DNA of 64,000 bases, from NCBI RefSeq assembly GCF_001634365.1, contig NZ_CP014578.1, positions 1,302,001 to 1,366,000 on the forward strand. Direction: 5' to 3'. The notes under the pieces were generated by a model. It had not been told where the DNA came from. It did not search any database and was given only the letters and a program-made list of their open reading frames with translations. How positions within the stretch are numbered: position 1 is the first letter of the stretch; the number at the start of each line of letters is the position of its first letter. The translations under genes were made by a program, and so were the position numbers. Shown here piece after piece: positions 1-64,000 of the stretch. Origin of the DNA: Paraburkholderia phytofirmans OLGA172. Its GTDB lineage: Bacteria; Pseudomonadota; Gammaproteobacteria; Burkholderiales; Burkholderiaceae.

Positions 1-9
1 AGCACTGCG

Positions 10-2763
10 GTGGTCCCAACGCGATCGCCAGTGGCGCCAGTTGCATCATCGGCATCGGCGGGACCCATCATGCCGGCTTCTTCCACCACATCGTCCGGCG
101 CCGTTTCAGACGTCTCCTCCGCCTCACCGTTCCTGAGCGGCGTCACGCCCGTCGAACTGCAGGGCCTGCTCGACACGCACGACACACAGACGCTGCCCAA
201 CGGCGTGCGCCTGTCGCGCAGCAGCTACCAGGACGAGCAGAACATGGGACGGCTCGGCAGGGACCTGAAGCAGGGCCTCACCGGCTACCCTTCCGGGGTT
301 CAGCAGTTCGAGCAGAAGGTCAACGGCATGCAGGCGCAACTCGGCACGTTGCCGCCGGGCGAACACGAAGCCTACGCAGGCGCCCTCGCGACGCTCGACG
401 TCGCCTTCCGCGACAGCACGGACGCCGGTACGCGGCAACGTGCCGGCCAGCAGCTATCGCTGCTGGATAGCGCGCTGCGCGAGCGCAGCACCAGCGCAGG
501 CAACGATCCGGTCCAGCGGGCGCTGGGCGTGTTCAACAGTCCGGTTGGCGCAGGCTACCTGACCCAGGCGGGCGACCAGCGCAACCTGAACGGATTGACG
601 CAGCTGCGCGACCAGTTTGTTGCCGCATCGACGCCCGCCTCGAGGCAACGCTATTTCAGCCAGGCCGCGGACCTGAAGAACGATCTGCAGCACAGGATTG
701 CCACCGCGATCGACCAGCACACGAAGCAGGAAGACGGCAAGTGGGCCGAAGCGAATGCGGAGGTTGACCGGCTCCTCCACGAAGCCGAAGGGGTCACCGG
801 CGATCCCGGCAAGCGCCATGAACTGATCGGCCGCCAGCTGTTCAGCACCAATCCCGGCTCTGGCCGCGACGACCTCGCGGACCGCCGGCTGCTGGCGTTC
901 ACGCAGCGCATGCAGGACGATCCCGCACTGCACGACAGGCTCGTCGACTGGTCGGTCGAGGCCGGGCGAAAGCTCAACGGCTATGGCGTCGACGCTCCGA
1001 AAGGCTATCTGGACATTCTGAATAACCTGCCGCCAGCCGGTCCCGATTATGTCCGCGATCTGGCCGACCAGTACAACGCGGTGCTGAAAGACGCCTCGCA
1101 CAAGGACGATTCGATCACGCCGCGCGCCCGCGGGGAAAAACTGGCTGACCAGATTCTCGAAGGCACCGCCCGTTTTCTGCTGGGCATGACACCGCTCGCC
1201 CCCATCACGGCAGCGTTTGACGCGCACTCGTCGCTGTCGGAGAACGCACGGCTGGGTATCGACCTGAGTTCCGGCCTGCTCGGCCTCGTCGCGGGCGAAG
1301 GCGCAGCGGCTTTCTCCGAACGGCTGGCCGCAGAGGGCGTCGGCGTGGCTGAGGCGGCTTCCAGGGAACACCTGCCCGGGCCGCACACGCCGCTCGACGA
1401 GAAGGTGCCCATCCCCGGTGCGTCGTCGGTGCAGCCCCACAACGCCGGCGCGACAGGCATACAAGGCGAAGGCCCGCAGGGCACCGCTGCGCCGCAGGGC
1501 TTCGTCGCGGACCCGGCCGTCGCCGAGGCCTCGCAGCGCATCAACGGCACCCGGTCCAGCCTGCCCGACGACTACGCCGTGCAGCCCGCGCCCGCTGCGC
1601 TGAAACCCGCCCCGGGACAGCAGGGGGTGCTGGCGGACAACGACGGGCACTACTACATCACCAGTGGCGGGAAGACCTACCCCGCGCGTTTCGACAAAGA
1701 CAACGGCACGTGGCGCGTCTGGCAGGCCGATAACGCGTACCGGCCTCAGTATCCGGTCAGGCTCGATGCCGACGGCAACTGGCAGGTCCACAACGATGTC
1801 GGCCTCAGGGGCGGTATGAATCCGGCAGGCGCGGGGCCGTCCGGACTCCAGCGGCCCCAGCCGTTCGAGCGGGCCTACCAGGTCTCGACGTCGACCGGCA
1901 CGCCCCCCTCCACCGAGATGCTGCAAACGCTCAATCCGTCGACGTGGACATCCGCAGCGGATCGCTTACTCGACGACACGGAGTTCACCCAAAAGTACCG
2001 TACCGCATTCGACCGTCTTCCCATCGCACAACGACAAGCCCTCAGAGCCTGGACGCATCTGGATACGAGTGCCGGCTACTCATCGGACAGTTCCTACGAA
2101 GGTATCAATTTCGAGCTCAATCTGGAGTTACGCAGTCGCACCCATGAGGCCGACACCACCATACGCGCCCAGGCGTTACAGGCTGGTCTGGGCGGGCTAC
2201 CGAAGCCCTCCGACGAAAGCCGCCTGCTTCGCATCGCCGACGTTCGCTCCGACTATGCAAGCAAGTTTGCACCGGGCGACTATGTGACCAATTCGCCAGC
2301 TTTCATGTCCGCATCCAGTGAGAACTTCTACCCGTTCTCGACGCTGTTGCATAACGAGATGACAGAGGACGCGGGACCCGGAAGTGCATTCGCGCTTTAC
2401 GACATTCAGTCGAAGTCGGCGACGCCCTTCCTGGTCAACATCACCACTTTGGCCAAAGGCGAACGCGAATGGCTATTCCGGCCGAACACAGTATTCAGAG
2501 TTGAGGAAATTGCTACGGCAACATCTCGGGATGGAACGACGGTTCCCCGTATCGGCGTGCGTCTGGCCGAGGTCCCGATTACCACGCCTACCTACGCAAA
2601 GAACATCCACACGGGTGTGCAGGAACTGGTCTATCCACCGGCTACGTCGCCCACCTATACACCGCTCCAGCCGACCAGATCACCTTCGCTCCAGATCCCG
2701 CCGCGGCCGGCCCCCGACGAGCCACCACCACCTGCGCATGGCGATCCAAACCAGCCGGGGTGA
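10..2763 (+). CDS. Large toxin/effector-like protein with C-terminal ADP-ribosyltransferase domain
   Basis: The frame opens at a GTG at 10 and has no stop before the window edge, so the true start may lie upstream; an ATG at 70 is an alternative. The C-terminal part shows the Arg-Ser-Glu pattern of arginine-type mono-ADP-ribosyltransferases. R741 sits in LLRIADV, an STS-like motif FMSAS lies at 765-769, and E818-x-E820 lies in EREWLFRPNTVFRV, which matches the usual 'ExE..LF.P.T.F.V' ending. The N-terminal and central parts are Ala/Gln-rich helical sequence of unknown role, followed near 520-600 by a YYITSGGKTY...DGNWQVH segment like those of large Pseudomonas and Burkholderia toxins. The tail is Pro-rich. 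There is no Sec signal, so delivery by a type III or VI system is inferred, not shown. NAD-dependent modification of a host or rival protein is the likely activity. Confidence 0.72.
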   Translation: MVPTRSPVAPVASSASAGPIMPASSTTSSGAVSDVSSASPFLSGVTPVELQGLLDTHDTQTLPNGVRLSRSSYQDEQNMGRLGRDLKQGLTGYPSGVQQFEQKVNGMQAQLGTLPPGEHEAYAGALATLDVAFRDSTDAGTRQRAGQQLSLLDSALRERSTSAGNDPVQRALGVFNSPVGAGYLTQAGDQRNLNGLTQLRDQFVAASTPASRQRYFSQAADLKNDLQHRIATAIDQHTKQEDGKWAEANAEVDRLLHEAEGVTGDPGKRHELIGRQLFSTNPGSGRDDLADRRLLAFTQRMQDDPALHDRLVDWSVEAGRKLNGYGVDAPKGYLDILNNLPPAGPDYVRDLADQYNAVLKDASHKDDSITPRARGEKLADQILEGTARFLLGMTPLAPITAAFDAHSSLSENARLGIDLSSGLLGLVAGEGAAAFSERLAAEGVGVAEAASREHLPGPHTPLDEKVPIPGASSVQPHNAGATGIQGEGPQGTAAPQGFVADPAVAEASQRINGTRSSLPDDYAVQPAPAALKPAPGQQGVLADNDGHYYITSGGKTYPARFDKDNGTWRVWQADNAYRPQYPVRLDADGNWQVHNDVGLRGGMNPAGAGPSGLQRPQPFERAYQVSTSTGTPPSTEMLQTLNPSTWTSAADRLLDDTEFTQKYRTAFDRLPIAQRQALRAWTHLDTSAGYSSDSSYEGINFELNLELRSRTHEADTTIRAQALQAGLGGLPKPSDESRLLRIADVRSDYASKFAPGDYVTNSPAFMSASSENFYPFSTLLHNEMTEDAGPGSAFALYDIQSKSATPFLVNITTLAKGEREWLFRPNTVFRVEEIATATSRDGTTVPRIGVRLAEVPITTPTYAKNIHTGVQELVYPPATSPTYTPLQPTRSPSLQIPPRPAPDEPPPPAHGDPNQPG

Positions 2764-2772
2764 AGTCCATGA

Positions 2773-2880
2773 CACAAACTCGAACGTGCTATTGAGCTGC
2801 TGCGTCAGCATATGAGGCATGCAGCTATCGCCGGAGAGTTGGGGATCTCGTCGCAGCGCGTGTATCAGATCGCTTCTGAA
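2773..2880 (+). pseudogene. Fragment of a helix-turn-helix protein
   Basis: From just after a stop at 2770 the frame reads ERAIELLRQH, then IAGELGISSQRVYQIASE, which has the spacing of a helix-turn-helix. There is no convincing start or ribosome binding site, and the frame runs directly into the inverted toxin remnant that follows. It is read as a gene fragment left by rearrangement. The parent family is not recognised. Confidence 0.3.
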
Positions 2881-2894
2881 GGGGGAATGGGTTT

Positions 2895-3003
2895 GGGTCG
2901 TCGCGGCACGAAGCCGCACGACGTTCTGCTCGTTCTCGTCGTTGTTCCTCGACAGATGATTCCAGTTGGACAGCGTCTTCGTGTCGTATGCGTCGAACAA
3001 TCG
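2895..3003 (-). pseudogene. Decayed, inverted copy of the toxin N-terminal module
   Basis: The minus strand reads LFDAYDTKTLSNWNHLSRNN followed by DENEQNVVRL. This aligns with LLDTHDTQTLPNGVRLSRSS and YQDEQNMGRL in the ADP-ribosyltransferase-like protein upstream (nucleotides about 166-260). The similarity also holds at DNA level, with the same GACACG...AAGACGCTG core. Homology fades on both sides, and there is no start codon or full domain. It is a remnant of a second, related effector gene lying in the opposite direction. Confidence 0.6.
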
Positions 3004-3015
3004 CCGGCTGCCGCT

Positions 3016-3549
3016 GCACAGGCGGCGGCGCGTCGGGAAGCGGGAAGGTGTCGCAGGGCGAGTCGCGACGCTGCTCGGTCAGTGTGACGCTGGCAGTGCC
3101 AGCCAGTGGAAGTTGTCATATCAGTGCTCCTGTTCCATGCAGGGTAAAGAGCCCGCGCGATCCGGGGCTCGCGGATGGGCATCAATCGTGATGCATGCAT
3201 GGGAGACCACCCCAGGTACAACCCTGGGTGTCATTCTTGTATGACGACGCGTTGCATACCGTGCCAGGGCGAAGTTCATGACAGGACGTGAGCGCTTCAG
3301 TTAACATGGGAAAGCTGCGGGCGCGAGTCAATTCAAGGGCAGAGCAACCGGTGTAAGTGACAGGTAAGTTGCTGGCGTTATCCTGGCTGCAATCTGGCAA
3401 CGGGTTGCACAGATGACGAAGTGCCGCATGCGCGCCTCCGTTGTCCGTGGATCAGGAGACACGCGCCGCGTCATTACGCGCCGCACGACAGGCGCGCCAC
3501 CTGCGCGCCGGCACAGGTTTTACGTTTCATCTTCACCAAGGGGTTGTCG
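3016..3549 (+). other. Intergenic stretch before acs, no gene seen
   Basis: Short open frames here have no ribosome binding site or recognisable protein sequence. The stretch presumably carries the acs promoter, but no confident -35/-10 pair was found. The AAGGGG at about 3538-3543 is the acs ribosome binding site. Confidence 0.4.
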
Positions 3550-5532
<1,983 letters not shown>

Positions 5533-5624
5533 GCTTAGGTTGGCCTGGGTTTGCAGCAAGGGTATGTCGACTGATGTGCCTTTGAGCGGGCCCAGGTATC
5601 GACCACTTAAGTCAGGCAGTAAAG

Positions 5625-5667
5625 GCCACCGCGCGGACAATCCCGATTGCCTGCCCGGTGGCTTTTT
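5625..5667 (+). terminator. Terminator-like hairpin after acs
   Basis: GCCACCG (5625-5631) pairs with CGGTGGC (5656-5662), followed by a run of five T. The 24-base interior contains CAAT...ATTG and can fold further. It ends only 13 bases before the start of the next gene, so it may attenuate read-through rather than stop it completely. Confidence 0.55.
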
Positions 5668-5680
5668 GATACATAGGCGC

Positions 5681-6100
5681 ATGGCTGCGCCGCACCCCAC
5701 CTCTCACGCTACACTCAATCCCGCGCCCGAACCCCCTGCGGTCTCGGCAGCGATGGCGCGCGCGCATCAGGAGTACTGGCGCTTCAATCTTGCGTTGATC
5801 GCGACGCTGATGACGGTGGGCTTCGTGGTGTCGTTCGTTTTGCCGCTGTTCGCGCCGGCGTTGGAGCAGGTGCGCTTCATCGGTTTCAGATTGCCGTTCT
5901 ACTTCGGTGCGCAAGGGGCGATTCTGATCTACGTCGCGTTGATCGTCGTTTATATCGTGCTGATGCAGCGCGCCGATCGCCGTCTGCAACGCGCTTTCGA
6001 TGCGGATGCTAGTGCCAGCAGTGCCAGCAGTGCCAGCAATGCCAGCAATGCCAGCAGCGCCAGTGCCAATTCCACCGCACCCGCTGCGCGCGGAAGCTGA
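5681..6100 (+). CDS. Sodium:solute symporter small subunit (DUF4212)
   Basis: The protein has 139 residues and two predicted membrane helices: LALIATLMTVGFVVSFVLPL and FYFGAQGAILIYVALIVVYI. The preceding AHQEYWRFN and the R-x-GF-x-LPFYF loop match the small subunit that pairs with VC_2705-type symporters. The C-terminus is a low-complexity Ser-Ala-Asn tail encoded by a 9-bp tandem repeat. The start at 5681 has no strong ribosome binding site, and Met at 5753 (MARAHQEYW) is a real alternative. The large subunit starts 5 bases after the stop, so the two are co-expressed. Confidence 0.82.
   Translation: MAAPHPTSHATLNPAPEPPAVSAAMARAHQEYWRFNLALIATLMTVGFVVSFVLPLFAPALEQVRFIGFRLPFYFGAQGAILIYVALIVVYIVLMQRADRRLQRAFDADASASSASSASNASNASSASANSTAPAARGS
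6011..6064 (+). repeat. 9-bp tandem repeat inside the symporter small subunit
   Basis: There are six consecutive 9-base units: AGTGCCAGC three times, AATGCCAGC twice, and AGCGCCAGT. They encode Ser-Ala-Ser or Asn-Ala-Ser. The unit is a multiple of three, so copy-number change would alter tail length without shifting the frame. Confidence 0.9.
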
Positions 6101-6104
6101 GCCG

Positions 6105-8123
6105 ATGAAGCTCACGAACCGGCTGATCCGCTCATACGCGCTCTATACGCTCGGCTTCCTGCTATTCATTTATGTGATGTGGCGCATCGAGCGGGTCACC
6201 GGCTCCGGTGTGTGGATCGGCTATGTGTTCCTGTTCGTGCCGATCGCGGTGTATGCGGTGATCGGGTTGCTATCGCGCACGTCCGACCTCGTCGAATACT
6301 ACGTAGCCGGGCGGCGCGTGCCGTCCTTCTTCAACGGCATGGCGACAGCGGCCGACTGGTTGTCCGCAGCATCGTTCATCGGCCTTGCCGGGTCGATCTA
6401 TGCGACCGGATATGACGGTCTCGCGTACCTGATGGGCTGGACCGGCGGCTATTGCCTCGTCGCGTTCCTGCTTGCGCCGTACGTGCGCAAACTCGCGCGC
6501 TACACGATTCCCGACTTTCTCGGCACGCGCTTTTCGAGCAACGCGGTGCGTGGACTCGCTGCGTTAGCGGCGATCCTGTGCTCGTTCGTCTATCTGGTTG
6601 CGCAGATTCAGGGCGTCGGTTTGATCGCGACGCGTTTTATCGGCGTGGATTTCGCGGTCGGCATTTTCTGCGGACTCGCGGGCATTCTCGTGTGTTCGTT
6701 TCTGGGCGGCATGCGTGCGGTGACGTGGACCCAGGTCGCGCAATACATCATCCTGATCGCGGCGATTCTGATTCCCGTGTCGATGATCGCGCATAAGGAT
6801 GGCCTCGGCTGGGTGCCGCAGTTCAATTACGGCCGCTTGATGGAACGCGTCGAAGGCCTGGAAAAGCAGGTGCGCGACGCGCCGCTCGAGCAGACCGTAC
6901 GCGACGATTATCGACAGCGCGCCGCGCTGATGCAGATGCGGCTCGATACGTTGCCGCAATCGTTCGTTGACGAGAAGCTGCGCCTCACCCAGGAAGTCGC
7001 GGACTTGCGCCGCCACAATGGCCCGCTGCGCGAGATCAAGGAACGCGAGCGGGCGCTCGAACAATTTCCACGCGATGCCGCCGCCGCACAGATCGTCTGG
7101 ACCCAACGCCGCGACGAGATGCTGATGCGCGCGGCCGCGCCGGTGCCGATGCACGAGCCGTTTCCTGTCACAAGCGAAGAAGACCGGCGCACCCATGAAC
7201 GCAATTTCCTGTCGCTGCTGCTGTGCCTGTCGCTTGGCACGGCCAGCCTGCCGCACATCCTGACGCGCTACAACACGACGACCTCGGTGGCTTCAGCGCG
7301 ACGCTCGGTTGGCTGGACGTTGTTCTTCGTCGCGCTGTTCTATCTGACGGTGCCCGTGCTGGCGGTGCTGATCAAGTACGAGATATTGACCAACCTGGTC
7401 GGTCATCACTTTGCCGATTTGCCGCAGTGGCTCACGCAGTGGCGCAAGGTCGAGCCGAGTCTGATCAGCCTTGCCGATACGAATGGCGACGGCATCGTGC
7501 GCTGGAGCGAGATCCAGATGCAGCCGGATATGGTCGTGCTCGCCGCGCCCGAGATCGCGGGGCTGCCGTATGTGATGTCAGGGCTGATCGCGGCCGGTGC
7601 GCTGGCTGCGGCGCTTTCAACCGCGGATGGCTTGCTGCTGACCATCGCTAATGCGCTATCGCACGACGTCTACTACCACATGGTCGATCCGGCCGCATCG
7701 AGCCAGCGGCGCGTGACGATCTCGAAGATTTTGTTGCTTGGGGTGGCGTTGTTCGCCTCGTATGTGGCGTCGCTGAATACGGGGAATATTCTGTTTCTGG
7801 TGGGGGCGGCGTTTTCACTGGCGGCTTCGAGCCTGTTTCCGGTGCTGGTGCTGGGCGTGTTCTGGAAGCGCACCACGCGGCTCGGGGCGGTGGCGGGCAT
7901 GGTGGCGGGGCTGGTGGTGTGCATTTATTACATCGTGTCGACGTATCCGTTCTTCACGCAGATGACGGGTTTCGCGGGCGCACGGTGGTTCGGGATCGAG
8001 CCGATCAGCTCAGGCGTGTTCGGCGTGCCGGCGGGGTTTCTGGTGGCGATTGGAGTGAGTCTGGTCGACCGGAAACCGGACGCCTATACGAGGGCGCTGG
8101 TGGACTACATCCGGCATCCTTAG
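6105..8123 (+). CDS. Sodium:solute symporter large subunit (SSS family, VC_2705 type)
   Basis: This is a 672-residue multi-pass inner-membrane protein of the sodium:solute symporter family. RRVPSFFNGMATAADWLSAASFIGLAG is the family's conserved second-helix region. A hydrophilic helical insert (about residues 245-365, Arg/Glu-rich) separates two membrane blocks, as in the subgroup that works with a DUF4212 partner. A loop at D458 reads DTNGDGIVRWSE, a full EF-hand-type calcium loop. Position 6105 (MKLTNRLIR) is the likely start; the longer frame only repeats the neighbour's tail. The substrate is unknown. The location behind acs suggests a short-chain carboxylate. Confidence 0.88.
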   Translation: MKLTNRLIRSYALYTLGFLLFIYVMWRIERVTGSGVWIGYVFLFVPIAVYAVIGLLSRTSDLVEYYVAGRRVPSFFNGMATAADWLSAASFIGLAGSIYATGYDGLAYLMGWTGGYCLVAFLLAPYVRKLARYTIPDFLGTRFSSNAVRGLAALAAILCSFVYLVAQIQGVGLIATRFIGVDFAVGIFCGLAGILVCSFLGGMRAVTWTQVAQYIILIAAILIPVSMIAHKDGLGWVPQFNYGRLMERVEGLEKQVRDAPLEQTVRDDYRQRAALMQMRLDTLPQSFVDEKLRLTQEVADLRRHNGPLREIKERERALEQFPRDAAAAQIVWTQRRDEMLMRAAAPVPMHEPFPVTSEEDRRTHERNFLSLLLCLSLGTASLPHILTRYNTTTSVASARRSVGWTLFFVALFYLTVPVLAVLIKYEILTNLVGHHFADLPQWLTQWRKVEPSLISLADTNGDGIVRWSEIQMQPDMVVLAAPEIAGLPYVMSGLIAAGALAAALSTADGLLLTIANALSHDVYYHMVDPAASSQRRVTISKILLLGVALFASYVASLNTGNILFLVGAAFSLAASSLFPVLVLGVFWKRTTRLGAVAGMVAGLVVCIYYIVSTYPFFTQMTGFAGARWFGIEPISSGVFGVPAGFLVAIGVSLVDRKPDAYTRALVDYIRHP

Positions 8124-8161
8124 GCGGTTTTGCGCATGAGTGTGGCGCAGGGCGCGAAGTT

Positions 8162-8170
8162 TGCTATAAT
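8162..8170 (+). promoter_or_regulatory. Extended -10 promoter of tRNA-Ser
   Basis: TGC-TATAAT (TATAAT at 8165-8170) lies 14 bases before the tRNA. No good -35 is seen at 17 bases, but the TGn extension can compensate. Confidence 0.6.
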
Positions 8171-8183
8171 TCGGCTCCCCGCC

Positions 8184-8274
8184 GGAGAGATGGATGAGCG
8201 GTTTAAGTCGCACGCCTGGAAAGCGTGTATAGGTTAATAACCTATCCGGGGTTCGAATCCCCGTCTCTCCGCCA
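8184..8274 (+). tRNA. tRNA-Ser (anticodon GGA)
   Basis: The acceptor arm GGAGAGA (8184-8190) pairs with TCTCTCC (8264-8270), followed by G and an encoded CCA. The anticodon stem CACGC/GCGTG encloses loop CTGGAAA with GGA at 8218-8220. A long variable arm (TATAGGTTAATAACCTAT) marks a class II tRNA, and the T arm reads GGGGTTCGAATCCCC. The gene borders the accessory island, a common insertion site, but no second copy of the tRNA 3' end was found in the window. Confidence 0.96.
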
Positions 8275-8286
8275 AAAATGAATGAT

Positions 8287-8327
8287 AAGCCGTTGAATCT
8301 AAAAGAGATTCAACGGCTTTTTGTTTT
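8287..8327 (+). terminator. Rho-independent terminator of tRNA-Ser
   Basis: A perfect 14-bp stem, AAGCCGTTGAATCT (8287-8300) with AGATTCAACGGCTT (8306-8319), has a 5-base loop and a T-rich tail to 8327. Confidence 0.9.
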
Positions 8328-8876
8328 TCAACTCACAAAGCGACTATCAATGCAGTTCGTCCGTGTCGAAAGTCGGGATGGCCGCTACGCTAGCGCATTT
8401 TATTCGCGTCAGCTGATCAGCTCGTTAGAGCATCGCTCGTCCGAATCCGGGGCGACAGTCTTATGGCGCGCCACGGCGTGCGTCGCTTGCTTCGCACCTC
8501 GGCATGGATATCGTCGTCAATACATTTGGCGAGCGAAGACGAGTTAGAACGGTTATGGTTACTAAAAAGTGTTGATAGCGCGCTGGATGTGAGTGAGTGC
8601 CGGCCTTTCGGAGGTTTGTGTTTCACACAGTTGTTGGTAATGTGCCCACAACGCCCCAAATTCTCGTGGAAACCGCCTTCTGACCTGAATTTGTGGGTAC
8701 GCGCTCAAGGGACGACTTTGCGTAATCATAGCGAACAGCGCTGCGGTATGGCATGGTTGGAAGCACGAGAATGCCGAGCTTCCAACCCAGCCACAGCGTG
8801 GCAAACCATCAGCGGTCAAGGGTTCGCTTCGCCGGGCTGGCGCCCGCCCTTGACTCGTCATGTGTCGTCGCACCGG
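8328..8876. other. Left margin of the accessory island, no gene seen
   Basis: The stretch lies between the tRNA terminator and the end of the helicase gene. Short frames on both strands lack ribosome binding sites and protein-like composition. The island boundary probably falls here or at the tRNA, but no duplicated or inverted end could be identified by eye. Confidence 0.4.
8815..8854 (-). terminator. Hairpin after the recombinase-helicase operon
   Basis: GTCAAGGG (8815-8822) pairs with CCCTTGAC (8847-8854). Inside it, CGGGC/GCCCG forms a second stem around TGGC. It lies just after the helicase stop in the leftward direction. There is no T run, so it is a weak or Rho-assisted terminator candidate, or an mRNA-stabilising structure. 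Confidence 0.45.
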
Positions 8877-11123
8877 TCAGGCCGGCAGAAGGACATTATC
8901 GTCGGCTTGCATGAGGTAATGCATCAAGGCTAGGTCCAACGCTACCTTTCGACTGTGTGCCTTCGGCGGGGCTTCCACTGCCTTTTGGGCGGCCTCGACG
9001 TCTCCGACCAGGATGACCTGAACCTGGGCACGAGTGAGGGCTGTGTATAACAGCGTTCGGTCCAGCAGCCTTGACCTGGTGACCGGGATGATGACGCGGC
9101 GCCACTGAGAGCCTTGGGCCTTGTGAACCGTCGCCGCGAACCCGAGCTCGACATCCTCAAGCATCTCGGACGTGAGCTCCCGGCAAACGCCATCGTCCCA
9201 CTCGACCCAGGCCAGCACCCGTTCAGCGTCATCGCTGGGCTTGGTAGCGAGGGATTCGACCTCCACAACCCGACCCATTGACCCGTTCTGCAGTCCTTTG
9301 TCCCAGAGGTTGCGAGTGCAGAGAACGACATCTCCAAGGTTGAAACCACAGTACTCAGGCCTGTCGAACTCGTCGTTCCACCGAGTCACAGTTGGCCCGT
9401 CGCCGGTGAATCGCTGCTGGCAGACCTGGTTGAGTACCTTGGTCCCTGCCGGGCCGTTTCGCAGCGGCGCAAGGACCTGCGTGCCAGCGGTATCGACGGC
9501 ATAAAGGTCCGCCACTCTTTCCGCGATTTGCCGGTCATCACAATGGATGAAGGCAACGGACGCCGTCTCGTCGGCAGAGATGCTCGGCCACACCCCCTCC
9601 CGCACGGCCGAAGCCACGGCGGCAATCTCCCCTCCATAGCGCTTCACGGTCTTGAGCTCGGTCGAGGGAATGCGTGGCACCCTCATGACACAGTGAAGGA
9701 CGAGACCAGGCCCGACCGGCATGAGCTGGTAGGGGTCACCAACGAGAACGAGTCGTACGTGAGGAAGTAGCGCCTGGCACAGGCGGCTCATCGAGACGAT
9801 GTCAACCATGCTCGCCTCATCGATGACCAACACCGTGGGACCATCGAAGGTCAGGTTGTTGACGCTCTTAAGGAAGCTGGCAATCGTGAATGCGGGCAGA
9901 CCAGTGGCTTCCTGCATCCGCTTCGCTGCGCGTCCTGCAAGTGCCACCTGTAGCACTTTGGTTCCTGCGTCCTGATACAGCCGACACAACGACCTGAGCA
10001 CGGTCGTCTTGCCCACGCCAGCCCCACCGGTGATGCAGGCAAACGCGTACTCGTCGGCCATCCTGATAGCATTCCGCTGCTCCGGGTTCAGCTCAATGCC
10101 GTCTTCAGCTTCGCAAGCCGTGATGATTCGCTCGACCCGATGACCAGGAAGCAGTCGCTCGATGCCGCCGGTCAAACGCTCCTGGATAGCCTTGGCTACC
10201 TGACGCTCCATAACCAGAGCGCCCAGCGGTTGCAGGCCGTGCTGCGTCTGAACGATGTGGCCGCTTTTGAGGCCCTCCGACACGGCGGTCGCGAGCAAAT
10301 CTCGCCATTGAACGCCGACTGGCGGTCGTCCCAGCAGCGGGGCGACCTGCTCGACCAGGTCCGCCGACAGCATTGCCGTGTGGCCGGCGGCGAACATCCG
10401 ATAGCACGCCTCCTCGCCGGCTCCCCGCAGCCGGCGAGGGTCGTCGGACTGAACGCCGAACTGCGTTTGTGCCATCAGGTCGACGGTCGACCATTTGCCG
10501 GCAAACGATAGCAGGCGATAGGGGTCTTCCTCAATGCGAGCTTGCGCTTCACCACCGAAGTACCGCAGCACCTTCCGTCCCAGTCCGATGTCGAAGCCAG
10601 CGGCCTGAAGCCACTGAAGGGTGCGGGACTCGCCGTGACAAGCCCAGGCCTCAACCAGACGCTGAGCTGCCGCAGCAGAGAGGACGTCGGCGAACGGCGA
10701 CGGGTCGGCCGCGTCCAGCAATTGATACAACTGCTCGCCGAAGCGCTCCCAGAGCCGTCTGGCTTTGACTGTTCCGAGTCCCTCGAAGGCGGGGTTCTCG
10801 GCAATGAACGTGACGAGATGCTCGCCGGTCGGGCGGGCGAGATACGCGACCTCCGCATCGACCTGCTGCTCAACCAGCTCGAAGCCGTCAACCACGGACC
10901 GGCGCTCAACCAGCTGTCCTGCAACCGTCCACCATTGGCCTCGCTCGACCTTTGTTCCGCCAAGGGTAGCCCGGGTCGCCTTGACGACGACATAAGTGCA
11001 CGCGTCAAGGACAGACCCAGTAGCATCGACGGGAACCCCGGTGAAGATGGCTCCGCCGAAGCCTCGAGGGTTCTGAGACCTGACCCCCGTCACACGCAGC
11101 GTGACGTTCGTAGGGTCGCTCAC
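8877..11123 (-). CDS. RecD-like superfamily 1 DNA helicase of the island
   Basis: A 748-residue ATP-dependent helicase of the RecD2/TraA type. Walker A is GGAGVGKTT near residue 365, Walker B is VLVIDEASMV, and the next motif is GDPYQLMPVGPG. The C-terminal UvrD-like domain carries ATVHKAQGSQW and LLYTALTRA. The N-terminal 350 residues contain the helix-hairpin-helix-like segment FEGLGTVKARRLWERFG found in RecD2 proteins. It is the last gene of the leftward operon and its ATG overlaps the previous stop by four bases, so it is translationally coupled to the integration genes. It probably helps process the element's DNA during transfer, replication or integration. That role is inferred from context. 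Confidence 0.88.
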   Translation of the reverse strand: MSDPTNVTLRVTGVRSQNPRGFGGAIFTGVPVDATGSVLDACTYVVVKATRATLGGTKVERGQWWTVAGQLVERRSVVDGFELVEQQVDAEVAYLARPTGEHLVTFIAENPAFEGLGTVKARRLWERFGEQLYQLLDAADPSPFADVLSAAAAQRLVEAWACHGESRTLQWLQAAGFDIGLGRKVLRYFGGEAQARIEEDPYRLLSFAGKWSTVDLMAQTQFGVQSDDPRRLRGAGEEACYRMFAAGHTAMLSADLVEQVAPLLGRPPVGVQWRDLLATAVSEGLKSGHIVQTQHGLQPLGALVMERQVAKAIQERLTGGIERLLPGHRVERIITACEAEDGIELNPEQRNAIRMADEYAFACITGGAGVGKTTVLRSLCRLYQDAGTKVLQVALAGRAAKRMQEATGLPAFTIASFLKSVNNLTFDGPTVLVIDEASMVDIVSMSRLCQALLPHVRLVLVGDPYQLMPVGPGLVLHCVMRVPRIPSTELKTVKRYGGEIAAVASAVREGVWPSISADETASVAFIHCDDRQIAERVADLYAVDTAGTQVLAPLRNGPAGTKVLNQVCQQRFTGDGPTVTRWNDEFDRPEYCGFNLGDVVLCTRNLWDKGLQNGSMGRVVEVESLATKPSDDAERVLAWVEWDDGVCRELTSEMLEDVELGFAATVHKAQGSQWRRVIIPVTRSRLLDRTLLYTALTRAQVQVILVGDVEAAQKAVEAPPKAHSRKVALDLALMHYLMQADDNVLLPA

Positions 11124-11560
11124 CGAGGAAGCCTCCCCGTTTCCGCGAGGACCTCCTGAAGCACCGCGTAACGGCCTAACATGCGCTTGAGCTCGGCATT
11201 CTCCGCCTTCAGGCTCGCGTTCTCCTGCTCCAGGCGAGAAAGGCGCTCAGCATCCTGAGCCGCGCGAGGTGACTCAGCGGCTCGGAGTCTGAGCGGCGAC
11301 GCTTCCGGCTCGTCTCCCGACACAAGCTGCGGAAGCACGCCACGCTCGCGCAGGTCCGCCTCCAGGTTCTTGAGCGCATCCCGAATCCGTGGATTCTGCG
11401 CGAGCGCCGATTTCGCAAACCCACACTCTGCCGCGATTTCCGTGCGCGACAGGACGCCTCGCGTCACCATGTTCCGGAAGTCCTCGTCGGTCCTCGATGC
11501 CGCCCAGGTCGTGAACCGACGCACATTCTCCTCGGCGACCTGCTGTCCGCTTGCCATCAC
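11120..11560 (-). CDS. Small coiled-coil protein of the recombinase-trio operon (VPA1267-like)
   Basis: About 146 residues. The N-terminal half has a helix-turn-helix-like stretch, SRTEIAAECGFAKSALAQNP. The C-terminal half is a Leu/Glu coiled coil, RLSRLEQENASLKAENAELKRML, ending in a short basic tail. The GTG at 11560 overlaps the stop of the gene before it, and its own stop overlaps the helicase start. A protein of this layout sits beside the trio in Vibrio islands, and the VPA1267 comparison is recalled rather than searched. A DNA-binding accessory or regulator for the recombinases is plausible. Confidence 0.7.
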   Translation of the reverse strand: MMASGQQVAEENVRRFTTWAASRTDEDFRNMVTRGVLSRTEIAAECGFAKSALAQNPRIRDALKNLEADLRERGVLPQLVSGDEPEASPLRLRAAESPRAAQDAERLSRLEQENASLKAENAELKRMLGRYAVLQEVLAETGRLPR

Positions 11561-11991
11561 TTGGCTCCTTTCGAACGGTCGCGCTCCGGCTTCGGGAGCG
11601 GGGCATTCAACATGTCCATCGTGACGCCCTTGCGCTCGGCGTTAGTCGCCCACGTCAGGAACTGCTCGTTCAGGAGCTGGTTCTCTGCTTCCAGCCGTTC
11701 GGCTTTCGCTTTATAGCGGGAGACCTGCTCGAGAGCCGCACGAACCCGTTCATCCCGAGGCTCGCCTCGTTCATGTGGCAAAGTACCGCGCAACACGTCC
11801 TTCTTGAGCGAGAACGCATTCGCAATTTGAGGGTATTCCGCGAACGTAAATCGCGAGTATCGGTAGCCGGTCGCCGCCTGGACCGCATCCAGCAAGAGCT
11901 CCCACGTAAGCTTGCCTTTCCATGTGTCCAACGTTTCAAGGATTTTTGCAATGCGCTCGTCGGTTAGGTCTGGTGCCCGGTTCTTTTTCAT
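11557..11991 (-). CDS. GmtX-like accessory protein of the recombinase trio
   Basis: 144 residues from ATG 11991, which overlaps the stop of the large recombinase by four bases (ATGA). The N-terminus (DLTDERIAKILETLDTWKGK) and the stretch WELLLDAVQAATGYRYSRFTF suggest a compact helical DNA-binding fold. The second half is a coiled coil (YKAKAERLEAENQLLNEQF). It shares its layout with TnpC-type and GmtX-type accessory proteins. A longer upstream frame exists but lies wholly inside the recombinase gene. Function in recombination is inferred from strict operon coupling. Confidence 0.7.
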   Translation of the reverse strand: MKKNRAPDLTDERIAKILETLDTWKGKLTWELLLDAVQAATGYRYSRFTFAEYPQIANAFSLKKDVLRGTLPHERGEPRDERVRAALEQVSRYKAKAERLEAENQLLNEQFLTWATNAERKGVTMDMLNAPLPKPERDRSKGAK

Positions 11992-14021
11992 GCAAGTACC
12001 TTTCGCCGCGTAGTCCGGACAAACCTGACAGGGTGAACATTGTCGGTTGTGATGAGCGGAGCGTTGTCCACGTCCAGACGAATCCGCGCTCCAGCGGGTA
12101 CCGCCGGGTCCTCGAGAATCGACAGGAGGGCGTTGACTCGTTCGAGCGTCAGCGTCTGGTGCTTGACCCAGGTATCGGCACCGTACTCTTCTTCGCTCAA
12201 GGCTTCCTTGGCCTGCTTTAACAGGTACTCGGTCTCGCTCTTGAGCATGCGAAGGTTCGCTTCCTTCTGCGTCTCTCCCTTGATGCACTCCTGCTCCTCG
12301 CAGTTAACGCAGTCGCGGTACATCTGACACGGCTCGCTCGCGAAGTCGTGTTCGCACCAGCCGTATTGGGTCGTATGTGCCGCCGTCAGCCCCAGGCCTT
12401 TGAACTCGCCGCGCGTAACTAGGTCACGCCTGGTGAAGACCGGTTCCAATTCTGAGGTGAACCCGTCCTTCAATGCCTTACTGATGGGCGCCTGCACCTC
12501 ATCCGAGGTCATATGGTCGTAGGCGCGGTTCTGCTTCACGTCCTTCCGACCGGAGAAGATGGCAATTTCGGTGCTGCTCAAGCCGCCGGTCTGCGCCAAC
12601 ATGTTCAGGTAATGGCGCAAGCTGTGACTTTGAAGCTCGATAGGCGAGCCGTCGTCCTCGGTGTAATGGAAGCGTTTGAAGATGGAGACTCGACCCTTGC
12701 GCGCCCCGTAGTGGTTGGTGATAGTGTCGGTGTCAACGCAACTGAACATGCAAAGGTATGTCGCCTTCTGCGAATGCATTTCGTTCATGAGCATGATGGA
12801 CATGGACTCACGGCACAGCCGGTCGGAGGCGCCCGGTACGTAAGGGAAGGTCTCGGGCAGCAGGGCAACGACAGCCCGCTCGACATCCTCAAAGAGATAG
12901 CCAATACTGCGTCCGCCGAGCGGCTGCTTGGGCAGTCGCCTGTTTTTGTTTTGAGCCCAGGTGTTGGCCGGTCCGCTCGCCGTCGCATCACCCCACAGGA
13001 TGAGACCGATTCCCTCCAACGTCAGGACCTTCTTGTCGCGAAGATGCACAGCCCCCTCGTGGAGGTACAGCTTCTCAGGGTTCTCCGTGTACCAGGCCGC
13101 CAACTTCTGGGCCGGTGTCGTCACCTCGATGATGTTTGCGACCGCCTTGCGTGCGATGGGCACCATTTCCGTGGGGAGCCACTTCGTGGTGTCCTCTGCC
13201 CCCTTTGACCCGGACCACCGTAGCCCCAGCTTCCCACGATATTCGCCGTCGCCCTCAACCAGGCAGTTGCGGCGAAGCCGAATCACTTCGTTGATGCGCT
13301 CCGGCGCACAGAGCAACAGGCCGGTGACGCTCGACACCATGACATCGGGAGGCTCGATGGCATCATGGAAGATGGCTCCGAGCGCACGGAGCGTGGCGGC
13401 GGAAGGCAGCTTCTCCTGCCGAGCCGTCAGGGCCTCCTGCGAGATACGAGACCCTCTTTCGTCGGGCTTTTTGAGGCCATGCGTCCAGCGTTGACGGAGG
13501 TGGATAAACCCCTTGGAGCGCATGAGCTCAGCGATAGATTGAAGTTGACCGGCGGTCCGGTAAGCCACCGCCGGCGAAACCTTCCTGCCATTTACCACCG
13601 CCCTAGCAAGTAAGACCGCGCTATCCAGCACATCTTCGTCGACAGCCGTCGGCCGCGAGCCTTTGCCTGACTCGCGCAAGGCGGCTTCAAGGCATCGAAG
13701 CGCCGCAATGCGCGGCGCCTGCGACTCTACCGGCTTCTTGTCGTGAAGGTAGACAAGCGTCGCTTTCGCAAAGTCCAGGAACGGATGCGGCAGACTCGGC
13801 TCGGGCTTGTCTTCGCGGGACGCCGCAAGGGTGCTGAACACCACCCGGTTCACCTTGTTCTGTCCTTTGAAGTATCCGAGCGTCCAGACGTTTATGTCGA
13901 ACTGCCCCCGCGCACCCAGCACGTCCGAGTCCCTACAGAGGGCCACGAAGGCCTCGATGTTGGCCAGGGGCGCTAATTCGGCCCGAGGCGTAAAGTTGAG
14001 TACTGGAGTTGGGGCTTTCAT
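11988..14021 (-). CDS. Large tyrosine recombinase-like integrase (GmtZ / VPA1269-like)
   Basis: 677 residues from ATG 14021, which overlaps the previous stop as ATGA. The C-terminal catalytic core shows APERINEVIRL (first Arg), SHSLRHYLNMLAQTGG (HxxR box, with His-Ser-Leu-Arg) and a Tyr candidate in KQNRAYDHM. It is followed by a Cys-rich segment, CEHDFASEPCQMYRDCVNC then CIKG, which may bind zinc. The size and Cys box fit the largest integrase of gamma-mobile-trio modules better than phage integrases. It acts with the two recombinases upstream, and all junctions in the operon overlap. Family naming is from memory. The catalytic residues are seen in the sequence. Confidence 0.78.
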   Translation of the reverse strand: MKAPTPVLNFTPRAELAPLANIEAFVALCRDSDVLGARGQFDINVWTLGYFKGQNKVNRVVFSTLAASREDKPEPSLPHPFLDFAKATLVYLHDKKPVESQAPRIAALRCLEAALRESGKGSRPTAVDEDVLDSAVLLARAVVNGRKVSPAVAYRTAGQLQSIAELMRSKGFIHLRQRWTHGLKKPDERGSRISQEALTARQEKLPSAATLRALGAIFHDAIEPPDVMVSSVTGLLLCAPERINEVIRLRRNCLVEGDGEYRGKLGLRWSGSKGAEDTTKWLPTEMVPIARKAVANIIEVTTPAQKLAAWYTENPEKLYLHEGAVHLRDKKVLTLEGIGLILWGDATASGPANTWAQNKNRRLPKQPLGGRSIGYLFEDVERAVVALLPETFPYVPGASDRLCRESMSIMLMNEMHSQKATYLCMFSCVDTDTITNHYGARKGRVSIFKRFHYTEDDGSPIELQSHSLRHYLNMLAQTGGLSSTEIAIFSGRKDVKQNRAYDHMTSDEVQAPISKALKDGFTSELEPVFTRRDLVTRGEFKGLGLTAAHTTQYGWCEHDFASEPCQMYRDCVNCEEQECIKGETQKEANLRMLKSETEYLLKQAKEALSEEEYGADTWVKHQTLTLERVNALLSILEDPAVPAGARIRLDVDNAPLITTDNVHPVRFVRTTRRKVLA

Positions 14022-15556
14022 GACACCGCCTCCGATTCCTGTTCGGCACGCTGCTGCCAAACCTGGGCGCAAAGCGCGATGACCTCCTTGACTGCCCGGA
14101 TGGGCTCATCATTCACCGCCGCCATTCGGTCGTCCGCCGACCAGTTTTCCCGCTCAGACTCCAGGCGCTCAAGCACCTTCTCGTGCGGAGCGTCGAGCCA
14201 CGGCTCGAACCGGAAGCATCCGTAGCAGGCGACCGGCTTGTTGAAGGCACAGCTTTTGCCTTGTCCCGCGCAGCTACCCACCGGGTCCTTTGAGACCCGG
14301 AAGTCAATGATACGGCTCCCGGGAGCGCCCTTGTGGGTCGTGTGCTCCTCATCCAGCACGAGCTGCCCTTTAAAAGCCTGGGCGAGCGGAGCAAGCATAG
14401 CCCCCATAGCCCGGTCGATGTTTTCAACAATCTTTGGAGAGGCTGCGACATAGACGTCAACCTGCTGGAGGTCTGCATGGCCCATCCGGTTCGCGATGAT
14501 TACCTTGCTTGCACCTTCCTCGGCTAGCCGGGTGCCGAAGGTGTACCGGAATCTCTGTGCCGTCAGAGGCGTCGGCGCGAAGTCGAGCCGGGAAGTTGGC
14601 GGTGCAATTTCCGTCATAAGGGTACTGAACCACGCCGACAGTGTTTCCGGAGTGCAATGCCCGTAGAACAGGTCGTCAATGGCCCGACGTTGTTTGCGAG
14701 GTCCCCGAGGCATGACCAGGGCTTGTGGGAAGAAGGCGGAGTTGTCGTCGTATTCCTCCTCGCGCAAACCACTTATATAGTCTGCGATGAGCCGTCCCGT
14801 TTGTGGACTGATGTCAAACGCGAGGAAGCTGATTCGCGCGTGCTCCAAGCCCGTTTTGGCCTGAGGAAGGCTAAGCACTAACGTCGTGCTGTCAAAGTCA
14901 CAGAGTTTGAGTGAAGCATATTGAGAGATACGACCGCCGCACGCCAAGAGTAGTCTGGTGAGCAGAAGCGTCCACAACGGTAACTCACCGCGACCATAGG
15001 CAGCGTTGACCGCCGAGTACAGCGCGGTGTATTCCTCCTCGCTCAGCGGTCCTGCGACTGGGTCACGCGTCCTGACCGCCTTGCCCTTCTCATTGCCGGG
15101 CTTCTTGCGCTCGAGCAAGTACGTGGCACACTCCGGCTCGACGCCGGGCAGACCGAGGTTCACCCACTTTTGTAGCAGACCGTTGAGGGTCCCGAGCCGC
15201 CCGATTTCGTGAGCACCCAGCTTGGCTGCGTAGTTGGAGATATGCTGCGCGCCAATGGCCCCTTCCGGGCATGTCGGCATGGCGTCTACGAAATGGGTGA
15301 ACGCCCCATTCAGGTTCATGACATGCGCAGATGAGTGCCCCTTGACGAACGGAAGCAGGGCATGCTTGAGCCACGGAACGAACGCTTCGAAGCCGTTGTT
15401 GTAACGTCGAAAGTCAATGTACGCGTCCGCCGGGCCATCCGCCCACTCCCAGACGTCGTCGTTTGGGTCGAAGCTGCTCTTGCTGCGCGTGAATACACGC
15501 TTGGGCAAAGTAATAACAAGAGCGGTGGAGGAACGCAGTTCATTTGTCTGTAACAT
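14018..15556 (-). CDS. Tyrosine recombinase, second of the trio (GmtY-like)
   Basis: 512 residues. The catalytic domain contains ACGGRISQYASLKLCD (first Arg), AQRFRYTFGTRLAEEG (box II, with Gln where His is usual) and NRMGHADLQQVDVYVAAS (box II His and the nucleophilic Tyr). A Cys-rich tail follows, with SCAGQGKSCAF and ACYGCFRF, so this protein and the next both carry putative zinc knuckles after the catalytic core. It overlaps the upstream recombinase by 17 bases and the downstream one by four. The order and overlap suggest the three proteins act as one integration complex. Confidence 0.82.
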   Translation of the reverse strand: MLQTNELRSSTALVITLPKRVFTRSKSSFDPNDDVWEWADGPADAYIDFRRYNNGFEAFVPWLKHALLPFVKGHSSAHVMNLNGAFTHFVDAMPTCPEGAIGAQHISNYAAKLGAHEIGRLGTLNGLLQKWVNLGLPGVEPECATYLLERKKPGNEKGKAVRTRDPVAGPLSEEEYTALYSAVNAAYGRGELPLWTLLLTRLLLACGGRISQYASLKLCDFDSTTLVLSLPQAKTGLEHARISFLAFDISPQTGRLIADYISGLREEEYDDNSAFFPQALVMPRGPRKQRRAIDDLFYGHCTPETLSAWFSTLMTEIAPPTSRLDFAPTPLTAQRFRYTFGTRLAEEGASKVIIANRMGHADLQQVDVYVAASPKIVENIDRAMGAMLAPLAQAFKGQLVLDEEHTTHKGAPGSRIIDFRVSKDPVGSCAGQGKSCAFNKPVACYGCFRFEPWLDAPHEKVLERLESERENWSADDRMAAVNDEPIRAVKEVIALCAQVWQQRAEQESEAVS

Positions 15557-16796
15557 CGAGCTGTTCTTGTAGTTTCAGGGAGACTTCCCGTCCTTTACGG
15601 CTCGCGTGACGACGGGTATAGGTTGCAGCGGACTTCGAGTTATCGGTCCACCCTTGCTGTTCATTCCGGGCTTTCTCTTCGACGGCATCCGTCAGCCCCA
15701 GCAGTTCAGCCTGCTCGGAGAAGCGTTCATTCCAGGTGTGGCGCATCACATGGCTCGTCAGCGTGACGGGCAAGCCTGGGCAAGCCTCGCGAAGCTGCCG
15801 GAATATCTTGTCGACGCTACCCAATGACAACGGGTAGCCATCGTCTGTAACGATGAGCTGCGGGTGCTTGCGAGCGGCCTTGATTTTCTTTCTGTGACGC
15901 CTAATGTAGTTCCAGACGGCCCGCATAATTTCCGGCCGCACCTCCACCTCTCGGTCGTTGGTCTTGGTATTCGGCTGAATGCGACGGGGGTCTTCACTTG
16001 CATCGGCCCGCCGGATGATGCGCAGCTTGGGCAGGCTTTGATGGAGGTCTTTAAGCTGAATGCCCAGCAACTCGCCGCGACGCATGCCGGTCGCGAGCAA
16101 GAGCACAACCATCAGCCAATTCCGGTAGCGGACATAACCTTGCTGCCACGGGTTGTCGGGCGAGTCTAGGCGAACCACAGCGAGGAGCCGGTCCTGGTCC
16201 TCCTTAGAAAGTCCCTCCCGGGCACCGAGCTTGGCACGCTTGGGGACTTTGGGCACTTGAGCCAGAAATGCTTTGAGCGCGTGAGCGCTTTCAATCGCCA
16301 ATTCCTTTCGCAGGGGCGCCGGCAGCGTCGCACCCACATACATCGCCAAGAACTCCAGGAAATCCGCCATGTACCGAAGTCGGGAGGCTTGGGTAGCTAC
16401 GCTGACCGCCTTGGCCTGCTCGACTGCCGCTTTGCGACGCATGCGGATTCGTCGGATATCAATGACTTTTGATGTACCTGGTTCCTCTGCGTCTTCGTAG
16501 GACAGGTCATCCACTCGATACTGAGCAGCATCGGCTAATCGGTTGAGCTGAGGTATCGTCAGGAACTGACCGACCCGCAATCGTTCGAGCAAATCGATTT
16601 TGTGCTTAGCCAGCTCTCTGTATAGCAAAGCCAACACCATGCAAATGCCATGAATCGTGTTGGCGGCTCGACCGCGCTTGCGGTACTTGTTCAAGTACAG
16701 GGTCGCTTCGTGGACCGGAAGGCCTCCGGGCCTACTCAGCACAGAGTGATGCTCTCCGTTCCGGAACCTGATGCGCTTTGCGACAAATCTCGTCAT
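15540..16796 (-). CDS. Tyrosine recombinase, first gene of the integration operon
   Basis: 418 residues. The active-site set includes GMRRGELLGIQLKD (Arg I), TSHVMRHTWNERF (His-x-x-Arg), QGWTDNS (third-position His replaced by Trp) and AATYTRR (Tyr). An N-terminal core-binding-like domain occupies about the first 190 residues. The gene starts at ATG 16796 behind a GGTGGG ribosome binding site. The promoter of the whole leftward operon must lie in 16797-16870. Compared with a minimal GMT trio this is an additional recombinase, or alternatively the trio is made of these three recombinases as in RIT elements. Confidence 0.85.
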   Translation of the reverse strand: MTRFVAKRIRFRNGEHHSVLSRPGGLPVHEATLYLNKYRKRGRAANTIHGICMVLALLYRELAKHKIDLLERLRVGQFLTIPQLNRLADAAQYRVDDLSYEDAEEPGTSKVIDIRRIRMRRKAAVEQAKAVSVATQASRLRYMADFLEFLAMYVGATLPAPLRKELAIESAHALKAFLAQVPKVPKRAKLGAREGLSKEDQDRLLAVVRLDSPDNPWQQGYVRYRNWLMVVLLLATGMRRGELLGIQLKDLHQSLPKLRIIRRADASEDPRRIQPNTKTNDREVEVRPEIMRAVWNYIRRHRKKIKAARKHPQLIVTDDGYPLSLGSVDKIFRQLREACPGLPVTLTSHVMRHTWNERFSEQAELLGLTDAVEEKARNEQQGWTDNSKSAATYTRRHASRKGREVSLKLQEQLDVTDK

Positions 16797-16872
16797 CTAC
16801 CCACCGTTTTTGCCAAGTAGTAGTTGAGTAAAGACGCTACTAGAACATAAAACAAAGTGTGGGTAAAGAAAA

Positions 16873-16899
16873 AGCCCGCGTGCTGAGGGCACGCGGGCT
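16873..16899 (-). terminator. Rho-independent terminator of the 16930-18042 gene
   Basis: A perfect 11-bp stem, AGCCCGCGTGC (16873-16883) with GCACGCGGGCT (16889-16899), has a 5-base loop. On the minus strand it is followed by TTTTTCTTT. It insulates the recombinase promoter from cargo transcription. Confidence 0.88.
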
Positions 16900-16929
16900 C
16901 TAATCAACAAAAATCTACCTTAGTAGCTT

Positions 16930-18042
16930 CTAGAACGGGATATCGACCATGTCCTTCATCTCCTCTACTGCTGCGGCGCGCTCGGTGTTGTTGGACCTTA
17001 CGAAAGTTCTATGCCATGCATCAAGGCGCGTTGTAACCGCCCGATCAAATTCGCCAGTGCTCCCGATAAATTCCATAGAAAACTGGTCCTTTGCATGCGA
17101 CTTCAAAGAATCGCTCTCTTGACTCGATGTAATTGTTCGAACGTAAGGGTCGAGCCATTTATCTACATCACTCAATTCCAAGAAGGGGGCTATGCCCTTT
17201 AACATCCTAAGCGTTTCGTTGGTGTGCGTACGGGCGGCCCGGCCTAGTAGAAACTCGCGCACTAGCGGTTCGTATTGTTTCGCCACGTTACGGATGTCGG
17301 GAGCCGAGAAGAAGCCTGCACTGTACCTGTCGACATAGTCTCCGTCCTCCTCCCGCAGAATGCGCACGAACTGGGCGGCAACGCGCTCGCGAATTTCATC
17401 GCTCACATTCTCCATGGTGACACGATAGGCGGTCAGAAGGCGTTCGGGTTCGTTGTCGAAAGGCTCTGGGTCCTCTGGTCGGTTCATGTATGTATCAGGT
17501 ATGAGTTCCAGCAGAAGCCGTTCTCGCTGAGTTTCATTGGCCTCTAAGATGAGGTGCTTAATAATCGTTGATGAGTTCGAGTCACGCCTTACCTTCGAGA
17601 CGATCTGCTCTGCGGTCAACCCGACCGATTTACGTCTGGTCCTCGCCAATTCATCTGCGATCATATCTATCAAGGTCGTCGCGATTGTTGCGCTGCTACG
17701 GTTCGGTTCCGGCTCTCCCGTTCGCACAACTCGCCCGGGGTGGATCAGGTTTCGATAGGAGCGGATAACACTGCACAAGTCGGCTGTACGAGCGGTCAAG
17801 ACGCCCTCATTCCGACAAATAGTGATTGCCTCGGCGAGATCAATTCGAAGAGGGTCTTTGCTGGGTCTGTCAGGGGCACTCGTCGAGAGAAGGTAGTCGA
17901 TGAGCAAAGACTCGACAATGCTGCCCGCAAGCACTTGTACGCTTTTCCAAGCTTCGGCCTGTAGGCATTTCGCCATTTCCGAATAGTCTCTCTCAAGGGA
18001 AAGACGAAATTCTTTAAGTGTTATGAAGTCGAAACTTGGCAC
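16930..18042 (-). CDS. HEPN-like cargo protein of unknown function
   Basis: About 370 residues. GTG at 18042 is chosen because AAGGAAA precedes it; a TTG at 18066 would add eight residues. The N-terminal 130 residues are helical and include SYRNLIHPGR, which resembles the RNxxxH-type motif of HEPN ribonucleases and nucleotide-modifying domains. The remainder is helical, with no motif recognised. It is the first cargo gene after the integration operon, on the same strand but separated by a terminator. HEPN proteins are frequent in defence and toxin-antitoxin systems, so a defence role is a reasonable guess and no more. Confidence 0.7.
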   Translation of the reverse strand: MPSFDFITLKEFRLSLERDYSEMAKCLQAEAWKSVQVLAGSIVESLLIDYLLSTSAPDRPSKDPLRIDLAEAITICRNEGVLTARTADLCSVIRSYRNLIHPGRVVRTGEPEPNRSSATIATTLIDMIADELARTRRKSVGLTAEQIVSKVRRDSNSSTIIKHLILEANETQRERLLLELIPDTYMNRPEDPEPFDNEPERLLTAYRVTMENVSDEIRERVAAQFVRILREEDGDYVDRYSAGFFSAPDIRNVAKQYEPLVREFLLGRAARTHTNETLRMLKGIAPFLELSDVDKWLDPYVRTITSSQESDSLKSHAKDQFSMEFIGSTGEFDRAVTTRLDAWHRTFVRSNNTERAAAVEEMKDMVDIPF

Positions 18043-18099
18043 GTCATTTCCTTTGCTCAGAAACAAGGTGGTTTAAGGTATTTCCATCATACGAGGTTA

Positions 18100-18123
18100 A
18101 AAAGGCGGTGCATGCACCGCTTT
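18100..18123 (-). terminator. Palindromic terminator between antirepressor and HEPN-like genes
   Basis: The perfect 16-base palindrome GCGGTGCATGCACCGC (18105-18120) is flanked by A and T runs, giving a T5 tail on the minus strand. It follows the antirepressor stop. Confidence 0.75.
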
Positions 18124-18156
18124 CTCAATCCAAGCTACACACAACCGGCTATCTGA

Positions 18157-18855
18157 CTAGTAGCTCGGCCCGAGTCGCGGGTGAAGTGCTAGGGATAATT
18201 GCACCGGTCCACAAAGCAGTCGGCTTCGATGTTTGTCGATTTGCTCCCAGTCTCCGAGCGTATCAAGGTGGGATAACAGGCGACTCGCAAATTCAGTTGC
18301 CAGCATCGCTTGGTCGCGGCTCATGTCCCGAAAGCTGCATGCGCCAGCATAAAAATGCATGACTCGATACGCGGAGCTGTACGGAACGTGTCGATCAATG
18401 ACAAGCTCGGTGGCAAGCCGGAGTGCGTCGGCGCGATCGGCGGAAGTACTTTTTTCACGACCACTACACACTTGATGCATATTGACGTTGACGCCTGCGT
18501 TCCAAAATCGCCACAGCGCATCATCACACTCGGCCTGATACTCGGCGACGCGCTCACGGACTGCAGGGCGGACTTTTCCGAGGCTTATCGAGTGCAACCA
18601 CCCGGGAAGCTTTCTGACCGGTAGACAGGTCATGGGGCGAAGTTGACCGTCCCCACCAATCATGGCGATTTCCGCCATGCTTGAGCGAAAGCGCTGTCGC
18701 ATTTTCACTTGCTGGCTCTTCCAGTCAAGTCCCATGCCCTCGACTATCGGTTTGACAGCGGTATATGGCTGGCCATCATGTTCCACAACGTAAAGGTCGG
18801 TACCATGGAAAGGCACTTTGATTTGGCGTGATAACGCCCGCGTGCTAGGATGCAT
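18157..18855 (-). CDS. P22-type phage antirepressor
   Basis: 232 residues from ATG 18855 with a GGAGA ribosome binding site. The N-terminal half (IKVPFHGTDLYVVEHDGQPY, IVEGMGLDWKSQQVKMRQRF, LPVRKLPGWLHSI, RERVAEYQAECDDAL) is the classic P22 antirepressor N-terminal domain, with the conserved closing segment YQ.ECD..L..FW. In phages this protein inactivates a repressor to promote lytic or excisive growth. An Arc-type repressor lies on the opposite strand, and a strong hairpin sits directly upstream of this start, echoing the phage immI control region. Confidence 0.88.
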   Translation of the reverse strand: MHPSTRALSRQIKVPFHGTDLYVVEHDGQPYTAVKPIVEGMGLDWKSQQVKMRQRFRSSMAEIAMIGGDGQLRPMTCLPVRKLPGWLHSISLGKVRPAVRERVAEYQAECDDALWRFWNAGVNVNMHQVCSGREKSTSADRADALRLATELVIDRHVPYSSAYRVMHFYAGACSFRDMSRDQAMLATEFASRLLSHLDTLGDWEQIDKHRSRLLCGPVQLSLALHPRLGPSY

Positions 18856-18880
18856 GCGTTCATTCTCCAAGTTTGAACAC

Positions 18881-18926
18881 AAGCCCTGACCGTCATCCGC
18901 CAAGATATCCGGTCGGGGCTTTTTTA
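18881..18926 (-). ncRNA. Candidate C4-like antisense RNA hairpin upstream of the antirepressor
   Basis: On the minus strand AGCCCCGACCG pairs with CGGTCAGGGCT around a 17-base loop (plus-strand stem 18881-18892 with 18909-18920). It lies 26 bases before the antirepressor start. In P1/P7-type phages a small C4 RNA at this place silences the antirepressor, and related RNAs are known before many ant genes. The structure is seen. The C4 identity is inference from location. On the plus strand the same element ends in a T6 run and could instead be a terminator. Confidence 0.35.
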
Positions 18927-19023
18927 TCGTTCGTCCGCCTTCGCGCGCGCCTTCATCTTAGTTGCGCTCTTTAGCGTCTAACGATCACCCAATGCGGCGA
19001 CCGGCCCAGATGGTCCGCCTTTT

Positions 19024-19044
19024 CCTGTGGAACTCATCCACAGG
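19024..19044. promoter_or_regulatory. Perfect inverted repeat between antirepressor and Arc genes, operator candidate
   Basis: CCTGTGGA (19024-19031) and TCCACAGG (19037-19044) flank a 5-base spacer. It sits in the divergent control region. The heptamer GTCCGCC occurs three times around it (18934, 19014, 19045). Arc-family proteins bind short inverted repeats, so this is the natural operator candidate. Confidence 0.5.
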
Positions 19045-19166
19045 TCCGCCAGCATTCGTAGCGGCCAAGAATTTGGCTTGAAGATATGCACAGAAAGAAT
19101 CAAAATAGAATCTATCTGAGGATCAGGTTATAGTATCGTCACATCACGATGATTCAGTCAAGAGCC

Positions 19167-19661
19167 ATGATGCAAAAAGAGAAGCTGGTAGCAAAGCAAC
19201 CCTCTGCATACCCGTTGAGGATGCCGCCGGAATTGCGCGAGGCACTGCAGGCTTCCGCTGATGCCGCTGGCCACAGTCTCAATAACGAAATCGTGGCGCG
19301 ACTTGAGAAGAGTATTGGTCCGCCTCCGAAAATCCCGAAGGGGCTCGAGGACATCATCAAGGCTGCGTCGACGGACATCAATGAATCAGTGGAAGAGGCG
19401 GCGCTACGTCTGGTCGTAGCTGGAATTCGCTCGGAGGACTTTCGGCGCTCAGTGCAAGCCAAGGATGCCGCTGGACGGTATCGTGAAATCGCCGTTCATG
19501 AACTGCTGATTTCGACCAGCGAGAAGTTGGCCGAACTTGCGCACTACGTCGGTCAAGTTCCGGCGGCAGATAGGGAGCGAGCGGCAGCGGCGATTCGCCA
19601 TAGCGATGCAGTACGCCGCTACGTACGACAGCTCGACCTTTTTCGGTCTATGGACGGGTAG
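19167..19661 (+). CDS. Arc-family ribbon-helix-helix repressor
   Basis: 164 residues from ATG 19167, with AAGAG five bases upstream; an ATG at 19149 lacks a ribosome binding site. The segment YPLRMPPELREALQASADAA then GHSLNNEIVARLEKSI is an Arc DNA-binding domain (beta strand plus two helices, with the usual 'SLN.EIV.RLE'). The C-terminal 110 residues are an extra helical domain not present in P22 Arc. It is transcribed away from the antirepressor, with about 310 bases between the starts. It probably represses one or both promoters there. Confidence 0.85.
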   Translation: MMQKEKLVAKQPSAYPLRMPPELREALQASADAAGHSLNNEIVARLEKSIGPPPKIPKGLEDIIKAASTDINESVEEAALRLVVAGIRSEDFRRSVQAKDAAGRYREIAVHELLISTSEKLAELAHYVGQVPAADRERAAAAIRHSDAVRRYVRQLDLFRSMDG

Positions 19662-19731
19662 GGTCGGGCTAGAACCTACGATGTTTGTCCAATAGCGCTA
19701 CGCGGTTCGATCATGGTCAGGAAACTTGTAG

Positions 19732-20058
19732 ATGATTGCACGGTATAGGAAGTCTATTTACAAGCTCACCCAGTTGCTTCGCGCGCTAGAGTCGAATCCG
19801 AGCGACTGCGACCTTTTGTTGCTGCTCCAATGGGAGTTGATTGCAAGAATCAGGCGTACCGAAAGACGCATCGCGGAACTTAAAGAACGAAAGCGAATTC
19901 TCGATCAGGAGAAAAATATGGCAGGCATTCCAAGGCCATATCGCAAACCATCAAGCAAGAAATTGCATCGACATCGGCAGCCATTTCGCATGCCCAATGG
20001 TTGCTATTTGTCTGGCGGTGACGGCATAGGCGTCGTTGCGCCGACGAACTCAAGTTAG
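19732..20058 (+). CDS. Small hypothetical coiled-coil protein
   Basis: 108 residues, strongly basic and helical in the first 65 (LLQWELIARIRRTERRIAEL), then a Lys/Arg/His-rich tail. An AGGAAA lies 11 bases before the start. There is no recognisable domain. It sits between the Arc gene and the AbiU2-like gene on the same strand, and may be a small cargo gene or a remnant. Confidence 0.4.
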   Translation: MIARYRKSIYKLTQLLRALESNPSDCDLLLLLQWELIARIRRTERRIAELKERKRILDQEKNMAGIPRPYRKPSSKKLHRHRQPFRMPNGCYLSGGDGIGVVAPTNSS

Positions 20059-20128
20059 TTTGTGTCCGCTGGCGCTCCGGTATGATCGGCCAGACAACGA
20101 ACCTAACCACAGGGTGGGGGCGCAGGCA

Positions 20129-20836
20129 ATGAGCGACGAAGACCCAAAAATCACGGCTCTAAAAGAAAAAGTAAAAGCCGCAGAGCAGGAAATTGGAATG
20201 GCGGTCATGTTCCATGAGACGTGGAAGCCGACTGCATATGAAGAGGAACTGCATAAGCGGATGGGCGAGTCATTTGCCACGCAGGCATTTCTCATTGTGC
20301 GCATGTCGCTTCGGCGTGAGACGTTGCTCGCGCTTATGCGAATTTGGGACAGTGACAAAAAAGCAGTCGGAGTGCAATCAGTCGTTCGCACCTTGCGTGA
20401 CCAGCAATTCTTTGATGCCCTGATTGCGTCAAGGACCGATCATCTTGAGGGGTATTTGCGATTAACCCTCGAAGAACACTTAAGAGGAACGCTGGGCGAG
20501 CAGTTAGCCAAGGTGGGGGCGCTGGTAGATAAATACACTAAGGGCGGCGCTGGTTTTGATGCCTTCAGGAAGTTACTGATATTGCGGAATGGGCAGTTGG
20601 CACACCGACAGGCTTCGCCCGCAAAAGCAGGCGGATTCGATGCGACGGACGAGGAAATTGAATCGTTCTATCTGGACAATCTGGAAATCGTTAGCCTGTT
20701 GCTAAGTATCGTTCTAGCACACGCTTTTGATTTGAACGAAGCTGCTGACGTTTATCGGCACTACGCTAAATTCTTTTGGGCGGCGGCGCTTGGAGAGCGC
20801 ACAGAGGGGCATCCAGACTATCGGCCACCAGCCTGA
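20129..20836 (+). CDS. AbiU2-like HEPN domain protein
   Basis: 235 residues starting at MSDEDPKITALK (20129); the longer frame upstream has no coding character. The sequence SLRRETLLALMRIWDSDKKA, the following TLRDQ, and LRNGQLAHRQ match the AbiU2 pattern, where R-N-x4-H is the HEPN active-site type motif. AbiU2 proteins were first linked to abortive phage infection in lactococci, and most members act as or resemble RNases. Here a second unknown protein follows 51 bases later on the same strand. A defence function is plausible from family and setting, not shown. Confidence 0.72.
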   Translation: MSDEDPKITALKEKVKAAEQEIGMAVMFHETWKPTAYEEELHKRMGESFATQAFLIVRMSLRRETLLALMRIWDSDKKAVGVQSVVRTLRDQQFFDALIASRTDHLEGYLRLTLEEHLRGTLGEQLAKVGALVDKYTKGGAGFDAFRKLLILRNGQLAHRQASPAKAGGFDATDEEIESFYLDNLEIVSLLLSIVLAHAFDLNEAADVYRHYAKFFWAAALGERTEGHPDYRPPA

Positions 20837-20887
20837 TGATGGTGCATTAGTCAGCTAGGCGAACAACGAAGACGAACCGGGGCAAAC

Positions 20888-21550
20888 ATGCCGAGTGCCG
20901 AAGAAGCAAAACGCATCATCCATTCAGAGATTACCGGTTCGGCGCAGGAAGCTACCGCTGCTTTCCTCGCGCGGTACGGCCAGCAAGCCGAGCGATTTGC
21001 CGAGTTGATGGCGCAAGCGATGATGGACTGGCAAGCTTTTGATGAGGAAGCGAAAAACAACGAGAAACGCGGACGTGTCTCCAGCCTGATTTATTGCGCA
21101 ATCACGCTGCATATCCAATCAATGAAGCTGTTCTTGGCTGGTCACCTCGTTGCGGCGGGGAATCTCATGCGTCAAGTGATCGAGGCCATTGCAATGTCGT
21201 TGCTTGGTTCGGGAAAAACACTAACCAATCTGGATAGATTTGTTGCAGAGCAGTATGGGGCAAACGACGCGGTGCGCGACGTGAGGAGAAATCGGAAGGT
21301 CCTTGGGCTTCACGATGAGGGGGTGGACGCGCTAGTCGAGGCGGAGAAGTTTTACCATCACCACAGCCACCTTTCCCACTTGACCATCGCCACGGTGATG
21401 TCCTTTGAGGAGGATGGGTTCTACATAGGTGCGTCGTTCGATGAGGGTAAGGTTAACGGGTACGACAGAGAAGTACGTAGCCGCGTGCAGCTTGCCGAAG
21501 TGTTCCCGAAGTTCATTGCCGCCGTACTGGCGAACATCGCGAAGTGGTAG
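20888..21550 (+). CDS. Hypothetical cargo protein after the AbiU2-like gene
   Basis: 220 residues, mostly helical. The centre, HIQSMKLFLAGHLVAAGNLM then RQVIEAIAMSLL, resembles helical bundles of the HEPN/DUF type but has no clear R-x4-6-H motif. A His-rich EKFYHHHSHLSHLT stretch occurs near residue 160. It lies 51 bases after the AbiU2-like gene, so the two may be co-transcribed and function together. The family is not recognised. Confidence 0.65.
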   Translation: MPSAEEAKRIIHSEITGSAQEATAAFLARYGQQAERFAELMAQAMMDWQAFDEEAKNNEKRGRVSSLIYCAITLHIQSMKLFLAGHLVAAGNLMRQVIEAIAMSLLGSGKTLTNLDRFVAEQYGANDAVRDVRRNRKVLGLHDEGVDALVEAEKFYHHHSHLSHLTIATVMSFEEDGFYIGASFDEGKVNGYDREVRSRVQLAEVFPKFIAAVLANIAKW

Positions 21551-21661
21551 AGCGATTTTCTGGCTGACGAGCGTGCCAAGGATGGGTCACGAATGACCAG
21601 TCGCCGACGCGTCAGCGCCGCCTGACAGCCGATGCAATTGCCTGCGATCGCGAGCGGAAGA

Positions 21662-22135
21662 CTAAGCGGCGTTAAGTCCTTGGTCGTGAAGGAATTCGTC
21701 CAGCAGATCGACGCATTGGTGAGCAAGCGCGACGAGATCGAACATATCTTCACCGGCGACAATATTCCATTTGCTCTCGCCATGCCCAACATACGACGGC
21801 CAGTTTTCGGGGACGTACTCCCGCACAACCGAAAATTTGGCATCGTACGGATGGTCGGTAATCCGAAAGTGCTTAAAGCCATTCGCAATATCGCGGCACA
21901 CTCTCAGTTCCACGTTGCCACGAAATAACGCCGTTACTGATTCTCTATCGACACCAGAGGCGATTAGCCAGTCCCGGAGATCGAAACATGAAGCAAAGAA
22001 AGCGAGGAGAAAGTCAAGTTGATCCGCCGATGACCTAGCGGTATCCGCCATGCGAATCCGGTGCTGCCAGCGTAGGACACGTTTATATTGACCTTGCCAC
22101 CCTTCAATCTCTTGCAATGTGTGTCTGAGGCCCAT
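21662..22135 (-). CDS. Hypothetical protein with 'DIANGFKH' motif
   Basis: 157 residues from ATG 22135 (MGLRHTLQEIEGW). The segment VELRVCRDIANGFKHFRI resembles a recurrent motif of small helical proteins whose catalytic role is unknown ('CRDIANGSKH'). A Lys-His pair takes the place of the HEPN Arg-x-His motif. It lies 34 bases downstream of the next gene on the same strand, so the two form a small leftward operon convergent with the AbiU2 pair. Confidence 0.62.
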   Translation of the reverse strand: MGLRHTLQEIEGWQGQYKRVLRWQHRIRMADTARSSADQLDFLLAFFASCFDLRDWLIASGVDRESVTALFRGNVELRVCRDIANGFKHFRITDHPYDAKFSVVREYVPENWPSYVGHGESKWNIVAGEDMFDLVALAHQCVDLLDEFLHDQGLNAA

Positions 22136-22169
22136 GTCGGTGATCACCCTGTCAATGCATTGATTGCAA

Positions 22170-22532
22170 TCAGGCGTACAGCGATGGCGGGAACAACTCC
22201 ACCAGCGCATCTAGCAACCGCAGGTGATCGACAGTGCACCACGATTTTTCGCCTACCTGCTTTTGCCACGTCCAGCGCGGATAGTCTTCGTGCAGGCGGT
22301 CTAGTCCGAACCAGTAATCCCCGTCTAGCGTGACAATTAGGTCGTCGTACTCATGAGCGACATAGCCGTCGGCCATGGTCATATCGCGCAGTGTGAATAC
22401 CACGCGCGTTTTGTTTCTAATGTCGTCGCCCTCCGCTGGCACTACGTCAACCGTCCAATCGTCGCGTTGGCCCTGCTGTTCAAGATGCTGTTTGAATTCA
22501 TCCGCCGTAGTCGGAAACGCGAGCTTTGCCAT
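22170..22532 (-). CDS. Hypothetical protein, first gene of a two-gene operon
   Basis: 120 residues from ATG 22532, preceded by CCGGAGAACAAC with a good GGAG ribosome binding site. It is acidic and rich in Trp and Asp (DDWTVDVVPAEGDDI, DGDYWFGLDRLHEDYPRWTW). No known domain was recognised. It is followed at 34 bases by the 'DIANGFKH' protein. Confidence 0.65.
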   Translation of the reverse strand: MAKLAFPTTADEFKQHLEQQGQRDDWTVDVVPAEGDDIRNKTRVVFTLRDMTMADGYVAHEYDDLIVTLDGDYWFGLDRLHEDYPRWTWQKQVGEKSWCTVDHLRLLDALVELFPPSLYA

Positions 22533-22544
22533 GTTGTTCTCCGG

Positions 22545-22685
22545 TGGGGTGATCAATTGTACTGCGCGCGTACACGATCCCCTCGTACGTGATTTGCCGT
22601 CCGGTTACCGGCTCGATGCGGGTCTGCCCTGCCTGACGAGGCAACCACACGCGGCACACAGCACCGTGACCACCAGCGCGAGCAT
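22545..22685 (-). pseudogene. Possible small membrane/lipoprotein gene broken by a frameshift
   Basis: The minus strand from ATG 22685 reads MLALVVTVLCAACGCLVRQG, a signal-like or lipobox-like start that stops at 22605. In the next frame the protein-like sequence WLPRQAGQTRIEPVTGRQ then ITYEGIVYARS continues. A single-base shift near CGTGTGGTTGCC would join them. It lies between the lipoprotein gene and the two-gene operon. Confidence 0.28.
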
Positions 22686-22693
22686 GGACAGCA

Positions 22694-23107
22694 CTAGCGG
22701 GTTATCTGAAGGTCGTATGCTTCGCCAGCGTCAGTGAGACAAACGCCGGTTCCTGACTGACTCCAGCCGCTGAAACTGAAAACGCATCGCAGGTTGTGAC
22801 CATCGGCGGATTCCGCAGGTACGTTGCCATTTCCCACAGCGCTGACGCCTACAGCCGTGCCGGTGTATGTCTGCCCGCCACCGAAGCGGCTTGCCAGCGA
22901 GAATGCCCCGCCTTGCACGTACACAAAGCGCCCGTTGTACGTGCGACCGTCCAGCGTAATCGCCACCGACTTGTCAATCTGCTTTGCCGTGCCGTAGGCC
23001 ATTGGTCCCGCTGTACGCGGCAACAGCGACAGATCGTATGTGGCGCACCCCTGCAAGGTCAGCGCCGCCACCACTGCTGCGCAAACCGCTATCGTTGTTT
23101 TACCCAT
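22694..23107 (-). CDS. Small lipoprotein
   Basis: 137 residues from ATG 23107. A lipoprotein signal peptide, MGKTTIAVCAAVVAALTLQG, is followed by the lipid-accepting Cys (lipobox LQGC). The mature part is Gly/Ser-rich and beta-like (GGGQTYTGTAVGVSAVGNGN). It probably faces the periplasm from either membrane. No family was recognised beyond this. It is the last intact gene before the decayed right margin of the island. Confidence 0.72.
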   Translation of the reverse strand: MGKTTIAVCAAVVAALTLQGCATYDLSLLPRTAGPMAYGTAKQIDKSVAITLDGRTYNGRFVYVQGGAFSLASRFGGGQTYTGTAVGVSAVGNGNVPAESADGHNLRCVFSFSGWSQSGTGVCLTDAGEAYDLQITR

Positions 23108-23168
23108 GCGCCACCCCGGTTTGTCTTTTGACGGGCGCTGAATGCCAAGCGCCGAACCTGCCGCATAG

Positions 23169-23640
<472 letters not shown>

Positions 23641-23654
23641 TTTGGCCAACCTCA

Positions 23655-24917
23655 TCAGATGATTCCGCGGTCCCGATACAAGGTGATGTCTTCGGTGTTG
23701 CAGCCCAGGAGGCCGCTCAACACATCGTCGGTGCAATCGCCGAGCGAAGGCGGTGCGCGCCGATAGGCGGGTGGCGTATCCCGCAACCTGAGCGGGCTGG
23801 CAATGGTCGACGCCATTGCGCCGTCTTCCCTCGGCACATCGACGCGCAACGACCGATGCCTGACCTGCGCGTCTTCGAAGACCTGCCGGTAGTCGTTGAT
23901 TCGTCCGCAGGGCACGCCATGCGCGTCGAGGTGCCGGATCCACTCCAGCGCGCCGCGTTCGAGCATGGTTCCTGCGAGTTCGGGGATGAGTTCATTGCGG
24001 CCCGTAATCCGCCCGGTGGCTTTGTCCCAGCGTGGATCGGCAGCCAGATCGGGGCGTTCGATTGCCTTGCAGTACTGCTTCCATTGCGTGTCGTTGCCGA
24101 CGGCGACGACGATCTCGCCGTCTTTGACCGTGAAAACCTGATACGGAACGAGGCTCGCATGCGCATTTCCATAGCGGTGCGGGGTCTTGTCGCTCGCGAA
24201 GAATCCGGTCACCTGATTTCCACCTAGCGCCACTATGCAGTCGAGCAATGCCATGTCGATGTATTGGCCTCGGTTCGAGACCGTGCGGTATTGCAGGGCC
24301 GACAGGATAGCGATGGTCGCGTACATGCCGGTCATGACATCCACTATCGGAAGCCCTGCCTTTTGCGGTCCACCGCCCGGGAGGTCATCGCGCTCGCCGG
24401 TCACGCTCATCAATCCGCCGACCGCCTGAAACACGATGTCATAGCCGGGTTTGTTGGCGTCTGGGCCATCCTGTCCGTAACCGGTGATTGAACAATAGAC
24501 GAGCCTCGGATTGATCTCAGCGAGCGTCGCGTAGTCGAGACCGTAGCGCTTGAGGTCGCCGACCTTGTAGTTCTCGATCACGACGTCGCTTTTTGCAGCA
24601 AGCTTGCGGATCAAGTCCTGTCCTTCCGGTGTCGAGATATCGACGGTGATCGATTTCTTGTTCCTGTTCGCGGATGCGAAGTAGGTGGAGTCGTGCGTGT
24701 CGGTACCGTCCTCGTTCTTGATCCACGGCGGTCCCCAGCTGCGTGTGTCATCGCCTGTTCGCGGGCGCTCGACCTTGATCACCTCGGCGCCCATGTCGGC
24801 GAGGTTCTGGCTGCACCACGGACCCGCGAGCACGCGGGAAAGGTCCAGCACCCGGAGATGGGCGAGGGCGCCGGTCGGCGCGAGATTCGATGTGTGATCC
24901 AGTGAAGGGTTTTGCAT
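23655..24917 (-). CDS. CoA-transferase family III (CaiB/BaiF)
   Basis: 420 residues from ATG 24917 (MQNPSLDH); an ATG at 24941 would add eight. LRVLDLSRVLAGPWCSQNLA then DMGAEVIKVE, GYDIVFQAVGGLMSVTG and PIVDVMTGMYA are family III CoA-transferase motifs. These enzymes move CoA between carboxylates such as succinyl-CoA and a dicarboxylate. The gene sits with two MaoC-type hydratases and a divergent IclR regulator, as in pathways that activate and hydrate an unsaturated dicarboxylate (for example itaconate or mesaconate). The substrate is inferred only. Confidence 0.88.
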   Translation of the reverse strand: MQNPSLDHTSNLAPTGALAHLRVLDLSRVLAGPWCSQNLADMGAEVIKVERPRTGDDTRSWGPPWIKNEDGTDTHDSTYFASANRNKKSITVDISTPEGQDLIRKLAAKSDVVIENYKVGDLKRYGLDYATLAEINPRLVYCSITGYGQDGPDANKPGYDIVFQAVGGLMSVTGERDDLPGGGPQKAGLPIVDVMTGMYATIAILSALQYRTVSNRGQYIDMALLDCIVALGGNQVTGFFASDKTPHRYGNAHASLVPYQVFTVKDGEIVVAVGNDTQWKQYCKAIERPDLAADPRWDKATGRITGRNELIPELAGTMLERGALEWIRHLDAHGVPCGRINDYRQVFEDAQVRHRSLRVDVPREDGAMASTIASPLRLRDTPPAYRRAPPSLGDCTDDVLSGLLGCNTEDITLYRDRGII

Positions 24918-25013
24918 TTTTGTCAGAACGGGTAGGTGCATGTTGCGCCGCTCGCGCTAACTAACAAGCGGCGCGTGGACGGGTGGCGTGGAGCGCTGGA
25001 GTGCCTTGCCGTA

Positions 25014-25463
25014 TCAGGCCGGCGCCCAATCTTTCGGAAACTCGGCCGTCGCCTCGCCGACCGCGATTTCTTCGCCACGCTGATTGAATACCTGCACGTC
25101 GAGCACCGCCCAGCGTCCCTTGCTGGTTTCGTTGACTGACGTGACAGTGGCACGCGGCGTAATCACGTCGCCCGGTTTGACGGGCGCTTTCCAGCGCGTC
25201 TCAAGACGACGCTGCACGCCCCCGGCCGGATAAAGCCAGTCGGTCAGCATCTTTGTGATAACGCCGAAATTGTTCATGCCATGCATGATGATTCCGCCAA
25301 AGTTGGTCTTGCGGAAATCGCCCGGCATGTACTGATCGTCGAGATGAAGCGGATTGAAATCCAGCGACGCTTCGCAGAATTCGCGAATCGATTCGCGCGT
25401 CGGGGAGAACGGTGTACCCTCGATGAGTTGGCCGCGCTGCAGGCTTTCGAATGTCGAAGTCAT
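25014..25463 (-). CDS. MaoC-like (R)-hydratase/dehydratase
   Basis: 149 residues with a hot-dog fold signature: FCEASLDFNPLHLDDQYM carries the Asp-x-x-x-x-His hydratase pair, followed by FGGIIMHGM. Such enzymes add water to enoyl-CoA. It lies 12 bases after the other MaoC-like gene on the same strand. The two may form a heterodimer, or supply the two halves that are fused in larger hydratases. Confidence 0.82.
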   Translation of the reverse strand: MTSTFESLQRGQLIEGTPFSPTRESIREFCEASLDFNPLHLDDQYMPGDFRKTNFGGIIMHGMNNFGVITKMLTDWLYPAGGVQRRLETRWKAPVKPGDVITPRATVTSVNETSKGRWAVLDVQVFNQRGEEIAVGEATAEFPKDWAPA

Positions 25464-25475
25464 ATCGGTTTCTCC

Positions 25476-25949
25476 TTAGAACGCGCGGATGCTCCAACCG
25501 CGGCCCGAACAGATCACCTGATCGTGCTGATTGAAAAAAACGTTGTCATGCACCACGAAGAGTCGGTCCCTCTTGATGAACTTGTCGAGTGCGCGTGCCT
25601 GAAGCCGGATGACGTCGCCTGGTCGCGCCGGGACGTTGTAATTCCACGATTGACCTGCGTTGATAGTGCCGGGACTGCGCATCCAGTCGTCGGCTGGCGT
25701 GCAGGAGAACATCAGAAGAATGTGAATGGTCGGAGGCGCAATGAGTCCGCCGTAGGGCGTCTGCCTGGCGTACTCCTCGTCGAAGTACAACGGATGCGTA
25801 TCGCCGATCACGCGGCAAAGCTTTTGGATCGCTTCCTTGGTCAGGGTGTAGGGCAGCGTCTTGCGGGGCTCGCCCGGGATGATGTCATCCCAGGTCTTGC
25901 GCAACCCGGCGTCTTTCCAGAAATCTGTCTCGAATGTCGGAGCGTTCAT
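25476..25949 (-). CDS. MaoC-family hot-dog protein (FAS1-like dehydratase N-domain)
   Basis: 157 residues from ATG 25949 (MNAPTFETDFW). LCRVIGDTHPLYFDEEYARQ and PYGGLIAPPTIH match the hydratase/dehydratase N-terminal domain with its Asp-x-x-x-x-Tyr variant. It is the first gene of the leftward operon that runs into the second MaoC gene and the CoA-transferase. The promoter region contains a perfect palindrome shared with the divergent IclR gene. Confidence 0.8.
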   Translation of the reverse strand: MNAPTFETDFWKDAGLRKTWDDIIPGEPRKTLPYTLTKEAIQKLCRVIGDTHPLYFDEEYARQTPYGGLIAPPTIHILLMFSCTPADDWMRSPGTINAGQSWNYNVPARPGDVIRLQARALDKFIKRDRLFVVHDNVFFNQHDQVICSGRGWSIRAF

Positions 25950-25993
25950 AGGACGATCGCAGGTAGTTGATCGGGAAAGGCTCAACGGGTAGA

Positions 25994-26012
25994 ATATCCG
26001 CTAAGCGGATAT
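25994..26012. promoter_or_regulatory. Palindromic IclR operator candidate
   Basis: ATATCCGCT and AGCGGATAT form a perfect 9-bp inverted repeat with one base between. It lies between the MaoC start (25949) and the IclR start (26075). IclR-type regulators bind palindromes of this length and often control themselves and the divergent operon. A further TGTCCGCC half-site-like sequence follows at about 26016. Confidence 0.7.
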
Positions 26013-26074
26013 GTATGTCCGCCTTGCGATCAATTTGCAACTGTTCTGTGTTGTTGTCAAGACTAGGAGTAACC

Positions 26075-26836
26075 ATGGCCACGCCAGACAGCGAGTCATT
26101 CGTGCGCACTTTCGCGCGCGGGCTCGCCGTGATTGAAGTGATGGGGCAACGTGCGAGCCGTCAGACACTCGGGGAAATTGCGGAGGGTGTTGGCTTGCCG
26201 CGCACAGCGGTGCGGCGGTTCCTGATGACGTTGATCGATCTCGTGTTTGTCGCGACCGACGGCAAGTATTATTGGTTGACGCCGCGCGTGCTCAGGCTTG
26301 GTCTGTCGTACCTAAGTTCGCTGCCTTACTGGCGGGATGCGCAGACCACACTCGAGGAACTGTCTACGCGAGTTCGGCAGTCGTGTGCGCTGTCAGTGCT
26401 CGACGGCTCGGACATCGTGTACATCCTGAGGCAGCATTCAAAGCGGATACTCGCAATGAGTCCGACGCTCGGCAGCCGATTGCCCGCGCATGTAGTTTCG
26501 ATGGGTCGTGTACTGCTTGCGGGTTTGCCAGACGATGAGTTGGATGCGTATCTTCAGGGCGCCACGCTGCAGCAATTGACGAGCGCTACGCTGACCGACA
26601 AGGCGATTCTGCGCGAGCGCATTCTCCAGGCACGCGCGCAGGGTTATGCGTGGGTCGACGGCGAACTTGACGAGTCGATCTGCGGCCTTGCCGTGCCTGT
26701 ACGGGACAAGCAAGGAGCAGTCATCGCAGCGATCAACATCAGCTTGCCAGCGGGCCAGTACACCGAAGGAGATGCGATACAGCACTACCTGCCGGAGCTC
26801 CGCCAGGCGGCGTCTCATCTGAGGGCAGCGTCGTAG
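26075..26836 (+). CDS. IclR-family transcriptional regulator
   Basis: 253 residues from ATG 26075 with TAGGAGT ribosome binding site. The N-terminal winged helix (TLGEIAEGVGLPRTAVRRFL) and C-terminal effector domain (GSRLPAHVVSMGRVLLAGLP, GYAWVDGELDESICGLAVPV) are those of the PcaR/PobR-like IclR subgroup. These often activate catabolic operons in response to the pathway substrate. Orientation and the operator above suggest control of the divergent CoA-transferase operon and perhaps the downstream transporter. Confidence 0.9.
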   Translation: MATPDSESFVRTFARGLAVIEVMGQRASRQTLGEIAEGVGLPRTAVRRFLMTLIDLVFVATDGKYYWLTPRVLRLGLSYLSSLPYWRDAQTTLEELSTRVRQSCALSVLDGSDIVYILRQHSKRILAMSPTLGSRLPAHVVSMGRVLLAGLPDDELDAYLQGATLQQLTSATLTDKAILRERILQARAQGYAWVDGELDESICGLAVPVRDKQGAVIAAINISLPAGQYTEGDAIQHYLPELRQAASHLRAAS

Positions 26837-27362
26837 AAGAAGTAAGACGGCAGCAGGCCGGCGTGCCCGATGAGATCGGGTTTGCGACCAAGCCTCAGAT
26901 CGCGATCACGCAGTTGCGCGAGGCACGGCAAAGCGGTGCCCCGGACGGTGTTGTACTGGCCGTTGCCTGCCGAACCCTCGAAGGGCAAGGCTGGCCGAGG
27001 GGCGAGGATGGTGCGGCTTTCAGCGAGAGCACCAGGCGTACCTGAACATAAAACAGCATCAATACGCCAGCCACGTGCGTAGCAAGCGATGTCAGGTTTC
27101 GCAAGCCGATCCATCGCAAGAACACGTCGAATCCATCCCGCCTTAGCACTGCTTGGTATGAGTTAAATTTCTCAGGTGCGTACATCGGGCGCAATGCAGA
27201 ATCGACCAGAATAAAGGACAGAACGCCGAGGCAGCATGTGAGGATGTTTGAACTATTCGTGGCACTACCGGCACAGTCACGGCACACGAGGGGAAGCGGC
27301 GACGCGCCTTCCTTTGGTCACCGAACGGTGCCGTACCAACCCCATGGCGCAGTATTGCTCTG
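26837..27362. other. Gap between IclR gene and transporter, no convincing gene
   Basis: A minus-strand frame (about 27050-27240) contains a hydrophobic stretch SILTCCLGVLSFILVDSALR-like, but it has no start signals and no family match. The gap may be a decayed gene. No terminator was clear. Confidence 0.35.
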
Positions 27363-28094
27363 TCACTCCGTCGCCACAGCACTCCCACCCAGATACGCTG
27401 CGCGCACCCGGCTATCCTGCGCCAGATCCCGGGCCGGGCCGGCTAGCGCGATGCGGCCGCTTTCCAGCACATAGGCCCGATGAGCAATACGCAGTGCCTG
27501 GCGTGCGTTCTGCTCGACGAGAAGGATCGAGGTGCCTTCCTTGCAAATGTCTGCAATCATGCCGAAGATCACCCGGACCAGCTTCGGCGCCAGTCCCATG
27601 GACGGTTCGTCCAGCACAACAACGCGAGGCCGCAGCATTAAAGCGCGTGCGATTGCCAGCATCTGTTGTTCGCCACCGCTGAGCGTGCCCGCCAACTGGC
27701 TACGCCGCTCCCCGAGTCGCGGAAAAGTCCGATAGACCTCGGTCATCCGCTGTTCCAGCAAGGCGCCGTCGGCCCGGATCAGATAACCGCCGAGCCGCAG
27801 ATTTTCCTCGACTGTCAGCGCTCCGAACATGCGACGGCCTTCCGGCACATGACCGAGACCCAGGGCCACGATCTGGTGGGCGCGCAGTCCGGTGAGCAGG
27901 TGCCCGGCCATCACGATCTGTCCAGAACGTGGGCGAATCAGGCCGGAAATGGCGCGTAGCGTCGTGGTCTTGCCGGCCCCGTTGCTGCCGAGCAAGGCCA
28001 CGATCTCACCTTCCGCGACGTCCAGCGAGACGCCGTGCAGAACCTCTACGTTCCCATAGCTCACATGCAGATCGCGGATTTCTAGGAGTCCCAC
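27363..28094 (-). CDS. livF: Branched-chain amino acid-type ABC transporter ATPase (LivF)
   Basis: 243 residues. Walker A is GSNGAGKTT, the signature is LSGGEQQMLAIARAL, and Walker B is VVVLDEPSMGLAP. VPEGRRMFGALTVEENLRLG is typical of LivF. It is the last gene of the transporter operon and overlaps the fused LivM-LivG gene by 13 bases. It powers uptake at the inner membrane. The real substrate could be any amino acid or carboxylate handled by the neighbouring catabolic genes. Confidence 0.93.
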   Translation of the reverse strand: MGLLEIRDLHVSYGNVEVLHGVSLDVAEGEIVALLGSNGAGKTTTLRAISGLIRPRSGQIVMAGHLLTGLRAHQIVALGLGHVPEGRRMFGALTVEENLRLGGYLIRADGALLEQRMTEVYRTFPRLGERRSQLAGTLSGGEQQMLAIARALMLRPRVVVLDEPSMGLAPKLVRVIFGMIADICKEGTSILLVEQNARQALRIAHRAYVLESGRIALAGPARDLAQDSRVRAAYLGGSAVATE

Positions 28095-29896
28095 AGCGAT
28101 TTCTCCCCGGCGGCATCGTCAGCCGCTTCGTCTATTCCCGCCGTACCGAGATAGGCGTCGATCACACGCGGATCGGCCTGGATTTCGGCTGGCGGCCCCT
28201 CGGCGATGATGACGCCATGGTCCATGACGATGATCCGGTCCGACACGCCCATCACCAGCATCATGTCGTGTTCGATCAGCAGCACCGTCACGCCAAGATC
28301 CCGAATTCGCCGGATCAATTCCATCAGCGCGTGCTTCTCGGTCGGATTCATCCCCGCCGCCGGCTCGTCCAGCAGCAGGAGATGCGGGTTGCTGGCGAGC
28401 GCACGGGCGATCTCCAGCCGGCGTTGATCGCCATAGGGCAAGTCGGCTGCGCGTTCGCCCGCCCGGGCGCCGAGGCCGACGAAGCTGAGCCAGCCGAGGC
28501 CCTCTGTCGCGTGATCGGCCGCCTCGGAACGCGCGGAGGGCAGCGCGAGCAATTCGGCGAGCAGTTGCGTTCGGAGCCGATGGTCCATGCCGATCAGCAC
28601 GTTCTCGAAGGCCGTCATGTTGGCAAACAGGCGGATGCCCTGGAAGGTGCGCGCCATGCCCCGATGGACGATGCGATGCGGGGCTCCTCCAACCAGCGAG
28701 GCACCGCGCCAGAGAACCTGACCGCCGGTCGGACGGGTCACGCCGGTGAGACAGTTGAACACGGTGGTTTTGCCGGCGCCGTTCGGGCCGATCAGGCTGA
28801 GAATCTCACCGCTCTGCACGGTGAAGCTGACGCCGCCGACCGCCAGCACACCGCCAAAGCGGCGCTGCATGTTGCGCACTTCGAGCAAGGTTTCGTCGGT
28901 GACGGTCTGGCTCGGCACGGGCTTTGCGGCGCCGGCGCCCTCGCCCTCGCGCGGCGGTGCCACGCGGCGCAGCGGCGCCGGCCACAGGCCTTGCGGCCGG
29001 AGCAGCATCAGGATCACCAGGCCGATCGCGAACCCGAAGATGCGCCAGAGGTTGAGGAAACGCAGCAGCTCGGGCAGGCCGGCAACGATGACGGCGCCGA
29101 GTATCACGCCAGGAATGCTCCCTCGGCCGCCAAGCACGACGATGATCAGGATCGTGACGGACTGCAGATAGGTGAACCCGGTCGGGTCGATCGTCCCGAA
29201 GCGCGCAGCGAACAGGCTGCCGCCAAAACCGCCGATCAATGCGCCCATCACGTAGGCCAGCAGTTTGACGCGCAGCGTCGGCACACCGACGGCCTCGGCA
29301 GCCGCCTCGTCCTCGCGGATGCTGGTCCAGGCGCGGCCGAGCCGAGACTGGCCGAGCCGGATCGCGAACACGAGCACCAGCACGAGGAACGCGATGCCCA
29401 GTTCGTACACCGCATGGGGCGAACTGATCTCGTAACCGAACAGGCTGGGGCTGTCGATACCGTAGATGCCGTTTGGGCCGCCCGTAATCCTGAGATTGGT
29501 GGCAATGATGCGCGTGATCTCGCCGAACCCCAGCGTGACGATCGCCAGGTAGTCGCTGCGCAGGCGCAGGGTGGGGTAGCCGATCACGATGCCCGAAGCG
29601 CTGGCAAACGCGAGGCTGAACGGCAGCGTTTCCCAGAACGAGAAGCGCAGCAGTGTTTCCAGCAGCGCCGTCGTGTAGGCGCCGATGGCAAAGAAGGCTG
29701 CATAGCCCAGATCCAGCAGCCCCGCATAACCGACGACGATATTCAGCCCCAGGCCGAGAATCGAATAGGTGGCGATGGTCAGGCCGACATCGACGATATA
29801 GCTGCTGGCGACAGCCGGCAGTGCCACGGCGGCGACCAGCAGACCTGCGCCGGCCACAGGGCGATGCCAACGCGCTGACGCCTGCGTCGCGCTCAT
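28082..29896 (-). CDS. Fused ABC permease-ATPase (LivM-LivG)
   Basis: 604 residues joining two usually separate proteins. Residues 1-310 are a LivM permease (TYSILGLGLNIVVGYAGLLD, GGPNGIYGI, GGRGSIPGVILGA, and the EAA-like loop IREDEAAAEAVGVP). After a Pro/Gly-rich linker, residues about 345-590 are LivG (Walker A GPNGAGKTT, LPYGDQRRLEIARAL, LLLLDEPAAGMNP). Such fusions are known in beta-proteobacteria. It is preceded by LivH after three bases and overlaps LivF. Confidence 0.92.
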   Translation of the reverse strand: MSATQASARWHRPVAGAGLLVAAVALPAVASSYIVDVGLTIATYSILGLGLNIVVGYAGLLDLGYAAFFAIGAYTTALLETLLRFSFWETLPFSLAFASASGIVIGYPTLRLRSDYLAIVTLGFGEITRIIATNLRITGGPNGIYGIDSPSLFGYEISSPHAVYELGIAFLVLVLVFAIRLGQSRLGRAWTSIREDEAAAEAVGVPTLRVKLLAYVMGALIGGFGGSLFAARFGTIDPTGFTYLQSVTILIIVVLGGRGSIPGVILGAVIVAGLPELLRFLNLWRIFGFAIGLVILMLLRPQGLWPAPLRRVAPPREGEGAGAAKPVPSQTVTDETLLEVRNMQRRFGGVLAVGGVSFTVQSGEILSLIGPNGAGKTTVFNCLTGVTRPTGGQVLWRGASLVGGAPHRIVHRGMARTFQGIRLFANMTAFENVLIGMDHRLRTQLLAELLALPSARSEAADHATEGLGWLSFVGLGARAGERAADLPYGDQRRLEIARALASNPHLLLLDEPAAGMNPTEKHALMELIRRIRDLGVTVLLIEHDMMLVMGVSDRIIVMDHGVIIAEGPPAEIQADPRVIDAYLGTAGIDEAADDAAGEKSLWDS

Positions 29897-29899
29897 GGC

Positions 29900-30799
29900 C
29901 TACATCCTCTCGACGACGCGTTCGCCGAACAAGCCGGTTGGCTTGATCACGAGTACACCGATCAGCACGCCGAACACGAGCACATCGGTCCACTGCGATG
30001 AGACATAACCGGCGCCGAAGGCCTCGAGCAGGCCGATCAGGATGCCGCCGGCCATCGCACCCGGAATGTTGCCGATGCCGCCGAGAACGGCGGCGGTGAA
30101 CGCACGAAGCCCCAGCACGAAGCCCATGAAGAAATTGATCTGCGTGTAGTAGAGCCCCTCCATCACCCCCGCGACGGCGGCCAGCACCGAACCTAGCAGG
30201 AAGGTCAGCTGGATCAGCCGCTCGACATTGACGCCCATCAGACGCGCGGCGTCCTGATCGATCGCCAGCGCGCGCATTGCCGTGCCGAGAAACGTGTGAT
30301 GGACGAAGAAATACAGCGCCAGCATCAGCACAAGGCTCGCTACGATGATGCCGATCTGCGTGAAGCTGACCCGCACGCCGAGCAGATCGAGCCCTGCCTG
30401 GCTGAGCACGTGCGGATAGGTGTCGAAGCCGGCGCCGTACAGCAGCAGCACGCCGTTCTCCAACGCGAGTGAAACGCCGAGCGCCGTGATCAGAATCGAC
30501 AGCCGCGGCGCGCGCAACAGCGGTTGGTACGCCAGCCGCTCGATGGCGAGGCCCAGGGCGCCGGTGACCGCCATCGAAGCGACGAGCGCAATCAGCAGCG
30601 CCAGGGCGAGCGGCAGGTGCGCGGCGGCGAGCGCCGTCAAAGCGGTCCAGCCGACGAACGCACCGACCATGAACAAGTCGCCGTGAGCGAAGTTGATCAG
30701 CCGGATAATCCCGTAGACCATCGTGTAGCCAAGGGCGACGAGGGCATAGAACGAGCCGGTCGTCAGCCCTTCGACGACGAACTGGAAAAAGGTGCTCAT
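29900..30799 (-). CDS. livH: Branched-chain amino acid-type ABC permease (LivH)
   Basis: 299 residues with about eight membrane helices. GLTTGSFYALVALGYTMVYG then IIRLINFAHGDLFM, and VLGGIGNIPGAMAGG, are LivH hallmarks. It pairs with the LivM half of the fused downstream protein to form the membrane channel. The gene follows the binding-protein gene after 25 bases. Confidence 0.93.
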   Translation of the reverse strand: MSTFFQFVVEGLTTGSFYALVALGYTMVYGIIRLINFAHGDLFMVGAFVGWTALTALAAAHLPLALALLIALVASMAVTGALGLAIERLAYQPLLRAPRLSILITALGVSLALENGVLLLYGAGFDTYPHVLSQAGLDLLGVRVSFTQIGIIVASLVLMLALYFFVHHTFLGTAMRALAIDQDAARLMGVNVERLIQLTFLLGSVLAAVAGVMEGLYYTQINFFMGFVLGLRAFTAAVLGGIGNIPGAMAGGILIGLLEAFGAGYVSSQWTDVLVFGVLIGVLVIKPTGLFGERVVERM

Positions 30800-30824
30800 G
30801 GCCGGGCCCGGCGCGCGCCAGGGC

Positions 30825-32024
30825 CTACTTCATCGCCACCCAGTGTCCGCTCGAATCAAGCCGCTGATAAGGCGTGAAATTGCCGCCGCGCACGGTGATG
30901 ACGATATACACCGCGTTGCTGCGGTCACCCTTCGGGTTGAAGCTGATCATCCCGGTCACGCCCTGATAGCCCGAGATCTTGTGCAGAGCAGCATTGATCG
31001 CCGCGGGCGCCGTCGATTTTGCGTTCGCGATCGCTTTTGCGGTGACCCCGACGGCATCGTATTCGTAGACCGAATAGGGGCCGGGACCTTGCCCATAGGC
31101 CTTCGTATAGTCGTCGACGTAGCCGTGCGCGGCGCTCAGGAACTGCGCCAGCGGCGCCGTGGTGATGACCATGTCGTCGGCCGCGGGGCCGGCTGTTTTC
31201 ATCAGTGTGGGGTCGTTGGTGGCGTCGCCGCCCATCAGCGTCATCTTCAGGCCCAGTTGCCGCGCCTCTTTCACCAACAGGCCGGCTTCGGCGAAATAAC
31301 CGGTGTAATAGATCACGTCCGGCTTCAGTGAGCCGACATGGGTCAGCGTCGGCGAGTAGTCCATCTGGCCGGGCGTGATCGCATCGTCGTAGACGACATC
31401 GACACCGTCCTTCTTCAGCGCTTCCACCGTGTTGTCGGCGAGGCCCTTGGAATAGGTCGTGTTGTCGTTGATGACCGCCGCACGTTTCGCGTGCAGGAAG
31501 TTCTTGATGAAGTTGGCCGCAAACGGGCCCTGCTCGTCGTCACGGCCAATCGTGCGGAACACGTTCTCGTAGCCCATCTCGGTCAATTTTGGATTGGTCG
31601 ACGCGTCCATCACGTAGGGAATACCGACGCGGTGAAAGGTCGTCAATTCCGGCAGTGCGGCGCTGGAGCAGTAACCGCCTGCTACCGCGACGACGCCCGC
31701 ATCGACCAGTTTCTGCGCCGCCTGTACCGCCGTCTGCGCGTCGCAGGCGTCGTCTTCCGGCACCAGTTCGATCTGCTTGCCCAGCACGCCGCCCGCCGCG
31801 TTGATTTTGGCGGCGGCCAGCTTGGCGCCGTTGACGATGTCCTGGCCGGCATTGGCGCTGCTGCCCGACAGCGGCACGGGTACGCCGATCTTGAGCGTGG
31901 CGCCCTGGCTTTGCGCCGACCCGGGGGCCGTGCCGGCGAGCACGGCCAGAGCGGCCATGGCCGCGATCGTCGTTCGCCGCAAGACGCGAGCTGCATCGGG
32001 TGTGCCATTCTTCTGAGCAATCAT
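30825..32024 (-). CDS. Periplasmic substrate-binding protein of the Liv-type transporter
   Basis: 399 residues from ATG 32024 with an AGGAG ribosome binding site. A signal peptide ends near GTAPGSAQS. The mature part begins LKIGVPVPLSGSSANAGQDI and contains VAAKINAAGG-like and IGRDDEQGPFAANFI segments of the LivJ family. It is the first gene of the leftward operon binding protein-LivH-LivMG-LivF. The ligand is unknown. Neighbouring D-amino acid dehydrogenase and CoA-transferase genes suggest an amino or organic acid. Confidence 0.92.
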   Translation of the reverse strand: MIAQKNGTPDAARVLRRTTIAAMAALAVLAGTAPGSAQSQGATLKIGVPVPLSGSSANAGQDIVNGAKLAAAKINAAGGVLGKQIELVPEDDACDAQTAVQAAQKLVDAGVVAVAGGYCSSAALPELTTFHRVGIPYVMDASTNPKLTEMGYENVFRTIGRDDEQGPFAANFIKNFLHAKRAAVINDNTTYSKGLADNTVEALKKDGVDVVYDDAITPGQMDYSPTLTHVGSLKPDVIYYTGYFAEAGLLVKEARQLGLKMTLMGGDATNDPTLMKTAGPAADDMVITTAPLAQFLSAAHGYVDDYTKAYGQGPGPYSVYEYDAVGVTAKAIANAKSTAPAAINAALHKISGYQGVTGMISFNPKGDRSNAVYIVITVRGGNFTPYQRLDSSGHWVAMK

Positions 32025-32291
32025 GTTAGTGACTCCTTATTGTGAAAGGGATCGAAGCGATCCGCCACGCGGATAGACCGGTGACATCAGAAAGCGGACA
32101 AAAACGTGCGTTCGCGTGCAATGCCTGATCCGCCAGACGAGTGGCTTGTCTGGCGGGCGCGTCGCGGAGCCGTTAGGAAAGTGCTCCTTTCATGATAGGT
32201 CCCGCCACAGACTGGACGAGATAGGGTATCCGCGTATAGACCACCATTCAACGTGCAGGCAGCGCTATATTTGAACGGGTAGTAGCTGTGC

Positions 32292-32349
32292 ATGGGGCTG
32301 GAGTAAGCGCTATGGGGCTGGAGTAAGCGCTAAAGCGCTAACTCCAGCC
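32292..32349 (+). repeat. Structured hairpin element before the dadA-like gene, with duplicated left arm
   Basis: The 20-mer ATGGGGCTGGAGTAAGCGCT is present twice in tandem (32292-32311, 32312-32331). The second copy forms a 15-bp stem, GGCTGGAGTAAGCGC (32316-32330) with GCGCTAACTCCAGCC (32335-32349), with one mismatch and a TAAA loop. The ribosome binding site and ATG of the dadA-like gene follow within 17 bases. The same core recurs before exbD2 at 56852. Confidence 0.85.
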
Positions 32350-32365
32350 GACAAGGGAGTCACGC

Positions 32366-33610
32366 ATGAAAAGCGTCGTGCTAGGGGGCGGAATCGCAGG
32401 CGTCACGGCCGCCTGGTACCTCGCGAAAGCGGGCCGCGAGGTGACGGTGATCGACCGCCAGCCGGGCGTCGCGCTCGAGACCAGTTTTGCCAACGCTGGC
32501 TTGGTCGCGCCGGGGCATTCGTACACATGGGCCTCGCCGCGTGCGCCGAAAATCCTGCTGAAGTCGCTCTTCGTCGAAGGGCAGGCGCTGCGGCTCAAGC
32601 TCAACGCGGACCCGCACATGTGGATCTGGTGCCTCCAGTTCCTGCGAAACTGCACAGCGGAACGCTCCCGCGTAAACACGACGCGCAAGGTCGCCCTCTG
32701 CCGCTATGCGCAGACGCAGTTGCAACAGTTGACCGCCGCCGAGCATCTGCAATACGACCGTATCAGCCGCGGCCTGTTGTATCTCTATCGCGACGAAGCG
32801 TCTTTTGCGCGCGGCACGCAAAACATGTCGATCCTCAAGGACAACGGCCTGCCGCTCAAAACGCTCGATGCGGCACAGGTCGTCGAACGGGAGCCCGCGC
32901 TTGGGGCGGCGCGTGACAGGATTGCCGGCGCAATCTATTGCCCCACCGACGAAAGCGGCGATGCGCACCTGTTCACCCGCGCCTTGAAGACGGCGTGCGA
33001 ACGCCTTGGCGTGCGTTTCGAATTCGATACGCCGATCAGCGCAATCGAGGCGTCAGGCGACCAGATAGTCGGCGTGCATACGCCGGCGGGACTCGTGCGA
33101 GGTGACGAGTTCGTCCTGGCGCTCGGTTCCTGGTCGCCCATTGTTGCGCGTCGTCTGGGTTATCGGCTGCCGGTGTATCCGGTGAAGGGTTACTCGGCCA
33201 CGTTCCCGGTCGGGCCGGATCACCGTCCGCCGAATCTTGGCGGCGTCGATGAGAACAACCTCGTGGCGTGGGCGCGTTTTGGCCAGCGGCTGCGCTTTAC
33301 TGCAACCGCGGAATTCGCCGGCTACGACACCCACCATACACCCGCCGATTTCACGACCATGCTGCAGGCCGCCCGCGAGCTGTTCCCCGGCGGCGCCGAC
33401 TATGACAGTCCGTCCTACTGGGCCGGTCTGCGCCCGATGACGCCGGAAGGTACGCCGTTGATCGGCCGTACGCGTCACAGGAACCTGTATCTGAACACCG
33501 GGCACGGACACATGGGGTGGACGATGTCGTGCGGCACCGCAAAACTGCTGGTCGACGTCATGACCGGTCGCCAGCCCGAGATCGACATGACAGGGATGAC
33601 ACTGAAATGA
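32366..33610 (+). CDS. D-amino acid dehydrogenase-like FAD oxidoreductase (DadA family)
   Basis: 414 residues. The FAD-binding start VVLGGGIAGVTAAWYLAKAG, then ETSFANAGLVAPGHSYTWAS, and the C-terminal TPEGTPLIGRTRHRNLYLNT then GHGHMGWTMSCGTAK, are DadA signatures. Such enzymes oxidise D-amino acids to keto acids at the membrane. The start is at ATG 32366 with AGGGAG upstream. A racemase/isomerase-like gene overlaps its stop by four bases, which suggests handling of both stereoisomers of a substrate. DadA itself usually sits with alr/dadX, so the true substrate may differ. Confidence 0.88.
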   Translation: MKSVVLGGGIAGVTAAWYLAKAGREVTVIDRQPGVALETSFANAGLVAPGHSYTWASPRAPKILLKSLFVEGQALRLKLNADPHMWIWCLQFLRNCTAERSRVNTTRKVALCRYAQTQLQQLTAAEHLQYDRISRGLLYLYRDEASFARGTQNMSILKDNGLPLKTLDAAQVVEREPALGAARDRIAGAIYCPTDESGDAHLFTRALKTACERLGVRFEFDTPISAIEASGDQIVGVHTPAGLVRGDEFVLALGSWSPIVARRLGYRLPVYPVKGYSATFPVGPDHRPPNLGGVDENNLVAWARFGQRLRFTATAEFAGYDTHHTPADFTTMLQAARELFPGGADYDSPSYWAGLRPMTPEGTPLIGRTRHRNLYLNTGHGHMGWTMSCGTAKLLVDVMTGRQPEIDMTGMTLK

Positions 33611-34383
33611 GCACGAGTGCACTGCAGGACGACGCCTACGCAAGACTCGATTTCGTGCTGGACGACGGCATCTGCCGGCGTGCCGCCATTGGCCTCGTGG
33701 TGCTCGCCACCGATCATACGATCGAACACGAATGGCGCAAGCTGCTGACGCAGGATGGCGTGGCGTTCTACGAAAGCCGCGTATACAACTCGGCGGATAT
33801 CACGCCCGAACGGCTGAGGGAAATGGACTCCCGCATTGCAGCGGCGGTGGCGCTGATTCGCCCTGGCGAGCGGATCGATGTCGTGGCGTTTGGCTGCACG
33901 TCGGCAGCGATGGTGATCGGCGAGGAGAACGTGTTCGCACGCATTCACGAAGCGCGCCCCGGCGTCGCGTGCACCACGCCGATCACCGCCGCGCTCGCTG
34001 CGTTGCGCGCGCTCGGCGTGCAGCGAGCCGCACTGTTGACGCCGTATGTGCGTGCAATCAACGACTCTATGTGCGACTACATCGAGGCGCGGGGTGTCGG
34101 CGTCACGCGTATGGCGTCGTTCGAGCATGCGAACGACAACGAGGTTGCGCGGATTGACGCAGCGTCCCTGCGAGCCGCCGTCGAGCACCTTGCACAGAAC
34201 GCCGACGTGGACGCTGTTTTCGTGTCTTGCACGAGCCTGCGCATCGCCGAACTGATTCCGGAGCTTGAGGCGAGGATCGGCAAGCCGGTGATATCGAGCA
34301 ACTTCGCAATGGCCTGGCACGCATTGCGCCTCGCAGGAGTGGAGGATTGCGAGCCTCATCTGGGGAGGTTATTCACGCTTTGA
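33607..34383 (+). CDS. Maleate isomerase / Asp-Glu racemase superfamily enzyme
   Basis: 258 residues. The ATG overlaps the stop of the upstream gene (ATGA). The two catalytic Cys of the superfamily are present: C97 in AFGCTSAAM and C208 in VSCTSLRI. NSADITPERLREMDSRI and CTTPITAALAALRALGVQRA match maleate cis-trans isomerases and arylmalonate decarboxylase-like enzymes. Translational coupling with the D-amino acid dehydrogenase suggests one pathway. Alternatives are a hydantoin or aspartate racemase-like role. Confidence 0.83.
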   Translation: MSTSALQDDAYARLDFVLDDGICRRAAIGLVVLATDHTIEHEWRKLLTQDGVAFYESRVYNSADITPERLREMDSRIAAAVALIRPGERIDVVAFGCTSAAMVIGEENVFARIHEARPGVACTTPITAALAALRALGVQRAALLTPYVRAINDSMCDYIEARGVGVTRMASFEHANDNEVARIDAASLRAAVEHLAQNADVDAVFVSCTSLRIAELIPELEARIGKPVISSNFAMAWHALRLAGVEDCEPHLGRLFTL

Positions 34384-34756
34384 TCGTAGATAACGTGCGT
34401 GACCTGGGAAGCAATCAGAATGACCGGTCGTTGTCATCGTGGTCGTGCAGCGGGTCAGGGCTCTTCTGGGTGGAGCGCAGCACGCCACCATCGTCGAAAT
34501 AGAAGTGGAAGAGCCAGACGCTGTGGGGTGCTGTTTGTTGTCGATTGGCGGGATGTCATGTCGGACTGCATACTTCAGATCAAGCACTTAACTTTGACAC
34601 CAGGTGCAGAAAAAGATTTCGGCCGATTCCAGACGCATTAACGGTTCGTCCGGCGCGTCGCTGTCGCAGATGATCCCGCAATGCAACAGGTTGGAGAGCC
34701 GGAAAGGAAGCGGCGCATAATACTGAAATTCCTTTGTCGGGATGGTGGAGGTAGAG
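34384..34756. other. Gap before a cluster of small unknown genes, no gene seen
   Basis: Short frames here have no good starts and no recognisable protein. Nothing structured was seen. Confidence 0.4.
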
Positions 34757-35065
34757 ATGACTACGTTTGCTATCGACGGTGTACGCATTAACCCTGCAAC
34801 TGATCGAGTCACGCACGTGCGCTGGGCTCCGGTCGACCTGAGGACGCATGAATGGCTGTCCCCGACCGCGATAGTCGAGGTAGCCGAAGTGGTCAGAGCG
34901 ATCCATGCGGGGGACGTAGGCTGGTCCCTTTTTACCCTCGGCGGTGCGAGATTTCTGGGGCCGAAAATAAAGATCGTTACGCACACCAACGGCCCTGATG
35001 GAATCGACACGGAGGACCCCGACGGGAGTGTCGAAAAGTCCATGGACGATCTTCCGCAGGTTTGA
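34757..35065 (+). CDS. Hypothetical protein
   Basis: 102 residues from ATG 34757 with GGAGGTAGAG upstream. The sequence is beta-rich (TTFAIDGVRINPATDRVTHV) with a predicted Trp/Leu core. The C-terminus is acidic (DTEDPDGSVEKSMDDLP). No domain was recognised. It heads a rightward run of small genes ending with the toxin-like gene, and may belong to the same accessory cassette. Confidence 0.68.
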   Translation: MTTFAIDGVRINPATDRVTHVRWAPVDLRTHEWLSPTAIVEVAEVVRAIHAGDVGWSLFTLGGARFLGPKIKIVTHTNGPDGIDTEDPDGSVEKSMDDLPQV

Positions 35066-35148
35066 CGAAGCACCGGTATGGTTGCGCGCATGAGTTTCAT
35101 GTCGCGGCGCCTGCATACGATTCCTTCAAATTCCGGACGGAGACTGGC

Positions 35149-35418
35149 ATGTGGGACAAGATCGAGCACAACGGATACGAAGTCTGGGTCCTTCCGATCC
35201 TTGCATACGGCCCGCGGACACCCACCACCCTGTGGCATTACTCGGCGTACATCTGTCGCCACGGCGCCGATGCCCACGTCACTGGGCAGAGCATTCGTTT
35301 CGAGGAACTTGCCGCCACTTTTCGCAGTGAAGAAGAAGCCCGCGAGGCGGGGTATGTCGAAGGCAAGCGGCGCGTCGATATGGTTCCCGAAGGCGGGTGG
35401 GGTGCCGGCAACGGCTGA
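35149..35418 (+). CDS. Hypothetical protein
   Basis: 89 residues from ATG 35149 (MWDKIEHNGYEVWVLPIL) with CGGAGA upstream. The frame is open to 35062, but that extension has no ribosome binding site. The aromatic, beta-like first half and the helical FEELAATFRSEEEAREAGY segment suggest a small alpha/beta protein. The family is unknown. Confidence 0.62.
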   Translation: MWDKIEHNGYEVWVLPILAYGPRTPTTLWHYSAYICRHGADAHVTGQSIRFEELAATFRSEEEAREAGYVEGKRRVDMVPEGGWGAGNG

Positions 35419-35439
35419 TCAATGCTCAAGTTGCTCAAT

Positions 35440-35664
35440 ATGGAACTCTGGATTCAGCCCTGCACGCCATGCGCTGACCTTTACGGACAGGCCTCGGCGG
35501 TCGAGCCGCACGACACGCTGACCTTGGTCGGAGCCGGTGCGGTGAAGGATGCGAGAGCGGAGCAGCATTACACCTGCACGCGATGCCGGGCGGCGTTTGT
35601 CCGCATCCTCGCAGGCGAGCCGCGAACGCAAATATGGATGCTGCTGAACGCGGCTCAACATTGA
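35440..35664 (+). CDS. Small zinc-ribbon-like protein
   Basis: 74 residues from ATG 35440 (MELWIQPCTPC); ATG 35422 is an alternative. Two Cys pairs, PCTPC near the N-terminus and TCTRC about 40 residues later, make a likely zinc ribbon. It is in line with the other small genes of this block. Function is unknown. Confidence 0.6.
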   Translation: MELWIQPCTPCADLYGQASAVEPHDTLTLVGAGAVKDARAEQHYTCTRCRAAFVRILAGEPRTQIWMLLNAAQH

Positions 35665-35809
35665 CTCGTTCGTAGATAGCGGCCGGCTGACCGACCACGA
35701 ACTGATTACGATCTTTGCCGCTAATACCCGTGGTTCACGCGGGATCCCAAAAACAAGGGCGTCCGGCAATCTGCTAGGTTTACACCGTCACAAGCGACAG
35801 GACCTGGTA

Positions 35810-36631
35810 ATGGGCGGCACTGAACTGAAAACGGATTCGCTGCAACGGTGGATGATGTACAGCAAGGATTCCTACGGGAGTGGGCGCATCTTTCTCACTA
35901 CCGGGCAAAAACAGGCGGTTGAGGAAGGCAAGAAGTTCGCGCGACGTGCATACGCCGATGTATGGGCTCAGGACGCCGCACTTGTGCAGCGCGTTCGCTC
36001 GTTCCTCGGGACTAACTTCCACTGGCACCAACGGCTGGCAGAGAGCGGCGCTGACCTTGAGGTCATACAGACCTTGCAGTCCATGATTCGCGGTGAGAGT
36101 GTCGTTCTCATTGCCGAGCAATCGCGGACAGGGGGCGCGTGGAACGATCCGGCGCCTAAACCCAAACGGCTTCCCAGCTTCCGTGAGGAGCTGATGACGG
36201 GGCTGGGCATGTCGTACGAGGCTGCGACGGCCTACATGGACCGCTATAACGACATGGTGGACGAGGTCAATGCGGTTGCGGCCCGCTATGCGAACGGGGC
36301 CGCAGCGTCACTGGCCGATGCCGCGGGCGATCTCATGGAAGCCGCTACGCCGCTAGGCGACGCGCAGCCGTTTGAATATGCTAATGATCCCGTTGCTCGA
36401 TTGCCCGGCGAAGACAGTCAGTTAGCATGGTTGCCTCGCACAGGAGGCCCCGCCAACACGTGGGTGGACAACCCGTCCGGAAGTGGCCAAATGCGACTCT
36501 ATGATGCGAGCGGAAATGCCGCTGTCGATTTTGACTTCGATCACGATCACGGTTTCGGGTCACCGCATGTCCACAACTGGGACGGAAACGTCCGCGATAA
36601 GGGAAACGCTTTTTCTCTGCTCCCCCGGTGA
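35810..36631 (+). CDS. Polymorphic-toxin-like protein with His-rich C-terminal motif
   Basis: 273 residues. The first 180 are helical and have no signal peptide. The C-terminal about 70 residues (SGSGQMRLYDASGNAAVDFD then FDHDHGFGSPHVHNWDG) carry the HDH...PHVH pattern seen at the ends of several bacterial contact-dependent toxins, where the His and Asp residues probably bind metal. The next gene, 12 bases on, looks like an immunity protein, and a broken related copy follows. The N-terminal delivery domain is not recognised, so a type VI or Rhs link is only a guess. Confidence 0.65.
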   Translation: MGGTELKTDSLQRWMMYSKDSYGSGRIFLTTGQKQAVEEGKKFARRAYADVWAQDAALVQRVRSFLGTNFHWHQRLAESGADLEVIQTLQSMIRGESVVLIAEQSRTGGAWNDPAPKPKRLPSFREELMTGLGMSYEAATAYMDRYNDMVDEVNAVAARYANGAAASLADAAGDLMEAATPLGDAQPFEYANDPVARLPGEDSQLAWLPRTGGPANTWVDNPSGSGQMRLYDASGNAAVDFDFDHDHGFGSPHVHNWDGNVRDKGNAFSLLPR

Positions 36632-36643
36632 CGAGATCCAATC

Positions 36644-36994
36644 ATGAATGAACTCCAGACATTTGACTATTTTCACGACTGGCAAATCGATATCGTCGCC
36701 GTAACGGACGACGGCGACAGTTTGACCTTGGGACTCAAGCTGGACAATCGGCGTGCTACCGTGACGTTCGTCGGTACGACACGATGCGTTATCGAGCACT
36801 ACGGGCTTCTCAACATCGTTTACGACATCAAGATTCTGGAGTTCGGGTCACCGCGCTACGAGCGAGTGCTAAAGGTATTGGAAAGCTCGGATCGCTTTTC
36901 TGACAAGCAACCGAACCTGGTCGCGCTCGTCGCGGCGACAGTCGGCGCAGAAATGATCGTTGAGTTCACCTCTCTGCGAATCCAGGCGGCCTGA
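36644..36994 (+). CDS. Putative immunity protein of the toxin-like gene
   Basis: 116 residues, acidic and beta-rich (TFDYFHDWQIDIVAVTDDGD, then LTLGLKLDNRRATVTF). It lies 12 bases after the toxin-like gene. The immunity role is inferred from position, size and the presence of a damaged paralogue immediately downstream, a pattern common in polymorphic toxin loci. Confidence 0.6.
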   Translation: MNELQTFDYFHDWQIDIVAVTDDGDSLTLGLKLDNRRATVTFVGTTRCVIEHYGLLNIVYDIKILEFGSPRYERVLKVLESSDRFSDKQPNLVALVAATVGAEMIVEFTSLRIQAA

Positions 36995-37020
36995 CATACT
37001 TCAATACTCCATGAGTATCC

Positions 37021-37141
37021 ATGACAATGACAGAAACACTGGCGCAGTTCGGCCATTTCCACGCCTGGTATCTGGACATTGTTGCGATCGGACCTGATAT
37101 TTTCGCTTGCGCTCGAAGCGCATCCGCGCCGCGAGGCGTGA
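37021..37141 (+). pseudogene. Broken second copy of the putative immunity gene
   Basis: From ATG 37021 the frame reads TETLAQFGHFHAWYLDIVAI, which aligns with NELQTFDYFHDWQIDIVAV at the start of the gene above. After a one-base shift near 37095 the next frame reads DLIFSLALEAHPRREA and stops at 37141, which aligns with DSLTLGLKLDNRRAT. The rest of the gene is missing. Confidence 0.65.
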
Positions 37142-37162
37142 GGGTATGGAGGGCGGCGCCGG

Positions 37163-37942
37163 TTATGCGTCGTCTTTCTTGAAGCGTTCTTGTATGGCTA
37201 CCAGTTGATCGTCGCCGGTGGCCACGATCCACAGACGGGCGCGTTCGACCATCAGGCGATTGTGATCCTTTAGCGCGCCCATCGACACGGCGGTTTTCCA
37301 CGCGACGGGTGCGGCGCGGCTGGTTCGTCCTGACGGCGTGCCGACCAGCAATGCATAGGGTCCGAGGGGCAGCGAGACGAATGGCATGGCCGGCTTGACG
37401 CGCACGCGCCAGTCGATGAATGGCGCATCGCTGAAGAGAAGGGGCGTGGGCAGGCCATGCAGCACGGTGAAGTCATAGAGCGCGAGTTGGTCGCGCATGG
37501 GCCCGTAGACCCGGCGAATATCGCTGACGAGCGCCGCGCGGATTTCGTCGTCGAACATGGCTTCCTGGGTGTAGTGATCGACTGCTTGCCGCGCGTCGTG
37601 CTGATAGGCGCTGAAGATCGCCAGGTCGACGCAATCGTGAACGGCGCGCTGGACTTCTGCGGCGGAGCCGGCTTCTTCGGGTTTGCCGAGTTGCGCGGCG
37701 CGGAGGAAGCGCGCGAGGGCGGCGTCCTGGGTTGATGGGCCGGTAGCCAGCGGGTCGTCCGCGGCGTCTTTGTCTAGCGGGACGTAGAGGTACTTTTCTG
37801 CCGCGAAGCGGGATTTTTTGCCGTCATCGAAGCTGATTTCGCCGGTGGCGCAGTTGATGTAGCGAGTGCCGATGTGGCCGTGTTCCCACACGTAGTTTTT
37901 CAGGAAGGGGCGCAGGGGGTGGAGTGGGTCCGGTTGATGCAT
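37163..37942 (-). CDS. DUF4238-like hypothetical protein
   Basis: 259 residues from ATG 37942 (MHQPDPLHPLRPFLKNYVW). LYDFTVLHGLPTPLLFSDAP then FIDWRV and PFVSLPLGPYALLVG resemble the 'F.SD.P....FPL.P' core of DUF4238 proteins, though the family call is tentative. It is convergent with the toxin block and follows CheV on the same strand. No function is assigned. Confidence 0.6.
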   Translation of the reverse strand: MHQPDPLHPLRPFLKNYVWEHGHIGTRYINCATGEISFDDGKKSRFAAEKYLYVPLDKDAADDPLATGPSTQDAALARFLRAAQLGKPEEAGSAAEVQRAVHDCVDLAIFSAYQHDARQAVDHYTQEAMFDDEIRAALVSDIRRVYGPMRDQLALYDFTVLHGLPTPLLFSDAPFIDWRVRVKPAMPFVSLPLGPYALLVGTPSGRTSRAAPVAWKTAVSMGALKDHNRLMVERARLWIVATGDDQLVAIQERFKKDDA

Positions 37943-38045
37943 TTTGCCTTTGCACTCCGTGTGGGTTGGGGTTTGCGTATGGTCACATAGAAATTGGCGT
38001 CGATTGGTTTTTTTTTGACTGCCCCGCACGGGCAAAACCCCAACT

Positions 38046-39029
38046 TCAAACAACACCCCGCTTCACCGCAGACACGCCCCCAAGCGCATGGCGAATAGCA
38101 TCAGCCAGCTCAGCGGCTGCAAACTTCGCCACATACCCATTCGCCCCAGCATTCCTCACATGCGCCTCATTCGCGGCGCCAGTCAAAGACGAATGAATAA
38201 TCACCGGAATCTCCCGGGTCCGCTCGTCAGCCTTGATCTGACGAGTCAACATGAACCCATCCATCTCCGGCATCTCGAGATCGGTCAACACCAGCGCAAT
38301 ACTGTCCTTCACCCGCGTGCCGGTCGACTGCGCTTCGCGCGCAGCCTGCTGCAATGTATTCCACGCCTCCTCGCCAGTCTTGGTCATCACGTAGTCCGCG
38401 CCGATCGCGCTCAACGCCTGCTCAATCAGCTTGCGCGCAAAACTGGAATCATCAGCGGCGAGAATCTTCGCGCCACGGGGAATGCCAAGCGCTTCACCCA
38501 CGGAGGTCGGGTCGACGCTCGGATGCTGTGACGGAAACACGTCGCGCAATACCTGCTCGACGTCGATCACCTGCGCGAGCCGCGAGTCGCCCGTGTTGCC
38601 GTCGATACGCGCGATGCTCGTCACCAGATTGCCACCCGCCGCGCCCTCGGCGGACAGCACCTGATTCCATTCGAGCCGCACGATGTCGTCCACTTCTTCG
38701 ACCGCAAAAGCCTGCGTCGAACGCGCGAATTCCGTCACCAGCAATATGTTCAAGCCGCGCGTCGGCTCGCAACCCATCAGGCGCGGCAAATCGATCACGG
38801 GAATAATCTGTCCGCGAATGTCCACAGCGCCCATCACGTACGGCGAAGAACCCGCAATCGGTGTCACCGGTGGCATCGTCGAGATTTCTCGCACCTTGAA
38901 GACGTTGATGCCGTAAAGCTCATGCGCGTCGCTGCCAGGCACGGATCCCAGCCGATACAGCAACAACTCGAATTTGTTGGAACTCGTCAGGTTGCTGCGT
39001 TCGTCGTTCGCGCGGTGGTCTACTGCCAT
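38046..39029 (-). CDS. cheV: Chemotaxis coupling protein CheV (CheW-REC)
   Basis: 327 residues from ATG 39029 with GGGGAG upstream. The N-terminal CheW-like domain (YGINVFKVREISTMPPVTPI, GAVDIRGQIIPVIDLPRLMG) couples receptors to CheA. The C-terminal receiver domain has the acidic pair in LAADDSS, the phospho-acceptor Asp in LVLTDLEMPEMDG and the Lys in GYVAKF. It tunes chemotaxis signalling at receptor arrays. Here it stands alone, away from the main che operon. Confidence 0.94.
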   Translation of the reverse strand: MAVDHRANDERSNLTSSNKFELLLYRLGSVPGSDAHELYGINVFKVREISTMPPVTPIAGSSPYVMGAVDIRGQIIPVIDLPRLMGCEPTRGLNILLVTEFARSTQAFAVEEVDDIVRLEWNQVLSAEGAAGGNLVTSIARIDGNTGDSRLAQVIDVEQVLRDVFPSQHPSVDPTSVGEALGIPRGAKILAADDSSFARKLIEQALSAIGADYVMTKTGEEAWNTLQQAAREAQSTGTRVKDSIALVLTDLEMPEMDGFMLTRQIKADERTREIPVIIHSSLTGAANEAHVRNAGANGYVAKFAAAELADAIRHALGGVSAVKRGVV

Positions 39030-39432
39030 CGAAACTCCCCAGGGATTGCGGTGCGAGTGGTGCGCCATGCATACCGTTCGTTCGGCCCTGGCGCGCGCCC
39101 TATCTTTTTGTTATCGGCGCAGCGACAGGAAAGTTCAGTGATTTCAGGCGGTTTACTGATGCTTTCTGGTTACCAGCCGGTCGCTATTCGGGGCAGGAAT
39201 AGGAACGCGGCTTTACAGCAAAAGCAGGTAATTTGTATGAAGGTTACCTAACGTTACAGAAGCGACAGCATGGTTTCACATGCCGGGTAATGCGCCTCCT
39301 AGAATGCACAGCAATAAGAGCGCGGCGCCATTGGCCAGTCGCAAGCGACATGCAAGGTATCAATGCAATCGCACGCAGTGGCCACGGCGCACACGCATCG
39401 CCGTTGTTTCGCTTCCACTCCAAGGAGAACAT
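39030..39432. other. Intergenic region between cheV and the DUF4142 gene
   Basis: About 400 bases hold the divergent promoters of cheV and the next gene. No gene or clear operator was seen. A frame continuous with the DUF4142 gene upstream of 39433 lacks a ribosome binding site. Confidence 0.4.
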
Positions 39433-39984
39433 ATGATCCGCTTGCCTCTCGCCGCCATCACCAGTGCCTGCATGGCCAGCCTTATGGCCGTCGCTACCGT
39501 GGCCAGTGCACAGACCGCGCCCGCCGCGCCGGACACCGCTCGTATTCATGCCGCCGACCAGGCCTTCATCACCGACGCCACCAAGGCCGTCGCTACGCAA
39601 CGCGACGCCGCACGCATTGCCACGTCGCGCTCCACCGACCGCGACGTGAAGGCATTCGCCGAGCGCGTGTCGAACGACAACGCGAAAATCTCGGACGCGT
39701 TGCGCGCGGCGAGCCCGCGTGGTGTCGACGTGCCGAAGAACGATCCGGACGCAGCGGTGCTCGCAAGCATCAATAACCTGCGTGGCGCCGACTTCGATAA
39801 GGTCTATATCGAGCAGGTTGCGCTCGCCGGTGACCAGAAAGCACTGTCGGCTTTCCAGGCGGAAATCGCCTCGGGCCGCGACGAACAATTGAAGGACGCA
39901 GCGAAGAAGGCACTGCCGACCATTCAGGAGCATTACGCGATGGCTCAGGATCTTGCCAAGCGTAAGCATCTGGCTGCCCAGTAA
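39433..39984 (+). CDS. DUF4142 periplasmic protein
   Basis: 183 residues from ATG 39433 with AAGGAGAAC upstream. A Sec signal peptide (LAAITSACMASLMAVATVASAQ) is followed by an all-helical domain with HAADQAFITDATKAVATQRD, FAERVSNDNAKI and YIEQVALAGDQKALSAFQAE, the DUF4142 ferritin-like four-helix pattern. Proteins of this family are periplasmic and often linked to envelope stress. The exact role is unknown. Confidence 0.88.
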   Translation: MIRLPLAAITSACMASLMAVATVASAQTAPAAPDTARIHAADQAFITDATKAVATQRDAARIATSRSTDRDVKAFAERVSNDNAKISDALRAASPRGVDVPKNDPDAAVLASINNLRGADFDKVYIEQVALAGDQKALSAFQAEIASGRDEQLKDAAKKALPTIQEHYAMAQDLAKRKHLAAQ

Positions 39985-40049
39985 GCCGTATACCGGTCCC
40001 TCAAACGGGGCCCACCAGGCACGGTCTCGCAGAGTCTGAGCATCAAGGT

Positions 40050-40075
40050 GCGCGTCACGTTACGGCGTGACGCGC
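40050..40075. terminator. Strong hairpin after the DUF4142 gene
   Basis: GCGCGTCACG (40050-40058 core CGCGTCACG) pairs with CGTGACGCG around a 6-base loop, giving a 9-10 bp perfect stem. There is no T run on either side, so it may stop transcription only partly or protect the transcript. Confidence 0.45.
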
Positions 40076-40222
40076 GGCGCCTGCATACAGCAGGCCGAAT
40101 GCGTTCTTTTCGGCGATAATCGGCTTCGTTCTTTCGGGCCTGAACTGCGCGGCTTCCAGCGCGACTCAGGCAGTTCGAAAGCGGTTCCCCGATTCCACAT
40201 GCATTCAATCAACGCTCACCTC

Positions 40223-41944
40223 ATGAGCAAGCCTGCCAATCTCCCGCAACAGCTGGACCATATGCTTCGGCAAGCCGTCGCGCTTCAGCGGAACGGCGCA
40301 TTCGCCGAGGCCGAAGAACTCTATCGTGAGATTCTCGAACTCAAGCCACGCCATTTCGAGGCGTTGCAATTGTTGGGTTCGCTCGCGCTGCAAGCGGATC
40401 GTGTGCAAGAGGGCATCGAGTTCATCAAGAAGGCACTTGCCATTAATGCAAAGCAGGCGCCGCTTCATTCGAATCTCGCCTATGCGCTCAATGCCTTGCA
40501 ACGTTTCGACGAAGCACTCGGCAGTGCCGATCGCGCGCTCGCCTTGCAGCCCAAATTCCCGGATGCGCTGAACAATCGCGGCAATGCGCAGGCCGGTCTG
40601 AATCTGCCGCTCGAAGCGCTCGGCAGCTTTGATCGCGCGCTTGCCCTGATGCCGGATTTCGCGCAAGCCTGGAACAATCGCGCCTGCGTGCTGCGCGATC
40701 TGGGCCGTCCCGCCGATGCGCTCGCAAGCTGCGATCGCGCGCTCGCCTTGCAGCCGAACTATCCCGACGCATGGAGCAATCGCGGTAATGCGCTCAGCGA
40801 TCTGAACCAGCCGCGCGAAGCGCGGCAAAGCTATCAGCGCGCGCTCGAACTCGCCCCTGCGTTTGCAGATGCCTGGAGCAACCTCGGCCTCACCCAGATC
40901 GATCTCGACGAGCACGCGCAAGCGTTGCAGAGCTACGGGCGCGCGCTGGCCGTGAACCCCACCGCCGCCGAGACGCATTGGAACCGGTCGTTGTGTCTGC
41001 TGCAACTGGGGCAGCTGGATGCGGGCTGGAAGGAATACGAATGGCGCTGGGAGCGTAGCCGGATCAAGGCGGGCAGGCGCACCTTTGCGCAACCGCTTTG
41101 GCTGGGCGATTTTTCAATCGACGGCAAGACGATTTTGCTGCACGCCGAGCAGGGCCTCGGCGACACACTGCAGTTTTGCCGCTATGCCGGGATGGTGTCG
41201 AAGCTCGGCGCAAAAGTCGTGCTCGAAGTACCGCCCGAATTGATGCGGCTAATGTCCACGCTCGACGGCGTGGATCAATTGATCGAAGCGGGGCACGCCC
41301 TGCCGCCGTTCGATTGTCACTGCCCATTGCTGAGTCTGCCGCTCGCGTTCAAGACCGACCTCGCGAGTATTCCGTCGAAGACGCCTTATCTGTTCGCCGA
41401 CCCGCAAGCAACGCATGAGTGGCACACGCGTATTGCTGCACAAGCGGAAGGGCGCTTGAAGGTCGGACTCGTCTGGGCGGGCGGAAATCGGCCGCATGTC
41501 GCCGAGCTCCGCAAGAACGACGCGCGCCGTTCGATGACATTCGAGCGGCTCGCACCGATTCTCGATGTGCCGAACGTGCAGTTCTTCAGCCTGCAAAAAG
41601 GGCCGGCTGCGCAGCAACTGCCTCGTGGTGATGCGTCCGTGGGCGTCATCGATTACACGGAAGAACTCGAGGATTTCGCCGACACGGCCGCGCTGGTGGC
41701 AAACCTCGACCTGGTGATATCGGTGGACACGTCCACCGCGCATCTGGCCGGTGCGCTGGACAAGCCGGTATGGATTCTGAACCGCTTCGACACCTGCTGG
41801 CGCTGGATGCTGGAACGCGCCGATACGCCCTGGTACGCGCAAGCGAGGTTGTTCCGGCAGCCGGCATTGGGCGATTGGGACAGCGTGATTCGAAGTGCGC
41901 GTGACGCGCTGGCCGCGTCGGGCGCCGCGGGAAAGCCGGTGTAG
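40223..41944 (+). CDS. TPR protein with C-terminal glycosyltransferase-like domain
   Basis: 573 residues from ATG 40223 (MSKPANLPQQLD); ATG 40199 is an alternative and neither has a strong ribosome binding site. Residues about 15-280 are seven or more tetratricopeptide repeats (for example ALNNRGNAQAGLNLPLEALG, AWSNRGNALSDLNQPREARQ). The C-terminal half (GKTILLHAEQGLGDTLQFCR, VGLVWAGG, LVISVDTSTAHLAGALDKPV) has the GT9/OGT-like fold that binds nucleotide sugars. Proteins like this glycosylate proteins or surface structures. The substrate is unknown and the gene stands alone. Confidence 0.88.
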   Translation: MSKPANLPQQLDHMLRQAVALQRNGAFAEAEELYREILELKPRHFEALQLLGSLALQADRVQEGIEFIKKALAINAKQAPLHSNLAYALNALQRFDEALGSADRALALQPKFPDALNNRGNAQAGLNLPLEALGSFDRALALMPDFAQAWNNRACVLRDLGRPADALASCDRALALQPNYPDAWSNRGNALSDLNQPREARQSYQRALELAPAFADAWSNLGLTQIDLDEHAQALQSYGRALAVNPTAAETHWNRSLCLLQLGQLDAGWKEYEWRWERSRIKAGRRTFAQPLWLGDFSIDGKTILLHAEQGLGDTLQFCRYAGMVSKLGAKVVLEVPPELMRLMSTLDGVDQLIEAGHALPPFDCHCPLLSLPLAFKTDLASIPSKTPYLFADPQATHEWHTRIAAQAEGRLKVGLVWAGGNRPHVAELRKNDARRSMTFERLAPILDVPNVQFFSLQKGPAAQQLPRGDASVGVIDYTEELEDFADTAALVANLDLVISVDTSTAHLAGALDKPVWILNRFDTCWRWMLERADTPWYAQARLFRQPALGDWDSVIRSARDALAASGAAGKPV

Positions 41945-42131
41945 CACCGAAGATAAAGCCCAGGCTGTGCGGTAGCCGGATAGATCGGCGCTGCACGCTT
42001 CACTTCGTTGCCATGACGGCACGCTTTGATCAGCGGCATCTGTCAACACAATCCAAGCCGTCGGCACGGTTGCCGAGACGCGCGTAGACTGAACGTCCGT
42101 TTATCGACGGCTAGGCCACGGAGATTCAACA

Positions 42132-43157
42132 ATGGAATATAGACATCTGGGTGCATCTGGTTTCAAGGTGCCGGTACTGAGTTTCGGCACGGGCACATTC
42201 GGCGGCAAGGGCGAATTTTTCGAGGCGTGGGGCGCCACCGACGTCGCCGAAGCGCGGCGCCTGATCGACATCTGTTTCGATGCGGGTGTCACGATGTTCG
42301 ACAGCGCGGACATCTATTCGAGTGGCGCTTCCGAGTCGGTGCTCGGTGAAGCGCTCAAGGGCAAGCGCGACAAAGCGATTATCTCGACCAAGGCGACCTT
42401 CCGTGTCGACGACGGTCCGAACAACGTCGGCTCGTCGCGCTTTCATCTGATCCAGGCGGTGGACGCGGCGCTCAAACGGCTGCAAACCGATTACATCGAC
42501 CTGTTCCAGTTGCACGGTTTCGACGCGAAGACGCCGATTGCCGAAGTCATGTCGACGCTCGACGATCTCGTGCGCGCCGGCAAAATCCGCTACACCGGCG
42601 TGTCGAATTTCTCCGGCTGGCACCTGATGAAATCGCAGGACACCGCGGATCGCTACGGCTATCCGCGCTATGTCGCGAATCAAACTTACTATTCGCTGAT
42701 CGGCCGCGATTACGAGTGGGAACTGATGCCGCTCGGCGCCGATCAAGGCGTGGGTGCGGTGGTGTGGAGTCCGCTCGGCTGGGGGCGCCTCACCGGCAAG
42801 ATCAAGCGCGGCCAGCCGTTGCCGGAAACGAGCCGTCTGCATAAAACCGCCGACATGGGGCCGCCGGTGCCGGACGAGTACCTGTTCCGCGTGCTCGATG
42901 CAATCGACGAGGTTGCTGCCGAAACCGGCAAGACCGTGCCGCAAATCGCGCTGAACTGGCTGCTGCAGCGGCCTACCGTATCCACGGTGTTGATCGGCGC
43001 GCGCAACGAAGAGCAGTTGCGGCAGAACCTCGGCGCGGTGGGCTGGAATCTGACGCCCGAACAGGTGGCGAAACTCGACGCTGCCAGCGCTGTACGTCCC
43101 GCGTATCCGTACTGGCATCAGGAAGGATTTGCGGAGCGTAATCCGAAAGTGGCTTAA
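42132..43157 (+). CDS. Aldo/keto reductase
   Basis: 341 residues. The TIM-barrel active-site set is visible: Asp and Tyr in FDSADIYSSG, Lys in AIISTKATF and His in LFQLHGF. The NADP-binding end reads TVSTVLIGARNEEQLRQNLG. It reduces aldehydes or ketones with NADPH in the cytoplasm. The stop overlaps the convergent SDR stop in a shared TTAA. The substrate is unknown. Confidence 0.93.
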   Translation: MEYRHLGASGFKVPVLSFGTGTFGGKGEFFEAWGATDVAEARRLIDICFDAGVTMFDSADIYSSGASESVLGEALKGKRDKAIISTKATFRVDDGPNNVGSSRFHLIQAVDAALKRLQTDYIDLFQLHGFDAKTPIAEVMSTLDDLVRAGKIRYTGVSNFSGWHLMKSQDTADRYGYPRYVANQTYYSLIGRDYEWELMPLGADQGVGAVVWSPLGWGRLTGKIKRGQPLPETSRLHKTADMGPPVPDEYLFRVLDAIDEVAAETGKTVPQIALNWLLQRPTVSTVLIGARNEEQLRQNLGAVGWNLTPEQVAKLDAASAVRPAYPYWHQEGFAERNPKVA

Positions 43158-43897
43158 GCCACGCCGCCGTTGGCGCGCAGGATCTGGCCATTGACCCAGC
43201 CTGCATCCGGGCCGGCGAGGAAGGACACCACCGAGGCGATGTCGTCCGGCTGGCCGAGGCGTTGCAGCGGCGGCATCTTCGCGAAGGTCTGGATCTGTTC
43301 TTCGGTCTTGCCGTCGAGGAACAGCGAGGTCGCGATCGGACCCGGCGCCACTGCGTTGACGGTGATGTCGCGGCCGCGCAATTCCTTGGCGAACACGTGT
43401 GTGAATGCTTCGACGGCAGCCTTGGTGCCGTTGTAGATCGCGTAGCCCGGCATGTTCAGCGCCAGCGTCGTGCTCGAGAAGTTGACGATGCGTCCGCCGT
43501 CGTTCATCCGTGCGGCCGCTTCGCGCAGGGTGTTGAAGGTGCCGCGCACGTTAATGCCGAAGGTCTGGTCGTACAGCGCGTCGCTGGTGTCGGCGAGCGG
43601 CACCGTCTTCAGCACGCCGGCATTGTTGACCAGCACGTCCACTTTGCCGAGGTGCTGTTCGGTGGTTTCGAACATGCGGCGCACGTCGTCGGCGTTCGAA
43701 ACGTCGGCCTTCACGGCGATGGCCTTGGCGCCCGCCACCGTCAGTTCCGCGACCAGCGCATCGGCTTCCGATGAACTCGATGCGTAGTTGACGGCAACCG
43801 CGAAGCCGTCCTTGGCGAGGCGTTGCGCAACCGCTGCGCCGATGCCACGGGATGCGCCGGTAACGATGGCGACTTGAGCGTTCCTGATCGTGTTCAT
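43154..43897 (-). CDS. Short-chain dehydrogenase/reductase
   Basis: 247 residues from ATG 43897. It has TGASRGIG (cofactor), NNAG, the catalytic Ser in FSSTTLA, YAIYNGTKAA (Tyr-x-x-x-Lys) and the terminal GWVNGQILRANGG. It is a classical SDR, probably NADPH-dependent, acting on an unknown carbonyl substrate. It is divergent from a LysR gene across a 178-base region with tandem repeats, the standard layout of a regulator and its target. Confidence 0.93.
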   Translation of the reverse strand: MNTIRNAQVAIVTGASRGIGAAVAQRLAKDGFAVAVNYASSSSEADALVAELTVAGAKAIAVKADVSNADDVRRMFETTEQHLGKVDVLVNNAGVLKTVPLADTSDALYDQTFGINVRGTFNTLREAAARMNDGGRIVNFSSTTLALNMPGYAIYNGTKAAVEAFTHVFAKELRGRDITVNAVAPGPIATSLFLDGKTEEQIQTFAKMPPLQRLGQPDDIASVVSFLAGPDAGWVNGQILRANGGVA

Positions 43898-44005
43898 GAT
43901 TCGTTTCCTTCTGTGTGGTGGGTTGGCGAAACGAATCATGGTCGCTTTCTTCGTTGAAATAATCGGCTTAGACTTGCCATAATAATTCCATTTGCTTTAA
44001 CAATT

Positions 44006-44054
44006 GGCCGACAGGCCGACAGGCCGACAGGCCGCCGGATCGCCGGATCGCCGG
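44006..44054. repeat. Two arrays of tandem 8-mers in the SDR/LysR control region
   Basis: GGCCGACA is repeated three times (44006-44029) with a partial fourth unit. It is followed by CCGGATCG twice (44035-44050) and a partial third. They lie directly upstream of the LysR ATG at 44076. Copy-number change would alter spacing between promoter elements and start. Confidence 0.85.
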
Positions 44055-44075
44055 CCCGGCATAAAGGCATCAACC

Positions 44076-44984
44076 ATGGATCGTTTCGAGGAAATGCGGG
44101 TGTTCATACGGATCGCGGAGCGGCAAAGCTTCACGCGCGCTTCGGACGATCTGCAGATTCCGCGCGCCACCGTCACCAATCTGATGAAGCGCATGGAGCA
44201 GCGGCTCGGCGCGCGGCTTCTCGAGCGCACCACGCGCTCGGTACGCCTCACGCACGACGGGGAGGCGTACTACCGCCGTTGCGTGCGGCTGATCGCCGAT
44301 ATGGAGGAGGCGGAGGGCTCGTTTTCCAACATCGCGCCGAAGGGCTTATTGCGTGTGAATTTGCAGGGCACTTTGGCCCGGCACTTCGTCGTGCCGGCGT
44401 TACCGGTGTTTTTCGCGCGGTTTCCCGACATCGAGTTGACGATCGGCGAGGATGACCGGCTGGTCGATCTGGTGCGGGAGGGGATCGATTGCGTGTTGCG
44501 GGCAGGCAATCTGCAGGATTCGTCGATGGTGGGGCGGCGCGTGGCTCAGTTGCCGCAAGTGACGGTGGCGAGCCCGGCTTATCTGGAGGCGTATGGCGAG
44601 CCGGCTGATCCGGCGGCCTTGTCCACGCATCGCGCGGTCAATTACCTGTCCAGCGCGACCGGCAAGCCGGTGCCACTCGAATTCAGAGTCGACGGCCGCG
44701 ACACGGCGACCTACCTGCCGTCGGTGGTATCGGTGACCGGCGCCGATCTCTACACAGGCTCGGCGGTGGCCGGCCTCGGCATCGTGCAAGTGCCGCAATA
44801 CCGCGTGGCGGGTGAACTGGCGTCGGGGCGCCTGAAGATCATCCTCGCGGACTTCCCGCCGCCGCCGATGCCGGTTTCGGTGCTTTATCCGCAGACTCGC
44901 CAACTGTCGTCGCGTGTGCGTGTGTTTGCGCAGTGGTTGCGCGATATTTTCGAGGCGGCTGGGGCGCAGACGGGTTCGCGATAA
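44076..44984 (+). CDS. LysR-family transcriptional regulator
   Basis: 302 residues from ATG 44076. The N-terminal winged helix (MRVFIRIAERQSFTRASDDL then QIPRATVTNLMKRMEQRLGA) is a typical LysR domain, followed by a substrate-binding domain (PDIELTIGEDDRLVDLVREG, YTGSAVAGLGIVQVPQYRV) of the CrgA/AaeR-like group. It probably controls the divergent SDR gene. The start was chosen because the upstream extension only translates the 8-mer repeats. Confidence 0.92.
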   Translation: MDRFEEMRVFIRIAERQSFTRASDDLQIPRATVTNLMKRMEQRLGARLLERTTRSVRLTHDGEAYYRRCVRLIADMEEAEGSFSNIAPKGLLRVNLQGTLARHFVVPALPVFFARFPDIELTIGEDDRLVDLVREGIDCVLRAGNLQDSSMVGRRVAQLPQVTVASPAYLEAYGEPADPAALSTHRAVNYLSSATGKPVPLEFRVDGRDTATYLPSVVSVTGADLYTGSAVAGLGIVQVPQYRVAGELASGRLKIILADFPPPPMPVSVLYPQTRQLSSRVRVFAQWLRDIFEAAGAQTGSR

Positions 44985-45136
44985 ACGTGTGAGTCCAGCG
45001 CGGGCGTGCGGCGCATGGCGCGTAATGGGGGGGCGCTCCGTGCTTTTGTGTAAGCCGCGCGGTGTATCGTGGGATCATACGTGCCGTGCTGAGCGATATT
45101 GCTTTTTGCACGCTACGGAATAACAGGAGCAGGACG

Positions 45137-45442
45137 ATGATCGATGGACTGGTGGGCGGACGCTTGTACGGCGAGGCGCAGATTCGCACGGGGCAGAATG
45201 GCAAGCGCTTTGTGACCTGCAAGGTCCGGGCTACCACCAATGATGGCGATACGATTTTCGTCAACGTGATTGCGTTTGATGATGAGGTGCAGACTGCGCT
45301 GCTTGCTTTGAGCGATGCAGATAGTGTTGCGCTGAGTGGGGCGTTGACGCCCAAGGTTTGGACTGACAAGAATGGGTTGATTAAGCCTGCTGTGGATATG
45401 GTTGCACATAAAGTGCTTGTGGGATATCGGGGGGAAAGTTAA
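45137..45442 (+). CDS. Short single-stranded DNA-binding-like (OB-fold) protein
   Basis: 101 residues from ATG 45137 with AACAGGAGCAGG upstream. MIDGLVGGRLYGEAQIRTGQ then NGKRFVTCKVRATT and FVNVIAFDDEVQTALLAL match the OB-fold of SSB. It lacks the Gly-rich linker and acidic C-terminal tip through which normal SSB recruits partners, so it is not the main SSB. It may come from a former phage or plasmid, or act as a specialised paralogue. Confidence 0.8.
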   Translation: MIDGLVGGRLYGEAQIRTGQNGKRFVTCKVRATTNDGDTIFVNVIAFDDEVQTALLALSDADSVALSGALTPKVWTDKNGLIKPAVDMVAHKVLVGYRGES

Positions 45443-45447
45443 TCGGT

Positions 45448-45864
45448 TTTCTGTACGCCGCAGGCAGTGCGGGTGTCGACGAATCGCCGGAATTCAAGGC
45501 GCTCAAAGCGCAGCGGCGCGTGGCCGCACTGCCGGTCGCCGAGGTCGTATGCGACGCGTGGCGCACGGTGTTGTTATGTCTGGGTGCGAATGTGATCGGC
45601 GTGGCCGGTGCGTGGTTCGTCAATACGTTCATGCTCGCGGTGAGAGTCCGGTATTCGGCCATTTCATTGTCTTACCAGGTGTGCGCTGCACTGGCCGGCG
45701 GGTTGACGCCCTTGATCGGAACGTTGCTCGCGCATCGATATCCGGGAGCGTGGTGGCCGCTGGCCGTGTTTTATAGTTGCCTCGCCGGGGTCTCGCTTAT
45801 TTGTATCACTACGCTGGAGCGCCGTAAGCGAGGCGTGGCGCGAGGTGTTGCCGATGCGGCCTAG
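45448..45864 (+). pseudogene. Remnant of an MHS-type MFS transporter with internal deletion
   Basis: The frame reads GVDESPEFKALKAQRRVAAL and LCLGANVIGVAGAWFVNTFM, then jumps directly to RVRYSAISLSYQVCAALAGG and PLIGTLLAHRYPGAWWPLAV. Intact metabolite:proton symporters of the MHS group have all these motifs, but with about 80-100 further residues between NTFM and RYSAIS and about 200 before DESPEF. Both are missing here. A start at 45520 is possible, but no functional transporter could result. Confidence 0.75.
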
Positions 45865-45974
45865 GGCGAGCTGCTTTGCCAGACATAAACCCGCCATTTC
45901 GTTGCCAGGATCATCCTGAACCCCCAAAAGCGTCCTAATATCAAGGCAAATGAAAAACGACGGGGGAAGCCATC

Positions 45975-47486
45975 ATGTATCGTCATCGTTCGCTGGGTGT
46001 CGTGACAGGCGCGTCGCCGCTCGCCAGCGTCGACGTGTTGAGCAGGATGAGCACGGCCAGGCGCCGTCCAGGCGCGGCCACGCCATTCGATTTCGTCCTC
46101 GAGCCGCAATCGTGGCCAGGACCGGCTTCGCTAAGCGCAGCGAGCGCGCCGTTCAAGATCCACGTGTTCGACACGATTCGCGCCTTCGAGAAACGCGGTG
46201 TCGATGCGATCGTCTTGCCGTGCTTCCTCAGTCACACCTTTATCGACGAACTCTCGGCGAACGTGGCTGTGCCGATCGCCAACATGATGGCCGCGCTCCT
46301 CGCGCATGTGCGGCAAGCATTTCCGTCGGTCCGCCGCATCGGCGTGCTGACTTCCGACACGATCCGCGCTAACGGACTCTTCGAACGCCATTTCGACAGT
46401 GCGCAGTTCGATGTGCTGCATCCGCGTCACGAAGCGGGTGTCGATCGCGTAACGAGCGCCGTGTATGGCGACGGGGGCATCAAAAGTGGCCATCTGACCG
46501 GGCGGCCAGTCGAGTTGTTGCGCGCGGCTTGCGTGGACCTCATTGCGCAAGGCGCGGAGATCATCGTGCCCGGGCTCGCCGAAATTCCCCTGGTGGCGCG
46601 CGTGCTCGGCACGCTGGAAGTGCCGTTCGTCGATAGCAATCTGGTCTACGGGCGTTACGTCGCGGCGGCGCACTATCCGCAGCCGGAGCGGCGTTTCAAG
46701 GTAGGCGTGCTGGGCGGGGTCGGCCCGGCGGCGACGGTCGATTTCATGGCGAAACTGGTGCGCAACACGCCGGCCGCGCGCGATCAGGACCACATCAAGG
46801 TGCTGGTCGAGCAGAATCCGCAGATTCCGGATCGCACCGAAGCGCTGCTCGGCAACGGCGACGATCCAACACTCGCGCTCTACGCCGCCTGCAGGACCCT
46901 CGAAGAGGGCGGCGCCGATCTCATCGCGATTCCGTGTAATACGGCGCATGCGTTCGTCGAACGGATTCAACCGTCGTTGGCCATTCCGATCGTCAATATG
47001 CTGACCTGTACCGCCGATCATCTGCGCGAGGCCTTCCCGAGCCTGCGTGAAGTCGGCGTGCTGGCCACCTCGGGCACGCTGGCGAGCCGGGTCTACGAGA
47101 AAGCGCTCGCGGCGTGCGGCTTCGTGCAGATCGCACCGGCCGAAGCCGCCCAGGCCCGCCTCATGAACGCGATTTACGGACCGGTCGGGGCGAAGGCGGG
47201 TTACCTGTCAGGCGAGTGTTGCGACGATCTCGCCGCGGCGGTGGATGATCTGGTCGTGCAAGGCGTGCAGGTCATCGTGCTGGGCTGCACCGAGTTGCCG
47301 CTGCTGCTGCGCGGCTCGACGCTGGCGCGGCCAGGCGGGCCGGTGGTGCGGCTTGTCGACCCGGCCGAGGTGCTGGCAAAACGCTGCGTGGCTTATGCGC
47401 TGGGCGAAAGCGCTGCGGCGCAGGCGGCTTCGGAACCGGCGGAGCCGGTGACGAGCCGGCTTAGCGTGGAAAGCGTTTGCGGTTAG
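45975..47486 (+). CDS. Tandem Asp/Glu racemase-like protein with one degenerate domain
   Basis: 503 residues, two copies of the aspartate/glutamate racemase fold. The second (from about 240: VGVLGGVGPAATVDFMAKLV) has both catalytic Cys motifs, PCNTAHAF and GCTELPLL. The first has PCFLSHTF at the first position but PGLAEIPL at the second, so the second Cys is lost. The first domain is probably structural or regulatory. The start has GGGGGAAG upstream. It stands alone between the transporter remnant and uvrA. The substrate may be aspartate or a related amino acid. Confidence 0.88.
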   Translation: MYRHRSLGVVTGASPLASVDVLSRMSTARRRPGAATPFDFVLEPQSWPGPASLSAASAPFKIHVFDTIRAFEKRGVDAIVLPCFLSHTFIDELSANVAVPIANMMAALLAHVRQAFPSVRRIGVLTSDTIRANGLFERHFDSAQFDVLHPRHEAGVDRVTSAVYGDGGIKSGHLTGRPVELLRAACVDLIAQGAEIIVPGLAEIPLVARVLGTLEVPFVDSNLVYGRYVAAAHYPQPERRFKVGVLGGVGPAATVDFMAKLVRNTPAARDQDHIKVLVEQNPQIPDRTEALLGNGDDPTLALYAACRTLEEGGADLIAIPCNTAHAFVERIQPSLAIPIVNMLTCTADHLREAFPSLREVGVLATSGTLASRVYEKALAACGFVQIAPAEAAQARLMNAIYGPVGAKAGYLSGECCDDLAAAVDDLVVQGVQVIVLGCTELPLLLRGSTLARPGGPVVRLVDPAEVLAKRCVAYALGESAAAQAASEPAEPVTSRLSVESVCG

Positions 47487-47697
47487 ACCCGGTTAGATCG
47501 GGCTGGAACAGCCGCGTGCGGCGGCGCCGCGCGGGAAAGCCTTGCAATTCCCACCCTCCGTCACCACTTCCTGACCCGCTGCGCGCTCCTTCCTGAAACG
47601 GCACAACGCCCGCTGATCGGCCGATCGGGGCGCGCCAGGCGCCGCCATTCATGGCCCGCAGCGCTGCGAAAGCGCGACCGTGCCGTGTCATGGAAAA

Positions 47698-47719
47698 CTG
47701 TACAAATATACAGTATAGT
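47698..47719 (+). promoter_or_regulatory. LexA (SOS) box overlapping the uvrA promoter
   Basis: CTGTACAAATATACAG (47698-47713) fits the consensus CTGT-N8-ACAG exactly. It is followed immediately by TATAGT (47714-47719), a good -10. LexA bound here would cover the promoter between -35 and -10. The gene is therefore very probably induced by DNA damage. Confidence 0.85.
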
Positions 47720-47802
47720 ATCCCGCTGTAACCCGGTCCCTGGCGTGTCCTCCCGCTAGCCGGGTGTCCCGAACTTGCGCGGTCGCGAGGCGTCCGTGAG
47801 AG

Positions 47803-50800
47803 GTGGTCCACTCATTCAGACGGTCGGAAAAATTGGCATCTAACGGAATTATCCGCATTCGCGGCGCGCGCCAGCACAACCTGAAGAACGTCGATCTCGA
47901 CGTGCGAACCGGCGAAATGACGGTCGTCACCGGCCCCTCCGGTTCCGGCAAATCGAGCCTTGTGTTCGACACGTTGTACGCGGAAGGGCAGCGGCGCTAC
48001 GTCGAAACCTTCAGCGCTTACGCCCGGCAGTTTCTCGACCGCATGGACCGGCCGCAAGTCGACCGGGTCGACGGCGTGCCGCCCGCCATCGCGATCGACC
48101 AGACCAACCCGGTGCGCAGTTCGCGTTCCACCGTCGGCACCATGACGGAACTCAACGATCACCTGAAGCTGCTCTACGCGCGCGCGGCCGAACTGTTCGA
48201 TCGCCAGACCGGGCAGCAGGTGCGCCACGACACGCCGGAAACGATCTACGCCGAGCTGCTCGAGCGAACCGCGGCGCATGATCCGCGGCTGGTCGTCACG
48301 TTTCCGGTCGAACTGCCGGAGACGGCGTCCGAGCAGGAAGTGGAGCAATGGCTGTCCGCGAGCGGCTACACGCGTGTGCAGGCGCAGCGCGAAGTCGATT
48401 CGCCCACCGGCAAGCGCAAGCTGCTCGACGTAGTGGCCGACCGCTTCCGCCTAAGCTCGGTCGAGAAGCCGCGCGTGGTCGAAGCGATCGAGGCATCGCT
48501 CAAGCGCGGCGGCGGCCGCGTCAACATCTATGTGCTGCCTGCCGCGCCAGACGCGCGGGAGGCGCCGCTTGAGACGAATCCTCCCGAGCCGCAAATCTGG
48601 CGTTTCTCCACCGGCCTGCACAGCCCGGAGAGCGACCTGCGCTATGCGGATCCGCAGCCGGCGCTGTTCTCGTTCAACTCGGCTTACGGCGCGTGCGAAG
48701 TCTGCCGCGGTTTTGGCCGCGTGATCGGCGTCGACCTCGGCCTCGTGATTCCCGACGCGCGCAAGACACTGCGCGACGGCGCGATCAAGCCGATGCAAAC
48801 GCCAGCCTGGAAGGAGTGCCAGGACGACCTGATGCGCTACGCGGCGAAAGCCGATATCCGCCGCGGCACGCCTTGGGGCGAGCTGACGGACGCCGAGCGC
48901 GACTGGGTGATCAACGGCTCGCCGGACTGGAACGGCAAGTGGCAAAGCCATTGGTACGGCGTCAAACGCTTCTTCGAATATCTCGAGTCGAAAGCGTACA
49001 AGATGCACATCCGCGTGCTGCTGTCGAAGTACCGCAGCTATACGCCGTGCGAGACCTGTGGCGGCGCGCGTCTGAAAACGGAATCGCTGTTGTGGCGTCT
49101 CGGCAGCAAGCAGAATGCGGACGAGGTGCTGGCGCCCGAAAAGCGCTTCATGCCGCGTGGCGTCGAATGGCAGCGCGCGCAACTCGAAGCCCTGCCGGGT
49201 CTGACCGTGCACGACCTGATGCTGATGCCGATCGAGCGCATCCGGCGTTTCTTCGATGAGATCAGCCTGCCGAGCGCACTGCTTGACGACGCACTCAAGC
49301 TGTTGCTCGCCGAAGTCCGCACGCGGCTCAAATATCTCTGCGATGTTGGCCTCGGCTATCTGACGCTCGACCGGCAAAGCCGCACGCTGTCGGGCGGCGA
49401 GGTGCAGCGGATCAACCTGACCACGGCGCTCGGCACGTCGCTGACCAAAACCCTGTTCGTGCTCGACGAGCCGAGCATCGGCCTGCATCCGCGCGATCTG
49501 AACCGGATCGTCGAGGCGATGCATCGGCTGCGCGACGCGGGCAATACGCTGGTGGTGGTCGAACACGATCCCTCCGTGATGCTCGCGGCGGATCGTCTGA
49601 TCGACATGGGCCCGGGGCCGGGCGAGCGGGGCGGCTCGATCATTTACGACGGCGCGCCTGAGGCGATCCGCTCCTCCGGCACGCTGACGGGCGAGTACCT
49701 GGGTGGCCGGCGGCATGTGGCGGACGCGGCGCACTGGTCGCAACGTCCGGTGGATGACAGCACGCCGCGCATCGTGCTCGAAGGCGCGACCGAACATAAT
49801 CTGCGCGACGTCACGGTCGAGATTCCGCTGCAGCGGCTTGTCTGCGTGACAGGTGTGTCGGGCTCCGGCAAGTCCACCTTGTTGCAGGACGTTTTGTATC
49901 CGGCCATGGCGCGGCACTTCGGTCTCGCCACCGAATCGCCAGGCGCATTCAGGAGCCTGACCGGCGCCGACCAGGTCACTGACGTAGTGTTCGTCGACCA
50001 GTCACCGATCGGCAAGACCGCGCGTTCGAATCCGGCCAGCTACGTCGGCGCATTCGACGAAATCCGCAAGCTCTTCGCCAAGGCCCCGCTCGCGCAGCAA
50101 CGCGGTTACGGCCCCGGCATGTTCAGCTTCAACTCCGGCGACGGGCGCTGCCCGACCTGCGGCGGCTCGGGCTTCGAACACATCGAAATGCAGTTCCTGA
50201 GCGACGTCTACCTGCGCTGCCCGGATTGCGATGGGCGCCGCTATCGCGCGGAACTGCTCGAAGTGAAAATCGAGCGCGGCGAGCCGGTGCGTGCTTTGAG
50301 CATTGCCGACGTGCTGGAATTGACGGTGAGCGAAGCCACTGCCTACTTCGCCAAGGATGCCGAAGTATTGCGCGTGCTGCAGCCGATCGTCGACGTGGGT
50401 CTCGAATACGTGAAGCTGGGCCAACCGGTGCCCACGCTATCCGGCGGCGAAGCGCAGCGGCTCAAGCTGGCCGGCTTCCTCGCGGAATCGGCGCAGGCGC
50501 GCACCGCGCGCAGCGCGAAGCAGCCGGTCGCAAAACGCCTGTTCATGTTCGACGAGCCGACTACCGGCCTGCATTTCGACGACATCGCGAAGCTGATGCA
50601 GGCGTTCGGCAAACTGCTGGCGGGCGGGCATTCGCTGATTGTGATCGAACACAATCTCGACGTGATCCGTGCGGCCGACTGGCTGATCGACCTCGGTCCT
50701 GAAGGCGGCGACGGTGGCGGCAGGGTGCTGTGCGCGGGCACGCCGGAAGACGTCAAGCTGTGCCCGGAATCGCATACCGGCGAGGCGCTGCTGCAATACG

Positions 50801-53730
50801 ACCGCGCGATGAACGCAGCGGCCGAACCGGCGTCGCAGGGCATTCCGCTGCAAAAGGCGTTGAGCGCGGCGCGTGCGCGGCGGGCGATCGAAGGCGAGGA
50901 CGTGGTGCGCATCGTCAATGCGCGCGAACACAACCTGAAAGCGCTAGACGTGGACATCCCGCACGGCAAATTCAACGTGATTACCGGCGTGTCCGGTTCG
51001 GGCAAGTCCACGCTCGCCTTCGACATTCTGTTCCACGAAGGGCAGCGCCGTTACCTCGAATCGCTCAACGCATACGCACGGTCCATCGTGCAGCCGGCCG
51101 GGCGTCCCGAGGTCGACGCGGTGTATGGCATTCCGCCCACCGTCGCGATCGAACAGCGTTTGTCGCGCGGCGGCCGCAAGAGTACCGTGGCGACCACGTC
51201 CGAAGTGTGGCACTTCCTGCGCCTGCTGTATGTGAAGCTCGGTCTGCAACATTGCATCCACGACGGCACGCCGGTCACGTCGCAAAGCGTCGAATCGATT
51301 GCGGCGCAATTGCTGCGCGATCACAAAGGGCAGCACGTCGGTTTCCTCGCACCGCTGGTCGTGAACCGCAAGGGCGTCTACACCGATCTCGCCAAGTGGG
51401 CGAAAGCGCGCGGCAATACGCATCTGCGCGTGGACGGCGAGTTCGTGCCGGTGGACCCGTGGCCGAAGCTCGATCGTTTCCGCGAGCACACCATCGAGTT
51501 GCCGGTGACCGATCTCGTCGTATCGCCGGATAACGAAGCGGAACTGCGCCAGGCGCTCGATCAGACGCTGGAAATCGGCAAGGGCGTCATGCATCTGCTG
51601 GCGCCGCTCGACGGTTTGCACGAGGCGATCAGCGGCGGCCGCCCCACGGCGAAACTCGGCACGGTGAAGGTGCTGTCCACCAAGCGCGCCTGTCCTGTAT
51701 GCGGTACGAGCTATCCTGAACTCGACCCGCGCATGTTCTCGTACAACAGCAAGCATGGCTGGTGTACGACGTGCGTCGGCACGGGTCTCGCACTGACGCG
51801 CGAACAACGCGCGGCGTACGACGACACGGTGATCGTCGACGACAACCGCGGCCGCGAGCAGAGCTTGCCTTCGGAGGAGCAGGAGCCGGAAGGTCTCGTC
51901 GACGAACCGTGTTCGGATTGCGCCGGTACGCGTCTGAACCCAACGGCACGCGCGGTCACGTTCGGCGAGCAGGCCATCGTCGACGTCGCGCAATGGACCG
52001 TGTCACACACGCGCGCGTGGATCGACACGTTGGAGATGACTGGCCGGGACGCGGAAATCGCGCGCGACGTGGTCAGCGAAATCGGCAGCCGCCTGCAATT
52101 TCTGGAGGAAGTCGGACTCGGTTATCTGAGTCTCGATCGCGCGGCGCCGAGTCTGTCCGGCGGCGAAGCGCAGCGCATCCGGCTCGCCGCGCAACTCGGC
52201 AGCAATCTGCAAGGCGTGTGCTACGTGCTCGACGAGCCGACCATCGGCCTGCATCCGCGCGACAACCAGATTCTGCTTAACGCTTTGCGCAAGCTGGGGG
52301 ACAAGGGCAATACGCTGGTGGTGGTCGAGCATGACGAAGACACGATTCGGCGTGCCGATCACATCATCGACATCGGGCCGGGCGCGGGCAAGCGTGGCGG
52401 CACGCTGATCGCGCAGGGCAGTGTGGCCGATCTGTCGGCGCAGCCCGATTCGCTGACCGGGCAGTTTCTCGCCCATCCGATCGTGCATCCATTGCAGCCG
52501 CGCCGCGAAGTAGTCGCGCCGGCCAAGCGCGCAGCCGCGGTACCGGAGAACTGGCTGACGGTGCATGGCGGCAAGCTGCACAACCTGCAGAACGTCACCG
52601 TCGGCATTCCGCTTTCACGGCTGGTGGCGGTGACGGGCGTGAGCGGGTCGGGCAAGTCGACGCTCGCCCGCGACGTGCTGATGGCCAATTTGCTCGATGC
52701 GGTGGGGCGCTCGGTGCTGTCGTCGCCGGCCACGCGGCGGGCGCGTGCGGTGGCCGAGACCCAGCCGGCGGCGAACCGGCGCTCGAGCGTGTTGGCGCGC
52801 ACGGCGCCGCGTGCCCCGTTGAACGTCACGCATACATGGCAAGGGTGCGATTCGATCACCGGCTGGGAAACCATCGACCGTGTGCTCGAAGTCGATCAGA
52901 CACCGATCGGCAAAACACCGCGGTCCTGTCCGGCAACCTACATCGGCGTGTGGGATGCGATCCGCAAGTTGTTCGCCGGCACGCTCGAAGCACGCGCGCG
53001 TGGCTACACGGCATCGCGGTTCTCGTTCAACACCGGCGAAGGACGTTGCCCCGCTTGCGAAGGGCAGGGTGTGCGCACCATCGGCATGAGCTTCCTGCCC
53101 GACGTAAAGGTGCCGTGCGACGTTTGCCATGGGCAGCGCTTCAACCCGGAGACGCTCGCGGTCACGTGGCGCGGCAAGAATATCGGCGACGTGCTGACCA
53201 TGGAAATCGATGAAGCCGTCGAGTTCTTCGCGCCGATCTCGAACATCGCGCATCCATTGCAATTGATGAAAGATGTCGGGCTCGGTTATCTGACGCTTGG
53301 GCAACCGTCGCCTACGTTGTCGGGCGGCGAAGCGCAGCGTATCAAGCTCGTCACCGAACTGAGCAAGGTACGTGACGACATCACGCGGCGCGGTCAGAAG
53401 CCGCCTCACACGCTGTATGTGCTGGACGAACCGACCGTCGGCTTGCATATGGCGGACGTCGCCAAGCTGATTCGCGTGCTGCATCGTCTCGCGGACGGCG
53501 GTCACAGCGTCGTGGTCATCGAGCACGATCTCGACGTGATTGCCGAGGCGGACTGGATCATCGATCTGGGTCCGGAAGGTGGCGTGGGGGGCGGCACGAT
53601 TGTCGCCGCTACGGATCCAGAAGGACTCTGCCGCGTCGCAGCCAGCCACACCGGCGCGGCGTTGCGTTCTGTGCTCGCACGAACGCAGAGCGACCCGGCG
53701 GTAATCGCGGGTGAAGGAACCAACGGTTAA
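47803..53730 (+). CDS. uvrA: Double-length UvrA (excinuclease ABC subunit A)
   Basis: 1975 residues, about twice a normal UvrA (about 940). Four ABC Walker A motifs occur near residues 44 (GPSGSGKSS), 684 (GVSGSGKST), 1063 (GVSGSGKST) and 1612 (GVSGSGKST), each with LSGGEAQRI- or LSGGEVQRI-type signatures. Zinc-finger Cys pairs (CEVC, CETC, CPTC/CPDC, CPVC, CTTC, CSDC, CPAC/CDVC) are present in both halves. The protein is thus a head-to-tail fusion of two complete UvrA units, matching the functional UvrA dimer. GTG 47803 is used; TTG 47833 (LASNGIIRIRG), nearer the conserved start, is possible. A LexA box lies upstream. A standard uvrA probably exists elsewhere in the genome. Confidence 0.93.
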   Translation: MVHSFRRSEKLASNGIIRIRGARQHNLKNVDLDVRTGEMTVVTGPSGSGKSSLVFDTLYAEGQRRYVETFSAYARQFLDRMDRPQVDRVDGVPPAIAIDQTNPVRSSRSTVGTMTELNDHLKLLYARAAELFDRQTGQQVRHDTPETIYAELLERTAAHDPRLVVTFPVELPETASEQEVEQWLSASGYTRVQAQREVDSPTGKRKLLDVVADRFRLSSVEKPRVVEAIEASLKRGGGRVNIYVLPAAPDAREAPLETNPPEPQIWRFSTGLHSPESDLRYADPQPALFSFNSAYGACEVCRGFGRVIGVDLGLVIPDARKTLRDGAIKPMQTPAWKECQDDLMRYAAKADIRRGTPWGELTDAERDWVINGSPDWNGKWQSHWYGVKRFFEYLESKAYKMHIRVLLSKYRSYTPCETCGGARLKTESLLWRLGSKQNADEVLAPEKRFMPRGVEWQRAQLEALPGLTVHDLMLMPIERIRRFFDEISLPSALLDDALKLLLAEVRTRLKYLCDVGLGYLTLDRQSRTLSGGEVQRINLTTALGTSLTKTLFVLDEPSIGLHPRDLNRIVEAMHRLRDAGNTLVVVEHDPSVMLAADRLIDMGPGPGERGGSIIYDGAPEAIRSSGTLTGEYLGGRRHVADAAHWSQRPVDDSTPRIVLEGATEHNLRDVTVEIPLQRLVCVTGVSGSGKSTLLQDVLYPAMARHFGLATESPGAFRSLTGADQVTDVVFVDQSPIGKTARSNPASYVGAFDEIRKLFAKAPLAQQRGYGPGMFSFNSGDGRCPTCGGSGFEHIEMQFLSDVYLRCPDCDGRRYRAELLEVKIERGEPVRALSIADVLELTVSEATAYFAKDAEVLRVLQPIVDVGLEYVKLGQPVPTLSGGEAQRLKLAGFLAESAQARTARSAKQPVAKRLFMFDEPTTGLHFDDIAKLMQAFGKLLAGGHSLIVIEHNLDVIRAADWLIDLGPEGGDGGGRVLCAGTPEDVKLCPESHTGEALLQYDRAMNAAAEPASQGIPLQKALSAARARRAIEGEDVVRIVNAREHNLKALDVDIPHGKFNVITGVSGSGKSTLAFDILFHEGQRRYLESLNAYARSIVQPAGRPEVDAVYGIPPTVAIEQRLSRGGRKSTVATTSEVWHFLRLLYVKLGLQHCIHDGTPVTSQSVESIAAQLLRDHKGQHVGFLAPLVVNRKGVYTDLAKWAKARGNTHLRVDGEFVPVDPWPKLDRFREHTIELPVTDLVVSPDNEAELRQALDQTLEIGKGVMHLLAPLDGLHEAISGGRPTAKLGTVKVLSTKRACPVCGTSYPELDPRMFSYNSKHGWCTTCVGTGLALTREQRAAYDDTVIVDDNRGREQSLPSEEQEPEGLVDEPCSDCAGTRLNPTARAVTFGEQAIVDVAQWTVSHTRAWIDTLEMTGRDAEIARDVVSEIGSRLQFLEEVGLGYLSLDRAAPSLSGGEAQRIRLAAQLGSNLQGVCYVLDEPTIGLHPRDNQILLNALRKLGDKGNTLVVVEHDEDTIRRADHIIDIGPGAGKRGGTLIAQGSVADLSAQPDSLTGQFLAHPIVHPLQPRREVVAPAKRAAAVPENWLTVHGGKLHNLQNVTVGIPLSRLVAVTGVSGSGKSTLARDVLMANLLDAVGRSVLSSPATRRARAVAETQPAANRRSSVLARTAPRAPLNVTHTWQGCDSITGWETIDRVLEVDQTPIGKTPRSCPATYIGVWDAIRKLFAGTLEARARGYTASRFSFNTGEGRCPACEGQGVRTIGMSFLPDVKVPCDVCHGQRFNPETLAVTWRGKNIGDVLTMEIDEAVEFFAPISNIAHPLQLMKDVGLGYLTLGQPSPTLSGGEAQRIKLVTELSKVRDDITRRGQKPPHTLYVLDEPTVGLHMADVAKLIRVLHRLADGGHSVVVIEHDLDVIAEADWIIDLGPEGGVGGGTIVAATDPEGLCRVAASHTGAALRSVLARTQSDPAVIAGEGTNG

Positions 53731-54715
53731 TGCAGTGGAGCGACGCAACGGACTTTGCGCCGCTCCGTACGTGCGGGGCGTTCAGTCTGGCGAGCCGCAC
53801 GCGCTCGGGTTACTCGCACCCCACTGCCACTTGAATGCGATGAACATGTGTCGAGGTGCCCGGCATGCAAAGCGGAGCATTACCGGTTTCGTCGGTGATA
53901 TGTAATTAATTGGAATGTGTTTGTAATTGCATGGATGGCGTAATTGAAATGCGTATTTAGAGTGTCGTAAATACCGCTAAAAAGATTTGGAAGCATTTTT
54001 TTTCTTCTGCTATCTTCCCGCCCTTGGCCGGAGCCTCTCGTCGACGCCTGAAAATTACGTCGGACAACCTGCTCGGGGTCCGTCCAGGTTGCCATGCAAT
54101 CCTCGCGAAAGGCCCGCCCGTTGGGCTTTCTCGCCACGTACCACCAGTGATCCGACGGCCGTTCATGGCGTGCGACCGCAGGCCGTAATAGCAGGCCGCA
54201 ACAGCGGCTGCGTCCCAATTTTCGAGTTGCGAAAGGCGCGCTCGCATCTGTTCGACTCACGCTTATTCTTTTAAAGCGACGCGAATGCGGCACTGATTAG
54301 AGTGTCCTCTCTAAATTTAGTATGCTGCCATCAAAAAAAGTTTGACCATGCATTTTTTGTCCTGCTATTGTTGCCCCCCATGAAACGCATGGTGACAATC
54401 GCGCAAAAAGTTCAGGAGCCGCAGCGCGCTTCGATCAAATTGTCTCCAGCTGTTCATGCCAGACGGAAATGAGCGGATCGAATTCAATCTATTAGTAGTT
54501 CTACTTAGGTGGCTGTTCGATTAGTGTGAAGTGCCGCCCTGGCATCTCACAGCCGTACCCGTGCCATTGCACCTGGGTTGGGCCTTATGGCTCGAATTTT
54601 GGACTGCAAATCAACGGGCTGGGCGATGAGGATGAGTGTCTGAAGTGAACGTTGGTTGCCGTATGTAAGCGCGCTGCAGTGATAGAAATGAACGGTTCAT
54701 GCCGGAGGAGTAAAG
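53731..54715. other. Long AT-rich control region before tonB
   Basis: Nearly 1 kb without a convincing gene. It is clearly less GC-rich than its surroundings (53900-54000 and 54290-54360). A minus-strand open frame at 53880-54293 has no family match and no ribosome binding site. No Fur box was found by eye. The palindrome CTAAATTTAG lies at 54311-54320. Confidence 0.5.
54342..54371 (+). promoter_or_regulatory. Sigma-70 promoter candidate for the tonB operon
   Basis: TTGACC (54342-54347), an 18-base spacer and TGC-TATTGT (-10 at 54366-54371) form an extended -10 promoter. A similar arrangement occurs at 53986-54016 (TTTGGA...TGCTATCTT), with closely similar spacer sequence (GCATTTTTT). The transcript would have a leader of about 340 bases before tonB. 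Confidence 0.55.
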
Positions 54716-55423
54716 GTGGGTACGAAAGTCGAAGGGCAATTTCCGGCAGCAACGGCCCGTATGGAGAGGCCAGGACGCCCGCGTGAGTTTGGGCGCAAGC
54801 AGCAAAATCCAGTACGCCGCTTCGGCGGTATCGCGGTTGTTCTGCTCCTGCACATCGTGCTGATCTATGCACTCGTCAATGGCCTTGCCACCAAGGTTGT
54901 GCAGGTCATTCAGCATCCTATCGAAACGAAAATCATCGAGCCGGTAAAGCCACCTCCGCCGCCGCCGTTGCCCACCGTGCAATTGCCGCCGCCGAAGTTC
55001 GCACCGCCGCCGCCGCCGTTCGTCCCACCGCCGGAAGTGCAGGTGCAAACGCCGCCCCAGCCGACCATCACGCACCAGTCCGCACCGGTCGTATCGGCAC
55101 CCGCCGTGGCGGCCGCACCGCCGGCGCCTCCCGCGCCGAGCAAGCCCGTCAGTGCTGAAGTAGGGGTTGTGTGCCCGAATTCGGATCAGGTCCGTTCGTC
55201 GATTCGCTACCCGAAGGAAGCGCAGGAGAACAACGTGACGGGCGATGTGCTGATCGAATTCGTAGTCGATCCGCAGGGCCATATTACGAATGAACGTGTT
55301 GCGAAGTCGGCAGACGATTCCTCACTCGATCGCGCAGCCTTCAACGCGGTCAAGCAGTTCACGTGCGTTTCCCAAGGCCAGGCTGTCCGTGTGCAAGTTC
55401 CGTTCTCGTTTAACCTGAACTGA
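54716..55423 (+). CDS. tonB: TonB energy transducer
   Basis: 235 residues from GTG 54716 with GGAGGAG upstream. There is a single N-terminal membrane helix (GIAVVLLLHIVLIYALVNGL), a Pro-rich periplasmic spacer (about residues 75-140) and the C-terminal TonB domain (SSIRYPKEAQENNVTGDVLI, VPFSFNLN). It transmits the proton motive force from ExbB/ExbD to outer-membrane receptors. It is the first gene of tonB-exbB-exbD-exbD-TPR and is followed downstream by a large TonB-dependent receptor. Confidence 0.94.
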   Translation: MGTKVEGQFPAATARMERPGRPREFGRKQQNPVRRFGGIAVVLLLHIVLIYALVNGLATKVVQVIQHPIETKIIEPVKPPPPPPLPTVQLPPPKFAPPPPPFVPPPEVQVQTPPQPTITHQSAPVVSAPAVAAAPPAPPAPSKPVSAEVGVVCPNSDQVRSSIRYPKEAQENNVTGDVLIEFVVDPQGHITNERVAKSADDSSLDRAAFNAVKQFTCVSQGQAVRVQVPFSFNLN

Positions 55424-55500
55424 AACCCACAGGCTGTTCGGTACCGGTAGCGATTTATCAGTCTTGGTTTAGAAGTTGTACTAATGAACTTGGAGCAGGC

Positions 55501-56406
55501 ATGAAGAAGCGTACTCTCGCCGCAATGGCGGCAACCCTGTTGTTCGCCGTAACCACGGTGGATACCTTTGTGGCACCCCAAATGGCCCACGCGCAAGCTA
55601 GCGACGCCACCGCGTCGGCTGCTGCGCCCGCCACCGCCACACCGCAAACGGCCGGCTCGGCCGCCGACGAAGCCGTGCCGCCCCCGCAGCCGGCCACGTC
55701 CGAAGCCGTCAACAACCCGTATGGGCTGGGCGCGCTCTGGAAGAACGGCGACTTCGTCGCACGTTTCGTGCTGATTCTGCTGGTGCTCATGTCGATGGGC
55801 AGTTGGTACATCATGATCACCAAGTTCTTCGAACAGCTCCGTGCGAACCGTCGTGCGAAGAGCGCCGATGAACACCTGTGGACGGCGCCGTCGCTGGTCG
55901 AAGGCACGAAGCGGCTCGACGAAGCCTCGCCGTTCCGCTTCATCGCCGAAACAGCCATCGAGGCAGGCGAACATCATGACGAAGCACTGCTCGAAGCCGT
56001 CGACCGCAACACGTGGATCGACGCGTCGGTCGAGCGTGCCATCACCAACGTGTCGAATCGTCTGCAGGACGGTCTGGCTTTCCTCGGCACGGTCGGTTCG
56101 ACAGCGCCGTTCGTCGGTCTGTTCGGTACGGTGTGGGGGATTTATCACGCGCTGACGGCCATTGGTATCGCCGGCCAGGCTTCGATCGACAAAGTCGCGG
56201 GTCCGGTGGGCGAGGCGCTGATCATGACCGCGATCGGTCTTGCCGTGGCGGTGCCGGCGGTGCTCGGCTACAACTTCCTGGTTCGTCGCAACAAGTCGGT
56301 GATGGAGCGTGTGCGTGCGTTCGGTGCGCAACTGCACACCGTCTTGCTCGCCGGCAGCCGGCGCTCGGCGCGCGCTTCGGCTCGCCACGCATCGCTGGTC
56401 CAATAA
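55501..56406 (+). CDS. exbB: ExbB proton channel protein (MotA/TolQ family)
   Basis: 301 residues. A signal peptide-like start (AATLLFAVTTVDTFVAPQMAH) precedes an Ala/Pro-rich periplasmic stretch and the membrane domain. The three helices include FLGTVGSTAPFVGLFGTVWG then IYHAL, and EALIMTAIGLAVAVPAVLGY, the conserved ExbB motif. It forms the motor of the TonB system with ExbD. The extended periplasmic N-terminus is the form found in beta- and some alpha-proteobacteria. Confidence 0.94.
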   Translation: MKKRTLAAMAATLLFAVTTVDTFVAPQMAHAQASDATASAAAPATATPQTAGSAADEAVPPPQPATSEAVNNPYGLGALWKNGDFVARFVLILLVLMSMGSWYIMITKFFEQLRANRRAKSADEHLWTAPSLVEGTKRLDEASPFRFIAETAIEAGEHHDEALLEAVDRNTWIDASVERAITNVSNRLQDGLAFLGTVGSTAPFVGLFGTVWGIYHALTAIGIAGQASIDKVAGPVGEALIMTAIGLAVAVPAVLGYNFLVRRNKSVMERVRAFGAQLHTVLLAGSRRSARASARHASLVQ

Positions 56407-56418
56407 GCGGAGTCCGTC

Positions 56419-56841
56419 ATGGCTATGAGCGTTGGGCAGGATGACAACGACGAGGTCATCTCCAGTATCAACACCACGCCGCTCGTCGATGTGATGCTGG
56501 TCCTGCTGATCATCTTTCTGATCACGATTCCGGTCGTGACACATACGGTGCCGGTGCAACTGCCGAAGGAGACGATCCAGCCGCTGCAGACCACACCCAA
56601 AAGTATCGTCATTGCGGTCAACCGCGACGGCGATTTCTTCTGGAACGAGAAGCAGGTGGATGCGCCTACGCTGCTGGCACGACTGAAAACCGTGTCGGTC
56701 ATGACGCCGCAACCGGAAGTGCATGTGCGCGGCGATCAGAGCACGCGTTATGAATTCATCGGCCGTGTCATTACCGAGTGCGAACGCGCCGGTATCGCCA
56801 AGGTTTCGTTTATTACTGAGCCGCCCGCGCGCGGCGGCTAG
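56419..56841 (+). CDS. exbD: ExbD/TolR family protein (first)
   Basis: 140 residues. The short cytoplasmic start is followed by SSINTTPLVDVMLVLLIIFL, in which the Asp of PLVDVML is the proton-conducting residue. A periplasmic domain follows. It starts 12 bases after exbB. A second, distinct ExbD lies next, so the motor may use two kinds of ExbD. Confidence 0.93.
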   Translation: MAMSVGQDDNDEVISSINTTPLVDVMLVLLIIFLITIPVVTHTVPVQLPKETIQPLQTTPKSIVIAVNRDGDFFWNEKQVDAPTLLARLKTVSVMTPQPEVHVRGDQSTRYEFIGRVITECERAGIAKVSFITEPPARGG

Positions 56842-56851
56842 CTTTGCATGG

Positions 56852-56899
56852 GATCGGACTAAGCGCTAAAGCGCCAACTCCGATCGACAGGAGGTGATC
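56852..56899 (+). promoter_or_regulatory. Hairpin element and perfect Shine-Dalgarno before the second exbD
   Basis: GATCGGACTAAGCGC (56852-56866) and GCGCCAACTCCGATC (56871-56885) form an imperfect 15-bp stem around TAAA. It shares the core TAAGCGCTAAAGCGC-AACTCC with the element before the dadA-like gene at 32316. It is followed by AGGAGGTGATC (56889-56899), complementary over 11 bases to the usual 16S rRNA 3' end. Confidence 0.8.
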
Positions 56900-57331
56900 A
56901 TGGGAATGAACGTATCTTCGGGCGGTGGCAGTGCCGAACCGGATGTGATGGTCGATATCAACACCACGCCGCTAATCGACGTGATGCTGGTGTTGCTGAT
57001 CATGTTGATCATCACGATTCCGATCCAGACGCATGCCATCAAGATGAACTTGCCGGTCGGCAATCCGCCGCCGCCGATCACGCAGCCAGAAGTGGTGCAG
57101 ATCGATATCGATTTCGACGGCACCACCACCTGGAACGGCCAGCCGGTGCCGGACCGCGCGGCGCTCGAGTCCAGGCTTGCACAAGTGGCGGCCGAACCGG
57201 TTCAGGCGGAAATCCATCTGCGGCCTAACAAGCTGGTGCCGTACAAGGATGTCGCGGAGGTAATGGCGTCCGCGCAACGACTGGGCGCGACGAAGATCGG
57301 CCTGATCGGCAACGAGCAGTACATGCAATAG
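56900..57331 (+). CDS. exbD: ExbD/TolR family protein (second)
   Basis: 143 residues from ATG 56900. VDINTTPLIDVMLVLLIMLI contains the membrane helix with the functional Asp. The periplasmic part differs from the first ExbD (NPPPPITQPEVVQIDIDFDG, ATKIGLIGNEQY). Paired exbD genes after exbB occur in several TonB clusters of beta-proteobacteria and Xanthomonas, where the second is often needed for a specific function. A hairpin and an unusually strong ribosome binding site precede it, so its translation may be set separately. Confidence 0.93.
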   Translation: MGMNVSSGGGSAEPDVMVDINTTPLIDVMLVLLIMLIITIPIQTHAIKMNLPVGNPPPPITQPEVVQIDIDFDGTTTWNGQPVPDRAALESRLAQVAAEPVQAEIHLRPNKLVPYKDVAEVMASAQRLGATKIGLIGNEQYMQ

Positions 57332-57340
57332 GGAAGTGCA

Positions 57341-58546
57341 ATGCTAACGATCCATCAACGGTTCAAGCGCGCCGTCATTGCGGCCGCTATCGGAGGGCTG
57401 TCCGCGCTCGTCGTGCTGCCGGCCACGTCTCAAGCTGCGGACACGTTGCGGCCGGATGTGGCGAAGCCGCTGAACGCCGCGCAGGATCTGTATCGCGCGC
57501 ACAAGTACAAAGACGCGCTGACGAAGATCGATCAGGCCGACGCCGTGCCGGGCAAAACGCCCTATGAAAGCTACATGGTTCAGGAGATGCGCGGCGCCGC
57601 GGCAGCGGCGGCCGGCGAATCCGGGGTGGCCGCTCAGGCCTACGAAACCTTGCTGAGTTCGGGCCGCCTCGCCGGTGCCGACGAGCAACGCACTAGCGCG
57701 GCGCTCGCAGGCATCTACTTCCAGCAGAAAAACTACGCGCAGGCCGCAAAGGTCGCGCAACGCTATCTGAAGGCAGGGGGCAGCGATCCCGACATGCGCA
57801 CGCTGCTTGTGCAGTCTTACTACCTGTCGAACGATTGCGGCAATGTCGTGAGCCTGCTCAAGCCGGGCGTCGATGCGCAAGTCCGTGCCGGTCATGCACC
57901 CGACGAGTCGCAACTGCAATTGCTCGGCACGTGCGCGCAACGCGTGAAAGATGACGCGACCTACCGCAGCACGCTCGAAAAGCTGGTTGCCTATCATCCG
58001 AAGCAGTCGTATTGGGATGATCTGTTCAACGCGATTCGCAGCAAGCCTGGCTATTCGTCGGCACTCGATATCGACACCTACCGTCTGCGCCGTGCGACCG
58101 GCTCGCTCAGCACCGCTGACGACTACATGGAGATGACGCAGCTCGCCATCGTGGCCGGCAGCACGGCCGAAGGCAAACAGGTCATCGATCAAGGCTTTGC
58201 GTCAGGCGTTCTGGGTCACGATGCGCAAGCCGATCGCGAGAAGCGGCTGCAGGCGCTCGCCGCGAAACGGGCGCAAGCGCCAGCCGATCCCGCGAACCCC
58301 GTCGCGCCGGTCGACATCGGCTTCAACGAGGTCTTCGCGGGGCAGGCCAAGCAGGGTCTGACGGCCATGGACGCCGCGATTGCGAAGGGCGGAATCGATC
58401 ACCCGGACCAGGCGCAACTGCATCTCGGTGAGGCGTACTACATGGCGGGCGACAAAGCGCGTGCCGTGCAAACCTTCCGCGCGGTGAAGGGTGCCGATGG
58501 TTCGGCCGACCTCGCCCGTTTGTGGGTGCTGGTGGCGTCGAAGTAA
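57341..58546 (+). CDS. Periplasmic TPR-like protein of the TonB operon
   Basis: 401 residues from ATG 57341, nine bases after exbD2. A signal peptide ends at ATSQAADTL. Helical repeats of the tetratricopeptide type follow (LNAAQDLYRAHKYKDALTKI, ALAGIYFQQKNYAQAAKVAQ, LGEAYYMAGDKARAVQTFRA). It is probably a periplasmic scaffold that assists the TonB motor or the cognate receptor. It is the last gene of the operon. Confidence 0.8.
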   Translation: MLTIHQRFKRAVIAAAIGGLSALVVLPATSQAADTLRPDVAKPLNAAQDLYRAHKYKDALTKIDQADAVPGKTPYESYMVQEMRGAAAAAAGESGVAAQAYETLLSSGRLAGADEQRTSAALAGIYFQQKNYAQAAKVAQRYLKAGGSDPDMRTLLVQSYYLSNDCGNVVSLLKPGVDAQVRAGHAPDESQLQLLGTCAQRVKDDATYRSTLEKLVAYHPKQSYWDDLFNAIRSKPGYSSALDIDTYRLRRATGSLSTADDYMEMTQLAIVAGSTAEGKQVIDQGFASGVLGHDAQADREKRLQALAAKRAQAPADPANPVAPVDIGFNEVFAGQAKQGLTAMDAAIAKGGIDHPDQAQLHLGEAYYMAGDKARAVQTFRAVKGADGSADLARLWVLVASK

Positions 58547-58653
58547 CGCATCCGGTTTCCGATATGTCCCATCTTGCGAAGCGCCTCTATCGCGCGTGCC
58601 ATAGGGAGGGTGTTGCACTCAATGAAACATAGTTCAGTTTCATCAAACTAATT

Positions 58654-58682
58654 TTGACTACGGGATTCTGTCTTGCTATGGT
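58654..58682 (+). promoter_or_regulatory. Promoter candidate overlapping the start of the XRE-cupin gene
   Basis: TTGACT (58654-58659), a 17-base spacer and TGC-TATGGT (-10 at 58677-58682) are present. The -10 contains the proposed ATG 58678. Either translation starts downstream or this is not the gene's own promoter. Confidence 0.5.
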
Positions 58683-59253
58683 TTTGCCACTCGATAACAA
58701 GGCACAGGTCGCAGTTTCTATAGGAAGCAAAATTCGCGCGCTTCGTCAACGACTCAAGCGCACGTTGGATGAAGTGGCAACAACTGCGGGAATTTCCAAG
58801 CCCTTTTTGTCGCAAGTGGAACGAGGTCATGCAACGCCGTCGATTACATCGCTAGTTGGCATTGCTCGAGCTCTAGGTGTGACGGTGCAGTACTTCGTCG
58901 ACACGCCAACTGAAGACAAGTCGGTCCGCAGGGCGAGTGAGCTGAAGTACTTCGGGTTCGACGGAACCGCGAATCTTTTTGGCCGACTGACGAACCTGTC
59001 GGTCGGCAGCAAGCTGGAAGGGATTCTCGTCAAGATGCCGGTGGGGCAGAACCCGTCTGAAGTTACGACGCATGCGGGGGAAGAGTTCTTGTACGTGATG
59101 AGCGGCCAGATATCGCTCACGTTAGAAGGTACAACGTTCGTATTGCAGGCCGGTGACACCGCGCATTACGAGTCCACTGTGCCTCACGCCTGGTGCAATA
59201 CCGCCCGCGAAGAAGCCGTGGTCGTGTGGGTGGGCACGCCAAGACTGTTTTAG
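58678..59253 (+). CDS. XRE-type regulator with C-terminal cupin domain
   Basis: 191 residues from ATG 58678. The helix-turn-helix (IRALRQRLKRTLDEVATTAG then ISKPFLSQVERGHATPSI) is followed by a cupin sensor domain (EVTTHAGEEFLYVMSGQISL, LQAGDTAHYESTVPHAW). Members of this family sense small metabolites and regulate neighbouring transport or catabolic genes. No ribosome binding site precedes the start. It lies between the TonB operon and the receptor gene, so regulation of one of them is likely. Confidence 0.85.
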   Translation: MVLPLDNKAQVAVSIGSKIRALRQRLKRTLDEVATTAGISKPFLSQVERGHATPSITSLVGIARALGVTVQYFVDTPTEDKSVRRASELKYFGFDGTANLFGRLTNLSVGSKLEGILVKMPVGQNPSEVTTHAGEEFLYVMSGQISLTLEGTTFVLQAGDTAHYESTVPHAWCNTAREEAVVVWVGTPRLF

Positions 59254-59634
59254 GTGCCTTTGCTCCGTGCTTTCGTTGAAAGCGGTCGATTCGCATCTAT
59301 AAGCATTACTTAGTGTTTGATTCGGAGTTGATCTGATGGGGAGTGCATTGCCCCAGTACTCAGAGCCCGAAGCAGCAGTGGTGAAATCAATTAGAAAGCG
59401 CTGCGCATTTCGTTTGTAATAAATAAGTAGTCCGATATTGAGGTATCTGAAGCGTCCCGTCTTTTTGTCGGTACTTGCAAATTCGGCCTGTTGCTGGCCA
59501 GTTTGCGAGGCAACAAAAGTACGGGGCGGTTTTAACGGAGCGCGGCGCAAGATCGCCGTATATCGAGTGGAGAGGTTCACAAGGCCTCTCTTCACACACA
59601 GCTGTGGCCTTATTGACGAGCGGGAAGGGGAAAA
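59254..59634. other. Leader region of the TonB-dependent receptor gene
   Basis: About 380 bases with no gene. It holds GGGAAGGGGAAAA as the ribosome binding site next to the receptor start. A confident promoter was not identified. Confidence 0.45.
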
Positions 59635-62409
59635 ATGAAACAAAGGGCATTGGCGCTTGCCATCAAAAGAATAATCTGGGCTGAACTGGCGTTGTCGGCC
59701 GCAATCGCCGTGCCGGCGTTTGCGCAAAGCCAGCCGGCCGCCACCGGAGCCGCGGCAGGCGCGACGACCACGGAAAGCGTGCCGGCAGCGGCAGCTCCAG
59801 CATCGGGCACCGCGGCCACACCGTCCGTGCCGGCATCGGGCACCGCTGCAACACCGTCCGCGGACAACAACACCGCGACGTCGTCCGGCAAAGGCGTTCA
59901 GCAACTGAAGAAGTTCGAAGTGACGGGTTCGCTGATTCGCAGCTCCGACAAGGTCGGCTTCAACCAGGTTCAGACGGTTACGCAGAAAGACATTGTGAAC
60001 AGCGGCGCCACGACCGTCGCCGATTTTCTGCGCGACACGTCATCCAACTCGGCTAATAGCTGGGGCGAAGGTCAATCCGGCAACTTCGCCGCAGGCGCGG
60101 CGGGTATCGCCCTGCGCGGCCTGAGCGAAAAATACACGCTGGTGCTGGTGGATGGTCAGCGCGTTGCGCCGTTCGCGTTCTTCTCGAACAGCGTCGATTC
60201 GTTCTTCGACCTGAACACACTGCCGCTGAACGCCATCGACCGCATCGAAATCGTGAAGACCGGTGCCGTGTCGCAATACGGTTCGGACGCTATCGCGGGC
60301 GTGGTCAACATCATCACGAAGCACGACTTCCAGGGGCTGCAACTCGACGGCAGCTACGGCAGCGCCATCAGTCAGGGCGGCGGCGCCGGCACGACCAAAT
60401 TCGGCGTGCTCGGCGGCTTTGGCGACCTCAACTCTGATCGTTTCAATGTGACGGCTGCCGCGAGCTATTACAAGTCGAACGGCTTCACGCTCGCAGACCG
60501 CGACTCGACACGCAATCAGGATTTCACGAATCAGCCGGGCGGCCTCTCGTTGCTCGCGCCGTCGTACTGGAACTTGCCCGGCAGCGCCGGCGTACAGGCG
60601 TTGAGCAATTGTCCCTTCGGCGGTTCGGTGAATCCTGCCGCCACCAACTCGCTGACGAAGGGATTGGCCGGCACGGTCTGCGGCTTCAACACCGCGGAAG
60701 GCACGTCCATTGCGCCGCTGACAGAGCGTGAGAACGCGAAGATTCATGCCGACTTCAAGATCAACGACACGACGACCGCATTCGGCGACTTCCTGATCAG
60801 CAGCAACTCGACCACCACCAACGACGGTTTGTGGAACAACGTAATCGGCAATCCGCAGAACCCCGCGCTCGTGTGGAACCCGCAGACGAAGCTGCTTACT
60901 CCGTTCAATACGGTTGTGCCGGTGAGCAACCCGTACAACACGTTGGGCGCTGCCACGCCGCTCACGTATTCATTCCCGAACACGGTAGCGGAAAAGACGT
61001 ATGCCACGTACTGGCGCGCGTCCACGGGCGTCAAGGGCTCGTTCAACTTGCCGAACGGTGAATGGGATTGGGCGACGTCGGTGAGCCACTCGCAAAGCAC
61101 GGTCTCGAACACCTACACGAACCAGCTCAACTCCAGTGTACTGAATGACATTTACCAGAACGGCACGCTGAATTTCGCGAATCCGTCGGCTACGCCGAAC
61201 GCGTTCAACGGGCTGTACATGGACGCGAACAACCTGGGTATCTCGAAGCTGGATACGGTTGACGCGACGCTGTCGACGCCGGAGCTCTTCCATCTGCCGG
61301 CGGGCGACGTGGGTCTCGGGTTCGGTGCGCAGTTCACGCACCAGAGCGAAATGCTCACGCCGGGTACGGCATACGAACAAGGCCTGGTCGTCACCCCGAA
61401 TCTCCAGACGGTGGACGGCCAGCGCAATGTGGCGGCTGTGTACTACCAGGTGGACATTCCGATTGTGCGCAACCTGACGTTCAGCCAGTCGGGCCGCTAC
61501 GACCATTACAGCGATGTGGGCGGCGCGTTCTCGCCGCGCTTCGCGCTGCGCTATCAGCCGGTTCAGGCGCTCACGATGTACACCTCGTACGACCGAGGCT
61601 TCCGTGCGCCGACGTTCGTTGAGGACAGCAAGTCGCAAACGCTGGGGATCCAGGTGGACCCGAACACCGGCCAGAACTACACGTCGATTACCGAGGGTAA
61701 TCCGAACCTGGCGCCGGAGCGCACGCGTAACCTCAATATCGGCTTCCAGCTGTCACCGACCCGTACAACCGATGTCGGCTTCGACTGGTACAAGATTCGT
61801 GTCGATAACGTGATCGGCCAGGGCGCGCCTTCGCAGATCGCCACCGACCCGACCACGGGCGACCTGCTGTACAAGGTCATCCCGTACCAGAACCTCGGCT
61901 ACCTCGACACGAACGGCTTCGAGGGCACGTTCCGCCAGGCACTGCCGACGAAGGCCGTCGGTACGTTCACCTTGTCAGGCGACTGGGCTTACGTGAACAG
62001 TTACAAGATCGGCTTCCCGGGCGCCTCACCGGTGAACGGTGCGGGTAACAACTTCACCATCACGCAGCCGTTCGGCGGCAGCTTCCCGCGCTGGAGAGGC
62101 AACACCACCCTGGACTGGACGTACCATAAGTTCGACGCGGCGTTGACGTGGCAGTTCACGGGGCCGTACGCGCAGAATCTGGCGGCCGCACCGAACAAAG
62201 TGGGATCGTACAGCCAGTTCAACCTGATGATGACGTACACGGGCTTCAAGCACTGGACGATCTACGGCGGCATCGACAACATCTTCAACCGTACGCCGCC
62301 GTTCGATCCGATCTTTGCGAACGGCACGTTGAATCAGTCGGGCTACGACACGTCGCTGTACACGTACATTGGCCGCTTCGCGCAGGTCGGCGCCACGTAC
62401 AAGTTCTGA
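59635..62409 (+). CDS. TonB-dependent outer-membrane receptor
   Basis: 924 residues. The signal peptide (LALSAAIAVPAFA) is followed by an Ala/Thr/Pro-rich segment with a 10-residue repeat, ASGTAATPSV. A plug domain comes next (FEVTGSLIRSSDKVGFNQVQ, VLVDGQRVAPFAFFSNSVDS, TLPLNAIDRIEIVKTGAVSQ, YGSDAIAGVVNIIT). The barrel ends with GRFAQVGATYKF, whose terminal Phe is needed for BAM assembly. SLFDL-like spacing and the insertion with repeated Asn/Pro turns suggest an oligosaccharide- or siderophore-type ligand, which is not resolved. It probably works with the adjacent TonB-ExbB-ExbD set. Confidence 0.93.
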   Translation: MKQRALALAIKRIIWAELALSAAIAVPAFAQSQPAATGAAAGATTTESVPAAAAPASGTAATPSVPASGTAATPSADNNTATSSGKGVQQLKKFEVTGSLIRSSDKVGFNQVQTVTQKDIVNSGATTVADFLRDTSSNSANSWGEGQSGNFAAGAAGIALRGLSEKYTLVLVDGQRVAPFAFFSNSVDSFFDLNTLPLNAIDRIEIVKTGAVSQYGSDAIAGVVNIITKHDFQGLQLDGSYGSAISQGGGAGTTKFGVLGGFGDLNSDRFNVTAAASYYKSNGFTLADRDSTRNQDFTNQPGGLSLLAPSYWNLPGSAGVQALSNCPFGGSVNPAATNSLTKGLAGTVCGFNTAEGTSIAPLTERENAKIHADFKINDTTTAFGDFLISSNSTTTNDGLWNNVIGNPQNPALVWNPQTKLLTPFNTVVPVSNPYNTLGAATPLTYSFPNTVAEKTYATYWRASTGVKGSFNLPNGEWDWATSVSHSQSTVSNTYTNQLNSSVLNDIYQNGTLNFANPSATPNAFNGLYMDANNLGISKLDTVDATLSTPELFHLPAGDVGLGFGAQFTHQSEMLTPGTAYEQGLVVTPNLQTVDGQRNVAAVYYQVDIPIVRNLTFSQSGRYDHYSDVGGAFSPRFALRYQPVQALTMYTSYDRGFRAPTFVEDSKSQTLGIQVDPNTGQNYTSITEGNPNLAPERTRNLNIGFQLSPTRTTDVGFDWYKIRVDNVIGQGAPSQIATDPTTGDLLYKVIPYQNLGYLDTNGFEGTFRQALPTKAVGTFTLSGDWAYVNSYKIGFPGASPVNGAGNNFTITQPFGGSFPRWRGNTTLDWTYHKFDAALTWQFTGPYAQNLAAAPNKVGSYSQFNLMMTYTGFKHWTIYGGIDNIFNRTPPFDPIFANGTLNQSGYDTSLYTYIGRFAQVGATYKF

Positions 62410-62437
62410 TGTCTGGCCCTTTCGTTGGGTAGTTGGA

Positions 62438-62469
62438 CGCTCTGGCTCTTTTTATATAGAGCCGGAGCG
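62438..62469 (+). terminator. Hairpin after the receptor gene
   Basis: CGCTCTGGCTC (62438-62448) pairs with GAGCCGGAGCG (62459-62469) with one G-T wobble. A T-rich stretch (TTTGATTTTGG) follows. Confidence 0.7.
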
Positions 62470-62589
62470 TTTGATTTTGGTGTTGCATAGTATGTTTGAG
62501 TGACGTCAGCGCCTACCGCGAGCGTCATCCCGTCGATCCGACGAACCGCGCGCCGGGCGCAAGCTGGTGCGTGTCCTCACGCAAAGCTG

Positions 62590-64000
62590 ATGATGAGACA
62601 TGTGAAGTTCCGGTTCTCGCGCGTCCTGCCGGCCGTGGCGATAGCGCTGTGCGCCTTTGGCGCTGTCTCGATGCCGGTACAGGCGAAGCCGTCGATTTCA
62701 CAGTACGACCAGCCGAAATATCCCGCCGATTTCACGCATTTCGATTACGCGAATCCCGACGCACCGGCCAACGGTTCGCTCAGTTTCGAAAACTACAGCG
62801 AACTGCAAACTTACGATTCGCTGAATCCGTTTCTGGTGCGTGGCGCGCCCGCGCCCGACATCCTCAATCTGATGTTCGATACGCTGATGCAGCGTAGCTG
62901 GGACGAGCTGGCCTCCGAATATCCGCTGATCGCCGACGACGTCGAAGTCGCGCCGGATCTGACGTCGGCGACGTTCCATATCAATCCTGCCGCACGCTTT
63001 TCGAACGGCGACCCGATTACCGCCGCCGACGTCAAGTACTCGTACGACACGTTGACGAGTCCGCAGGCCTCGCCGCTTTTCAATGCGCAGTTCTCCATCA
63101 TCAAAAGCGCGACGGTGATCGACAAGCGCACGATCCGCTTCGATTTCAAGCATCCCGAACGCGATGCGCCGTTGATTGCCGGCGATCTGCCGATCTTTTC
63201 GCCGAAATGGGGGATGCAGCCCAACGGCAAGCGTCTGCCATTCGACCAGATTTCTTCCATGCCACCAATCAGCAGCGGCGCCTATCTGATCGAGGGACGC
63301 AAAAACGACAAGCAGATCACGTATCGCCGCAACCCTGATTACTGGGCGGCGAATCTGCCGTCGCGACGCGGCATGTTCCGCTTCGAGCGCATCGCTTTCA
63401 ATCTGTATCGCGACCATTACACGCAACTCGAAGCCTTCAAGGCGGGCGATGCGGACGTTATCGTCGAATACGGCGCGACGCAGTGGGCGCGCAAATACGT
63501 CGGCAAGAACTTCGACAACGGACTGCTGAAGAAGGGTGAGTTCGCCGACGGTCCCGCGCAGATGCAGGGCATACTGATGAATATGCGCAGGCCGATGTTC
63601 CAGGACCCACGCGTGCGCCATGCCCTGACGATGGCGTTCGACTACGACTGGATGAACCGGATGATGTTCTATGGTCAATACCGGCGCACCAGTAGCTACT
63701 TCGAGGCAAGTCCGTTCGGCGCAACCGGCATGCCCGGTGAGAAGGAACTGGCGCTGCTCGAACCGTTGCGTGACAGCGTGCCGCCAGAAGTGTTCGGTCC
63801 AATGCTCAAACAACCCGACACGATTCCACCGAATTCCCTGCGCGGTAATTTGCGCGTCGCGCGCGATCTGCTGGCGCAGGCCGGCTGGCACTATCGCGAC
63901 GGTGCATTGCGCGACGCCAACGGTACGCCGATGACGATCGAGATCATGGACGACCAGCCCGGCATGGACCGTCTGATCCTGCCGTATATGCAGGCGCTTG
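62590..64000 (+). CDS. YejA-like peptide ABC transporter substrate-binding protein (partial, runs off the window)
   Basis: At least 470 residues, open at the window end. MMRHVKFRFSRVLPAVAIAL begins a Sec signal peptide ending at PVQAKPS. FTHFDYANPDAPANGSLSF, RAPAPDILNLMFDTLMQRSW-like, YWAANLPSRRGMFRFERI and QLEAFKAGDADVIVEYGATQ then WARKYVGKNFD match YejA of the family 5 solute-binding proteins. YejA delivers peptides and microcin C to the YejBEF permease. The rest of the operon should lie just beyond the window. The second ATG (62593) is an alternative start. Confidence 0.9.
   Translation, partial: MMRHVKFRFSRVLPAVAIALCAFGAVSMPVQAKPSISQYDQPKYPADFTHFDYANPDAPANGSLSFENYSELQTYDSLNPFLVRGAPAPDILNLMFDTLMQRSWDELASEYPLIADDVEVAPDLTSATFHINPAARFSNGDPITAADVKYSYDTLTSPQASPLFNAQFSIIKSATVIDKRTIRFDFKHPERDAPLIAGDLPIFSPKWGMQPNGKRLPFDQISSMPPISSGAYLIEGRKNDKQITYRRNPDYWAANLPSRRGMFRFERIAFNLYRDHYTQLEAFKAGDADVIVEYGATQWARKYVGKNFDNGLLKKGEFADGPAQMQGILMNMRRPMFQDPRVRHALTMAFDYDWMNRMMFYGQYRRTSSYFEASPFGATGMPGEKELALLEPLRDSVPPEVFGPMLKQPDTIPPNSLRGNLRVARDLLAQAGWHYRDGALRDANGTPMTIEIMDDQPGMDRLILPYMQAL

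Follow-up and report, generated by a model that had tools for sequence, protein, structure and literature searches.

Two identical copies of a compact, apparently intact GInt element at two genes of a Paraburkholderia chromosome

What kind of mobile element stands near a tRNA-Ser gene in a Paraburkholderia chromosome, where does it end, and which target does it use? The question is raised by a stretch of 64,000 nucleotides, called here the window (G000:C1:1302001-1366000, G000 being the host genome of 8.57 Mb), in which a sequence-only reading had seen a mobile module in a presumed betaproteobacterium. The host genome does belong to the Burkholderiales, and the mobile character is borne out by an exact 8,394-base unit that occurs twice in the chromosome and by an empty site in a relative. 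We hold it highly probable that window 8545-16938 is an apparently intact GInt, an element of the family named Tn6571 in PMC10121019, and that it represents a compact six-gene subtype of this known kind. The assignment is clear, fitting the description in PMC5385486 in operon, gene order, target and short terminal repeats.

The ends of the 8.4 kb element are exact, at 8545 and 16938, as given by the identity between the two copies, since its 8,394 bases recur letter for letter elsewhere in the same chromosome. The match of window 8541-16945 to C1:400852-409256 covers 8,405 bases; its two mismatches, 8543 and 16939, fall just outside the element, and past the element ends the flanks of the two copies are unrelated. 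On this comparison and on the empty site in the genome G385, the coordinates given before, 8275-16930, should be moved to 8545-16938. A larger island as the mobile unit is ruled out, as the two copies have only 8545-16938 in common. Chance is excluded because of the letter-identical copy and because operons of the same order occur in other species and on plasmids. The two copies could have been made by some other recombination, no movement having been observed, but the unrelated flanks and the exact ends speak against this.

The second copy sits at the stop codon of ssb and the window copy at the stop codon of ORF378. The core reads CCGTTC|TA in both, that is, Pro-Phe codons and a stop, as in an SSB-type tail, and the spacer is the same in both. 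The insertion is site-specific with short direct repeats, TAGAACGG standing at both ends. At attR (8545..8552, minus strand) the repeat is TAGAACGG on the plus strand and CCGTTCTA in gin orientation, and its 6-base Pro-Phe-type spacer (8547-8552, minus strand) is placed by the end of the two-copy identity and by the empty site in G385. The right end of the element past the helicase gene (8545..8876, minus strand) bears the motif ACTTTTTAGTAACCATAA before the repeat. A short AT-rich 3' end belongs to the GInt description; here the outermost 100 bases have a GC content of 46% and the last 330 bases 56%, against 60% for the whole element. The left end (16797..16938, minus strand), delimited by comparison with other GInt left ends, comprises the stop codon of the target gene, a stem-loop with a T-run (16874-16898, minus strand, by eye) and the ginA leader. 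It includes attL (16931..16938, minus strand), the second copy of the terminal repeat, whose spacer (16933-16938, minus strand) consists of Pro-Phe codons, 16930-16932 being the TAG stop of ORF378. The terminal-repeat pattern, present at 8545 and 16931, has 4 matches in the window, where about 1 is expected by chance. The longer TAGAACGGNATATC, spanning the core and the tail codons, occurs exactly twice in the 8.57 Mb genome, at both attL sites, while a control pattern gave 0 occurrences.

The comparison with genomes free of the island, suggested earlier as a way to find its ends, yielded the empty site in G385. There, the tRNA-Ser side corresponding to window 3491-8548 (92.9% identity) joins the ORF378 side corresponding to window 16931-17145 (94.0%), so that the blocks meet at 8548/16931 with the overlap TAGA. 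The tRNA-Ser(GGA) gene, at 8184-8274, lies near the element, but it is a bystander and not the target. It is ruled out as attachment site by the 270 bases that separate it from the element and by the lack of any reported tRNA-derived direct repeat of at least 16 bases between 8184 and 26000. Beside the element, GC drops to 53-54% in window 16000-22000; this region contains ORF378 and a P22_AR_N antirepressor-like gene (18157-18903) and may be what is left of a prophage or island beside the tRNA-Ser gene.

The six open reading frames all lie on the minus strand and, with the starts chosen, overlap by 17, 4, 7, 4 and 4 bases, confirming the earlier description of six genes on one strand with overlaps of 4-17 bases. 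The ginA gene (15540..16796, minus strand) encodes a tyrosine recombinase of 418 aa (PF00589 44.2 bits, cut-off 27.1) with invariant residues R238, R351, W382 and Y392 in alignment A3. The ginB gene (14018..15556, minus strand) encodes another of 512 aa (PF00589 47.9 bits, cut-off 27.1), which narrowly passes NF041502 (354.3 bits, cut-off 350) and has invariant R208, R336, H359 and Y368 in alignment A4. The product of ginC (11988..14021, minus strand) is a divergent tyrosine-recombinase-fold protein by a 132-row alignment and predicted fold; its 677 aa start was used, the mechanical reading frame being 694 aa from an upstream TTG. Thus, of three tyrosine recombinases proposed before, those of 418 and 512 aa stand by PF00589, and that of 677 aa, which has no library match, is placed by conservation and predicted fold. 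The ginD gene (11557..11994, minus strand; the mechanical frame is longer) encodes 145 aa without a useful library match, conserved at the same position in alignment A5 of 13 sequences and coiled-coil-like by eye at the C-terminus. It is followed by the gene of a VPA1267-family protein (11120..11560, minus strand, 146 aa), whose C-terminal part also looks coiled-coil by eye and whose family, already recognised, is upheld by NF040697 (200.2 bits, cut-off 90) and alignment A6. The last gene (8877..11123, minus strand) encodes a RecD2-like SF1B helicase of 748 aa, likewise in line with the earlier RecD-like call, with matches to TIGR01448 (354 bits, below the 500-bit equivalog cut-off), PF13604 (137 bits) and PF14490 HHH_RecD2 (42 bits). 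The order ginA, ginB, ginC, ginD is kept in relatives, as in GInt, with three integrase-type genes and one small gene.

For GinC (677 aa), the best match across Pfam, NCBIfam, PHROGs and PADLOC has E 0.17 and is not meaningful, and a sequence search of the PDB found no recombinase. In the alignment, Arg, His-x-x-Arg and Tyr are kept in 131-132 of the 132 rows, with an Arg replacing the usual second His/Trp, and R242, H466, R469, R492 and Y501 are the candidate catalytic residues. This conservation and the predicted fold, compared with PDB structures, place GinC with the tyrosine recombinases. The model is weak near Y501, with pLDDT <50 in residues 478-577, so that the catalytic reading depends on the conserved residues of the alignment and on the fold predicted for ~195-477. 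Profile comparison gave very low probabilities, 3.4 per cent against GinA and 1.0 per cent against GinB, and the latter alignment, at its 1.0 per cent, pairs GinC Y501 with GinB Y368. GinC is reported in PMC5385486 as lacking catalytic residues, including the first arginine, whereas the window GinC keeps this arginine. Judged by its residue conservation, GinC would go beyond that published description.

At the second copy, the SSB ends DDDIPF (the protein tail reads ...GGGFDEMDDDIPF) and the last codons and stop of ssb, CCG TTC TAG, pass through the repeat core. We examined 25 gin copies, representing 24 loci with G000 counted twice; more exist, for instance in 79 plasmid records, most of them beyond this set, and in partial loci. 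Directly behind ssb lie 16 of the 25, and the Ile-Pro-Phe end is kept in 16/16 (L031 included). These copies, the second copy of the element among them, mark ssb as the preferred GInt site, its product unaltered, in agreement with PMC5385486, which describes insertion at the end of ssb without a change of product and 6-nt staggered cuts. Two copies follow other genes, namely the window copy (ORF378) and L071, whose target ends DLPC* and not in Pro-Phe; one stands in tandem behind another GInt (L066, in G329), and six (L019, L063, L064, L075, L078 and L140) have no placement. The far end was located in eight copies (G000 twice, L018, L065, L066 twice, L069 and L070), and attR reads CCN TTY stop in every one, an agreement that is partly built in because attR outside G000 was found via that motif; that of L018 was located by homology and not by motif search. 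The 6-base GInt spacer published in PMC5385486 would thus be the Pro-Phe codon pair.

Stop codons at the 16 ssb-adjacent copies are TAG in 8, TAA in 2 and TGA in 6, and all 7 copies with a GinC identity of 58% or more to the window protein use TAG. Many occupied sites show the gene followed by a short GC stem-loop and T-run from the element (by eye), and this element-borne structure, a putative terminator, would end ssb transcription. Six genomes without a gin-protein match beside ssb were also examined, and their ssb genes stop with TAA or TGA. Three of them (L117, L118 and L125) present a clean empty ssb site, the conserved flank starting ~140-150 bases past the ssb stop, and the other three (L126, L129 and L130) have ~0.4-1.1 kb of other DNA between ssb and that flank.

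The second target gene, ORF378 (16930..18066, minus strand), ends ...DMVDIPF*; its start is probably 8 codons later, because the homologue search gives the window protein as 370 aa. It has a weak DUF4145 match only (E 0.063) and none in PADLOC. Among 8,000 candidates scored, 572 homologues were found, and the best 120 of the 572 are considered here. Pro-Phe ends 76 of these 120 listed matches (the window's own included), Ile-Pro-Phe ends 39, and 44 are without Pro-Phe; counted by cluster, with a crude word measure, 67/107 end in Pro-Phe. A comparison set of 120 GinC proteins contains none with this end. Among the final 12 residues, the average is 2.4 acidic and 1.3 basic ones. In three genomes of the same family, a 68% homologue ends GACATTCCCTTCTAG (DIPF*), and the 16 kb examined contain no match to element proteins; these genomes count as one lineage and not three, because their stretches are alike. 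The Pro-Phe end thus belongs to ORF378 by nature, and it is similar to the tail of SSB. In G385, where the empty site closes a gene remnant, the sequence is CCTCTC (Pro-Leu), which had by itself suggested that insertion rewrites the ORF378 tail from Pro-Leu to Pro-Phe; this idea was dropped because of the DIPF* homologues and because G385 matches only residues 307-377 of the ORF378 protein. The ORF378 family may accordingly be a look-alike of the SSB tail that serves the element as another target.

The order of the gin genes is conserved beside ssb in Paraburkholderia polaris, P. aspalathi, P. eburnea and Rhizobacter, and also on E. coli and P. aeruginosa plasmids, where homologues at 31-37% stand at the plasmid ssb genes; in the most distant loci (L074, L076-L078 and L140), tblastn found no ginD. 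GinC is matched at >100 bits in 17 of 144 genomes of the genus. An order-level GinC search of 300 genomes gave 6 with a match at E <=0.001, and outside G000 none of these scored above 33 bits. From ssb to attR, L065 measures 9.1 kb, L069 8.4 kb, L018 8.4 kb and L070 5.7 kb, the tandem copies of L066 are 8.3 and 8.2 kb, and each G000 copy is 8.4 kb. Cargo-poor GInts of 5.7-9.1 kb thus recur, with 8 copies in 6 Paraburkholderia genomes, and by their sequences such compact forms would go beyond the published GInt accounts; cargo in PMC5385486 ranges over 2.5-70 kb. In the window, the DNA after ginD holds only the VPA1267 and RecD2-like genes, about 2.7 kb, which are possibly machinery. Other GInts have cargo, such as avs4 and an AbiGi-family gene on the E. 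coli plasmid pEQ011.

The same searches brought further observations. Two GInts (L030, L031) occupy plasmid-borne ssb genes, one on an IncF plasmid of E. coli, with avs4 and an AbiGi-family gene, and one on a conjugative plasmid of P. aeruginosa, with a type ISP restriction enzyme. GInts of different subfamilies stand in tandem behind one ssb in G329 (L066 3796-19901), and in P. aspalathi a first GInt is followed by the apparent left end of another (L018 15430-15560). Directly past the element copy at ssb, ~59 bases resemble a GInt left end (L009 19258-19316, 95% to L066 12618-12676) and may have been left by an earlier GInt; a similar stretch (86%) occurs in G354. The P. eburnea GInt has a ginC that lacks ~200 internal residues (L021 10001-11399). 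The host genome itself contains another gin-like operon (L011, L013, L014), of ~414, 512, 820 and 206 aa, which scores equally in two places on two replicons (G000:C1:2259972-2264388 and G000:C2:1501889-1506305). On a Sinorhizobium meliloti plasmid (L140 1465-9818), VPA1267-like and RecD-like genes accompany a gin-like operon, which is not at ssb within the DNA examined.

Three other element families have to be weighed against the GInt assignment. The sequence-only reading had favoured a betaproteobacterial branch of the gamma-mobile-trio (GMT) elements, with the proteins of 512, 677 and 145 aa as GmtY, GmtZ and GmtX, and the VPA1267 match above cut-off, the RecD-like helicase, placed as it is in true GMT plasmids, and a trace GmtY match do point that way. 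In the NCBIfam profile search, however, the 677 aa protein has no GmtZ (NF047926) match and the 145 aa protein no GmtX (NF040692) match, and the 512 aa protein scores 16.2 bits against a GmtY cut-off of 340. This is the outcome named beforehand as fatal to the mobile-trio reading. The models are able to find their families, giving 529 (GmtY), 989 (GmtZ) and 228 bits (GmtX) on a Providencia plasmid GMT used as positive control, and a diverged GMT-like module in the host genome still scores 302 bits with GmtZ and 36 bits with GmtX. Protein sizes differ as well, and ginA is an extra recombinase. Moreover, the VPA1267 neighbour is not diagnostic of GMT, because GInts have it too. GMT membership is ruled out by these models and their controls, and the proposed branch, which we consider extremely improbable, falls. 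That diverged module, a relative of GMT in a Burkholderiales host (L137 6843-14906, at ~500.8-508.9 kb of G000:C1) scores under the cut-offs for GmtY (213/340), GmtZ (302/600) and GmtX (36/40 bits) and has a VPA1267 match of 162 bits (cut-off 90) followed by RecD2.

A RIT element, with its recombinases in a trio, would account for three adjacent recombinase genes in a genome whose 97 Phage_integrase matches include many that stand in clusters of three; yet the fourth small gene, the GinC without a PF00589 match, the ssb target and the homologous operons that carry ginD make it just as improbable. RIT is not supported by the architecture, by which, and not by protein comparison, it is set apart. 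The Phage_integrase clusters of three in the host genome themselves look like RIT elements, several of them equal-scoring in two places. Scarcely better are the prospects of a strand-biased circularizing element (SE, intA-tfp-intB-srap). In PMC10214605, the SE and Tn554 group shares two or three recombinase-type proteins with a TnpC/Srap-like small protein, and thus the same number and kind of genes in SE, together with a 6-base spacer and a suggested copy-out; its protein families differ by that published description, and SE homologues are reported there only in Gammaproteobacteria, while GInts occur also in Betaproteobacteria. Gene order and ssb target fit GInt, and SE is set apart by description. 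The GInt described in 2017 (PMC5385486) agrees with the window element in the ginABCD order of three recombinase-type proteins and a small protein, the end-of-ssb insertion that keeps the product, the short terminal repeats and the 6-base core; the window element differs from that account in having no cargo past VPA1267-RecD2 and two identical copies at two genes.

With the GInt assignment in place, the role of the VPA1267 and RecD2-like genes can be considered. Of the 24 gin loci, 11 have the pair behind ginD (window, L017, L018, L020, L065, L066 twice, L069, L072, L073 and L140) and was not found in the other 13 (L019, L021, L030, L031, L063, L064, L070, L071 and L074-L078). These 13 loci, among them L070, which appears complete at 5.7 kb with ginABCD alone, indicate that the pair is not essential. 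Both genes may therefore be passengers, a small cargo perhaps with a defence function, with ginABCD as the whole machinery. We regard this as a serious possibility that falls short of probable; it agrees with the published minimal element, for which ginABCD is enough (PMC5385486), and with the resemblance of the helicase to the PADLOC models typeIV_RecD (174.6 bits) and RecD_like (126 bits). Against passengers speak the overlapping genes from ginD through recD2 and the co-divergence of the pair with GinA-C (r = 0.87-0.94 over 11 loci and 55 pairs, which are not independent), the gin proteins among themselves giving r 0.97-0.98 in pairwise identity at the same loci. The exceptions, L018 and L066 versus L072, seem to point to occasional exchange of the pair, as cargo would show, and these one or two apparent swaps favour the passengers.

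A second type of element has this pair at the equivalent position, which also speaks against passengers. In both GMT plasmids opened (n=2), a VPA1267-family gene and then a RecD2-like (AAA family) ATPase gene lie behind GmtX, and gmtX is named at the VPA1267 match in 29 of the 40 plasmid rows listed (56 records in all); the window element shares the pair but differs in its lack of GmtZ/GmtX matches, its trace GmtY and its extra ginA. The L137 RecD2 is 50-58% identical to ten non-alpha GInt RecD2s and 31-32% to two gammaproteobacterial GMT ones. Trees of RecD2 and VPA1267 do not establish any mixing of GMT and GInt versions, so a single origin of each is possible. A class-level VPA1267 search matched 4 of 369 genomes, over cut-off only in G000. 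On balance, we lean towards VPA1267-RecD2 as a portable cassette that serves element movement and is not a passenger.

A scheme of movement can be drawn from these parts. GinA, GinB, GinC and GinD would assemble on both ends and on a host site with the overlap CCGTTC, all four gin genes being essential according to PMC5385486. With the junction just before the stop codon, the target gene would keep its Ile-Pro-Phe tail and gain the element's TAG stop and terminator-like stem-loop, and the host's old stop codon would be displaced past the far end of the element. As the target codes for the conserved tail of SSB, such a site is expected in many hosts, and another protein family with the same Pro-Phe tail would offer a second landing site. 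The RecD2-like helicase and VPA1267 would most likely unwind or process DNA in a copy-out step, a role that we infer and think somewhat probable. Taken jointly, it is a tentative proposal, possible and not yet probable, that GInt and GMT share a portable VPA1267-RecD2 cassette driving replicative copy-out, that GInts have three competent recombinases, and that SSB-tail look-alike genes are landing sites via the Pro-Phe spacer. A search of literature listings found no report of a GInt with a VPA1267-RecD2 cassette or an SSB-tail look-alike target; the cassette, the target logic and the second landing gene, partly inferred, would go beyond the published GInt accounts searched.

Two identical, small, apparently intact copies and an empty site in a relative make a convenient test object, on which published claims become testable: that GinC is without catalytic residues, that GInts carry cargo, and that the machinery consists of the four gin genes only. 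A common VPA1267-RecD2 cassette would connect two separately described families, GInt and GMT. The ORF378 family, finally, looks like an imitator of the SSB tail, and such mimicry would bear on the biology of the proteins that partner SSB.
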